A DNA stretch of 43,958 bases from assembly GCA_007695015.1 (NCBI GenBank), contig REEN01000027.1, forward strand, positions 68,994-112,951, in the 5' to 3' direction. Below, piece by piece: positions 1 to 43,958 of this stretch (position 1 is its first letter; every line of letters starts with the position of its first letter). A program made the translations under genes and the position numbers. The notes under the pieces were generated by a model that was given only the letters and a program-made list of their open reading frames with translations, made no database searches and was not told the DNA's origin. Origin of the DNA: Marinilabiliales bacterium. GTDB taxonomy: Bacteria > Bacteroidota > Bacteroidia > Bacteroidales > PUMT01.

Positions 1-300
1 GGGAATAATGAGAGACCAGTCTGTCCTGCCAGCTTCCCGGTAAAGCTCATCTTCGTTCCTTGCCGTGAATGAGGCGAAAGGTTTAAGCACCCTCAGAGCT
101 GTTCGTGCCAGGAAGTTGGCCCGGTAAAGGGTTTCCAAATTACCCCGGAACATGACCACGCGGGTGCCTTTCCTTACAGATATGCCGCCAAGACCCTTTA
201 TTTCATCTGCCAGCACATCTTCGAGGCCCCTGAAAGTCTTGGCAATAATTTCAAAACAGCCATTTCCGGCAGGAGGGAAGACCCCCTCATTGTTACTCAT
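1..300 (-). CDS. THUMP-domain class I SAM-dependent RNA methyltransferase, N-terminal part (RlmL-like)
   Basis: The first 100 codons of a gene that runs off the left edge of the window. The start region reads like the ferredoxin-like plus THUMP N-terminus of RlmL/YpsC-type 23S rRNA guanine-N2 methyltransferases: a KTFRGLEDVLADEI segment at residues 21-34, then a VVMFRGNLETLYRANFLARTA-like stretch (residues ~45-65) and an RVLKPFASF segment. The catalytic methyltransferase domain lies outside the window, so the modified base cannot be inferred. The ATG lies two bases after the stop of the NadR-like gene, so it is probably the last or a later gene of a guaA / peptidase / kinase / methyltransferase transcription unit. 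The family call is firm; the exact rRNA target is inference. Confidence 0.8.
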   Translation of the reverse strand, partial: MSNNEGVFPPAGNGCFEIIAKTFRGLEDVLADEIKGLGGISVRKGTRVVMFRGNLETLYRANFLARTALRVLKPFASFTARNEDELYREAGRTDWSLIIP

Positions 301-302
301 AT

Positions 303-839
303 TTACCACTTATTTTTATTTATATAATCGCTGATAATCTGAACAGCCATCTCAAGCCTCTGCTCATTCTTCCCTGACACAAGTCGCCATGGAGCTCCAA
401 TAGCCTCAATTTCTAAGATATACCTCTCAAGAAGATGTTTCCTCATCTCTCCCCCGTTTTCCCTGACTCCGTCAGGCACCCAGGGAATATCGGTATTGCA
501 TACCAGGAACAGGTCCGCGCCTGAATTCTTTATTGCATCATCGAGCCAGTCCGGGTATCTATTATAAACCACCATAAACCATACCTTGGTAACCTCAAGG
601 TGGGTGTCATAGAAAAGAATTTGATCAGCCCGGCCTGCATATTCCTTTTCGCGCCTGATCTGCTCTCTGGCTATATGCACGACATCTTCATATGTGTATT
701 GCCTCTGCAGGCTCATAACATATTCGCGTGCATATTCAGGTATCCAGCAGGTATTGAAAAATGAGGCAAGGCCTTCAGCAAGTATTGTCTTTCCGGTGGA
801 TTCGGGACCGGTAATAATTATTTTGAGAACCGGTTTCAC
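303..839 (-). CDS. NadR-like P-loop kinase (AAA_28 family, probable ribosylnicotinamide kinase)
   Basis: A 178-residue P-loop protein. A Walker A motif, GPESTGKT, stands at residues 11-18, followed by the WIPEYAREY segment (about residues 32-40) that marks the kinase domain of NadR. It is a stand-alone kinase: the nucleotidyltransferase and repressor domains of enterobacterial NadR are absent. The known activity of the family is ATP-dependent phosphorylation of nicotinamide riboside to NMN in cytoplasmic NAD salvage. No PnuC transporter gene is nearby, so the substrate is inferred from the family alone. The start is GTG at 839, five bases after the stop of the S41 peptidase gene; no in-frame ATG is available between the two, which supports GTG and translational coupling. 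Confidence 0.75.
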   Translation of the reverse strand: MKPVLKIIITGPESTGKTILAEGLASFFNTCWIPEYAREYVMSLQRQYTYEDVVHIAREQIRREKEYAGRADQILFYDTHLEVTKVWFMVVYNRYPDWLDDAIKNSGADLFLVCNTDIPWVPDGVRENGGEMRKHLLERYILEIEAIGAPWRLVSGKNEQRLEMAVQIISDYINKNKW

Positions 840-844
840 AAATA

Positions 845-2464
845 TCAGTTATCAGCCGACTGGAGTCCGTTACGAATGATCGTCTGGTAAGAACGGCGAT
901 TGGTAATTATATCAACAGCCTTAAGAAAAACATTGTCTCTCGAATTGGATATCTCAAAATACTCACTCATAGTCCATAGATCCCTGGCAATGAGAGCCTT
1001 GATTTGATTGGAAATAAGTTCATACGACTTTTCAAGATCCTTTTCATTCAGTGCAACACCCTCCTTTTCTCCATATTCTACAAACTTCACCATCAGCGGG
1101 CCTGCAGCATCAAAATTCTCTTTGTAACTTCTGAAATCGGGATAATCTGCCCTTAACTGATCCCTGTTACGGTCTACATATTCCAGTATGAATCTGTTGA
1201 AGATACCACTGCGAACCAGGTCACGATAATAGGCTGTATTTGATGTAGTGTCAAAAGGAACGAAAACATCCGGCATAATCCCCCCACCACCATAGACCGG
1301 TCTTTTGTTCAACTTTGTATAGAATCTGAGTGAATCCGGCAGCATTATACTGTCCCTGGAGAAAAACTCACCATTAATATAACGCCTGTAAGCATCCAGC
1401 GAATATTCGTCAACCCCCTGGTCATAAGGCTTTTGTATAAGTCTCCCGGTTGGGGTGTAGTACCTTGCAACCGTAAGCCTGATCATTGATCCGTCGGGAA
1501 GGTTTATAGGCCTCTGCACCAACCCCTTGCCAAATGACCTTCTGCCTACCACAACGCCCCGGTCCCAGTCCTGTACCGCGCCTGCAACAATCTCGCTGGC
1601 TGATGCCGAACCCTCATTAAGAAGTATAACAAGCCTCCCGTCACGGAAATTGCCGGCCCTTGTTGAGAGGTAATCCATCTTGGAGATGTTGAGCCCCTCG
1701 GTATAAACTATCATCCTGTCGCTGTCAAGAAAATGATCAGACAAGGTGATGGATTCCTGCAGATATCCACCCCCGTTCTCACGAAGGTCAAGTATCAGGT
1801 CCTTCATGCCCTGCAACTTCAGTTTTTCCAGAGCCTCCTCAAATTCCCTTACGGTAGTGAATGAAAAACGGTTCAGCCTGATGTAGCCGGTTTCGTCGTC
1901 AACAAGGTAAGCTGCATCAAGACTGTAAATCGGTATCCTGTCCCGCGTAATAGTAAAATCCAGCAGTTCTCGTTCGTTCCGCCGTTTGATCGTAACCGTA
2001 ACCTTAGTACCTTTTTCACCCATAAGTTTCTCACGAACCCTTGTGTTGGTTATCCCTGTACCTGCCACAACCTCGGAGTTGATTTTCACAATTCTGTCAC
2101 CGGCAAGGATCCCGACCCGCTCAGAGGGTCCGCCGGATATTGGCGATATTATGAAAATGGTGTCATTCAGCAGGTTAAACTGCACCCCAATACCTTCAAA
2201 ATTACCCTGCAGGGGTTCATTCATGGCCTTCACTTCATCTTTGTTCACGTATACGGAATGAGGGTCAAGCTCCTTCAGCATCTCGATTATCGCATGCTCA
2301 ACAAGCTGGTCCTGATCAACAGAATCAACATAAAAGCTGGCTATCGAACCCAGAGCCTTACTGAATTTGTATATCTGGTCATTGAATAACTGCGACTCTG
2401 CTTTTTGCGGCAGAATCGTCAGTAAAATCAAGGGAATTAATAAAATTGAACGTCTCATTATCAA
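845..2464 (-). CDS. S41 family C-terminal processing peptidase (CtpA/Prc type) with PDZ domain
   Basis: A 539-residue exported serine protease. Residues 1-24 form a signal peptide (hydrophobic core, cleavage near AES-Q). A PDZ domain spans about 85-165, and the S41 catalytic domain follows. The nucleophile is Ser288 in EGSASASE and the general base is Lys313 in SFGKG. Their 25-residue spacing equals that of the Ser/Lys dyad in known C-terminal processing proteases. The family trims C-termini of periplasmic or envelope proteins, often cell-wall hydrolases or their regulators. The ~190-residue tail after the catalytic core is typical of Bacteroidota members. The peptidase is followed by the NadR-like gene after five bases. 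An ATG two codons inside (M3) is an equally possible start. Confidence 0.9.
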   Translation of the reverse strand: MIMRRSILLIPLILLTILPQKAESQLFNDQIYKFSKALGSIASFYVDSVDQDQLVEHAIIEMLKELDPHSVYVNKDEVKAMNEPLQGNFEGIGVQFNLLNDTIFIISPISGGPSERVGILAGDRIVKINSEVVAGTGITNTRVREKLMGEKGTKVTVTIKRRNERELLDFTITRDRIPIYSLDAAYLVDDETGYIRLNRFSFTTVREFEEALEKLKLQGMKDLILDLRENGGGYLQESITLSDHFLDSDRMIVYTEGLNISKMDYLSTRAGNFRDGRLVILLNEGSASASEIVAGAVQDWDRGVVVGRRSFGKGLVQRPINLPDGSMIRLTVARYYTPTGRLIQKPYDQGVDEYSLDAYRRYINGEFFSRDSIMLPDSLRFYTKLNKRPVYGGGGIMPDVFVPFDTTSNTAYYRDLVRSGIFNRFILEYVDRNRDQLRADYPDFRSYKENFDAAGPLMVKFVEYGEKEGVALNEKDLEKSYELISNQIKALIARDLWTMSEYFEISNSRDNVFLKAVDIITNRRSYQTIIRNGLQSADN

Positions 2465-2547
2465 AATGTTTTAAATCTCATGTATAGGAAACATGGCAAA
2501 TGCCATACCAAATAAACGGCGCTTATGATGATTTTGTTGAACCGGGT

Positions 2548-2703
2548 TTATCTTTTAACAATTGTTAGTATTAGAGCGGGGGTAATATCCGCCACAACCT
2601 TCCGGAACTCAAAAGCAGGAGTACCTTTAACATCAAAGGTAATGATTTTTGCTTTAATATCAAGATATTGCAAGTCACGCAGAACGTTTGGAGGCGACCT
2701 TTT
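2548..2703 (-). other. 51-codon open stretch in frame after the guaA stop; possible remnant
   Basis: Directly after the guaA TAG the same frame stays open for 51 codons and ends at TAA (2548-2550). The conceptual peptide (KRSPPNVLRDLQYL...GTPAFEFRKVV...ILTIVKR) is amphipathic and looks protein-like, but it has no ATG or GTG start. It could be chance, an untranslated trailer, a decayed 3' end of another gene, or a readthrough extension. GMP synthases normally end at the IEWE sequence just before the stop, so an extension is not expected. The rest of the guaA-peptidase gap contains only two short palindromes. Confidence 0.15.
2556..2567. repeat. Perfect 12-bp palindrome TAACAATTGTTA
   Basis: A perfect palindrome in the gap between guaA and the S41 peptidase gene; a second dyad (ATGGCA-AA-TGCCAT) lies at 2493-2506, closer to the peptidase start. 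Either could be a protein-binding site, but short AT-rich palindromes are common by chance and no regulator is known here. Confidence 0.25.
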
Positions 2704-4233
2704 CTATTCCCATTCTATGGTGGCGGGGGGTTTTGAGCTTATGTCGTAAACTACCCTGTTCACACCCTTGACACGGTTGATGATCTCACTCGATATTCTG
2801 CTCAGAAACTCATATGGCAGATGCACCCAGTCCGCCGTCATCCCGTCCGTAGAGGTAACCGCCCTCAGGGCAACCACATTTTCATAGGTCCTCTCATCGC
2901 CCATTACGCCGACCGACCTGACAGGCAGGAGAATCGCAGCAGCCTGCCACACCTGTTCATACAGCCCGTTTTCAGCAAGACCGTTCACATAGATATCATC
3001 AACCTCCTGGAGGATGGCAATCCGTTCCGGGGTTACCTCTCCAACCACCCTTATACCAAGTCCCGGGCCGGGAAAAGGATGACGGCCCAAAAGCTTTCTG
3101 TCAATCCCAAGAGTGCTTCCCACCCTTCTTACCTCATCTTTGAACAGCAGTTTCAGGGGTTCAATCACCTTCAGGTTCATTATCTCGGGAAGTCCTCCAA
3201 CATTATGGTGCGACTTTATAGTAGCACTGGGGCCGTTTACCGACACCGATTCGATTATATCGGGATAAATGGTACCCTGGGCCAGCCACCTTACATCAGT
3301 CAGCTTACTAGCCTCCTCTTCGAACACCTCTATAAAGCATCTGCCAATAACCTTCCTTTTCTGCTCCGGGTCATTTACACCGGAAAGAGCATCAAGGAAT
3401 CTTTTTCCGGCATCCACTCCCAGAACATTCAGTCCCATATCCCGGTAAGAAGCGATGACCTTTCCAAACTCATCCTTCCTGAGCAGTCCGTTATCCACAA
3501 ATATGCAGGTCAGGTTGTCACCCACCGCCCGGTTCAGCAGTACGGCCGTTACGGAAGAATCTACCCCACCCGATAATCCCAGGATCACCTTATCATCGCC
3601 AAGCTCTGATCTGAGCATAGCAATTGCCTCATCGACGAATGAAGCCGGTGTCCAGTCCGCCCTGCAACCACAGATATCATCGATAAAATTTTTCAGGATC
3701 AACTTACCTTCTGTTGTATGGTATACTTCCGGGTGAAACTGAATACCGTAGGTTTTTTCATCCTCAACCTGGTATGCCGCCACAGGCACGTCGGCAGTAC
3801 CGCCGATTACCCTGTAGTTACCCGGCAGCTTTAGTATGCTGTCGCCATGCGACATCCACACCTGGGTACCCTCGCTAACACCTGAAAACAAGTCAGAATT
3901 CACATCAATTGTATCCAGTCTGGCTCTACCGTATTCCCTGGTGGTCGACGGAGCAACATCTCCCCCGTCATTGAATGCCATGAACTGCGCACCATAGCAG
4001 ATACCAAGAACCGGCAATTTCCCCCTGATCATATCAAGATCCGGTACCGGTGCACCGATGTCCCTTACCGAGGACGGGCTGCCTGAAAGTATGACGCCCC
4101 TGACGGTTCGGTCGGGAACCGGAAATTTGTTGTACGGGTATATCTCGCAATAAACGTGAAGTTCACGGACCTTCCTTGCAATAAGCTGGGTATACTGGGA
4201 TCCGAAATCAAGAATGAGTATTTTTTCCTGCAT
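2704..4233 (-). CDS. guaA: GMP synthase (glutamine-hydrolysing)
   Basis: Converts XMP to GMP using ATP and glutamine, the last step of guanine nucleotide synthesis in the cytoplasm. At 509 residues it has the usual length. The N-terminal class I glutamine amidotransferase has the nucleophile Cys79 in GICYGAQ and the His167/Glu169 pair in FHPEV. The ATP-pyrophosphatase domain has the PP-loop SGGVDS at 221-226. The C-terminal dimerisation domain ends in the conserved PPATIEWE. All catalytic residues are present. A TAACTTAG -7-like box on the minus strand (4278-4285) and a divergent DUF1080 gene mark the start of its transcription unit. Regulation by a purine riboswitch was looked for by eye in the leader and not seen. 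Confidence 0.98.
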
Positions 4234-4277
4234 ATGGTTTTGGTTATGTTAATTGACCGGGGCGGATATCCTGGCCG

Positions 4278-4285
4278 CTAAGTTA
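4278..4285 (-). promoter_or_regulatory. Candidate guaA promoter, -7 box
   Basis: On the minus strand the sequence reads TAACTTAG, one mismatch from the Bacteroidota -7 consensus TAnnTTTG. A TTTA element 17 bases upstream resembles the TTTG -33 box. It lies about 45 bases before the guaA start codon. Confidence 0.35.
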
Positions 4286-4312
4286 CATTTTTTCTGATAC
4301 ACTAAATTGAAT

Positions 4313-4320
4313 TATATTTG
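4313..4320 (+). promoter_or_regulatory. Candidate promoter of the DUF1080 gene, -7 box
   Basis: TATATTTG matches the Bacteroidota -7 consensus TAnnTTTG exactly. The -33 box is poor (TTTCTG region near 4291). It would give a leader of roughly 100 bases before the ATG at 4431. Confidence 0.4.
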
Positions 4321-4430
4321 TAAAACCAAACCGGATAATCATTTAAACATTTACCTGCGGTCCGTAAAAATAAGAATACACAATATCAGTTACATTTATA
4401 ACCAGTAAATCAACCTTAAATCCAAAAAAA

Positions 4431-5186
4431 ATGCAAAAAGATAGTTTTCTGATCCTGATTGCGATTGTCTTCGCCCTGTCAAACCTTACAGGATGCGGCC
4501 CAAGAACTGAAAAGGCTGCAGATGAGCCCGAAGTGGTTCACAACGTACTTACCGAAGAGGAGATTGCCGAAGGATGGGAGCTGCTGTTTGATGGCAGAAC
4601 AACCAACGGCTGGAGAGGATTCCAGAAAGATGACCTCACCATTGATGAAGGGTGGTATGCCCACCAGGGAATGCTTGTTGCCCAGGGTATCGGAAGCGAC
4701 CTTACCGGTGACATAGTAACCGAAAGGCAGTTTGAAAATTTCATCCTGAAAGCCGACTGGAGGATAAGTGAGGGCGGTAATTCGGGAATACTTTACCTTG
4801 TGGGAGAGAATGGCTATCCGGCTGTTTATGCAACAGGACCCGAGTACCAGATACTCGATGACCTTGGCTACCCGGTTGAGCTGGATGCTACCTGGTACAC
4901 TGCTGCGAATTATGACCTTCATGCGCCGGAAGAACCGCCCGTTAAGACGGCCGGTGAATGGAACACTTCAAAAATAGTAGTTGACAACGGACACGTTGAG
5001 CACTGGCTTAACGGAAAAAAAGTGGTTGAATACCAGCTTTGGACCGATGAGTGGGAAGAGCTTGTTGCCAACAGTAAATGGGCTGAATTTCCGGGTTACG
5101 GAAGATATCGCAGGGGCCATATTGCATTGCAGGACCACGGCGACCAGGTATGGTTCAGGAACATCAAAATCAGGGAACTGGATTAA
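4431..5186 (+). CDS. DUF1080 (3-keto-disaccharide hydrolase-like) lipoprotein
   Basis: A 251-residue predicted lipoprotein. Residues 1-21 are a type II signal peptide with the lipobox LTGC (Cys22), so it should be anchored in the outer or inner membrane. The rest is one DUF1080/PF06439 domain, a concanavalin-like beta sandwich, recognised from ELLFDGRTTNGWRGF (51-65), the GGNSGILY segment, the GPEYQILDD segment and the C-terminal IALQDHGDQVWFRNIKI. Some members of the family hydrolyse 3-keto-glycosides; others are only binding modules. No oxidoreductase that would make 3-keto sugars is adjacent, so substrate and activity are unknown. It is a single-gene unit between divergent guaA and a convergent transglutaminase gene. 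Confidence 0.85.
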   Translation: MQKDSFLILIAIVFALSNLTGCGPRTEKAADEPEVVHNVLTEEEIAEGWELLFDGRTTNGWRGFQKDDLTIDEGWYAHQGMLVAQGIGSDLTGDIVTERQFENFILKADWRISEGGNSGILYLVGENGYPAVYATGPEYQILDDLGYPVELDATWYTAANYDLHAPEEPPVKTAGEWNTSKIVVDNGHVEHWLNGKKVVEYQLWTDEWEELVANSKWAEFPGYGRYRRGHIALQDHGDQVWFRNIKIRELD

Positions 5187-5219
5187 TGCCAAACAGGCAT
5201 TGGTATCTTTTTGCCTGTT
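5185..5219 (+). terminator. Weak hairpin after the DUF1080 gene
   Basis: AATGCC (5185-5190) and GGCATT (5196-5201) can form a 6-bp stem with a 5-base loop, followed by ...ATCTTTTT. A competing 7-bp stem AACAGGC/GCCTGTT (5192-5198 with 5213-5219) overlaps it. Either could end transcription between the convergent genes, but both are short. Confidence 0.35.
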
Positions 5220-5260
5220 GAACTCAGTTTCCCGGAGCCGGGCGGGAGCTGGTGTTTCCT

Positions 5261-6739
5261 TTACCTGTACTCCACCTCCATCCTGTATCTCCATTGGTCG
5301 AAATAGAGGTTGCCTCCCCTCCATTCAAGCTCCCCCCTCTGGAAATCGAGAGGCTCGCTGCGCACATGGCCCTTTGGAGGATAAAACTGCCGGCCATAGT
5401 CGTTGTTGACCGTCATCCTGTAACTGTCCATGCCGGTAATGTAGAACCCTGACACAATGGGATCAGGTGAGGGCTGAAGTTTGAAGGAGACATCAACCGG
5501 CACCCAGCCGGCAGGCTCCAGCCACACCTCGGCCCAGTCATGAAGGTTGACATGACCCGGGTGCATCATCCAGCCGCTCTGCCATCTGGCCGGTATGCCT
5601 GCATAGCGGCACAGTGAAATGAAAAGAAGAGTCTGCATCCCGCAATCGCCACGACGGTTTTCAAGAACGTATGAAGGTATGTCAGACATCAGCCCGTACT
5701 CAATTGCCGAAGTCCATATTATATTGTCGTTGATCCAGTGGTAAAATGCCCTTACCTTTTCATACTGGGTCATCCCTTCTGCAACCAGCGAACCGGCAAG
5801 CTCAATGATCTCACTGCTGAACCTTATATGGGGCGGCCTTTCACCGGTATGGGCCGTCACGTATGCAGGAAGTGCACTTCCTGCCTGTTCAGCACCGGCA
5901 GGGCCATCACCCGGGTCGCGGCCCCGGAAAAGTGCCGGCGGGAAATACTGGCTCCATGACCTGAACTCTGCCTCCATGCTGAAGACTGCCGGCTCGCCGC
6001 TGACAGCAACCTGTTCAAAATAGATGGAGCGCTGGGGAGTGTCAGGTGGTGATAAAATATATTCCTCAGGGGAGGAAGACAGCAGCCGCACCATGTCCTG
6101 GCGTGCTATGTCTTCACGGGGCCAGGGCATCCAGCACCTTATTGTCTCGCCGGGCGGCACGGCACCGGCGTCGACAGTAATGGTGTACCGTATAACCATT
6201 GTTTCGGGATTAATAGGTATGCCGGGGCCTGCTATGGATGTTTTCCCGAGTATCTGTCCGATCTGCTCCATGCACACTGCGGCCAGAGAACTGTCCCTCT
6301 CCCTGTCGATCTGCATTTTCTGCCGCAATTCATCGTTTATCCTGTATAGGTTTCGGTGTGCCCACCTGAAATAACGACGCTCTCCGTCAATCATAATATA
6401 CTCAAGCTCCCCGGCATCCTCCCATCTCCTGAGGTCGTCCTCACCGGCATCAACAGAATCGGCCCTGAGCCTCTCAAGCACATCATCAGATGTGAGGGGA
6501 AAATCGATCATGAAGCGCCTGGCCCTGTCAGCCAGGCTGTCAAGCGAACGCCTTAGCGGACCGTCAGAATCGATTCCTGGATCCTCATCGGCGGCCAGTT
6601 CTATAAGCCGGCTGAATTCACCGGACATTAAAAGCTCACGGGCATCGTCCATAATACTCTTCCGTTTTGACAGGTTGCTACAAGTGGCAACCATGGCGGC
6701 CATGCATATAACCGCAAAAATACAGATAAAGCCTCTCAT
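5261..6739 (-). CDS. Exported transglutaminase-like (cysteine protease fold) protein
   Basis: A 492-residue protein with an N-terminal hydrophobic segment ending in VATC (Cys20). This may be a lipobox, though Thr at -1 is unusual; otherwise it is a plain signal peptide. Residues 21-160 are helical and unassigned, 180-265 resemble a beta-rich domain often found before bacterial transglutaminase cores, and 315-430 hold the core. The catalytic triad is visible: Cys366 in RRGDCGMQT, His400 in NLHDWAEVW and Asp416 in VPVDVSF. Such proteins in Bacteroidota are mostly uncharacterised peptidases or amidases. The gene is divergent from namZ with a gap of 78 bases, so a role in peptide release from cell wall is conceivable but not shown. 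Confidence 0.8.
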   Translation of the reverse strand: MRGFICIFAVICMAAMVATCSNLSKRKSIMDDARELLMSGEFSRLIELAADEDPGIDSDGPLRRSLDSLADRARRFMIDFPLTSDDVLERLRADSVDAGEDDLRRWEDAGELEYIMIDGERRYFRWAHRNLYRINDELRQKMQIDRERDSSLAAVCMEQIGQILGKTSIAGPGIPINPETMVIRYTITVDAGAVPPGETIRCWMPWPREDIARQDMVRLLSSSPEEYILSPPDTPQRSIYFEQVAVSGEPAVFSMEAEFRSWSQYFPPALFRGRDPGDGPAGAEQAGSALPAYVTAHTGERPPHIRFSSEIIELAGSLVAEGMTQYEKVRAFYHWINDNIIWTSAIEYGLMSDIPSYVLENRRGDCGMQTLLFISLCRYAGIPARWQSGWMMHPGHVNLHDWAEVWLEPAGWVPVDVSFKLQPSPDPIVSGFYITGMDSYRMTVNNDYGRQFYPPKGHVRSEPLDFQRGELEWRGGNLYFDQWRYRMEVEYR

Positions 6740-6817
6740 AGCTGCAGGTATTGACGCACACTTTTTTTACTTTTACAATATTATTAAATTCTAAGCTAAT
6801 TAACCTTAACTACCACC

Positions 6818-8035
6818 ATGAGATTATTCATTGCTTTTATTATTCTTTCATCAAACCTGCTCCATTCGCAGGTGAAGACCGGTATAGAGGTGCTGGAAGA
6901 AAATGGTTTTGAGCCCCTGCTGAACAAGAGAGTGGGACTCATAACGAACCCCACCGGGGTGGACAGCAGGCTCAGATCAACCGCAGATATACTTTTTAAC
7001 GCCCCGGAAGTGAACCTGGTGGCACTGTTTGGTCCTGAACACGGCATCAGGGGAGACTTTGCTGCAGGCGAGAAAGTGGAGACCGCAGCCGATGCCGTAA
7101 CCGGACTGCCTCTATTCAGCCTTTATGGAGCCACCCGAAAGCCAACGGCTACGATGCTCAAAGATATTGATATTCTTGTCTACGACATTCAGGATATAGG
7201 TTCAAGGTCGTATACCTACATAAGCACAATGGGACTTGCCATGGAAGCTGCCGCTGAGAGCGGCATCGGGTTTATGGTGCTGGACAGGCCCAACCCCCTT
7301 GGCGGAAATAAGTTCGAAGGACCGCTGGTCGAAGATGGCTTCATATCTTTTGTAAGCCAGTTCCCCGTCACCTATGTGCACGGCTTCACCACCGGTGAGC
7401 TTGCCCATTTCCTGAACGAAGAGGGGCTGCTTGAAAGCGGCCCTGTGAACCTCACAGTGATCAGGATGGAGGGATGGGATCGCGATATGCTTTTTGAGGA
7501 TACCGGACTTCCATGGGTGCCCACCTCCCCTCACATACCTCATATCCATTCGGCTTACTATTATCCCGTATCAGGCATTCTCGGCGAACTTTACGTGTAC
7601 AACATCGGAGTGGGCTATACCCTGCCGTTCCAGCTTGTCGGGGCAAACTGGATCGATGCCGGAAGGCTGGCAAACAGGCTCAACAGTCTGGCTCTGCCCG
7701 GTGTTATATTCAGGCCCGTCCATTTCAGGCCCTATTACAGTGTGATGAGCGGAACGATGGTAAGCGGGGTGCAGATCCATCTTACCGACGTGCGTAAGGC
7801 TGAGCTTTCGCTCATACAGTTCTGGATAATGCAGGAGATGAAGGATCTTAACCCGGACAAGGATCCTTTTGAGCTTTGCGACCCTGCCCGTCACGACATG
7901 TTCGACAAGGTGGTGGGCACCGACAAGGTGAGGACAACGTTTTCGGAACGGTTCAGGGTTCAGGATATTCTGGAGATCTGGACCCGGCAGGAGGCCGCTT
8001 TCGCCGAAAAGGCGGCAGAATATTTCCTTTACTGA
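6818..8035 (+). CDS. namZ: Exo-beta-N-acetylmuramidase, NamZ family (DUF1343)
   Basis: A 405-residue exported protein of the DUF1343 family. Members have been shown to remove non-reducing terminal MurNAc from peptidoglycan fragments. Residues 1-17 are a signal peptide (LLHS-Q). Family marks are RVGLITNPTGVD (38-49), LFGPEHGIRGD (70-80), YDIQDIGSRSYTYIST (122-137) and VLDRPNP near 155. The length is normal and no key segment is missing. It faces the end of the MurT-like permease gene, so it is convergent with the salvage operon rather than part of it. It would act in the periplasm, releasing MurNAc for the permease, MurK and MurQ encoded in the same island. The specific substrate (polymer versus disaccharide) cannot be told from sequence. 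Confidence 0.88.
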   Translation: MRLFIAFIILSSNLLHSQVKTGIEVLEENGFEPLLNKRVGLITNPTGVDSRLRSTADILFNAPEVNLVALFGPEHGIRGDFAAGEKVETAADAVTGLPLFSLYGATRKPTATMLKDIDILVYDIQDIGSRSYTYISTMGLAMEAAAESGIGFMVLDRPNPLGGNKFEGPLVEDGFISFVSQFPVTYVHGFTTGELAHFLNEEGLLESGPVNLTVIRMEGWDRDMLFEDTGLPWVPTSPHIPHIHSAYYYPVSGILGELYVYNIGVGYTLPFQLVGANWIDAGRLANRLNSLALPGVIFRPVHFRPYYSVMSGTMVSGVQIHLTDVRKAELSLIQFWIMQEMKDLNPDKDPFELCDPARHDMFDKVVGTDKVRTTFSERFRVQDILEIWTRQEAAFAEKAAEYFLY

Positions 8036-8116
8036 ACCCTGGCCGGGAACTTCAGCCATACGTGAAACGCCCATGACCTGAAGCTCGCAAAATACAATGA
8101 AACCCGCATCAGCTTG

Positions 8117-9979
8117 TCAGTCCCCCGCGCTGTCTTCCTCCTTCTTTTTGACTCCGAACTTCGGATCTATCTTCAGGTAGAAGATCATTATGAACCCGGG
8201 GATGGTACATATGACCACCCATATGAAGAAATTTACGTAACCCACGATCTCCTGAATCCATCCTGAGATCATTCCGGGCAGCATCATACCCAGGGCCATG
8301 AACCCGGTACAGAAGGCATAATGGGCAGTCTTGTGACTTCCTTCTGAAAAGTGTATCATAAACAGCATGTATGCAGTAAATCCAAAACCGTAACCAAACT
8401 GTTCAAATGCAACCCCGCCCGAAATGACCCACATACTCTGTGGCGAATAAACCGACAGCAGCACATACACGATATTGGGAACATTCATGGCGATGGCCAT
8501 TGGAAAGACCCAGTACTTAAGTCCCTTCCTGGAAGCAACAATACCGCCCAGTATGCCGCCCATCGTTAGTGCTGCAATTCCAATTGTGCCGTATATCAAA
8601 CCCACATCACCCGTACTTAGACCCAGTCCCCCCACCTCTCTCGGATCAAGCATGAAAGGTGAGGCAAGCTTCACTATCTGGGCCTCTCCAAGCCGGTACA
8701 GGAGCATGAATGCAAGGGCCGGACCGATATTCTCCTTCCTGAAAAAAGCGCTGAATGTCTTGATGAAACCTGCAAGCACGCTTATTCCCCTTTCATTCAC
8801 CGCTGGTTTGTCAGTTGCAGGGAACGGCAGGAAGAAGCGATGGTATACCATAAACACTACGAACAGAACAGCCAGGAAGAAAAAGGTCACCGTCCAGGCA
8901 AACGGGATGTTGCCGGAAAGCCCTTCAAAATGTGCCTCGGCAGGCCGGTCAAGTGCCGGGTCAAGCTGGATGGCCATCCATGCTGTCCGGTCCCAGTTAG
9001 CAGAAGTGAACACAAGTCTCTCGCCGATGACAAGCCCTATACTGGCGTCCCCCCTCTGCAGTCCGGTATTCAGCACCACCTCTTCACCGGGGCCGGGAGG
9101 AGATGACAATGAAACACCCACAAGGGCAATATTACCCTGCATTGCCTGAACTGACAGATCTATATCGTCTGTAACACCGAACCTTTCCCTGAGCCACATC
9201 CCGAGAGGCCCGGATACAGAACGGGCAAACCATGATACCGATGGCTCAATTTCAGGTTCAGGTTCCACAAATCCATTGAGTATATTCTGTTCCTCTGCAA
9301 AGGCAAGCATTTCCCGGGCCGTTTCACGATCTATACCGGCGGTGGAAAGCTCTATTTCTTCGGTGCCGGCAATGAAGTTCCGCCTCCCTTCAACCTGTTC
9401 ACCTGTAGTGGGGTACTTATGCACCCCCGCAGGAATATCAGGACCGGCAGTCACCGTGATACTGACCGGTTCAAGTCCGGTCCGCGTCTCGATAAAGCCT
9501 GCCAGAATAATCAGAAGTCCCTGACCGGTAATCATGGCAAACCTGTAAAATGTGCTTCTTATACCGACAAAATAGGCCTGCTCATGTTCCTTGAGCCCCA
9601 GCATGTAGAACCCGTCGGCAGCAATATCATGAGTGGCCGAGCTGAATGCCAGCAGCCAGAAAAATGCAAGTGTGGCCTGGAAAAAGCCCGGAACGGGTAT
9701 GGTAAAAGCCACACCCGCAAGTCCGGCACCCACCAGCAGTTGCATAAGCACGATCCACCACCTTTTGGTTTTAAGCAGGTCAACTACAGGGCTCCAGAAT
9801 GGTTTGATGACCCAGGGCAGGTAAAGCCAGCTTGTATAGAGGGCTATATCGGCATTGGAAATACCCAGACGTTTGTACATTATAACCGATACGGTCATTA
9901 CGACTACATAGGGAATACCCTGTGCAAAATAAAGTGAGGGCACCCATGCCCATGCTGAACGGTGACTGGCTTTTTTCAT
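8117..9979 (-). CDS. MFS permease, AmpG/MurT-like, with a ~195-residue inserted domain
   Basis: A 620-residue inner-membrane permease. The first five membrane segments (residues 1-165) and the rest (360-600) fit the AmpG-like branch of the major facilitator superfamily: YFAQGIPY (17-24), WVIKPFWSPVVD (56-67) and the HDIAADGFYM region (117-126). Between them a soluble block (about 165-360) interrupts the fold, far longer than the usual loop; AmpG proteins are otherwise about 400-490 residues. The related MurT of Tannerella forsythia imports MurNAc, and the neighbours (amidase, SpoIID-like, DUF4922, MurK, MurQ, NamZ) make muropeptide or MurNAc uptake the likely job. It is last in the minus-strand operon, 20 bases after the SpoIID-like gene. 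The gene symbol is withheld because MurT and AmpG cannot be separated by eye. Confidence 0.82.
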   Translation of the reverse strand: MKKASHRSAWAWVPSLYFAQGIPYVVVMTVSVIMYKRLGISNADIALYTSWLYLPWVIKPFWSPVVDLLKTKRWWIVLMQLLVGAGLAGVAFTIPVPGFFQATLAFFWLLAFSSATHDIAADGFYMLGLKEHEQAYFVGIRSTFYRFAMITGQGLLIILAGFIETRTGLEPVSITVTAGPDIPAGVHKYPTTGEQVEGRRNFIAGTEEIELSTAGIDRETAREMLAFAEEQNILNGFVEPEPEIEPSVSWFARSVSGPLGMWLRERFGVTDDIDLSVQAMQGNIALVGVSLSSPPGPGEEVVLNTGLQRGDASIGLVIGERLVFTSANWDRTAWMAIQLDPALDRPAEAHFEGLSGNIPFAWTVTFFFLAVLFVVFMVYHRFFLPFPATDKPAVNERGISVLAGFIKTFSAFFRKENIGPALAFMLLYRLGEAQIVKLASPFMLDPREVGGLGLSTGDVGLIYGTIGIAALTMGGILGGIVASRKGLKYWVFPMAIAMNVPNIVYVLLSVYSPQSMWVISGGVAFEQFGYGFGFTAYMLFMIHFSEGSHKTAHYAFCTGFMALGMMLPGMISGWIQEIVGYVNFFIWVVICTIPGFIMIFYLKIDPKFGVKKKEEDSAGD

Positions 9980-9999
9980 TTTTATTCCGTATTAATTTT

Positions 10000-11334
10000 T
10001 CAATATCTTTTTTCGAGCTCAGAGCCGGGAAAATAGTGTGTCAGTATGTCCCGGTACGAATAGCCACCCGAGCCCATCACGGCAGCACCAATCTGGCAGA
10101 GGCCCACACCGTGTCCCCAGCCGGCGCCCTTCAATGTAAAGGCCGACGGTACGCCTTCAACCTTCTCTCCCTCTTCAACTACAAAAGCCGAGCTGTAAAG
10201 GTGTGATGGAGAAAGGGCCTTCCGTATCTCCAGCTCCTTGCCTATAACAACCGAGCCGCCGGTTCCCCTGATCCTGAGCTTTAACAGCCTGCCCGACACA
10301 CCCCTCTCAACAGGCTCGAGAGCTATGATGTCGCCAAGTTCCAGGCCCACTTTCCTTTTCAGAAGCTCTTTTATCTCATTCTGTTCCAGGGTAACCGACC
10401 ATCTGAAAAAGTTGACAGTCTCCTGGTCATAATCATTCAGTACCTGGCTGAGGACATATGTACTCCTGGTATTGCAGAATGCTTCGGGACTACCAAGTAT
10501 CCACGCCTTTGCAGCTTCCTCGGTCGACAGGACGGTGTCGAACCCTGGCGGATCAACGGGGTTGTCTATGACCTTTGTCAGATAGGGATGCACCACCGGC
10601 TCCCACACATTTTCAAATTTCTCGCTTATGCCCCCGCAGCACTTGGAATATCTTGCATCGCATATTTTGCCTTCATAGGCAAGCACCATGCCTGAAGTCG
10701 AGTTTACCGCCTCCTCCACAGCGGGCGTTCCTGCCCTGGTTATACCCTGGTAACGCTGGCAGTGGTCGTCGGCACAGACATCAAAATTTTTATGATCCTC
10801 CCTGTCATACCACCGGATGATTTCCCCTTCCTTTTCGACAGAGGTTACATACTCACCTGTACCCTTCAGCCTGGCTTCCTTCTCCTTCTGCGCCAGCAGC
10901 CAGCTGCGCGATATCACCGCATGCGCCCTCAGCAATTCAGACGATGAGGTGGCGCTCATCTCCGACGAGATGACGCTGATCAGGTATTCTTCGAGGGGCA
11001 GGACATTGACGGCCGTTAGCAGTCCGTTCTCCCCGATAACCCGCAATCCTCCCCTGAACCGCTGGTCCTCCTTTCTCTCCCAGTGGAAATTGATCCCGAT
11101 GGTAACCTCTTTGAGGTCAAAACTGCAATCCTCGCAGTCAACCGGCTCGAGCTCAACGGGAAAAGAAGCAGCTACGGGGCTGCTGCCAATGGAAAAGCTC
11201 AGTTTCCCGTCCTCCAGCACGACGCTTCCCGGACCCTCAAACTCGACACCGCTCTCCAGGTGCCGGTACCGTCCGTTCAGATGGAAGACAATTCGTGGTG
11301 AAAACATAATTCCTACATTGATCTTTGGTTGCAT
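10000..11334 (-). CDS. SpoIID/LytB domain protein (putative lytic transglycosylase)
   Basis: A 444-residue SpoIID-domain protein. The core is clear: NVLPLEEYLISVISSEMS (~109-126), ELLRAHAVISRSWLLA (~132-147), VCADDHCQRYQG, YSKCCGGISE and the C-terminal GAGWGHGVGLCQIGA (~403-417). In spore formers SpoIID is a glycan-cleaving lytic transglycosylase acting on denuded strands. In Bacteroidota the gene recurs in MurNAc salvage loci. There is no recognisable signal peptide: the N-terminus MQPKINVGIMF leads straight into a beta strand. The protein therefore looks cytoplasmic or exported by an unusual route. It contains many cysteines (DCEDC, CADDHC, KCC), odd for a periplasmic enzyme. It sits between the DUF4922 gene and the permease gene in the minus-strand operon. 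Confidence 0.88.
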   Translation of the reverse strand: MQPKINVGIMFSPRIVFHLNGRYRHLESGVEFEGPGSVVLEDGKLSFSIGSSPVAASFPVELEPVDCEDCSFDLKEVTIGINFHWERKEDQRFRGGLRVIGENGLLTAVNVLPLEEYLISVISSEMSATSSSELLRAHAVISRSWLLAQKEKEARLKGTGEYVTSVEKEGEIIRWYDREDHKNFDVCADDHCQRYQGITRAGTPAVEEAVNSTSGMVLAYEGKICDARYSKCCGGISEKFENVWEPVVHPYLTKVIDNPVDPPGFDTVLSTEEAAKAWILGSPEAFCNTRSTYVLSQVLNDYDQETVNFFRWSVTLEQNEIKELLKRKVGLELGDIIALEPVERGVSGRLLKLRIRGTGGSVVIGKELEIRKALSPSHLYSSAFVVEEGEKVEGVPSAFTLKGAGWGHGVGLCQIGAAVMGSGGYSYRDILTHYFPGSELEKRY

Positions 11335-11418
11335 ATCGCTTATTTTTAGTTAATCCCTTTTTCCGGTAGCATTCTGGCAATCAAACGCGGCCAGACCGCA
11401 AAGAGCCTGAACAATTAT

Positions 11419-12369
11419 TTACCCCAGCCGTTCAGGCAGTTGTGCCCACGCAGCCTCCCCGAGGCTTACCTGGCTGAAAATATCACTGATCACAGCCTGG
11501 TCGATCTTTTCATAATCTTCCTGCCTGGGTGTTATCCATACCCCGCCGAAATCGACAGAGGCCGGACTGAGCAGTATCTGCTTTTCACCCTCCGCTTCGA
11601 ACTGCCATGGCCTGTGTCTCTCCCGGGGGAACACAACAACCCTCCATATCCCCCCGTAATAACCCGCCAGGATATTCAGCATAGGTTCATTCTCTCCGGG
11701 CTGCATATCCTGCAATATATCATATATTTTTGTAAACCAGCGATCAAGCTCTCCGGGTGAATCTCCCTCCATAACGAGGGTCTTCCTGTGACACCCCTCC
11801 AGGGCATCTATAACAACCGCACCCTCTTTTTTTATACGCTTCCGCGGAAGCGTACGCGCCTCCTTTTCTACCGGCATGAATCCCCTGATTCCCGCCTGGA
11901 AGTGGAAATGGTCGGGCGCGCTGGCACCGCAGCGCGGTCCGTTATAGAAGAGGGTGTAATCCTCAAGTGCCCGGGCAAGCGTGAGCATATCGACGAACCT
12001 GCCCCTGATGAGCTGGTCCTTATGACCGGTCAGCGCAATGGTAAGGTGGCGCCTGAATATCGGGAAAGGATTGACAAGCACCATGTAGGAGTCTCCGAAC
12101 ATTATCTTTTTCTGCTCCGGGGGCAGGTTGCCGGCACACAGGAAACACGGCCTTTCGCTGATGCTTTTTTTATCCACCCTGGCTGCAGATGAGCGCATCC
12201 TGGCAGGGTTGAACTGCACCCTTACAAGAGAGTTGCCTGGCATCGCAACATCCCTGATCAAAACCCGGTCAAGGTCATCATAGTTCTTTTTCGCCAGCGG
12301 CCACTGATTCAGCTGACACCTGAAAAAATCATCCATGCCGGTTATCCTGTCATTCCCGCTCTTCTCCAT
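11419..12369 (-). CDS. DUF4922 protein, HIT/GalT-like nucleotidyl-transfer fold
   Basis: A 316-residue cytoplasmic protein of the DUF4922 type. Two features suggest the HIT superfamily (GalT or Ap4A phosphorylase branch). CFLC (Cys75, Cys78) may be half of a metal site. The SAPDHFHFQ motif (150-158; His154, His156) resembles the catalytic H-x-H-x-Q of GalT-type enzymes, in which the first His of the pair carries the nucleotidyl intermediate. A VNPFPIFRRHLTIAL segment (99-113) is also typical of that fold. No enzymatic function is assigned to my knowledge. Its place in a MurNAc operon suggests transfer of a nucleotide to, or phosphorolysis of, a sugar phosphate from muropeptide turnover; this is inference. 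Gaps to neighbours are 131 bases (glycosyltransferase side) and 84 bases (SpoIID side). Confidence 0.8.
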   Translation of the reverse strand: MEKSGNDRITGMDDFFRCQLNQWPLAKKNYDDLDRVLIRDVAMPGNSLVRVQFNPARMRSSAARVDKKSISERPCFLCAGNLPPEQKKIMFGDSYMVLVNPFPIFRRHLTIALTGHKDQLIRGRFVDMLTLARALEDYTLFYNGPRCGASAPDHFHFQAGIRGFMPVEKEARTLPRKRIKKEGAVVIDALEGCHRKTLVMEGDSPGELDRWFTKIYDILQDMQPGENEPMLNILAGYYGGIWRVVVFPRERHRPWQFEAEGEKQILLSPASVDFGGVWITPRQEDYEKIDQAVISDIFSQVSLGEAAWAQLPERLG

Positions 12370-12424
12370 AAATCGGTTTTCGTTAATTACACCCGTTACG
12401 CCGGGAGCAATTATTTATATGTCA

Positions 12425-12444
12425 TTCGCTGTTGTTCGCTGTTG
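12425..12444. repeat. Two tandem copies of a 10-bp unit, TTCGCTGTTG
   Basis: An exact 2 x 10 bp tandem repeat between the glycosyltransferase and DUF4922 genes, next to a strong hairpin. It may arise from slippage; no function is evident. Confidence 0.5.
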
Positions 12445-12449
12445 TTACA

Positions 12450-12484
12450 CCGGCGGGTAGTCTTTGCCACCAGGCTCCCGCCGG
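12450..12484 (-). other. Strong stem-loop in the glycosyltransferase / DUF4922 gap
   Basis: CCGGCGGG (12450-12457) pairs perfectly with CCCGCCGG (12477-12484). After a one-base bulge the stem can continue for five more pairs (one G-U), leaving an 8-base loop. No U-run follows on the minus strand, so it is not a standard intrinsic terminator. It could be a processing or stability element that sets different levels for upstream and downstream genes of the operon. Confidence 0.45.
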
Positions 12485-12500
12485 AGAAATAGTCATGTCA

Positions 12501-13982
12501 TTAGCTGGCGGACTCATTCCTGTTCAGGGCGATCCTTGCGAGCAGCTCAATGGTCCTTATCCTGTCCTTGTAGGTGTTATGGGCATTCAGCTTCTGTACG
12601 TCGAGCGATGCATCAGTATTCTCTTCCCACCTCCGGCACAGGTACAACGGGTCATAGATCCTGCCTATCTGGTAATGCCTCGAAATTGCCAGTCCAAGGG
12701 CATAATCCTCCCCGTAACTCACATTCGGGAGCCTTATCTCCCTCAGCACCGGGGTGAAGAAAGCCCTGGGAGCCCCAAGCCCGTTAATCCTCAAGGCATT
12801 GTTCCTCCCGTTGCCGGGTGTCCACTCCCGGTGGTCAATAAGTCCGGGAGGTATCTCCTCAAGTCCGAAGTTGACCATCCTGTAACTGCCCACTATCATG
12901 ACACACTGCTGGGCATAGAACTCATCAACGATCCTCTGAACAACATTTTCGTCAATATACAGGTCATCGCTGTCAAGCTGAATCGCGAACCTTCCGCACT
13001 GCTCATGGAAGGCCCCTTCGTTCCAGCAGCCTCCTATTCCAAGATCATTCCTTACCGGCACCACATGTATCAAACGGTTGTCAGAAGCTGCAAACTCTTT
13101 TAGCAGCTCAGTCGTGCCGTCTGACGAATGGTTGTCCACCACTATCAGGTTGAAAGGGAAGCCGGTTTTCTGGTTAAGGACCGATTTGACAGCGTCGGCA
13201 ATGGTTTTAACCCTGTTCCTGACAGGTATGATTACCGATGCCTCAACGGGAAAGGAGCCCTTTGCAAGGTCTGCATCCTTGAATTCCGGCTTCAGCCATC
13301 CTCCAATGGATTTGAGATGCCCGGTGCATGCCCGCTCCATTTCGATCTGCATCTGCCTGTTGCGCGGATCGACGTAGTCGAACATCTTCTGTCCCGACTT
13401 CCGGGTGTCGGTCTCCATCTCGGTATAAAGGTACTCGGGTATCCTGAAAAGGCGCTGCTTCTCTGAAACCCTCAGCCGCAGGTAGTAAATGCCTGCGAAC
13501 TGGTATTCGTCGGGGATTTTTGCAACAGCCCTTTTGAGTGCCGCGGTGCGGTAGAGCATGACCGACCCGAAGTTGAAATCATCACGAAGGCTGCCCTGCT
13601 GGTAATCGATAACCGGGCATGGCCTTACCTCACCCTCCTTCACCTCGAAATAGTCAGAGTACACCATTCCTGCACCCGTGTCATCGGCTACCTGAATCAT
13701 GCGACGCAGGGCATGCTCTCCCAGCTTAAGCGGAAGGGATTTTGTATATATGAGCACATAGTCGGTATCGGCCAGGGAGGCCATCTTCTTAACAGCTGCC
13801 GTTGAAAGCATTGAAAGGATATCAAGCATTTCGGCCGATTCTGGAAGAGAGGACTGCACATCATCGGCTTTTCCGAATATAAACGACCGCTTTGTCACGC
13901 CTGATAGTTCAAGTTGCCTTAGTGTTTCAAGCAGGTTGCCGGTATGACCGGCCTGGAGGAAACATGTAATCCGTTGTTCCAT
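12501..13982 (-). CDS. Two-domain family 2 glycosyltransferase
   Basis: A 493-residue protein when started at the ATG at 13982 (MEQRITCFLQAG). Longer starts (14024, 14117) are open; the longest would overlap the upstream gene and adds a low-complexity leader, so the shorter one is preferred. Residues 1-225 look like a degenerate GT-A unit without a clear DXD. Residues 247-490 are a standard GT2 domain: ASVIIPVRNR at its start, IVVDNHSSDGTTELL, and the DSDD metal motif at 337-340. No membrane segment is seen, so it is cytoplasmic. GT2 enzymes transfer sugars from nucleotide donors; neither donor nor acceptor can be read from the sequence. A biosynthetic enzyme inside a catabolic MurNAc operon, next to a putative nucleotidyl-transfer protein, is unexpected. 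Confidence 0.82.
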   Translation of the reverse strand: MEQRITCFLQAGHTGNLLETLRQLELSGVTKRSFIFGKADDVQSSLPESAEMLDILSMLSTAAVKKMASLADTDYVLIYTKSLPLKLGEHALRRMIQVADDTGAGMVYSDYFEVKEGEVRPCPVIDYQQGSLRDDFNFGSVMLYRTAALKRAVAKIPDEYQFAGIYYLRLRVSEKQRLFRIPEYLYTEMETDTRKSGQKMFDYVDPRNRQMQIEMERACTGHLKSIGGWLKPEFKDADLAKGSFPVEASVIIPVRNRVKTIADAVKSVLNQKTGFPFNLIVVDNHSSDGTTELLKEFAASDNRLIHVVPVRNDLGIGGCWNEGAFHEQCGRFAIQLDSDDLYIDENVVQRIVDEFYAQQCVMIVGSYRMVNFGLEEIPPGLIDHREWTPGNGRNNALRINGLGAPRAFFTPVLREIRLPNVSYGEDYALGLAISRHYQIGRIYDPLYLCRRWEENTDASLDVQKLNAHNTYKDRIRTIELLARIALNRNESAS

Positions 13983-14055
13983 GGTCTTAAAGTTTTTTAT
14001 GTTTGGTTTTGGTTTCACTTGCATTATCAAATTCTCAAAATAAAGTCCGCTACCT

Positions 14056-17000
14056 TCAAAGATCCCGGGAAACGGGGATGTCCGTCCGGGAATTCGCATT
14101 ATCAGCCCCCATACCAACCCCGCCCTTAAGGAACCGCATTACAGCATCCATCATATGAAGCTTCTGCTCATCGCAGATGATGGACTCAAAAGGGAAGCCG
14201 AATGCCGCCACCCTCCGGTCGCCGTACTTCAGTACTGCCGCACTTGTTTTTGTAGCCGAGTACCTGTAGAGTCGCATACTCTTCTCACCGGCAGGTTCAA
14301 TTGCATCAGGGGCTTCAACAGTATAGATATCAGGGTCATACCCGGCGTTGAAGCTAATCTCCCCGGGAAATCCATAAGGGGTGCGTCCTGTCAGGTAAAC
14401 AGCGCCGCTGTTGCATGCATGGTTGGTGCGCCACGTGTAGCCCAGCACATCCCGCGCAAAATTTACAGCCAGTGTATCATTGCTCTCTATCATGTCGGTT
14501 CCGATATAGGCGCCTGTAACCATTATCCCCGTGCCATGGTCTGCAAACCTCCTCACCTCATCCATCATGCCGGGAGTGAAGACCCGGAAAGACACCAGTT
14601 CAGGATCATTCCACCCTTTAACGCCGCGCTGCTCAGCGAAGATCAGTATGAGCGCCGCATAATCGGCCGGTTCATACAAACCCTGCTCAAAAGCCTCCCT
14701 GCCGGCTGAAATGAAGGTATACCCTGCCTCCCTGAGCACCCTGCCGTAGAGCGCCGGGTAATCAAAACTGTTGCCGGGTATTACCCTGCCCTCCATATCG
14801 GCATAGCTGGCGCCCCAGCCAGGGGAATCATCATCCAGCCAGTCGCTCGATCTCCTGAAATCATACTGCGCGCCGGTATGGCTGAAATCATACCTGTGTC
14901 CTACCCCCGCATCATCCCACTGAGCCAGTCCCCCGAGCTCTCCCTCATCAAATACTGCCGGTCCTGAAACACGCGTAAAGCCGTTCACAACCAGCACGGG
15001 CTTCACCTCATCTGCTCCTTCCTGAGCAGACCCTGTCCGCTCCCGTTCACCGGGCAGCATAACCGAAAGTATCTCTCCGGGCAGGCTCTCTCCGCCGCTG
15101 TTAACGGCTGTCACCCTGAAACCATAGATCGTTCCGCTCTCCGGAAGGTCAATATCCATGAATGTCTCCGTAGCCCTTCTTCCGTTATCGAACCCGCCAT
15201 TCTCTCTCCGCGTATGGACAATATAGCCTTCAGCCACGGCGGTGGGCTCAAGCGGGTCCTCCTGTTCCCTCCAGCCGAGCCTGATGGCAGAGCCACCCAA
15301 ATAGCGTATATACATACCTTCGGGCGGAAGCGGCTGAACCACCGGTTCCCTTCCCTGCTCCCATGCCAGGTACCTGAGCATCCCCTTGTATATTGACCGG
15401 CTTACCAGGAACCTGAACCGCGGATCCAGTCCGTACCTCATGTCGGCCAGGTTCTGGTGCGACAGCAGCTCAAGAAGGAGTGCCGGGGCATGAGGCCTCC
15501 ATGCCTCCGAGTACTGCCTGTCCCATAACCCCCTCCTGGTCCACCTGCTGTCAGCCTGCAGCCTTATATCCTCCACTATAGACGTCTGTACGATATCTGA
15601 AAGGTCACGTGAGGCCATCCGGGAGCGTCCGTCATGGAACACCCCGCCTGTACGCTGGCTGCTGTATATTGCCAGCGTTCCTATGACCGAATCGGATGGT
15701 GTCACGCCGGCATCGGTATGAAAGGCAAGCACCATGTCAACGGGGATAAGGGGACTCCCGGAATCGGGTTCACCGGTCATGGTAAGCGGCGCACCCATCA
15801 GGTAGTTAACCCACTCCCCCCGTGACATGAAGTCGTCGTTGTAGTCGTTGCGGCCCCGGTTAAGGCTGTACACCGATGAGTCCGGCATTCCCGCATACTG
15901 GAGCCAGTAACGCGCCCCTTCCATATAGCGGGGCCTGCCGCTCAGCTTCCATTCCTGCTGCAGGGCCGGGTCAGCAGAATCTCTTTTCTCCGCCGGGGTG
16001 CCGTCATCGTGCAATGACCATAGCGACTGCACAAATTCACCGGCCGCCCTCCTGGCAACATTGCCCGTCCCGCCCCCGAAACGCACGGCATCAGTTGTAA
16101 TGTATCCGCCGGCCCCGGGCGGGGCGTAAATGGTCACGCTGCCTGCCTTCTTATCGGTTCCCTCTTTGAACATAAATGTTCCCAGGTATATCCAGGTGCC
16201 GTAGCCCATGCCCTGATCCGCCACAAAACGTGTTATTCCTCCTGTATGGTTTACGGCATATATCACATCCTGCACATTTTCCGGTGCCTTCGCCCATGAG
16301 ACGTAGACAGCATATTCTCCGCAATCCGGTATAGCGGGTATATAGGTTACAGACGCACCGGCACCGCCTTCCGTGCGCAACCTGAGATGCGTCCCTTTCC
16401 TGAAAGGGTTGTCCCCTTCAAACAGGGTGTCGGACAGCGCAAAGCCCCCCGGTACCGTATCCCATCCGTTTCTTTCACCGCCGGTTATTACAATTTCAGA
16501 AGAGCCGTGTGAACCGTCATTATCAACCACCACCTCGTGATGCATGATATCCCTCTCCCTGGGCAGCAGCACTGTGGCACCGGCATTTTCAAGCATCGGC
16601 AACAGGTATGCACGTATATAGGCAAAAGGATACAGGTCCTCTATGGTACCGTAAAGCCGGGCCCTCTGCCACTCCCACCGGTCGCGGGAAGCTTCATAAT
16701 AATAACCGTGGCTTGGCCAGAGCGCAATGTGCGCCCCCGACAGTCCCCCGCCATAATACTCCCTGTCCTGCCTGCGCACAAGCTGCCGGGGCGGGGCTTC
16801 CGTTCCGGCCACCCCTTTGCCGGGCCCGCGAAGATCTCCGGTATATCCGGAACCTGCAGCCCCTGGAGATCGGTCTGCCAAGGCTACAGCCATCCTTGAA
16901 GAATCCTGGTCGATGTATGGCTCCCTGTAGTAATTTGGTATGTATTCCTCAAGCCTCCTTCCGGCCGACCAGAGATGTATTTCATAGTTCCTGAACCGGA

Positions 17001-17400
17001 ATCCGAGCCGGTTGAGCAGACCTGCACGCAAGGCCTCAAGCCATGGATAGCGGATGGGAATGTGGGTAACCGGACTGCTCAGCCAGACGAATACATTGTT
17101 ATCTGCTATATCAACAGCCACACTGTCAACCCCCATCTGCCCCAGGTGATGCCAGCCCGTGAAAAGATCTGAGACATCCTCAAGGCGGTTCATGGCCCTC
17201 CCGGAAAGGCGCAGTTCCCGGGGGGACTGTGAGGTTGCCGGGATGGCAGTAACAAGCAACAGGAATACTGTCAGCAGCCACCTTGCAGTTATTCGTACCG
17301 GCACACTGCCCGTATAATTGCTTCTGCCATGATGTCCTTCCGGCAGTGATACCGGTCCGGTTAACGGGTGAAAAGCCAGGACTGGGGAAAGCGAGCTCAT
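14056..17400 (-). CDS. Large exported N-acetylmuramoyl-L-alanine amidase-like protein with golvesin-like, FnIII and C-terminal domains
   Basis: Database names for relatives often read xanthan lyase, but the sequence shows a split Amidase_3-like catalytic domain. Numbered from the ATG at 17400, a PSHG motif has His231 and TIEDL has Glu254, followed by LPMLENAGATVLLPRERD (the G-x-x-V-x-x-TR-x-x-D equivalent). After an insert, AFHTDAG has His561 and PALLLELLSHQN has Glu644. The insert (about 300-445) resembles the golvesin/Xly carbohydrate-binding-like domain. An FnIII domain follows (about 690-785), then a C-terminal domain (about 805-1090) of Rossmann or GATase-like look. A signal peptide (RWLLTVFLLLVTAIPATSQ) lies at residues 40-58. 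A GTG at 17304 would put it right at the N-terminus and may be the true start; ATG at 17463 is also open. It heads the minus-strand salvage operon and would strip peptides from muropeptides in the periplasm. Confidence 0.78.
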   Translation of the reverse strand: MSSLSPVLAFHPLTGPVSLPEGHHGRSNYTGSVPVRITARWLLTVFLLLVTAIPATSQSPRELRLSGRAMNRLEDVSDLFTGWHHLGQMGVDSVAVDIADNNVFVWLSSPVTHIPIRYPWLEALRAGLLNRLGFRFRNYEIHLWSAGRRLEEYIPNYYREPYIDQDSSRMAVALADRSPGAAGSGYTGDLRGPGKGVAGTEAPPRQLVRRQDREYYGGGLSGAHIALWPSHGYYYEASRDRWEWQRARLYGTIEDLYPFAYIRAYLLPMLENAGATVLLPRERDIMHHEVVVDNDGSHGSSEIVITGGERNGWDTVPGGFALSDTLFEGDNPFRKGTHLRLRTEGGAGASVTYIPAIPDCGEYAVYVSWAKAPENVQDVIYAVNHTGGITRFVADQGMGYGTWIYLGTFMFKEGTDKKAGSVTIYAPPGAGGYITTDAVRFGGGTGNVARRAAGEFVQSLWSLHDDGTPAEKRDSADPALQQEWKLSGRPRYMEGARYWLQYAGMPDSSVYSLNRGRNDYNDDFMSRGEWVNYLMGAPLTMTGEPDSGSPLIPVDMVLAFHTDAGVTPSDSVIGTLAIYSSQRTGGVFHDGRSRMASRDLSDIVQTSIVEDIRLQADSRWTRRGLWDRQYSEAWRPHAPALLLELLSHQNLADMRYGLDPRFRFLVSRSIYKGMLRYLAWEQGREPVVQPLPPEGMYIRYLGGSAIRLGWREQEDPLEPTAVAEGYIVHTRRENGGFDNGRRATETFMDIDLPESGTIYGFRVTAVNSGGESLPGEILSVMLPGERERTGSAQEGADEVKPVLVVNGFTRVSGPAVFDEGELGGLAQWDDAGVGHRYDFSHTGAQYDFRRSSDWLDDDSPGWGASYADMEGRVIPGNSFDYPALYGRVLREAGYTFISAGREAFEQGLYEPADYAALILIFAEQRGVKGWNDPELVSFRVFTPGMMDEVRRFADHGTGIMVTGAYIGTDMIESNDTLAVNFARDVLGYTWRTNHACNSGAVYLTGRTPYGFPGEISFNAGYDPDIYTVEAPDAIEPAGEKSMRLYRYSATKTSAAVLKYGDRRVAAFGFPFESIICDEQKLHMMDAVMRFLKGGVGMGADNANSRTDIPVSRDL

Positions 17401-17484
17401 ATACAGGCGTTTATTGATTACCGGTTCAATGTGATAGGTTTCACTGTGCGCTAAAATAACCATTTTTTGATGAGTAAAAAATGT

Positions 17485-17492
17485 CAAAAGTA
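17485..17492 (-). promoter_or_regulatory. Candidate promoter of the minus-strand salvage operon, -7 box
   Basis: On the minus strand TACTTTTG matches TAnnTTTG exactly. Transcription would begin near 17478, ahead of the possible starts of the amidase-like gene (17463, 17400, 17304) but downstream of any longer reading. A -33 box is not obvious; its position is taken up by the inverted repeat at 17507-17520. Confidence 0.5.
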
Positions 17493-17506
17493 TGTTGGCG
17501 GACAGT

Positions 17507-17520
17507 TGCCGGTTCCGGCA
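17507..17520. promoter_or_regulatory. Perfect inverted repeat midway between divergent -7 boxes; candidate operator
   Basis: TGCCGG-TT-CCGGCA is a perfect 6+2+6 dyad centred at 17513.5. The inner edges of the two opposing -7 boxes (17492 and 17534) have their midpoint at 17513, so the dyad covers the -33 position of both promoters. This is the geometry of an operator that would control both the MurK-MurQ arm and the amidase-to-permease arm. No candidate regulator gene lies in the island. Confidence 0.45.
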
Positions 17521-17533
17521 TCCTCCTTTTTAT

Positions 17534-17541
17534 TATATTTG
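17534..17541 (+). promoter_or_regulatory. Candidate murK-murQ promoter, -7 box
   Basis: TATATTTG matches TAnnTTTG exactly. Transcription would start near 17548, leaving an ~80-base leader before the ATG at 17630. It also rules out the longer upstream reading of murK as the real start. Confidence 0.5.
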
Positions 17542-17629
17542 CAGAAAACCGGTGCCGGCTTCCCGGCTTAAAAGTCCCCCCTCAATTCGCCCCCGGAGGC
17601 AAAACCGGCAATACCAAAAACAACTGAAC

Positions 17630-18475
17630 ATGATTCTGGTAGCAGACAGCGGATCGACAAAAACAACATGGTGCATAACCGTCGAAACAGATACCGAAGA
17701 GATGTGTTGCACAACGGCAGGGATCAACCCCTTCCTGCAAAGTCCGGGTGAGATATCACAAACCCTTGAAGCTGAATTCACACTGCAGCGTGGACCCTAC
17801 AGTGCGATATTCTTTTACGGTGCGGGATGTGCCAATCCGCAAAAGAACGAAGAGGTCAGAAGGCCTCTCGACCAGTTCTTTCAGGCAGACGCCATCCATG
17901 TCGACTCGGACCTTATGGCGGCTGCACGCTCACTTTGCGGCAGCCGGCCGGGTATAGCGGCCATAATGGGCACCGGTTCCAATTCATGTTACTATGACGG
18001 CAGCAGAATAGCAAGGCACGTATCTCCGCTGGGCTATATACTTGGTGATGAAGGCAGCGGCACGGTACTTGGCAGGAAACTGCTGTCTGATGTACTTAAA
18101 AACCAGCTCCCGGAACAGGTGCGCGAGGCTTTCTACAAAAAATACAGGCTCGGGCCGGCAGAGATTCTGGAGAATGTCTACCGGAAGCCTTTCCCGAACA
18201 GGTTCATGGCCCGGTTCACCCATTTCCTGGCAGAGCACAAAGAAGACCCGGCAGTGTACCGGCTCATCATCGAAAGTTTTACTGAGTTTTTCAACCGCAA
18301 CATCAGGCAGTACCCCGAGGCAGAAACCATGGCGGTCAACGTTACGGGCAGCATAGGATGGCACTTCAGGGATATCCTGGCCCGGGCGGCAGGTGAAGCC
18401 GGTTTTTCAACCGGCATTATCACGAGGGAGCCGATGGAGGGCCTGCTGGATTACCATAAAGGAAACAAAACCTGA
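17630..18475 (+). CDS. murK: MurNAc kinase, BadF/BadG ATPase family (MurK)
   Basis: A 281-residue cytoplasmic sugar kinase of the ASKHA fold. The phosphate-1 loop is ADSGSTKTTW (5-14), a likely catalytic Asp94 stands in HVDSDLMAAAR (90-100), phosphate-2 is AIMGTGSNS (111-119), and GYILGDEGSGTVLGRKLL (135-152) is the family hallmark. Characterised relatives next to murQ in Bacteroidota phosphorylate MurNAc (and sometimes GlcNAc) at O-6. ATG 17630 is chosen over an upstream in-frame start because the conserved strand begins there and a promoter box lies inside the longer version. It is followed by murQ after 10 bases, so the two are surely cotranscribed; the pair takes imported MurNAc to GlcNAc-6-phosphate. 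Confidence 0.88.
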   Translation: MILVADSGSTKTTWCITVETDTEEMCCTTAGINPFLQSPGEISQTLEAEFTLQRGPYSAIFFYGAGCANPQKNEEVRRPLDQFFQADAIHVDSDLMAAARSLCGSRPGIAAIMGTGSNSCYYDGSRIARHVSPLGYILGDEGSGTVLGRKLLSDVLKNQLPEQVREAFYKKYRLGPAEILENVYRKPFPNRFMARFTHFLAEHKEDPAVYRLIIESFTEFFNRNIRQYPEAETMAVNVTGSIGWHFRDILARAAGEAGFSTGIITREPMEGLLDYHKGNKT

Positions 18476-18485
18476 TACAGTTATT

Positions 18486-19340
18486 ATGACGCAACGTATG
18501 GACGAAAGAGAGGACGAGGATCTCAGAAAAATCATTACCGAACAGCCCTCCAGGTACCAGAACCTGGAAAAGATGTCGGTCCGGGAACTTGTCGAGGGTA
18601 TCAACCGGGAGGATGGACTGGTGCATAAAGCTGTCAGAAAAGCTCTTCCCCAGATAGAGAGGCTTATCGGCGAGATACTGCCCAGGATGGAACAGGGAGG
18701 CAGGGTATTCTATATAGGATCGGGAACCAGCGGCAGGCTGGGAGTGCTTGATGCCTCAGAGCTGCCTCCTACATTCGGGGTGCCCGGCAACATGGTTATA
18801 GGGCTTATCTCGGGTGGCGACGTTGCCCTGCGAAAAGCAGTGGAAAAGGCAGAGGATGATCCCGAACAGGCATGGGAAGACATGAAAAGGTTCGAGATAA
18901 ACCGGCACGACACGGTTATTGGTATTGCCGCTTCGGGTACCACTCCCTATGTGGTTGGTGGACTTCAACGGGCAAGGCATGAAGGACTTCTTACCGGTTG
19001 CATAACATGCAATCCCGGTTCTCCCGTAACGGAGGCGGCTGAAATAGCTGTTGAGGCTGTCGTGGGTCCTGAATTCCTTACCGGCAGCACCAGAATGAAA
19101 GCAGGTACAGCCCAGAAGATGATACTGAATATGATAACCACCTCACTCATGATCAAGCTTGGTAAGGTTAAAGGGAACAGGATGATCAACATGCAGCTTA
19201 CAAACAACAAGCTGGTCCGGCGCGGCACAAGGATGATCATGGAAGAGATCAATCTGGATGCCGACCAGGCCAGGGATTTGCTTCTGAAGCACGGAAGCGT
19301 TAGGCTGGCAATAGAAGCATGGAACAGGGAAAACGGTTGA
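18486..19340 (+). CDS. murQ: N-acetylmuramic acid 6-phosphate etherase
   Basis: Cleaves the D-lactyl ether of MurNAc-6-phosphate to GlcNAc-6-phosphate and D-lactate. The 284-residue protein starts at the ATG at 18486 (MTQRMDEREDEDL); an earlier in-frame ATG inside murK was rejected. The single SIS domain shows FYIGSGTSGRLGVLDASELPPTFG (75-98), with Glu92 at the position of the catalytic glutamate in the DASExPPT motif. LISGGD (108-112), GIAASGTTPYV and the signature GSTRMKAGTAQKMILNM follow. All expected segments are present and the length is typical for the family. It ends 15 bases from the convergent DAHP synthase gene. No NagA or NagB is present, so the product must enter central metabolism elsewhere. 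Confidence 0.96.
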   Translation: MTQRMDEREDEDLRKIITEQPSRYQNLEKMSVRELVEGINREDGLVHKAVRKALPQIERLIGEILPRMEQGGRVFYIGSGTSGRLGVLDASELPPTFGVPGNMVIGLISGGDVALRKAVEKAEDDPEQAWEDMKRFEINRHDTVIGIAASGTTPYVVGGLQRARHEGLLTGCITCNPGSPVTEAAEIAVEAVVGPEFLTGSTRMKAGTAQKMILNMITTSLMIKLGKVKGNRMINMQLTNNKLVRRGTRMIMEEINLDADQARDLLLKHGSVRLAIEAWNRENG

Positions 19341-19355
19341 TTTTTAAGTTAACTG

Positions 19356-20438
19356 TCACTCTGTTCTTCTCTTCCGCAGTTTATCTGCACTCCTCAGCAC
19401 CAGCTCACGGGTCTCATCAAAACCAAGACAGGCATCGGTAATGGAAACCCCGTATTTGAGAGTTGACCTGTCAAAGCCGGTAAGATCCTTCCGGAGGGAC
19501 TGCCGGCCTCCGGCCAGGTTTGTCTCCGTCATTATTCCCGCTATCTTCTCGTTGCCACTGCATATCTGTTCAATTACATCATCAAAGACCAGGTGCTGCT
19601 TACGGTAATCCCCTCCAGTGTTTCCGTGACTGCAGTCTATCACCAACCCGTTGGACAGGCCTCTCTCTTTCATAACCTCAAGAGCATGCATAACACTATC
19701 CTTCCGGTAATTAGGCCTGGCGCCTCCCCGCAAAACAAGGTGACCCGTATCATTTCCCGTGGTGGCCACGATACTGGCATTACCGTCCTGATCTATCCCT
19801 ATGAAGCAGGTTTCATTCCTCAGTGCAATAAGTGAGTTTACAGCGGTGTCTATATCACCACGGGTGCTGTTCTTGTAGCCAACCGGCATCGAGAGTCCCG
19901 ACATCATCTCCCTGTAGAGCTGTGTCTCACTGGTACGCGCCCCCACAGCCGTCCAGGAGGCAAGGTCCGAATAGTACTGAGGGGTGAAGGGGTTCAGAAA
20001 TTCAGTCGCTGCAGGGAGCCCGCACTCAGAAACGGCATGTATAAGAACCTTCCTGGCAAGTTCGAGACCCTTCTCTATGTCCCAGGAATTATTTATGTGC
20101 GGATCATAGACCAGTCCTTTCCAGCCATCCACGGTCCGGGGCTTTTCAAAGTAAAAACGGCCTACAACAAGGAACTGGTCGCTTACCTCCTTTGCCATTT
20201 CCGCTATCCTGCAGCCAAGCTCACCTGCCTGGCCGGCATCATGAATCGAACAGGGGCCTGTGATAAGCAGTTTTCTTTTATCCTCTCCCTTTATAATGGC
20301 AGTGATCTCCTGCCTTGATCTTTCAACAACCTTTCTACCGGTATCGCCCAATGGCATGGCTCTTACAAATTCAGCCGGTCTGGGCAGCATCCTGTAATAC
20401 CTGACCCGCTTGTCGGTTATTCCGTTCAGCTTTGGCAT
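19356..20438 (-). CDS. 3-deoxy-7-phosphoheptulonate (DAHP) synthase, class I AroG-type
   Basis: Catalyses condensation of phosphoenolpyruvate and erythrose 4-phosphate, the first step of aromatic amino-acid synthesis. At 360 residues it is of AroF/G/H size. Metal and substrate motifs are present: GPCSIHD with Cys63 at 61-67, EKPRT, GARTSETQ, GHLVLRGG, DCSHGN, the Glu of MTETNL and the Asp of SITDACLG. Two motifs deviate from the enterobacterial form: the usual KNGTDG reads KNSTRGD, and ESHL reads ETNL. The metal-binding glutamate and the lysine are kept, so the enzyme should be active, but inhibition by aromatic amino acids may differ. Which of aroF, aroG or aroH it corresponds to cannot be said. 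Confidence 0.93.
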   Translation of the reverse strand: MPKLNGITDKRVRYYRMLPRPAEFVRAMPLGDTGRKVVERSRQEITAIIKGEDKRKLLITGPCSIHDAGQAGELGCRIAEMAKEVSDQFLVVGRFYFEKPRTVDGWKGLVYDPHINNSWDIEKGLELARKVLIHAVSECGLPAATEFLNPFTPQYYSDLASWTAVGARTSETQLYREMMSGLSMPVGYKNSTRGDIDTAVNSLIALRNETCFIGIDQDGNASIVATTGNDTGHLVLRGGARPNYRKDSVMHALEVMKERGLSNGLVIDCSHGNTGGDYRKQHLVFDDVIEQICSGNEKIAGIMTETNLAGGRQSLRKDLTGFDRSTLKYGVSITDACLGFDETRELVLRSADKLRKRRTE

Positions 20439-20503
20439 ATGGCGGTAAAATGTATATTATGAAACGGACGGGACCTTCGAAGACAACTGTCCTCTGCCCT
20501 GAA

Positions 20504-20521
20504 GCCGGCAGCAATGCCGGC
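20504..20521 (-). other. GCCGGC hairpin between the histidine kinase and DAHP synthase genes
   Basis: Two GCCGGC units (20504-20509 and 20516-20521) spaced by six bases can pair, with two further flanking pairs (one G-U). It lies after the kinase stop and before the DAHP synthase start on the minus strand. There is no U-run, so it is a weak terminator candidate at best. Confidence 0.35.
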
Positions 20522-20553
20522 CTGATAATTATGCAAAGATAGTAACCAAATAT

Positions 20554-22689
20554 TTAATTGCCGACCCCGGAGGTTGATTTCCTGAATTGCATATAAAATC
20601 TGCTCCCTTCGCCTTCACGGCTTTCGACCCTGATTGTGCCGCCCTGGCGACTCATAAACTCATGGCAGAGTATAAGTCCCAGTCCGGTACTGGGCTCACC
20701 TTCAGTACCTTTTCTTGAAGTTTTCACATCCAGCCTGAAGAGATTGGCCGACATCTCCTTCTCCATGCCTATACCCGTATCACTGAAGCATATTTCGACG
20801 TAACCCTCACCGGTGTTTGAGGCAGAAATACCCACCGAACCATGACGGGGAGTAAACTTGACGGCATTGGTAAAAAGGTTCCTGGCCACGGTATCAAACA
20901 TCTTACGGTCTCCTGTAACTGCAATATCAACGGGCAGGTCATAGCTCACATCAATTGCTTTACTGTTGGCAAACGAGAGGAGAGGCTCCACGCAGTCCAG
21001 TATCCTCTCCCTTACGTTAAGATTCTCCGGATAATAATCGGTCAACCCCTGCTGGATGCGTGACCACTGTAACAGGTTTTCAAGCAGGCCGTAAAGATTG
21101 TTGGCAGACTCCTTCATGCTTGAGACTATAGTTTGAAGCATATCGGCCGACATGGTGCCGATACTGTCATGCAATATGTCGGTGTAACCGAGGAACGAGC
21201 TGAAGGGGCTGCGAAGATCATGTGCAAGTATGGAAAAGAACCTGTCCTTTTCGGCGTTTATCTTTTTAAGCTCCCTGTTGGCTTTCTTTATTTTGCCCTC
21301 TGCCACCTTCCGTTCTGTAATATCCTCAACTATGCACATACCTCCCTCTACCCTGCCCTTATCTGAAAATACCGGCTCGAATATGGCCCGTACGTACACT
21401 GTCCGTCCCCCCGTTACCGAAGTGTACCGGCCCTGGAAAACAGCCCGTTTTCCATCGAGTGATTTCTTAACGGCAGCAACAATTCTTTTATCCGGCAATT
21501 TTTTAATGTTCAGCCCTGTCAGCCTCTCCTGGCTCGAGCCCATCAGGCTGACAAAATAATCATTGCATACTTCAAGAAGCCCGTCAATATCATAGTACAT
21601 CAGTCCGAGCGGCGCATTTTCAAATATGATCCCGAACTTATCCTCACTCTCCTGCCTTTCAATCTCAGCCTTTTTCCGTGCCGACACATCATGCAGAATT
21701 AGCATATCGCCTCTTCCTGCGCCCCTGTCATCCTTCAGCGGTATAAGTCTGCAACTCAGAAACAGGGCCCTTTCCCGGGTTATCCTGGATACTTCGAAAT
21801 CCAGATCCCCGGCAGATAAGCGTGCTTCTATTTCGGGCCAGCCAGAAAATACGGTGCCTCTCGATTTCCCTACATGTTCCGGTTCAATTTGAAGCAATGC
21901 AGCAGCTGACCTGTTGTAATCCACCAACCTTCCATCCTTGTCAATCACAACAACGCCATCGGGAATATTATCAAACAGTATATTCCTTGCAATCGGGGTG
22001 AGGTTAAACAGCCGGAACCGGAAAATACCGGCAAATATCACCATCCCGGTCATTGCAAACGAAAAAGGCATAGGATCTAGTCCGCGGGGTGTCAACTCCA
22101 GCATATATGCTATAAAAACTGCAAAAGGCAGGAGGATCCCCAGCAACACAATGCTCACCTGCTTCCTGAAAGCGGGAGCAGATAAAAACCACATCCTGGC
22201 CATCAGCAATATTGACGTTATGATAGCAGTCAGCGCATACCCCTGGTGAACCCAGTACCAAATCCCCGGCTGGAATACAAATACCGGGAAAAGGGCCGAA
22301 TGGTCAATCTCCCCGCCGGTTATGAACAGATCGTGATACCCGTGTGTAAATGCTAGAAGGAATGTAACAGAGGGAATACCCAGTATGGGCAACAACAGGT
22401 AGAGTTCCCTGACCTCCTCTTTGCGGGTAAAGCTCAGCGAAAACAGAATAAGCATTGCAGGCACGAAAGGTATCCCTGCATACTCCAGCCTGTAAAACCA
22501 ACGCGCAAATTCAGCTTCATACGAGCAAAGCTCGAGAGCATAGAAAAGGGAATAAACTGTACCTGCCAGCATCAGCCGGACAAACCATCTTTCAGAAGGG
22601 GTATTTACATGGTTCCTTATAAGCAGTGCAAGTGACAACATTATCAATGCTGCCGCGAACACAGGTATAGAATACAGGTTAAAATACAT
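20554..22689 (-). CDS. Sensor histidine kinase with 7-TM sensor region and two PAS domains
   Basis: A 711-residue inner-membrane kinase. Residues 5-225 carry seven or so hydrophobic segments of the histidine-kinase N-terminal 7TM type. PAS1 spans about 235-345 and PAS2 about 346-460 (ending in the common VEDITERK). A short coiled coil (460-483) precedes the HisKA domain, whose phospho-acceptor is His490 in SILAHDLRSPFSSFLGY. The HATPase domain has the N box near Asn608 (LFTNAVKFTP), the G1 box DTGIGM (637-642) and the G2 box STGLGL (667-672). All boxes are intact, so it should be active. There is no response regulator in the window and no receiver domain in the protein, so it is an orphan kinase; its ligand is unknown. 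Many such 7TM kinases sense small hydrophobic or carbon-source signals. Confidence 0.9.
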   Translation of the reverse strand: MYFNLYSIPVFAAALIMLSLALLIRNHVNTPSERWFVRLMLAGTVYSLFYALELCSYEAEFARWFYRLEYAGIPFVPAMLILFSLSFTRKEEVRELYLLLPILGIPSVTFLLAFTHGYHDLFITGGEIDHSALFPVFVFQPGIWYWVHQGYALTAIITSILLMARMWFLSAPAFRKQVSIVLLGILLPFAVFIAYMLELTPRGLDPMPFSFAMTGMVIFAGIFRFRLFNLTPIARNILFDNIPDGVVVIDKDGRLVDYNRSAAALLQIEPEHVGKSRGTVFSGWPEIEARLSAGDLDFEVSRITRERALFLSCRLIPLKDDRGAGRGDMLILHDVSARKKAEIERQESEDKFGIIFENAPLGLMYYDIDGLLEVCNDYFVSLMGSSQERLTGLNIKKLPDKRIVAAVKKSLDGKRAVFQGRYTSVTGGRTVYVRAIFEPVFSDKGRVEGGMCIVEDITERKVAEGKIKKANRELKKINAEKDRFFSILAHDLRSPFSSFLGYTDILHDSIGTMSADMLQTIVSSMKESANNLYGLLENLLQWSRIQQGLTDYYPENLNVRERILDCVEPLLSFANSKAIDVSYDLPVDIAVTGDRKMFDTVARNLFTNAVKFTPRHGSVGISASNTGEGYVEICFSDTGIGMEKEMSANLFRLDVKTSRKGTEGEPSTGLGLILCHEFMSRQGGTIRVESREGEGSRFYMQFRKSTSGVGN

Positions 22690-22779
22690 ATCCGGAAAAT
22701 ATTTCCATTGAAGCTTGGTACCTGTTTTAGAAAACCTTAGTAAATAAACCCAGCCAGCTAATGGTATCTTCTCTTGTAA

Positions 22780-23814
22780 TTAAAACTCGATCATTGCCTT
22801 CATGACCCCGTCTGCGTATTCTGAAACCAGCCTGAATGCCCCGGGGGTTTCCTTAAACTTAAACCTGTGGGTTACCATCGGAGCTGCATGCAATCCATCT
22901 CCTGAGATCATATCCAGTGTCTCTTCAAGCGAGTGGTTCTGTCTCCTGATGTTAATAAGAGTTATCTCCCGGCGCCTTATCTCATCGGCACTGAATGACC
23001 ACCTGTCAAATTCGGGTATTCCTACAATGACTATCGTGCCGCCGGGCTTTACAATCTGAACCGCCTGATCCATTGCCTCCTGTTTCCCGCAACACTCAAA
23101 AACAATGTCCAGCCCCCTCTTCTCTTCGTCCAGGATCATTCCCGCAATATCATCTCTGTCAGGATTACCCGTAAGCGAAGCGCCTGTTTCCTTCGCTATC
23201 CTCAGCCTTGAATCGATCCTGTCGGTCACAAATATCCTCCCGGCTCCCTTTGCTGCGGCTGCAAGCATCACACTCATGCCAATGGGGCCGTAACCCAGTA
23301 TTCCGCATAGGGAACCGGCAACAGGCATTACCCTCCTTACCGAATAGAGACCTATGGCCAGGGGCTCAGAGAGGGCAGCCTCATCAAGGCTCATGCTTTC
23401 AGGCACAGGAAAGCAGCTTGTTTCAGGCATCACCAGGTAATCGGACAGGCATCCCTCCGCCTGACCCGGACAACCAAGGAATTTCAGGTTGCGGCACGTA
23501 TGATGACGCCCTGCCAGGCACTGGTCGCATGAGTGGCAAGGCATGGCCGGCTCGACGGCAACCCTGTCGCCAGGCTTAACCCTTGTTACATCCGGCCCGA
23601 CCTCGACAACCTCAGCCGCACATTCATGACCTACCGTAAAAGGGTACTCAACCACCTGGCTGCCGATCCTTCCGTTAAGGTAGTAGTGAATGTCGGATCC
23701 GCAGACACCCACGACCTTAATTCCGAGAAGCACATCGGTGCTGCATGTTATTAAGGGATCGGGCACCTCCATGAGTTCAAGGTTCCGTATCCCGGTCAAT
23801 TTGAAAGATCTCAT
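22780..23814 (-). CDS. Zinc-dependent medium-chain dehydrogenase, polyol (sorbitol/xylitol) type
   Basis: A 344-residue NAD(P)-dependent alcohol dehydrogenase starting at the ATG at 23814. A longer in-frame reading to 23892 would overlap the promoter box and adds an implausible N-terminus. Catalytic zinc ligands are Cys38 (VCGSD), His63 and Glu64 (GHE). The structural-zinc lobe has Cys93, Cys96, Cys99 and Cys107 (CHSCDQCLAGRHHTC). The cofactor site is GILGYGPIGM. The EP-x-MPC-x-x-C motif and the overall pattern are of the sorbitol/xylitol/L-iditol dehydrogenase group. The polyol used cannot be read from the sequence, and no polyol transporter is adjacent. It is followed after 90 bases by the histidine kinase gene, so joint transcription with the sensor is possible. 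Confidence 0.88.
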   Translation of the reverse strand: MRSFKLTGIRNLELMEVPDPLITCSTDVLLGIKVVGVCGSDIHYYLNGRIGSQVVEYPFTVGHECAAEVVEVGPDVTRVKPGDRVAVEPAMPCHSCDQCLAGRHHTCRNLKFLGCPGQAEGCLSDYLVMPETSCFPVPESMSLDEAALSEPLAIGLYSVRRVMPVAGSLCGILGYGPIGMSVMLAAAAKGAGRIFVTDRIDSRLRIAKETGASLTGNPDRDDIAGMILDEEKRGLDIVFECCGKQEAMDQAVQIVKPGGTIVIVGIPEFDRWSFSADEIRRREITLINIRRQNHSLEETLDMISGDGLHAAPMVTHRFKFKETPGAFRLVSEYADGVMKAMIEF

Positions 23815-23860
23815 CCCGCAACTGTTAGCAGGGGTAAAAATAAAAAAATATGTGGTGCCG

Positions 23861-23893
23861 CAGAAATAAACTTTCCGGTTTGCTGTCAGCAAA
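23861..23893 (-). promoter_or_regulatory. Candidate promoter of the dehydrogenase gene
   Basis: On the minus strand TTTG (23890-23893) is followed after 21 bases by TATTTCTG (23861-23868), one mismatch from TAnnTTTG. It is placed about 45 bases before the ATG at 23814 and supports that start. Confidence 0.45.
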
Positions 23894-24000
23894 AAGGCAG
23901 TGGTTTCTTAATACCGCATGGATGCGGACTTTCAGCGTAAAAAAGAACCGGGAAAAATGATTTTAACACAGGCTGCCAATGATTTTTAAACAATATCAAG

Positions 24001-24008
24001 TAATTTTG
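24001..24008 (+). promoter_or_regulatory. Candidate promoter of the NlpC/P60-epimerase operon, -7 box
   Basis: TAATTTTG matches TAnnTTTG exactly and is about 30 bases before the ATG at 24039. The -33 box is weak. It lies inside the longer open reading that starts at 23979, which argues against that start. Confidence 0.45.
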
Positions 24009-24038
24009 ATCCTGCAGCATCCGGAAAACAATACTGTC

Positions 24039-25226
24039 ATGAGCAAAAGAACTCTCTTTTTACTGGCATCCCTGGCGGCAACAATGCTGGTTTTAAGTTC
24101 AGCATGTAAAAAAGAGCCCGGCATTGATGAAATAATTGAAAGTATAAGGCAGGTCCATGCACCCGATGCACGCGAAAACATCTTTGAAATAAAAGCTGAA
24201 TGGCAGGGCGGGATGAAGGTGAACATTTCAGGAGAGGTTGACAACGAAGCATTAAAGCGCGCCATCATAGATTCGCTGTCCGCTGCCGGATTTGAAATAT
24301 CAGAACAAATAGACGTTCTGCCTGTTAACGTTCCCTGGACGTGGGCCCTGGTCAACATCAGCGTTGCAAACATCAGGGCCACCCCCTCCCACCGGTCCGA
24401 GCTTGTAACACAGGCAATCCTGGGAAACCCGGTCAGGGTATTAAAGGAGCAGGGCTCATGGGTTCTCGTGCAGACCCCCGACCGGTATCTTGGATGGTGC
24501 AGCAAATCGTCACTGGAAGGCATGGATGTTGATGAACTGTATAAATGGAAAAGTTCTCCCCGGGTAATCTATTCTGAAATCCACGGTTTTATCAACAGTC
24601 TGCATGGCCAAACGGTTTCAGATATTACAGCAGGTGCAATCCTTGTAAAAGAAGGCAGCGAAGGAGATCTTCTGAAAGTAAGACTGCCTGACGGCCGGAA
24701 CGGAACAGTAGCAAGGCATATGGCATATTGTCTTGAAGAATGGAGCAGAGAAGCCATTCCTTCAGCTGACAGGATAGCAGAAACAGCAATGGCTATGCAT
24801 GGCTTTCCCTACCTTTGGGGGGGAACCTCACCTAAAGGGATGGACTGCAGCGGATATACCAGGATCGTATGGTTCATGAACGGAATGGTCATTGCAAGAG
24901 ATGCATCTCTCCAGGCACGGCATGGTAACCCGGTAGACCTGGCCGGCCGGCAATATCTTGAAACCGGCGACCTGCTTTTTTTCCGGACAAACCCCGGCGA
25001 CGCTGACGGATCCCCTGTAACACACGTAGCGATATATTTGGGAGATTCTGAGTATATTCATGCAGCAGGGATGGTGACTGTCAATAGTCTTGACAGTTTA
25101 AGGGACAACTACAGCGCCTACAGGGCATCCACCCTGCAAAGCGCCAGGAGGACACCCTCCGGTTCGTCAGAGCCAGGCCTGTTACCCGTTAAGGATCATC
25201 CATGGTATTTTAATCAAACCCGATAA
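24039..25226 (+). CDS. NlpC/P60 lipoprotein with SH3b domains (gamma-D-glutamyl-diamino acid endopeptidase-like)
   Basis: A 395-residue predicted lipoprotein. The type II signal ends at LSSAC (Cys23). Residues 24-95 are an N-terminal domain. Two SH3b-like domains follow (about 105-160, with NIRATPSHRSELVTQAILG, and 180-235). The NlpC/P60 domain (245-385) has Cys270 in KGMDCSGY, His329 in THVAIYLG and a third polar residue, His341, in YIHAAG. The SH3b-SH3b-NlpC layout matches YkfC-type enzymes that cleave the gamma-D-Glu-diamino acid bond of murein peptides with a free L-Ala end. The next gene, only 3 bases away, is a dipeptide epimerase, the classical partner for the L-Ala-D-Glu this enzyme releases. 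The start at 24039 gives a clean lipoprotein signal. Confidence 0.9.
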   Translation: MSKRTLFLLASLAATMLVLSSACKKEPGIDEIIESIRQVHAPDARENIFEIKAEWQGGMKVNISGEVDNEALKRAIIDSLSAAGFEISEQIDVLPVNVPWTWALVNISVANIRATPSHRSELVTQAILGNPVRVLKEQGSWVLVQTPDRYLGWCSKSSLEGMDVDELYKWKSSPRVIYSEIHGFINSLHGQTVSDITAGAILVKEGSEGDLLKVRLPDGRNGTVARHMAYCLEEWSREAIPSADRIAETAMAMHGFPYLWGGTSPKGMDCSGYTRIVWFMNGMVIARDASLQARHGNPVDLAGRQYLETGDLLFFRTNPGDADGSPVTHVAIYLGDSEYIHAAGMVTVNSLDSLRDNYSAYRASTLQSARRTPSGSSEPGLLPVKDHPWYFNQTR

Positions 25227-25229
25227 GTT

Positions 25230-26366
25230 ATGGTATCCAGAAGAAACTTCATCAAAAAGGCAGGCTTGCTGGCAGGTTCAACACTGGTAACATCCCGGGT
25301 GGCCGGGGCAGGCCTGATTGGTAACCGTTCGCCAGTCAAAGAGTCAAAAAAGCTGACTTTCAGCTTCAGGCCCTATGAGGTCAGGCTCAAACACGTATTT
25401 ACCCTTGCAGCCGGCAGCCGGACCACAACACCTGTCGTTTTTACCGAAATTGGTTGTGACGGCCATATTGGTTACGGTGAGGCATCCATGCCCCCCTACC
25501 TCGGAGAGAGTCACGAGACGGTCCTTAACTTCCTGAATAAAGTGGACCTGTCACAGTTCAATGACCCATTCCGGATTGAAGAGATCAACAGTTATATAGA
25601 ATCTATCGCCCCGGGCAATTACGCGGCAAAGGCCTCGGTTGACATAGCCCTTCACGACCTGACGGGCAAGTTGCTTGGTGAGCCCTGGTATCGCCTGTGG
25701 GGTTACAGTCCCGACAAAACACCTTTTACATCTTATACAATAGGGATCGACACTCCCGAAGTGGTAAGGGAAAAGACAAGGGAAGCATCGGAATTCAGGA
25801 TACTTAAGGTGAAACTGGGTCTTGACACCGACAAGGAGATGATCACGACCATACGCTCGGTAACCGACACTCCGATCTGTGTCGATGTAAATCAGGGATG
25901 GAAAGACCGTGAGTTTGCCCTTGAGATGATCCACTGGCTCAATGAGCGTAACGTGGTGTTCGTTGAGCAGCCGATGCCTGTAGAGGCAATTGACGACATG
26001 GCCTGGCTCACAGAAAGGAGTCCCCTTCCTACAATCGCAGATGAAGCTTTACAGGGTCCTTCAGATATAGGAAAGGTTTACGGCGCCTATGACGGCATCA
26101 ACATCAAGCTGATGAAGTGCGGCGGCATGAGGGCGGCCCGCCAGATGGTCAGCACCGCAAGGTCGCTGGGAATGAAGGTTATGATTGGGTGCATGATTGA
26201 GAGTTCGTGTGCCGTTACCGCTGCGGCTCAACTGTCGCCGGCGGTGGACTGGGCTGATCTTGACGGCAACCTGCTCATCAATAATGACGTTTTTGAAGGT
26301 CTTAAAATAATTGACGGCAGAGTAACGTTACCTGACAGGCCCGGAATTGGAGTTGTACCTCTGTAA
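25230..26366 (+). CDS. Dipeptide epimerase (L-Ala-D/L-Glu epimerase-like), Tat-exported
   Basis: A 378-residue enolase-superfamily enzyme of the muconate-lactonizing branch. Catalytic residues typical of L-Ala-D/L-Glu epimerases are visible: the K-x-K pair Lys193/Lys195 (LKVKLG), metal ligands Asp219 (CVDVNQG), Glu246 (VEQPMP) and Asp271 (IADEA), and Lys293 (INIKLMKCGG). The N-terminus MVSRRNFIKKAGLLAG is a clear twin-arginine signal, so a folded, metal-loaded enzyme would be sent to the periplasm or an envelope face. The characterised bacterial versions are cytoplasmic, so the location is notable. It overlaps in function with the NlpC/P60 lipoprotein three bases upstream: together they would release and epimerise L-Ala-D-Glu outside the cytoplasm. 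Related dipeptide specificities are possible. Confidence 0.88.
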   Translation: MVSRRNFIKKAGLLAGSTLVTSRVAGAGLIGNRSPVKESKKLTFSFRPYEVRLKHVFTLAAGSRTTTPVVFTEIGCDGHIGYGEASMPPYLGESHETVLNFLNKVDLSQFNDPFRIEEINSYIESIAPGNYAAKASVDIALHDLTGKLLGEPWYRLWGYSPDKTPFTSYTIGIDTPEVVREKTREASEFRILKVKLGLDTDKEMITTIRSVTDTPICVDVNQGWKDREFALEMIHWLNERNVVFVEQPMPVEAIDDMAWLTERSPLPTIADEALQGPSDIGKVYGAYDGINIKLMKCGGMRAARQMVSTARSLGMKVMIGCMIESSCAVTAAAQLSPAVDWADLDGNLLINNDVFEGLKIIDGRVTLPDRPGIGVVPL

Positions 26367-26445
26367 GGCACAGATGCATACTTGCATGTCAAATAACTTA
26401 TAAACAAGGCAATAACCAAATTCTCGGCAAACAAAAAAAGGCTGT

Positions 26446-27453
26446 ATGAAAAGAAAAGCACAAAGAACAAGGCTGGGCATATTTATATTGATCAGCTCTG
26501 CACTTCTGCTGATAATTGTGGGATTGTTCACGGCGCGCAGAATATTTGAGCAGAAGGATACCTATTACGTGGCCTACAGCGATATCTCGGTGAGCGGACT
26601 CGATGTGGGAAGTCCGGTCAAGTACCTTGGCATCAACGTGGGAACCATCTCAAATATAAGAATTGACCCGGACGATGTAAGCACCATTATCGTCAGACTG
26701 TCGCTTGATGCCGGCACACCTGTCAAGAAAGATGCCGTAGCCGATATTGTGGCAATAGGGATTACCGGGCTGAAAACAATCGAGATCAGGGGAGGAACAA
26801 AAGAAGCCGAATTTCTTGAGCCGGAAAGCTTCATCGAACCGGGATCAACCATGGCGGCCGATCTGACCGGAAGAGCGGAGAACCTGACCTGGCGGGTAGA
26901 GGAGATACTTAATAACCTGCAGCTTTTTACACACCCCGATAATATGGCCGGGTTTACCACTGCAGCATCAGGTATTTCAGAACTGGCTGAGACCACCTCC
27001 CGTACAGTTGCCGCCCTTGATGAGATGCTTGCAGAGAACAGGCAGTATATCAGGAATGCCACCCTTGCGCTTGACAATATCAGCAGCCGGATGGACGGAT
27101 CATCTGAAGAGCTGGCAGCAGCCATCGGAAAGTTTAACGAAATCATGCAGGGTGATGAAATATCCGAGGTGCTTGGAAACCTAAGGGATATCTCACTTTC
27201 TGTAAGGGAGGCAAATATGAAGGAACTGATCGAAAGCCTTGCTGCAGCAACAATGCAGACACAGAGCCTGCTTGTAAGGCTGGATGCGGACTTTGAGGAG
27301 AGCAGCATGCACCTGAATGAGAACCTGGTTCTTCTGCAATATACCCTTGAAAACCTGAACGAAGCCTCAAGGAAAATAAATATCGACCCTTCGGTACTCA
27401 TAAGGGGGCCCGGAACCAGGAATATACCTGACAGGAATCTAAGGGGTAACTAA
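26446..27453 (+). CDS. MCE/MlaD family substrate-binding protein
   Basis: A 335-residue protein with one membrane anchor (about residues 9-29) and one MCE domain (about 37-115; YYVAYSDISVSGLDVGSPVKYLGINVGTI). A long helical region, possibly coiled coil, follows (140-310). In Mla-type systems a hexamer of such proteins forms a lipid tunnel on top of the MlaE permease in the periplasm. It is the first gene of a four-gene Mla-like operon, with gaps of 18, 85 and 18 bases to the later genes. The long helical tail is longer than in MlaD of Escherichia coli and resembles PqiB/LetB or actinobacterial forms that bridge more of the periplasm. Confidence 0.87.
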   Translation: MKRKAQRTRLGIFILISSALLLIIVGLFTARRIFEQKDTYYVAYSDISVSGLDVGSPVKYLGINVGTISNIRIDPDDVSTIIVRLSLDAGTPVKKDAVADIVAIGITGLKTIEIRGGTKEAEFLEPESFIEPGSTMAADLTGRAENLTWRVEEILNNLQLFTHPDNMAGFTTAASGISELAETTSRTVAALDEMLAENRQYIRNATLALDNISSRMDGSSEELAAAIGKFNEIMQGDEISEVLGNLRDISLSVREANMKELIESLAAATMQTQSLLVRLDADFEESSMHLNENLVLLQYTLENLNEASRKINIDPSVLIRGPGTRNIPDRNLRGN

Positions 27454-27471
27454 TCATAAAACTTATCTGTT

Positions 27472-28083
27472 ATGTCACGAATAATATTTGTACTCCTTGT
27501 CCTTGCGGTAATAACAGCCGGATGCCTTACAAGGAAACAGCCGGTGACAAGACACTATGTGCTTGAATACCCGCATACGGAGACCTTGCATGTAAAACAG
27601 GAAGCGGCTATCAAAGGCACCTGCATTGTCAGAACGGCAGAGGTCTCGCCTGCCTACGCAACCCACCAGATAGTCCTGAGAGAGAATACACACGAGATCA
27701 GGTATTTCACATTTAACACCTGGGCTGTGAGGCCTGAGCAGAGCCTGACCGGCATCATTTTCAGGTTCCTTGAGGAACACAATGTATTTGAAGCAATAAG
27801 GGAACCCGGACTACTGCAGGAGGCTGACTACACTCTTGATACAAGGATTGACAACCTGGAAGTGATCAGTGAGAGCAGGGATCATATTGCACGCCTGGTT
27901 CTCGAGTTCAGGCTGACAGACAATAATGAGAACAAAGTTGTTAACGTACACAGGGCCGACAAAAGAACGGTTCTTGACGACAGGGACCTGAACTTATTTG
28001 CGGCAGCCGTAGTTTCGATGTTCACAGAGGAGCTGGAAAAATTTACCGGCCAGGTAAAAGATATACTGGCTAACCCCATCTAA
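27472..28083 (+). CDS. ABC-type transport auxiliary lipoprotein (PqiC-like)
   Basis: A 203-residue lipoprotein with a type II signal ending at ITAGC (Cys18). The body fits the ABC_trans_aux family (PqiC and relatives): RHYVLEYPHTE, IVLRENTHEIRYFTFNTWAVRP and a C-terminal LFAAAVVSMFTEELEKF. In PqiABC and similar systems this lipoprotein sits at the outer membrane and meets the MCE tunnel. Placement directly after the MCE gene and before the permease gene supports that role. Its last four bases and stop begin the first copy of a duplicated 43-bp segment. Confidence 0.82.
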   Translation: MSRIIFVLLVLAVITAGCLTRKQPVTRHYVLEYPHTETLHVKQEAAIKGTCIVRTAEVSPAYATHQIVLRENTHEIRYFTFNTWAVRPEQSLTGIIFRFLEEHNVFEAIREPGLLQEADYTLDTRIDNLEVISESRDHIARLVLEFRLTDNNENKVVNVHRADKRTVLDDRDLNLFAAAVVSMFTEELEKFTGQVKDILANPI

Positions 28084-28191
28084 AAACCTTTTGCAGTGGT
28101 TAAAACAGGTAAGATAAAGCAGCCATTGACAGCAACTTTCTGCCATGTCCATCTAAAAACCTTTTGCAGTGGTTAAAAAAGGTAAAATAAA
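28076..28191 (+). repeat. Two 43-bp near-identical direct copies, 73 bp apart, over the STAS-MlaE start
   Basis: Copy 1 (28076-28118) and copy 2 (28149-28191) agree at 41 of 43 positions. Copy 1 overlaps the stop of the auxiliary lipoprotein gene; copy 2 holds the GTG start of the permease gene. Copy 1 has its own GTG (28096), which opens 26 sense codons ending in TAA at 28174-28176, overlapping the real GTG (28169-28171) in another frame. The 73-base offset shifts the frame, so the first start is now dead or only a coupling leader. Confidence 0.85.
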
Positions 28192-29308
28192 ACCTTCCGG
28201 TGAGTTACTGAACCCCGGCAATATCAGTTGCCGGCATAAAGATGGTACACTTTTTATCAATGGCAGTATCCTGGCCTCAGGTACCGGAACATTTTACAGG
28301 GCGATCGGGAAAGAGATCCCCGCACTTAAGGGCAAGGTCCGGACCATCAACCTTGACGGCATCACGGACATTGACAGTGCCGGTGTTACAGCCTTATACC
28401 ATGTTAGAAGATTGCTTGGATCGGAAGGTGATATTACCATTGAGACAGAAAAAGCTTCCATAAAAAAGAAGCTGGATCTGTTCAGTCCGAGCGGACTTAA
28501 ACAGGCATCCCCGCCGCCTGAAGGATCACTTGCAGAAAGGATAGGCGAAAAGGCCCACTGGCTGTTCACAAGCTATCTTTACGGTTTCATCAACCTTGCG
28601 GCAAACATCTTTTACTGGTCGGTGTCTGACATTTTTAAAAGACGGACATTCCGCGAAGGTGAGTTTATAAACCAGTCTGTCAAAATCGGGGTTAACGCCT
28701 CCATGATAATTGTATTCATGTCGTTTGCCATAGGGCTTGTGCTGGCTGTGCACTCCGGGTCCCAACTGAGCACCTTCGGCGCCAATATTTACATTGTAGA
28801 CCTTACCGTCATTGCGGTAATGAGCCAGATGGGGCCGCTGATAACTGCAATCCTTGTCGCCGGAAGAAGCAGTTCATCTATCGCCGCAGAGATAGCCACC
28901 ATGAAGGTCACCTCCGAACTGGATGCCCTGAATACAATGGGACTGGACCCTGTGCGTTTCGTTGTAGTACCGAAACTTTACGCATGTCTTTTCACCATGC
29001 CATTCCTTATAATACTCGCTAATGTATCGGGTATTGCAGGCGGAGCAACAGCTGCCTACCTAACCCTTGATATAACACCCGAGATATTCATCAACCGTAT
29101 GGGGCGGATAATGCAGAACAAGGATCTGCTGACCGGATTTGTCAAGAGCCAGGTGTATGCCGCACTCATTGTGCTCACAGGCAGTTTTTACGGTTTCAGC
29201 GTGGAAAGAGGGGCCGAGGGCGTCGGAAGAGTTACCACTCTTGCAGTGGTGGTGTCCATTTCCCTTGTAATACTGGCAGACAGTGTAATGGGTCTTTTGT
29301 TCTATTAA
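28169..29308 (+). CDS. MlaE-like lipid transport permease with N-terminal STAS domain
   Basis: A 379-residue permease. Residues 20-110 are a STAS-like domain (INLDGITDIDSAGVTALYHV at 60-79), corresponding to MlaB of Escherichia coli but fused to the permease. Residues 120-379 are the MlaE/YrbE core: GEFINQSVKIGVNAS, a hydrophobic stretch, then GPLITAILVAGRSSSSIAAEIATMKVTSELDALNTMGLDP (in the MlaE signature), and TM helices to the C-terminus. It would form the inner-membrane part of the MCE/ABC lipid transporter. The GTG start is the only one available before an in-frame stop (28154) and lies in the second copy of a duplicated segment. MlaF follows after 18 bases. Confidence 0.9.
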   Translation: MVKKGKIKPSGELLNPGNISCRHKDGTLFINGSILASGTGTFYRAIGKEIPALKGKVRTINLDGITDIDSAGVTALYHVRRLLGSEGDITIETEKASIKKKLDLFSPSGLKQASPPPEGSLAERIGEKAHWLFTSYLYGFINLAANIFYWSVSDIFKRRTFREGEFINQSVKIGVNASMIIVFMSFAIGLVLAVHSGSQLSTFGANIYIVDLTVIAVMSQMGPLITAILVAGRSSSSIAAEIATMKVTSELDALNTMGLDPVRFVVVPKLYACLFTMPFLIILANVSGIAGGATAAYLTLDITPEIFINRMGRIMQNKDLLTGFVKSQVYAALIVLTGSFYGFSVERGAEGVGRVTTLAVVVSISLVILADSVMGLLFY

Positions 29309-29326
29309 AAATATTAAACCCGGTTC

Positions 29327-30073
29327 ATGGATAAGATAATAGATGTACAGAGGCTTTATGCAGAGATCGACGGCAATGAGATACTCAGTGATGTATCATT
29401 TTGTGCCCTGGAAGGCGAGGTCACAGCTATTATCGGTGGCAGCGGCTCAGGTAAAACCACTGTCCTGAAGCATCTTCTGGGTCTATACCCTGTAAGTCGC
29501 GGATACGTATCCGTTCTTGGCCGCAGTCTTGCCGAACTGACAGAAAAGGAGCAGCGCGACCTCTACCTTGAGATGGGAGTCCTTTATCAGGACGGGGCGT
29601 TGCTGAATTCGATGACTGTGGCAGAAAATATAGCCCTTCCTCTCAGGCACCAGGGTAATATTCCCGAAGCGCTTACCGCCGACATTGTACGCATGAAACT
29701 CAGACTGGTGAACCTTGAAGACACATATTACCTCTATCCATCGCAGCTCAGTGGGGGTATGCTTAAAAGAGCCGCACTGGCCAGGGCCATTGCCATGGAT
29801 CCGCCACTGCTTTTCTGCGACGAGCCTGGTGCCGGACTGGACCCGGCATCGCTCGAATCACTCGATAACCTTATCCTAAACCTCAAAAACCTGCTTGGCA
29901 TTTCTGTGATACTTGTTACCCACGAGGTCTCCAGCATTGTCCGTACTGCAAACCGGATAGTGTACCTTGATAACGGCAGGGTTCTTTTTGAGGGCTCCAC
30001 CGACCAGGCACTCAAATCTGAAATTCCCCAACTGGCAGATTTCTTCTCGGTTATCAGGAAGAAACAGAGCTGA
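29327..30073 (+). CDS. MlaF-like ABC transporter ATP-binding protein
   Basis: A 248-residue ATPase with Walker A GGSGSGKT (37-44), Q loop near Gln89, signature LSGGM (142-146), Walker B LLFCDEP (162-168) and switch His in VTHE. Its pattern is that of MlaF/Ttg2A: the short QDGALLNSMTVAENIALPLR segment follows the Q loop. It would drive the STAS-MlaE permease from the cytoplasm. It is the last gene of the lipid-transport operon. A short GC-rich dyad (CACCGG/CCGGTG, 30074-30098) follows the stop but has no U-run. Confidence 0.93.
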   Translation: MDKIIDVQRLYAEIDGNEILSDVSFCALEGEVTAIIGGSGSGKTTVLKHLLGLYPVSRGYVSVLGRSLAELTEKEQRDLYLEMGVLYQDGALLNSMTVAENIALPLRHQGNIPEALTADIVRMKLRLVNLEDTYYLYPSQLSGGMLKRAALARAIAMDPPLLFCDEPGAGLDPASLESLDNLILNLKNLLGISVILVTHEVSSIVRTANRIVYLDNGRVLFEGSTDQALKSEIPQLADFFSVIRKKQS

Positions 30074-30260
30074 CACCGGAAAGCGGGTGAACCCGGTGCA
30101 GCCGGCTAAAACTACTTGGTAAAATATCCTGCCTGCAGGGGAGCTCCCTTACGGTTAATTTTTATTATATTGCTCCGGTTATTGTTGCTGCCGGCTGATT
30201 AAAACATCGCTCCATAAATAACGCACAAATGATTTTTTAAACCTGCAACAAACCCCTTAT

Positions 30261-31541
30261 ATGACACTCAACTATATCTGGATAGGTTTCTTTATCGTCG
30301 CCATGCTGGTGGCACTGCTTAGGGTGCTGGGATATCTTTTCGGGAGCACCCTTGAGCCACTCCTTGGATATGTCTTTTCAGAAGCTGACAGGGATGTGTT
30401 TATTGCTATCGTCGAAAGCACTTTTGAAATGGCAAAGATCAGCGTCGATATAGCGATATACCTGATCGGCGTAATGGCACTTTGGCTTGGAATAATGAGA
30501 ATCGGAGAAAAGGGTGGTGCGGTGAGCGGACTCACACGGATGGTCATGCCTTTTTTCAGGAGGATATTCCCTGAGCTTCCCGACAGGCATCCCGCCTTCG
30601 GTTCGATGACCATGAATATCTGTGCAAATATGCTGGGACTGGACAATGCAGCTACACCACTGGGCATAAAGGCAATGCAGGAACTTCAGGAGGCCAGCAC
30701 CGACAAGACCAGGGCCTCCAACTCGCAGATAATGTTCATAGTGCTTAATACCAGCGGACTGACCCTTATACCGGTATCGGTGATGGCCATCAGGGCAGCC
30801 ATGGGAGCCGCCAATCCGGCTGACATTTTCCTGCCGATAATGCTCACTACTTTTTTTTCCACTATTGCAGGATTGCTTATAGTGTCAGCAATACAGCGCA
30901 TCAATCTTTTTAACAGGGTAGTGCTGGCATACCTGGGAGGATTGTCACTTATCATCGGACTTATAATCTGGATATTCAGCAACATGGCCTCGGCCACGAT
31001 AGCCGTGGTCTCAACCTTTGCAGGCAATATGATGCTTTTCCTGGTTATTATACTCTTCATCCTGCTGGCCTGGAGAAAAAAGGTAAATGTCTATGAACAG
31101 TTCATCGAAGGAGCAAAGGAAGGTTTCCAGGTTGCAGTCAGAATTATCCCGTACCTGGTGGCTATGCTTGTTGCTATCGGTGTGCTCAGGGCATCAGGGG
31201 CGCTCGATATGGTGGTCTCTGCAATAGGCTGGCTCGTGGGGCTTACCGGTGCCGATACCGAGTTTGTCGGGGCGCTGCCTACAGCTTTCATGAAGCCCCT
31301 GAGTGGCAGCGGGGCAAGGGGCATGATGATCGAGGCGTTCAATCACTACGGCGTTGACTCATTTGTTGGACGGATGGCAGCTACCTTCCAGGGATCAACG
31401 GAAACAACCTTTTATACGATAGCCGTTTACTTTGGCGCGATAGGTGTACGTAATATCAGATATACCGTGGGTTGCGGACTTTTTGCAGATCTTACCGCGG
31501 TGGTTGCCGGGATCTTTATCGCAACACTCTTTTTCGGCTGA
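30261..31541 (+). CDS. Fused SpmA-SpmB membrane protein (nucleoside-recognition/Gate domain)
   Basis: A 426-residue membrane protein with about ten hydrophobic segments. The N-terminal half (1-205) is SpmA-like (FGSMTMNICANMLGLDNAATPLGIKAM); the C-terminal half (230-426) is SpmB-like (KPLSGSGARGMMIEAF, GSTETTFYTIAVYFGAIGVRNIRYT). In Bacillus, SpmA and SpmB act in spore-core maturation. Bacteroidota do not make spores but often carry this fusion, whose transport substrate is unknown. It appears to be a single gene, 187 bases after the lipid-transport operon and 124 before the GH42-type gene. Confidence 0.88.
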   Translation: MTLNYIWIGFFIVAMLVALLRVLGYLFGSTLEPLLGYVFSEADRDVFIAIVESTFEMAKISVDIAIYLIGVMALWLGIMRIGEKGGAVSGLTRMVMPFFRRIFPELPDRHPAFGSMTMNICANMLGLDNAATPLGIKAMQELQEASTDKTRASNSQIMFIVLNTSGLTLIPVSVMAIRAAMGAANPADIFLPIMLTTFFSTIAGLLIVSAIQRINLFNRVVLAYLGGLSLIIGLIIWIFSNMASATIAVVSTFAGNMMLFLVIILFILLAWRKKVNVYEQFIEGAKEGFQVAVRIIPYLVAMLVAIGVLRASGALDMVVSAIGWLVGLTGADTEFVGALPTAFMKPLSGSGARGMMIEAFNHYGVDSFVGRMAATFQGSTETTFYTIAVYFGAIGVRNIRYTVGCGLFADLTAVVAGIFIATLFFG

Positions 31542-31665
31542 TACTGGAATCAATATAATTGGGACAGTCCCCACAACAGATAACAATTTAAACTTATACT
31601 ACAAGCAGATATTGTCAAAAATTTGATGTGAACAAAAACCAAAATCTACCTAAATCCTGACTGTT

Positions 31666-33957
31666 ATGGTCAAAAAAAAACTTTTTTTACTGGTATGTGC
31701 GGTAATGATCGGATCATCACTCACTGCGCAGGAAACAACTAACCAGGTTAAACCTGATTTTTTCCCTTTTTCCGTATGGTACAGCGGAGGCACAGCTCGT
31801 GCCCCTATGCTTTCTGAAATAACACCTTACTCCGAGGAGGAGTGGCGCCGGGACCTTAAACAGATCAGGTCGCTTGGGTTTAACACAGTACGCACCTGGG
31901 TCGAGTGGGCAAAGTGTGAGCCCGTAAGAGGTGAATACAACTTCGAAAACCTGCATCTGCTTATGAGGCTGGCAGAGGAGGCTGGGTTGCGCGTATTTAT
32001 ACAGATGTATGTCGATTCGGCGCCGGACTGGGTGGCCGATGCTTTTCCCCATGCACTTTTCGAGACCCAGAGCGGGATAAAGGTCTATCCGCAGTCCGCT
32101 CCGGGAGCCTGCACCGACAATGCTGATGTTGAGGAGGCAGTGCTGAATTTCTATACCGAGACCGCAAAAGTGGCATCATCCTATCCCAATTTTTTCGGAT
32201 GGGACCTCTGGAGCGAGCCCCACATCATCAACTGGGCACACCTTGACTATGTGCCCAACGTTCAGTTCTGCTTCTGCCCCGGCACAAGGGCCAGGTTCAG
32301 GGAGTGGCTCATGGAAAAATACGGAGAAATAGATGAGCTTAACAGGGCCTGGTACCGTAACTTCACCTCATGGGAGCAGGTTGACCCGCCACGCTTCAGC
32401 ACCATTCTGAGCTATACCGATTTTATCGACTGGAAGACGTTCATCTACGAAAAACTGGTTGAGGATATGCGCGCCCGCTATAATGCTATCCGCAAAGGCG
32501 ATCCGCACAACCTGATAACCGCACATGCGGTAGGAGCATCCCTCTTCCAGTCCCCCTACGTAGGGGCAGGCGCAACAGACGATTTCATGATGGCAGAACC
32601 CCTCGATTTTTACGGTGTCTCCATATATCCAAAACATAACCACCCCGACCGCCACTGGTCGGTTACCACCCTCCGTACGGTAATGGACTTCACCCGCAGC
32701 GCCAACAGGGAAAAGGGAGGATGGTACGTAGGTGAACTTCAGGCCGGGCACGGGACTATCGCCCTGCTGATAAGCGACCCGGTGGTGCCTGACGACCACC
32801 GCATATGGGCATGGTCAGCCATCGCAAAGGGAGCAAAGGGAGTAAATATATATGCATATTATCCCATGTCGTCAGGATATGAGGCCGGCGGTTACGGGCT
32901 TATCAACCTTGACGGCACACTTACAGAAAGAGCCGTTCATGCAGGAGAGATCGCATCAATAGTGGATAATAACCAGGAACTGTTCCTGTCATCCACTCCG
33001 GTAAAAGCTGAGATAGGTATCGTTTACAACCCCCTCTCCCAAATGGTTGGCGGGATGCAGCGCCGGGACTATCCAGGAGCCCACACCAATTCACTTATAG
33101 GTTATTTCAGGGCCTATGCCGATAATAATGTGCCGGTGGATTTCATTCACCGTGAGCACCTTGAGAAGCAGGAGCTTTCGCAATACAAGCTGGTCATCAT
33201 ACCCTGGCCGATAATGATCACCAGGGAGGCTGCCGAAGGGATAAGGGCATTCGTCGAAAACGGCGGATATGTTCTTGCCGAGGCGCGTATCGGCTGGAAT
33301 GACGACCGCGGCTATGCATCTGAAATAATTCCGGGGCTGGGGCTGCACGAGGTGTTCGGTGTGCGCGAGCACGAGGTAAGGCTTCGGGAGAATACCCCGA
33401 TAGAGCTGGAAATTGTCAATAACCTTCACCCGGCAACATCGGATCTTGAAACCGGACATATCCTGAACGGATCTCTTTATAAGAAATCCGTCCTGCCCCT
33501 GGAAAACCGGAATGTTGAGATCCTTGCAAGGCTCGATGACGGACACCCCGCGCTTGTAAGCGCAAAATACGGAGAAGGTGAAGCGATGCTCGTTGGTACA
33601 TACCTTGGTATGGCTAACCATCCCAATCCGGTTCCGGGCAACGAGCAGTTCTTCATGAACCTTATCAACTGGGCAGGCATAGAAAGGCCTTTCACCAGCT
33701 CACATGACGGAAATACTGAAAGTTACGTAGAGGTACGCCTCCAGGAGAATGAGAGCGGGTTTGTCCTTTTCCTTATAAACCACAGCAACTCGGTAGAAGA
33801 TGTATCGGTCGATCTCATAACTCACCAAAACGGCAATCACCGGATAAGGGATGTAATTGCCGGGACCGAACGTCGTATCAGGGCCCGTAACAACACCCTC
33901 AGTCTTGAAACAAGGATTGACGCCAGACAGGTAAAAATTTGGGATATAAGATTCTGA
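31666..33957 (+). CDS. Secreted glycoside hydrolase, GH42 beta-galactosidase-like
   Basis: A 763-residue protein with a type I signal peptide (cleavage near LTA-QE, residues 21-22). The (beta/alpha)8 domain (30-420) has the likely acid/base Glu184 in DLWSEPH and nucleophile Glu357 in YVGELQAG, as in clan GH-A family 42. A GATase-like trimerisation domain (about 440-660) and a C-terminal beta domain (about 665-763) follow, the normal GH42 order. Most GH42 enzymes are beta-galactosidases, some act on alpha-L-arabinosides; the exported form suggests periplasmic action on oligosaccharides. It is first in an operon with a ROK kinase (14 bases downstream), an MFS permease and a SIS protein. No SusC/SusD pair is present. 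Confidence 0.87.
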   Translation: MVKKKLFLLVCAVMIGSSLTAQETTNQVKPDFFPFSVWYSGGTARAPMLSEITPYSEEEWRRDLKQIRSLGFNTVRTWVEWAKCEPVRGEYNFENLHLLMRLAEEAGLRVFIQMYVDSAPDWVADAFPHALFETQSGIKVYPQSAPGACTDNADVEEAVLNFYTETAKVASSYPNFFGWDLWSEPHIINWAHLDYVPNVQFCFCPGTRARFREWLMEKYGEIDELNRAWYRNFTSWEQVDPPRFSTILSYTDFIDWKTFIYEKLVEDMRARYNAIRKGDPHNLITAHAVGASLFQSPYVGAGATDDFMMAEPLDFYGVSIYPKHNHPDRHWSVTTLRTVMDFTRSANREKGGWYVGELQAGHGTIALLISDPVVPDDHRIWAWSAIAKGAKGVNIYAYYPMSSGYEAGGYGLINLDGTLTERAVHAGEIASIVDNNQELFLSSTPVKAEIGIVYNPLSQMVGGMQRRDYPGAHTNSLIGYFRAYADNNVPVDFIHREHLEKQELSQYKLVIIPWPIMITREAAEGIRAFVENGGYVLAEARIGWNDDRGYASEIIPGLGLHEVFGVREHEVRLRENTPIELEIVNNLHPATSDLETGHILNGSLYKKSVLPLENRNVEILARLDDGHPALVSAKYGEGEAMLVGTYLGMANHPNPVPGNEQFFMNLINWAGIERPFTSSHDGNTESYVEVRLQENESGFVLFLINHSNSVEDVSVDLITHQNGNHRIRDVIAGTERRIRARNNTLSLETRIDARQVKIWDIRF

Positions 33958-33971
33958 AAAGTTAAAACATA

Positions 33972-34943
33972 ATGGCTGTAATAGGAATGGATCTGGGCGG
34001 CACTAAACTGTCGGCCGCCATATTCAGTAACGATGGCGTCATCCTGAAAGAGCGCAACACACTTCTGCAGGGTAAAAGCGGTGAACAGGCAGGTGACCTG
34101 ATAACCGGAGAAGCACTGAAACTTTTTGAAACATACAGTGACATCCGTGATGTCATCATCTCAATTGGTATCTGTGTTCCCGGAATATACCACGCATCTA
34201 CCGGGAGGGTATGGGCCCCCAACATACCGGGCTGGGAGGACTTTCCCCTCAGACATAAGCTAAGGGAGGTGTTCGACCGAAAAAACATCGAAATAAGCAT
34301 TGACAGCGACAGGGCATGCTACATACTCGGCGAGACCTGGAAGGGAACTGCCAGGAATTGCAGGAATGCCATTTTCCTGTCGGTGGGAACAGGAATTGGG
34401 GCGGGTATACTCTGTGATGGCAGGATAATCCGCGGACATTCAGATATTGCCGGGGCCGTGGGCTGGCTTGCCATGAAACCGGAATTCAATTTGAAGTATA
34501 GCAGCTGCGGTTTCTTTGAGTATCACACCTCGGGTGAAGGACTCATAAAAATGGCAAACCAATATGCAGCATCTGAAAACCCCGGCAGTACAACAGTAAC
34601 AGGTGACAAACAACCATCAGGCAAACCGTTCAGCACCACCAGAGAGGTTTTTGGGGCCTACGAAAAGGGAAACACGGCCTCCGTCAGAGCCATTGACGAG
34701 GCAATTGTTTACTGGGGCATGACAGCAGCCAACCTTGTGAGCATTTTCAACCCCGAGGTGATAGTGTTCGGCGGGGGAGTATTCGGACCTGCCTCGCGTT
34801 TCCTGAAAAGGATCAGGGAAGAGGCCGAAAAGTGGGCACAGCCGATAAGCATAAGCCAGGTAAGGTTCGAAACCACATCCCTCGGGGGAGGTGCCGGACT
34901 TGCAGGTGCCGGCAGACTGGCACTGATGGCTGGCGAAAGCTGA
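33972..34943 (+). CDS. ROK-family sugar kinase, atypical zinc site
   Basis: A 323-residue ASKHA-fold protein with the ROK phosphate loop MDLGGTKLSAAIF (6-18), the second loop SVGTGIGAG (137-145) and the likely catalytic Asp113 in SIDSDRAC. The family zinc motif (C-x-C-G-x2-G-C) is reduced to one cysteine (Cys179 in YSSCGFFEY), and the usual AGEIGH, whose Glu and His touch sugar and zinc, reads AGAVGW (160-165). It should still bind ATP, but sugar recognition probably differs from glucokinase or N-acetylhexosamine kinases. No DNA-binding domain is present, so it is not a ROK repressor. It lies in a sugar operon between the hydrolase and permease genes. Confidence 0.83.
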   Translation: MAVIGMDLGGTKLSAAIFSNDGVILKERNTLLQGKSGEQAGDLITGEALKLFETYSDIRDVIISIGICVPGIYHASTGRVWAPNIPGWEDFPLRHKLREVFDRKNIEISIDSDRACYILGETWKGTARNCRNAIFLSVGTGIGAGILCDGRIIRGHSDIAGAVGWLAMKPEFNLKYSSCGFFEYHTSGEGLIKMANQYAASENPGSTTVTGDKQPSGKPFSTTREVFGAYEKGNTASVRAIDEAIVYWGMTAANLVSIFNPEVIVFGGGVFGPASRFLKRIREEAEKWAQPISISQVRFETTSLGGGAGLAGAGRLALMAGES

Positions 34944-35007
34944 ATCGCACAGCAGAGGCATCCCGCAGCTTCAGGTTTTTCTATCAACCATTTAAGAATA
35001 AATATCT

Positions 35008-36177
35008 ATGATCACCAAAAAACAATACAGCAACAGGTCACTGTTTATTGCAGGCTGCATGGGAATGCTCATCTTCGGCATAGTGATGGCCGTTCTGGGA
35101 TCAGTCCTTCCGTCGGTAATTGAAAAATACGGAATTGACATGGTAGATGCCGGTACTCTGTTCCTGGTGCTGAACCTTGGCATGCTCATAGGTTCTGTTA
35201 TATTCGGCCCTTTGGTCGACCGCTACGGGTACAAGGGCCTCCTGGTAATGTGTGCCGCACTGGTCTTTGCGAGCATTGAGGGTATAGCACTTGCCCCCGG
35301 TGTCAATATCCTTCGTATCTCCCTTTTCTTTGTGGGGTTTGCGGGAGGAGCAATAAACGGGGGTACAAATGCCCTTGTCTCAGACATATCAGACGGGCAG
35401 AGAGGTGCAAGGCTCAGCCTGCTGGGAGTTTTCTTCGGTATAGGCGCCCTCGGGGTGCCACTTCTCCTTGGATCGTTGCTTGACAGGTTTGCCTACGAAA
35501 GCCTTATCGGGTTCGTGGGTGCACTGATCCTCATCCCTCTGCTCTTTTTTATTTTTCTAAAGTTTCCTGCTCCCAAGCATGCGCAGGGTTTCCCGGTTTC
35601 GGAAGGCCTGAAGCTGACCAGGGAGGCCCCCCTCCTGCTGTTCGGACTGATCCTGTTCATACAGAGCGGCATGGAGATGACTGTAAGCGGATGGTCGGCA
35701 ACCTACATGAATGAGTACCTGGCAATATCGGCGAGGCAGGCAGTTCTGTTCCTCTCATTTTACTGGACAGGTATGATTTTTACCAGGATAGCGATCACGT
35801 CACTACTTCAGAAGGCTGAAAGAAGAAAGGTGGTCCTGGTATCACTTCTTGTATCAGTTGCAGGCACCACGATCATCCTTATGTCAAACAGCGTTGTGAT
35901 GGTTGTAGCCGGACTTCTGCTCACGGGGATAGGATTTGCAGCTATATTCCCGCTGGTATTCTCATACGTTGGCGATCTCTACCCCAGGCTGTCGGGTACC
36001 GCTTTCAGTGTCATTCTGGCCATTGCCCTGCTTGGAGGGATGACATACCCGTCGGTTGTAGGTATCCTGGCCGAAAACCTTGATCTCAGGTCAGCGTTTA
36101 TGGTCGCCCCGGTAAGCCTGGTCATCTCGGCAGTAATCTTCATGGTGCTCTCGAAGAGAATAGCCTCTTTAAAATAG
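35008..36177 (+). CDS. MFS sugar permease
   Basis: A 389-residue inner-membrane protein with about 12 hydrophobic helices. It has the GPLVDRYGYKG loop after TM2 (67-77) that corresponds to the MFS G-x-x-x-D-R-x-G-x-R motif and a matching region in the second half (FTRIAITSLL). It is a compact MFS of the FucP or drug/sugar type; no substrate residues can be assigned. The neighbours (GH42-like hydrolase, ROK kinase and SIS protein) indicate uptake of the mono- or disaccharide that the hydrolase releases. The start is ATG at 35008, 64 bases after the kinase stop. Confidence 0.87.
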   Translation: MITKKQYSNRSLFIAGCMGMLIFGIVMAVLGSVLPSVIEKYGIDMVDAGTLFLVLNLGMLIGSVIFGPLVDRYGYKGLLVMCAALVFASIEGIALAPGVNILRISLFFVGFAGGAINGGTNALVSDISDGQRGARLSLLGVFFGIGALGVPLLLGSLLDRFAYESLIGFVGALILIPLLFFIFLKFPAPKHAQGFPVSEGLKLTREAPLLLFGLILFIQSGMEMTVSGWSATYMNEYLAISARQAVLFLSFYWTGMIFTRIAITSLLQKAERRKVVLVSLLVSVAGTTIILMSNSVVMVVAGLLLTGIGFAAIFPLVFSYVGDLYPRLSGTAFSVILAIALLGGMTYPSVVGILAENLDLRSAFMVAPVSLVISAVIFMVLSKRIASLK

Positions 36178-36276
36178 ATATCACAAAGCCCCATAAGACT
36201 TCGTCAGACAAAATAACATGTACAAAGCATTACAATAACGCAAATACATTAATAAATTAATTACCAACACATAAAA

Positions 36277-36284
36277 AAGGAGGT
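36277..36284 (+). promoter_or_regulatory. Strong Shine-Dalgarno before the SIS-domain gene
   Basis: AAGGAGGT stands four bases before the ATG at 36289. It is the only consensus Shine-Dalgarno at any start examined here; Bacteroidota mostly initiate without one, so this gene may be expressed strongly. It also fixes the start. Confidence 0.6.
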
Positions 36285-36288
36285 AAAA

Positions 36289-37050
36289 ATGCTTGCAAAA
36301 CAATGGCTCTCCAATGCCCGTGGAATAATCGACAAAATCGAACAGACACAGACAGAAAACATCAAAAAGGCCGCCGGTGTGATGGCCGGCTCAATTGCCG
36401 CCGGACGGTGGGTTCACACATTCGGATGCGGACACGCTACCCTGCCGATCGAAGAGATGTACCCCCGCATAGGCGGTTTCGTGGGCTTCCACCCCATGAT
36501 CGAACTGCCGCTCTCCTTCTTTACCCATATTGTCGGGGAGATGGGGGTTCACCAGTTCGTCTTCCTTGAAAGGGTCGAGGGATACGGTAACCAGATCATG
36601 AAAAGCTACAATTTCGACAAGCGCGACACCATGTGGCTCTTCTCCCATTCGGGCATCAACAACGTGAATATCGACATAGCCCTTGAGGCCCGTAAACTGG
36701 GAATGAAGATTGTTGTGCTTGGATCGGCCGGCGAATTCTCCGGAGTTAAGTCAAGGCACTCAACCGGAAAGCAGATATTTGAGCTTGCCGACATAGTGGT
36801 CGACACCTGTGTCCCCGCCGGAGATGCCTCGGTCGACCTGAAGGGCCATGTTGACAAAATAGGTCCCGTATCTACCATGGGATTTGTTACCGCCGTATGG
36901 ATGATAATATGCACCGTTGCCGAAAACCTGGTTGAAAGAGGTGAAAAACTGTACATCCATCCCTCCCATAATGTCCCGGGCGACACTACTGCACGCGAAA
37001 GGCTTGATGCCGCGCTGGCAGAATACAAGCGCCGCATAGCAGGGGTGTAG
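36289..37050 (+). CDS. SIS-domain sugar-phosphate protein (UPF0309-like)
   Basis: A 253-residue cytoplasmic protein with one SIS (sugar isomerase) domain: VHTFGCGHATLPIEEMYPRIGG (42-63), LFSHSGINNVNIDIA (117-131) and the VVDTCVPAGDASV segment. The pattern is that of the UPF0309 / sugar isomerase domain family, whose function is not settled; relatives handle phosphorylated sugars. As the last gene of the hydrolase-kinase-permease operon it probably isomerises or deaminates the phosphorylated sugar. A strong Shine-Dalgarno precedes the ATG. It is not MurQ: the signature GSTRMKAGTA is absent. Confidence 0.82.
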   Translation: MLAKQWLSNARGIIDKIEQTQTENIKKAAGVMAGSIAAGRWVHTFGCGHATLPIEEMYPRIGGFVGFHPMIELPLSFFTHIVGEMGVHQFVFLERVEGYGNQIMKSYNFDKRDTMWLFSHSGINNVNIDIALEARKLGMKIVVLGSAGEFSGVKSRHSTGKQIFELADIVVDTCVPAGDASVDLKGHVDKIGPVSTMGFVTAVWMIICTVAENLVERGEKLYIHPSHNVPGDTTARERLDAALAEYKRRIAGV

Positions 37051-37096
37051 CGTAAGATATCGGTTAAGATCGACTGAACAATTGGTGAAAATGTTT

Positions 37097-37130
37097 GTTT
37101 AGGTGTAAACTTTAAACAATAAACAAGTTT
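37097..37130. promoter_or_regulatory. Overlapping inverted repeats upstream of the RND efflux operon
   Basis: GTTTA (37097-37101) faces TAAAC (37106-37110) around GGTG. AAACTT (37107-37112) faces AAGTTT (37125-37130) around 12 bases. The nested AT-rich dyads lie 34-67 bases before the TolC-like start and could form a repressor site; no regulator gene is next to the operon. Confidence 0.3.
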
Positions 37131-37163
37131 TCAGAGAACCATCCAATTCAATTGTCAGACGAT

Positions 37164-38531
37164 ATGATTGCTTCCAATAAACGGCTTATCCTGGTATTGT
37201 TAATATTTGCAATTTCACTGCAGCCGGTCCCGGCCCGGCCAACCCTGCCGGCCGGCAATAACGGAGCTGTCAGTCTTTCCCTGAACCAGGCGGTTGAACA
37301 TGCCATCACCTACAATGCAGAAATACAGGGCGCCAGGGCAGATGTTGACATAGCAATAAGCCAGATAAGAGAGATCATGGCAACAGGGCTGCCGCAGGTT
37401 AATGCATCGGTCGGTTACCAGTACTATTTCGAAATACCCACATCACTTGTACCTGCAGAGTTTTTCGGGGGGCAACCCGGTGAATTTGCAGAAATTCAAT
37501 TCGGCACCGAACAGTCACTGAACGCGTCAGCCACAATAAGCCAGATGATATTCGACGGCTCCTATATTGTGGGCCTGCGGGCGGCAAGAATCTACCGGGA
37601 ACTTGCAGAACAGAACACTGAACGATCAGAAATGGAGGTGCGCAACAGCGTTTCAGAAACATACTTTGTTGCACTGCTCAGCCGCGACAATAAAAATATT
37701 GTTGCGCTTAACATCGAAAACCTGAGACAGAGGCTTGCCGAAACAGAAAAAACCAGTGAGGCCGGTTTTACCGACCCGATAAATGCCGACCAGCTCAGGC
37801 TGTCTGTCTCCAACATGGAAAACACACTCAAAAACCTTGAGCGACAGCATGAACTTACTCTTAACCTTTTGAAATTCCAGTCCGGTATAGATATTGACAG
37901 GAACATCGAGCTTTCAGATTCGTTGGGTCCCTTGTTCAACAGGATGATCATTGAATCAGATGCCGGCGAGTTCAGCAATGAAGACCATATCGATTACAGG
38001 ATAATGCTTTCGCGGAAAAACATGAACATTATGAATCTACGAAGGGAGCAGTCCTTTTACCTGCCCAGCCTCTCATTAACCTACACCTACCAGCAGATGG
38101 CCATGAGGAACGAATTCAATTTCCATGACAGCGACAGGCCGTGGTTCCCCTCTTCATTCCTGGCGGTTAATCTAAGCATACCTGTCTTCTCCAGCGGCTT
38201 CCGCTCCGCCCGTGTTCAGCAGGCCAGGATCGAGGTTGACAAATCAGAGATCGCTGCCCGGCAGCTTTCCGAATCCCTAAGGCTGCAGACAGAAGAAGCC
38301 AGGCTTCAGCTGAATGCAGCCCTTGATCAGTACAGAAGCGAAAGAGAGAACCTTGATCTGGCAGAAAGGATACTGGAGCGTACAGTAATTATGCACAGGG
38401 AAGGAATGGCCAGCAGCCTGGAACTTACGCAGGCAAACGATCAGATGCTTACAACCAGGGCAAATTATTACAACGCCATGTTTGAATTCGTAACAGCAAA
38501 GAACAATCTTGACAAGGCCAGGGGTTTGTAA
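37164..38531 (+). CDS. TolC family outer-membrane efflux protein
   Basis: A 455-residue outer-membrane channel of the TolC/OEP type. A signal peptide covers about residues 1-26 (ILVLLIFAISLQPVPA). Two OEP repeats follow: one starting at LSLNQAVEHAITYNAEIQGARAD and one from about residue 270 (MNIMNLRREQSFYLPSLSLTYTY), ending in a long helix (EARLQLNAALDQYRSEREN...LDLAERILERTVIMHREGM). Three such proteins would form the exit duct for the adaptor and pump encoded next. ATG 37164 is preferred to an in-frame TTG at 37152. The adaptor gene follows after 37 bases. Confidence 0.9.
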   Translation: MIASNKRLILVLLIFAISLQPVPARPTLPAGNNGAVSLSLNQAVEHAITYNAEIQGARADVDIAISQIREIMATGLPQVNASVGYQYYFEIPTSLVPAEFFGGQPGEFAEIQFGTEQSLNASATISQMIFDGSYIVGLRAARIYRELAEQNTERSEMEVRNSVSETYFVALLSRDNKNIVALNIENLRQRLAETEKTSEAGFTDPINADQLRLSVSNMENTLKNLERQHELTLNLLKFQSGIDIDRNIELSDSLGPLFNRMIIESDAGEFSNEDHIDYRIMLSRKNMNIMNLRREQSFYLPSLSLTYTYQQMAMRNEFNFHDSDRPWFPSSFLAVNLSIPVFSSGFRSARVQQARIEVDKSEIAARQLSESLRLQTEEARLQLNAALDQYRSERENLDLAERILERTVIMHREGMASSLELTQANDQMLTTRANYYNAMFEFVTAKNNLDKARGL

Positions 38532-38568
38532 CACTACATCAAAATAAAATAATAACATTAAAGATAGA

Positions 38569-39876
38569 ATGGCAGCATCAGAAAAGACCAACAGCAGATC
38601 AGGCAGAACCAGACACCCTCAAAGCAGAGAAGGGATATCGGCAGACAGGTGGTTCGCAGGCAGAATGCCAGGTACAGGACCATCACCCTTTATCCGGGCA
38701 TTTCAGCTCAGGCAATTGACGGGTGCAGCAGTATTTATGTTTCTTATCACAATGCTTCTGCAGGCACCCTCATGCAGCTCTCCGGAATCAGCAACACCGG
38801 ATTCAATCAGAGAAGAGATTGAGGATTACAGGAGGCAGATATCCGAGATAACCAGGAACATACAACTCCTTGAACAGGAGCTTGAGCAGATGGGTGAGGC
38901 GCCGCGAAACAACAGGGCATTAAATGTGACTGTCAGCCAGGTGGAGCGTGGACCATTTGAAAATTATATCAGGATAAACGGTTCTGCCGAGGCTGTTAAC
39001 GATGCGATGATCAGTCCCGAAATAAACGGACAGATCAGAAGGATACTGGTTTCAAGGGGCGACAGGGTAAATAACGGACAGGCCCTGGCAAGGCTTAACA
39101 CTTCGGTCATTGAAGGCAACATCGAAGAGCTCAAAACCTCAATGAAGCTTGCCCGGACGGTATATGAGAGACAGAGAAGGCTTTGGGATCAGCAAATAGG
39201 GAGTGAAATACAGTACCTTGAGGCACGCAACAATGTTGAAAGCATGGAATCCCGGTTAAAAACCCTCGAACACCAACTGGAAATGGCAGTTCTCAAATCG
39301 CCGATAAACGGGGTGGTTGATGAGATATTCCTTAAGGAAGGGGAACTTGCCATGCCCGGTGCGCCCGTAATGCAGGTCATAAACCTGGAAAGGCTTTACA
39401 TCAATACCGATGTTTCTGAAAGATACCTTCCCGATATTGAACCGAATGGCGAAGTCATACTCAGGTTCCCGGCATGGCCCGACTATGAGGCCCGTGTGCC
39501 GGTGCACCGTATCGGGAATGTTATAAATCCCGAAAACCGGACCTTCAGGCTGCAACTGATGATAGATAACCCGGATGAGCGGTTCAAGCCGAATATGGTT
39601 GCAAGCGTTGGTATAAGGTCCTTTTCGGCAGAAGATGTTGTCACCCTCCCGTCTGTACTGATCAAGCAGGATATCCAGGGCCACTTTGTCTATGTTGCAA
39701 GGCAGAACGGCAACGGCACCTGGCAGGCACACAAAAACTATATTGCAAGGGGTGCTGAAAGCGAAGGAAGGACGATTATCGAGAACGGACTCGCTGAGGG
39801 TGACCTGGTAATTGTGCGCGGACACAACCAGGTAACCGAAGGAATTGCAATTGCTATAACAGGAAGCACATCATGA
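38569..39876 (+). CDS. RND efflux periplasmic adaptor (MFP/HlyD family)
   Basis: A 435-residue membrane-fusion protein. A hydrophobic segment near residues 49-66 ends in APSC (Cys69), a weak lipobox, so it is either a lipoprotein or membrane-anchored. The N-terminal 45 residues are basic and Ser-rich and may not be translated; the ATG at residue 33 is an alternative start. A first coiled coil (78-112), lipoyl half-motif AMISPEINGQIRRILVSRGDRV, hairpin helices, the second lipoyl half (LKSPINGVVDEIFLKEGE) and a beta-barrel domain follow. It links the TolC-like channel to the pump. The stop overlaps the pump ATG by four bases (ATGA), indicating translational coupling. Confidence 0.9.
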   Translation: MAASEKTNSRSGRTRHPQSREGISADRWFAGRMPGTGPSPFIRAFQLRQLTGAAVFMFLITMLLQAPSCSSPESATPDSIREEIEDYRRQISEITRNIQLLEQELEQMGEAPRNNRALNVTVSQVERGPFENYIRINGSAEAVNDAMISPEINGQIRRILVSRGDRVNNGQALARLNTSVIEGNIEELKTSMKLARTVYERQRRLWDQQIGSEIQYLEARNNVESMESRLKTLEHQLEMAVLKSPINGVVDEIFLKEGELAMPGAPVMQVINLERLYINTDVSERYLPDIEPNGEVILRFPAWPDYEARVPVHRIGNVINPENRTFRLQLMIDNPDERFKPNMVASVGIRSFSAEDVVTLPSVLIKQDIQGHFVYVARQNGNGTWQAHKNYIARGAESEGRTIIENGLAEGDLVIVRGHNQVTEGIAIAITGSTS

Positions 39877-42800
39877 GCACTGAAAAACCAGATAACGGCA
39901 GAACAAGGGAGTTCAGGCCAACCACAATTGCCCTGAAAAACAAAAGCACAATCTTTCTGCTGACCCTCATAATTGCGGTGGCCGGTGTTTTTTCCTACCG
40001 TTCTTTGCCCAAGGAGCTTTTCCCCGATGTTGTCATTCCCACCATAATGGTAAAGACCATCTACCCGGGCAATCCACCCCTCGACATGGAGAACCTTATC
40101 ACCAGGCCACTGGAAAATGAGATCAACACCATTTCGGGTATCAGAATTCTCAGTTCTGTTTCCACACAGGATAACTCAGATATATTCGTTGAGTTTCAGA
40201 CCGATGTAGATATCAAACAGGCACTTCAGGATGTAAAGGATGCAGTAGACCGTGTAAAACCCGACCTTCCGGCTGACCTGCCAGCAGACCCTATCGTACT
40301 CGATATTGATTTCTCTGAGTTTCCAATCATAAATATCAACCTTTCCGGCGACTTCAGCATTGATGAACTGAAACGTTACGCCGATTATCTTGCTGATGAG
40401 ATAGAGGTGATTACCGAGATATCGAAAGTCGAGATTACCGGCATCCCCGAAAGGGAAATACAGGTAAATGTCAACCCCTTGCTGCTTGATGCAAATGAAT
40501 TGAGCTTCACAGACCTGGAAAACGCTATAATGCAGGAGAACATCTCGATTGCCGGAGGATCGGTCAGATTTGACGACAATACACGCTGGGCAGTCAGGAC
40601 CCAGGGAGAGTTTACCGATGTGCGCCAGATTGCCGACATCGTTGTAAAGCATGAGATGGGCAGCATTGTACACCTCAGGGATGTTGCCACTGTCGAGGAT
40701 ACCTGGGCCGACCCGGTGAGCTTCGCAAGACTTGATGACCAGCCGGTTGTTTCACTGCAGGTGGTAAAGAAGGCCGGAGAGAACCTGCTTTCGGCAACCG
40801 CCGGGATATTTGACCTGATCGACCGGTCAAAAAGCAACGGAAGCCTGCCCCCTGACCTGACAATAACGATCACCAACGACCAGAGTGAGGAGATACGCAA
40901 CCAGCTCAGCAACCTTGAGAACAGCGTAATACTGGCTGTGATACTGGTGATACTGGTACTTTATCTCTTTCTCGGGCTCAAGAATGCTCTTTTTGTCGGA
41001 CTGGCCATCCCCCTTTCCATGCTCTCATCTTTCATGGTATTCGGGCTTCTGGGCATACAGATCAACATGATCGTGCTGTTTTCCCTGATCCTTGCACTCG
41101 GTTTGCTGGTTGACAATGCCATAGTTGCGGTAGACAACATCTACCGTTACGTGGAGAGAGGTTACACTGTTTTCGAAGCAGCAAAAAGGGCCATCGGCGA
41201 GATAGCCCTTCCCATCATTACCTCAACGGCCACCACGCTGTCAGCATTCCTGCCATTGGCATTCTGGTCGGGCATAGTGGGCGAGTTCATGAAGTATATG
41301 CCGCTAACGCTTATAATCGTGCTTACTTCATCCCTGTTTGTCGCACTGATTATCATTCCGGTTTTCTCGGAAACATTTTTCAAAGACCCTGACAGTTCAG
41401 CAGGCAGATCCGGCACCGGAGGCTTAGCTTCTGACAGGCTGAAGCTTCCCGGCTTCGTCAGACCCGCATATTTGAAGGCCGGACTAATCGGGGTAGCTGC
41501 CATTGCCGGCATTATTCTTCATACAGCCTCCAGGACCCTGGCTGGAAACATCTTAATTCTGGCTGCAGTCATAGCCATACTGGGATTTTATGTCCTGGGC
41601 AGGCTGCAGCGCTGGTTCAGGAATAAACTGCTTCCCTTTAACGAGAGGCTCTATTCGCTTACACTTTCATACGCGCTCCAGGGCAGGCGTCCATATCTCT
41701 TTGTGTCTGGAACGCTGGTATTCCTGGTGGTGTCAATCTCGTTCTTTTCTGCAAGGACCCCCGATGTGCTGTTTTTTCCCGACAACGAACCCAAATTCAT
41801 CAACATCATGGCCGAACTTCCGGCAGGAACTGATATATATGAAACCGACAGGGTGGTCGGCGAAATAGAAGAGAGGGTCAGGGAGATCATCAGGCCATAC
41901 CGTCACATCGTCAAGTCGGTGCTTACGACAGTCGGGCAGGGCTCTGTGGGAGAAATGGAGCAATCAGGCGGTGATACGCCAAACAGGGGCCGGATAACGG
42001 TAACGTTTACCGAGTATGAGGCCAGGGGAGGGATAAACACCAATGAAATAATGGCTGAGATCAGCAGCTCACTGATAGGAAGTTATCCCGGAGTTGAGTT
42101 TAACATTGAAAAGAATACGGCAGGCCCCCCCGCGGGCAGGCCGGTTAACCTGGAGATCAGCGGCCGGGAGTTTGAGCAGCTTATCTCCCTGGCACGCGAC
42201 ATCCGGAACAGGATTGAGGAATCAGGCATCGCGGGGATAGAGGGCCTGTCAATGGACCTCGAAACAGACCTGCCCGAGATAACCATCAACATTGACCGGG
42301 ACAGGGCAAGACGATATGGCATATCGACCTTTGCCATTGCAAACACTATCCGTACCGCCCTGTTCGGGAACGAAGTTTCATCATTCAAAATTGGCGAGGA
42401 GGAGTTCCCGATAATGCTGCGCCTTGACGATGATTACCGGCACAACCTTAACAGCCTGATGAACCAGCGCATCAGTTTTCGGAGCCAGAGCAGCGGCCAG
42501 CTCATGCAGGTGCCTGTATCAGCAGTTGCCAGTGCAGAATTCGGCAAGACATATGGCTCGGTAAACCGTATCAATATGGACAGGGTAATTACTTTAAGCT
42601 CAAATATTCTTCCAGGCTACAACGCAACCACGGTAAACCGGCAGATAAGGGAACTTATGGAAGCATACGATATGCCGCCCGGATACGGGTATGCCTTCAC
42701 CGGTGAGCAGCAGGAGCAGGAGGAATCTATGGCATTCCTCATAACGGCGCTTATGATATCGGTTTCACTTATTGCCCTGATCCTGGTTTCCCAGTTCAAC

Positions 42801-43367
42801 TCGGTTTTAAAGCCATTCATCATTATAGGCAGCGTAATATTCAGCACTGCCGGTGTGTTTTTCGGACTTGCCCTTTTCAATATGGAGTTTGTGATAATAA
42901 TGACCGGGGTGGGCATCATAAGCCTTGCCGGGGTAGTTGTGAACAACGCCATCGTACTGATTGACTACACCGATTACCTGCACGATCAAAAAAGAACCAT
43001 GTTGAAGGTCTCCGAAAAGCAATTCCTGAATCCAGCCACCTCGCTGGCAATAATCCAGCAGGCAGGAGAAACAAGGTTCAGGCCGGTTGTGCTGACAGCC
43101 ATAACAACTGTTCTCGGTCTCATACCCCTGGCAATAGGACTCAATATAAATTTCGTAACGCTTATGACCGAGCTCCGCCCGCAGATATACTTCGGGGGCG
43201 ATAATGCGGCCTTCTGGAGCCCTATGTCGTGGACCGTCATATTCGGCCTCACGGTGGCGACTTTTCTAACCCTGGTAATAGTTCCCTGCATGTACCAGAT
43301 CATCCTTTCGACACAGAGGAAGGTCATGGTATGGCTCAGGGGAAGTGATACAATATCAGCAGAATAG
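39873..43367 (+). CDS. RND efflux pump permease (AcrB/HAE1-like) with two extra membrane segments
   Basis: A 1164-residue proton-driven inner-membrane pump, longer than AcrB (about 1050). The N-terminal ATIALKNKSTIFLLTLIIAVAGVFSYRSLPKELFPDV, the GLAIPLSMLSSFMVF helix region, LGLLVDNAIVAVDNIYR (Asp414-Asn415 where AcrB has Asp-Asp) and the second half FTGEQQEQEESMAF...LVSQFNSVLKPF are family marks. Between TM6 and TM7 (about residues 506-580) lies an insert with a Gly/Ser-rich linker and two extra hydrophobic helices, giving 14 predicted segments. A further loop at the C-terminus (LNINFVTLMTELRPQIYFGGDNAAFW) is common in Bacteroidota pumps. The substrate class (drug, metal or lipid) is unknown; the single Asp in the TM4 pair departs from the classic relay. 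Confidence 0.9.
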   Translation: MSTEKPDNGRTREFRPTTIALKNKSTIFLLTLIIAVAGVFSYRSLPKELFPDVVIPTIMVKTIYPGNPPLDMENLITRPLENEINTISGIRILSSVSTQDNSDIFVEFQTDVDIKQALQDVKDAVDRVKPDLPADLPADPIVLDIDFSEFPIININLSGDFSIDELKRYADYLADEIEVITEISKVEITGIPEREIQVNVNPLLLDANELSFTDLENAIMQENISIAGGSVRFDDNTRWAVRTQGEFTDVRQIADIVVKHEMGSIVHLRDVATVEDTWADPVSFARLDDQPVVSLQVVKKAGENLLSATAGIFDLIDRSKSNGSLPPDLTITITNDQSEEIRNQLSNLENSVILAVILVILVLYLFLGLKNALFVGLAIPLSMLSSFMVFGLLGIQINMIVLFSLILALGLLVDNAIVAVDNIYRYVERGYTVFEAAKRAIGEIALPIITSTATTLSAFLPLAFWSGIVGEFMKYMPLTLIIVLTSSLFVALIIIPVFSETFFKDPDSSAGRSGTGGLASDRLKLPGFVRPAYLKAGLIGVAAIAGIILHTASRTLAGNILILAAVIAILGFYVLGRLQRWFRNKLLPFNERLYSLTLSYALQGRRPYLFVSGTLVFLVVSISFFSARTPDVLFFPDNEPKFINIMAELPAGTDIYETDRVVGEIEERVREIIRPYRHIVKSVLTTVGQGSVGEMEQSGGDTPNRGRITVTFTEYEARGGINTNEIMAEISSSLIGSYPGVEFNIEKNTAGPPAGRPVNLEISGREFEQLISLARDIRNRIEESGIAGIEGLSMDLETDLPEITINIDRDRARRYGISTFAIANTIRTALFGNEVSSFKIGEEEFPIMLRLDDDYRHNLNSLMNQRISFRSQSSGQLMQVPVSAVASAEFGKTYGSVNRINMDRVITLSSNILPGYNATTVNRQIRELMEAYDMPPGYGYAFTGEQQEQEESMAFLITALMISVSLIALILVSQFNSVLKPFIIIGSVIFSTAGVFFGLALFNMEFVIIMTGVGIISLAGVVVNNAIVLIDYTDYLHDQKRTMLKVSEKQFLNPATSLAIIQQAGETRFRPVVLTAITTVLGLIPLAIGLNINFVTLMTELRPQIYFGGDNAAFWSPMSWTVIFGLTVATFLTLVIVPCMYQIILSTQRKVMVWLRGSDTISAE

Positions 43368-43549
43368 TTTCCCGGGCCCGGCGATAACAATTTTTTATTA
43401 CATTTACACAAGTAAATCATCCCGTCCCCGGTGATAGTCCTTGTTGATACATACCATTAAGGCAATTCCCTGCCAGGACATTACCGCGAACTGAGGACGC
43501 GGGTATTTACTTATGAACTAAACCCCAATCCAGAAAAAAATACTTACAG

Positions 43550-43882
43550 ATGGAACCAAAACCTGTTTCTGAAAAGCTGGCAGAACTGATGAGGATGCCT
43601 CAGAGATGGATGATAATGGACGAAGAGGGCAATTACCATGAACTCAATTCAGGAGTTAAAGGTAAAACCGTCATGGGATCATCAGCAAATGAACTGTACA
43701 GGCTCTACTTCGGGAAAGAGGAGGTCACCGAAGCAGAGATGATACTTCTGGATGAGCTGCATACCTCAATGATGCAGTTCATGTGGGACAACCTCAGCGA
43801 AGAGCTAAAGCAACAGAGCAGTGAGGTGCTGAAACCCTTGCTGGAAAAATACCAGATCGAACCGCCCTACGATACTGAATAA
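43550..43882 (+). CDS. Hypothetical 110-residue cytoplasmic protein
   Basis: Not recognised. The protein is acidic with four or five predicted helices and no signal peptide or membrane segment. It has a short Trp- and Met-rich start (RMPQRWMIMDEEGNYHEL) and a C-terminal helix pair rich in Glu and Leu (EELKQQSSEVLKPLLEKY). It starts at ATG 43550, 182 bases after the pump gene, in a gap with nothing else clear. No later gene in the window follows it, so operon context is missing. Codon use looks like that of its neighbours, so it is probably a real gene. Confidence 0.55.
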   Translation: MEPKPVSEKLAELMRMPQRWMIMDEEGNYHELNSGVKGKTVMGSSANELYRLYFGKEEVTEAEMILLDELHTSMMQFMWDNLSEELKQQSSEVLKPLLEKYQIEPPYDTE

Positions 43883-43958
43883 TCCTGCCACAATTAACTT
43901 TTTTTTTCATATCTTCATCTCAATAAAAAACAATTCGCAATACATTTATCCGGGAGTT

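Follow-up and report, generated by a model that had tools for sequence, protein, structure and literature searches.

Peptidoglycan sugar recycling of the E. coli type runs through AmpG, NagZ, AnmK and MurQ. A different arrangement is described in T. forsythia, where Tanf_08345 to Tanf_08385 form one transcript with the gene order xanthan lyase, gtf, gtf, lytB, ampG, ybbC, murT, murK, murQ (PMC5388701). The lytB gene is annotated there as an amidase enhancer precursor, and the excerpted text of that source assigns no function to lytB or to either gtf gene. T. forsythia AmpG imports GlcNAc-anhMurNAc and GlcNAc-MurNAc, and MurNAc is degraded by MurK and MurQ (PMC7670621, PMC5790795, PMC10465942). 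In the relevant section of PMC7670621, no AnmK is predicted in T. forsythia, yet GlcNAc-anhMurNAc serves as a MurNAc source, and the step after import of this disaccharide is said to be one that "remains to be explored". A single enzyme, the GH3 GlcNAc phosphorylase Nag3, performs phosphorolysis of GlcNAc-anhydroMurNAc (PMC8950772).

The window is the whole stretch of DNA that was analysed, 43,958 nucleotides. A scan of its open reading frames (ORFs) with domain models confirms eight salvage-cluster genes between positions 6818 and 19340, the same eight that the original prediction had listed. They are given here with two further genes that lie downstream.

6818..8035, plus strand: NamZ-like exo-beta-N-acetylmuramidase, apparently secreted (NamZ_N 275 bits, NamZ_C 129 bits)
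8117..9979, minus strand: AmpG-like MFS muropeptide permease, 620 aa (MFS_1 and BT1 over cut-off)
10000..11334, minus strand: SpoIID/LytB-domain protein without signal peptide (TIGR02669, 178.9 bits against a cut-off of 83.3)
11419..12369, minus strand: DUF4922 protein, Ap4A-phosphorylase/GalT-like, motif DHFHFQ (PF16269, 203.5 bits against a cut-off of 23.6)
12501..13982, minus strand: two-domain family 2 glycosyltransferase, GT2 (Glycos_transf_2, PF00535, 77.4 bits against 23.3)
14056..17487, minus strand: large amidase-like protein, probably exported, start uncertain (Golvesin_C, fn3, weak Amidase_3)
17630..18475, plus strand: MurK-like MurNAc/GlcNAc kinase (solved relatives 8oqw and 8ow9)
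18486..19340, plus strand: MurQ, MurNAc-6-phosphate etherase (TIGR00274, 313.4 bits against a cut-off of 302, a score obtained with the longer ORF 18393-19340)
23979..25226, plus strand: NlpC/P60 endopeptidase with SH3 domain
25230..26366, plus strand: enolase-superfamily racemase resembling L-Ala-D/L-Glu epimerase or DgcA, below cut-offs

The start positions of the GT, MurK and MurQ were refined against relatives. On the minus strand the order is amidase-like gene, GT2, DUF4922, SpoIID and AmpG-like gene, with gaps of 73, 131, 84 and 20 bp. MurK and MurQ, spaced by 10 bp, are on the plus strand and diverge from that arm, and NamZ on the plus strand faces the AmpG-like gene on the minus strand, so the description as two divergent arms plus namZ is correct. 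The GT, DUF4922, SpoIID and AmpG genes stay together in 5 of 5 relatives found by a scan of genome contigs, hence the cluster in the window is not a chance arrangement. The window belongs to a Bacteroidales-like genome from a metagenome; its closest named relative is entered as 'Bacteroidales bacterium' (L002), with a DUF4922 protein 88% identical to that of the window. Rfam and tRNA scans of the window gave no matches.

The window matches the T. forsythia operon gene by gene in the same order except for murT (partial text of PMC5388701), and differs in three respects: murK-murQ runs divergently, namZ lies on the opposite strand, and murT is absent from the cluster. The claim that the island contains more than the known pathway is therefore half new, as the T. 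forsythia operon has the same genes in the same order. The operon itself was known before; the additions made here are the co-inherited and fused trio of GT2, DUF4922 and SpoIID described below, and the absence of a signal peptide from this SpoIID. By its position, the second T. forsythia gtf would be the DUF4922 gene.

The identities of the known-pathway members vary in firmness. NamZ has both its N- and C-terminal domain models above the curated cut-off and a solved relative in 4k05 (E = 2.7e-153). MurK takes its putative identity from a close relation to solved T. forsythia kinases (8oqw, E = 3.2e-79; 8ow9, 'putative novel MurNAc kinase', E = 1e-78), and its preference for MurNAc or GlcNAc is likewise putative. 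The permease had been called MurT/AmpG-like, and only the second half of that name holds. It has the MFS_1 and BT1 matches, and the sodium:solute symporter family of MurT (PF00474) was found in none of the 20 window ORFs scanned between 303 and 28083. The AmpG model TIGR00901 reaches 161.8 bits against a cut-off of 350, in two stretches around an insert of about 195 aa that length comparison places near residues 165-362; being below cut-off, the permease is named AmpG-like only. Its import of GlcNAc-(anhydro)MurNAc is predicted by analogy with the T. forsythia protein. The amidase-like gene is present as stated, with a weak amidase assignment: Amidase_3 (PF01520) scores 20.6 bits, under its cut-off of 27, and the clear domain is Golvesin_C at 61.4 bits. 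Its positional counterpart in T. forsythia is the gene annotated xanthan lyase (partial text of PMC5388701). The downstream NlpC/P60 endopeptidase and racemase are possibly a peptide arm of the same salvage.

The main point of interest is the three genes to which the T. forsythia source assigns no role. DUF4922 occurs in 38 of the 148 genomes sampled from the order to which the window belongs. The GT profile, at a limit of our choosing (E ≤ 1e-60), finds the identical 38 genomes and no others, the weakest of them at E = 2.5e-128. A long-match type of SpoIID, defined post hoc by a match span of 327-414 nt as against at most 288 nt for the rest, is found in the same 38 genomes plus one (G233), such that the 110 genomes lacking DUF4922 have the GT in none and the long SpoIID in 1. 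A second sample, drawn from the phylum, has DUF4922 matches in 24 of 148 genomes, of which 22 were kept and two weak partial matches (G027, G136) were excluded from the trio counts; GT and long SpoIID are both present in all 22, and neither is present in any of the 126 others. With both samples combined, the trio is found in 59 of 295 distinct genomes.

To this pattern are added in-frame fusions of trio members at seven loci in the order. GT is fused to DUF4922 in L054, L056 and L057, DUF4922 is fused to SpoIID in L052, L055 and L058, and all three are in one frame in L053, a protein of 1005 aa that ends at the contig end. Fusions in every adjacent combination are good evidence that the three proteins act together. 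An ffh tree built from 80 of the 148 order genomes requires 12 or more changes in trio presence, which argues against a single inheritance event, though only a few of its branches have good support. The tree holds 35 of the 38 trio genomes (G196, G263 and G269 had no full ffh match and were left out), 15 of the 16 genomes having neither trio nor AnmK (G188, with a partial match, was left out) and 30 of the 94 genomes having AnmK only. GT2, DUF4922 and the signal-less SpoIID very probably form one module, judging from these sequence comparisons. The proposal that the three genes constitute an added branch is thus well supported by co-inheritance and fusion, and it is backed also by the linkage to salvage genes.

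That linkage was counted as a distance of 10 kb or less to AmpG, MurK, MurQ, NamZ or the amidase-like gene. In the order, 34 of 38 trio genomes have a salvage gene within this distance of any trio member (DUF4922 in 28, GT in 30, SpoIID in 32). The partners nearby are AmpG in 33 genomes, MurK in 22, NamZ in 16, MurQ in 14 and the amidase-like gene in 12, and GT and DUF4922 are fused or within 1.5 kb of each other in 29. The original prediction would have lost its footing if the three genes drifted freely among unrelated neighbors. Within the order there is no such drift; outside it, salvage genes lie this close (10 kb or less) to a trio member in only 6 of 21 trio genomes, while the GT-DUF4922 pair is retained in 18 of 21. 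Trio and salvage genes are strongly linked within the order and mostly unlinked outside it, with co-inheritance kept in both. MurK was considered as a marker of the trio and dropped, having little discrimination: matches at E ≤ 1e-40 occur in 113 of 148 genomes (35 of 38 trio genomes versus 78 of 110 others), and these probably include GlcNAc kinases.

The loss of linkage outside the order raises the reading that the trio assembles or trims a separate cytoplasmic glycan or glycoconjugate, tied to salvage by shared regulation or by Bacteroidales ancestry. It fits the 15 of 21 trio genomes outside the order that have no salvage gene nearby, and the setting of SpoIID there, which often adjoins a GT4 gene, BatA and HflX. 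It fits also the GT itself, which resembles an ordinary GT2 with chondroitin synthase as its nearest solved relative, and the former description of the T. forsythia operon as glycosylation-related (partial text of PMC5388701). Against it, trio members that have become separated still adjoin salvage genes: a detached SpoIID is next to AmpG in L111, L113 and L117, MurQ and SpoIID are adjacent in L107 and L114, and a detached GT is near MurK in L122, L125 and L127, of seven such GT loci. The presence of AmpG near the trio in 33 of the 38 order genomes that have it is a further argument against. We consider a glycan of the trio's own rather unlikely, and lean toward the trio acting on imported muropeptide sugars. 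AmpG is the closest and most frequent partner of the trio, which makes imported disaccharides the most natural substrates.

Known SpoIID relatives cleave MurNAc-GlcNAc by forming a 1,6-anhydro ring. The trio protein aligns with solved SpoIID lytic transglycosylases (4rwr, 5i1t, 5txu) at E = 9.6e-18, and it has in common with them the fold by sequence, the catalytic Glu and metal-type Cys and His residues; Glu125 is invariant in 61 of 61 sequences, as are Cys187, His191, Cys192 and Cys413. The sporulation equivalog model TIGR02870 gives 125 bits, below its cut-off of 234.75. Unlike the lytic transglycosylases, the trio protein has no signal peptide or membrane anchor, it is joined to DUF4922 in four loci, in one of them together with GT, and its host is, as far as known, not a spore former. 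A hydropathy scan, a crude stand-in for a signal-peptide predictor, shows residues 1-60 to be free of hydrophobic stretches in 60 of 61 SpoIID ORFs, which start near a conserved VGI-type strand; the sole exception, from the genome of the window, is a secreted paralogue (L120). The same scan finds a hydrophobic N-terminus in 21 of 24 NamZ and 10 of 15 amidase-like controls, so the test works but misses some. The missing hydrophobic N-terminus and the fusion to signal-less enzymes indicate that the trio-type SpoIID is likely cytoplasmic. Full-text literature searches for SpoIID with NamZ returned nothing, and for SpoIID with Bacteroides and peptidoglycan recycling returned only work on Chlamydia.

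DUF4922 has no meaningful match among PDB sequences, and Ap4A_phos_N (PF19327) aligns at 20.1 bits, below its cut-off of 23.1. The predicted model, made from six sequences (pLDDT 83.7, pTM 0.86), comes closest to Apa2, the Ap4A phosphorylase of yeast, with Z = 18.9 and an rmsd of 3.4 over 263 aligned residues, followed by a DUF4931 protein at Z = 9.9, uridylyltransferase 6k5z at 9.2 and ADP-glucose phosphorylase at 8.9; GalT structures are at 7.6-8.2, with human GalT at 8.2. H154 and H156 of the H-x-H motif are invariant in 55 of 55 sequences; the Gln is kept in 54 of these and a C-x-x-C pair in all 55. By its modeled fold and the H-x-H motif, shared with Apa2, ADP-glucose phosphorylase and GalT, DUF4922 is placed in the Ap4A phosphorylase/GalT superfamily. 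A fold of this type makes a nucleotidyl-sugar reaction possible in either direction. The full-text literature search for DUF4922 found only plant GDP-galactose phosphorylase work.

The GT has its catalytic DSDD in the C-terminal half, and the motifs DSDD, ED and RRW are invariant in 50 of 50 homologues. No Pfam family matches the N-terminal half, which lacks a DSDD at the equivalent position. The two halves seem weakly similar, as hhalign scores one against the other at E = 2.6e-4 with a probability of 42%, a match that is lost with a shorter C-terminal piece. The predicted GT model has a mean pLDDT of 48.3.

One direction of the DUF4922 reaction was that of the original prediction, an anabolic branch re-using MurNAc sugars in activated form. 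DUF4922 would then be a GalT-type nucleotidyltransferase, for example converting UDP-GlcNAc and MurNAc-1-phosphate to UDP-MurNAc and GlcNAc-1-phosphate, with the GT using the product. The GalT structural matches and the H-x-H-x-Q type motif are in keeping with this, and T. forsythia must build UDP-MurNAc from salvaged MurNAc (partial texts of PMC7670621 and PMC5790795). That step in T. forsythia, however, is assigned to AmgK and MurU in the relevant section of PMC7670621. The nearest DUF4922 fold by far is Apa2, which is a phosphorylase, and the anabolic branch leaves the fused SpoIID without a role. We therefore regard the anabolic branch as unlikely.

The other direction gives the scheme that we put forward tentatively, as a plausible reading with the chances somewhat against it: the trio would be a cytoplasmic module working stepwise on the AmpG-imported disaccharides GlcNAc-anhydroMurNAc and GlcNAc-MurNAc, ahead of MurK and MurQ in the pathway. 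Outside the inner membrane, the amidase-like protein and NamZ would strip and trim the glycan and AmpG would import the disaccharide, both by comparison with T. forsythia. SpoIID may then open the anhydro ring by running the reaction of its relatives in the reverse, hydrolytic sense, a step that we hold doubtful. Less likely still is the third step, in which the GT would act in reverse, GlcNAc-MurNAc and NDP giving NDP-GlcNAc and MurNAc, and DUF4922 would phosphorolyse NDP-GlcNAc to GlcNAc-1-phosphate and NDP; GT reversal and DUF4922 phosphorolysis would sum to net phosphorolysis of the disaccharide. Counting against this step, a GT that draws its sugar from a beta-glycoside in the reverse direction works against an energy gradient. 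The last step would be the known conversion of MurNAc to GlcNAc-6-phosphate by MurK and MurQ. The full combination, SpoIID as opener of the anhydro ring together with GT2 and DUF4922 as a split disaccharide phosphorylase for which the nucleotide is a catalyst, is a long shot. Its net reaction would resemble that of Nag3, likewise a disaccharide phosphorolysis, except that Nag3 is one GH3 protein giving beta-GlcNAc-1-phosphate and the trio would be two unrelated proteins giving the alpha form (partial text of PMC8950772).

A simpler reading is that SpoIID alone opens anhydroMurNAc in place of AnmK, and that GT and DUF4922 have a separate job. If the trio replaces AnmK, a genome would be expected to have one or the other but not both. 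Within the order, 5 of 38 trio genomes have AnmK versus 94 of 110 others (Fisher p = 8e-16, uncorrected for relatedness), which suggests that AnmK may there have been replaced by the trio; the prediction of no AnmK in T. forsythia (relevant section of PMC7670621) points the same way. The phylum sample has 9 of 22 versus 95 of 126, and trio and AnmK are together in 13 of the 59 trio genomes. The window's own genome also has an AnmK gene, for 550 aa with low-complexity inserts (L119:9445-11097), and in Bacteroides ihuae, a control, AnmK is present along with DUF4922 and SpoIID. On the ffh tree most trio genomes lie in one large clade that holds also genomes with neither, and the AnmK contrast follows that clade, with only 2 and 4 independent pairs on supported branches. 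Replacement of AnmK was accordingly not retained as the main claim, being weaker in the phylum sample and at odds with the window genome, and was kept as a rival; as the fusions link all three trio proteins and not SpoIID alone, we judge the plain replacement very unlikely.

In the order, a NagZ-like GH3 (E ≤ 1e-40) occurs in 28 of the 38 trio genomes and in 99 of the remaining 110; no protein in the 148 genomes exceeds the cut-off of the curated NagZ model. With a NagZ-like GH3 in 28 of 38, most trio genomes would not need a second way of splitting the disaccharide. Loss of NagZ was weighed as support for phosphorolysis and set aside as too weak, the GH3 missing from 10 of 38 versus 11 of 110 (p = 0.03).

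The trio systems share AmpG import and the MurQ end step with recycling of the E. coli type, and differ from it by the addition of MurK and three cytoplasmic proteins, with AnmK absent in 33 of the 38 order genomes that have the trio. The split phosphorylase, if true, would be a recycling route needing neither NagZ nor AnmK, and would put a lytic-transglycosylase fold to work in the cytoplasm with its reaction reversed. The literature searched has no instance of this fold in a cytoplasmic protein joined to a nucleotide-sugar enzyme and a GT, as the trio SpoIID would be, and DUF4922 would for the first time have a working hypothesis for its role in bacteria. For T. forsythia, the three co-inherited proteins are candidates for the step that follows import of GlcNAc-anhMurNAc.

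The interval between the gene for SpoIID and that for the AmpG-like permease holds a polysaccharide deacetylase gene in the close relatives L002 (the nearest named relative, at 11771-12622), L003 and L071; the deacetylase gene is missing in the window, where SpoIID and AmpG are separated by a gap of 20 bp. The permease itself carries an insert.

8117-9979, minus strand, AmpG-like permease, insert of about 195 aa

The 43 AmpG-labelled ORFs near the trio of GT, DUF4922 and SpoIID form two length groups, one of 597-633 aa (16 of 43) and one of 425-541 aa (27 of 43).

MurK, NamZ and AmpG are repeatedly adjoined by a NagX-like transmembrane acetyltransferase (neighbour cluster c12), found at L060:17512-18660 and at 8 other loci, and an SSF symporter (cluster c11), which Pfam places in the MurT family, is likewise recurrent. 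At locus L132, a single ORF of 554 aa (4130-5794) is matched by both the MurK and the MurQ profile, and is an apparent kinase-etherase fusion. The AnmK of the window's own genome (L119:9445-11097) is 550 aa long and contains inserts of low complexity that resemble repeats and in which Pro, Asp, Ala and Thr are abundant.

Outside the order, at L043 and L092-L105, the gene next after the trio-type SpoIID often encodes a GT4 glycosyltransferase, and BatA/VWA and HflX genes come after that. The GT-DUF4922 pair is present as a second, broken copy in G047:C140 (loci L030 and L031), with DUF4922 split over two separate ORFs and the GT frame interrupted by a stop codon.

Near the island, the window also encodes the following pair.

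23979-26366, NlpC/P60 endopeptidase and enolase-superfamily racemase, the racemase starting 3 bp after the endopeptidase

The racemase is similar to L-Ala-D/L-Glu epimerase, and the two genes possibly constitute a peptide-salvage pair.
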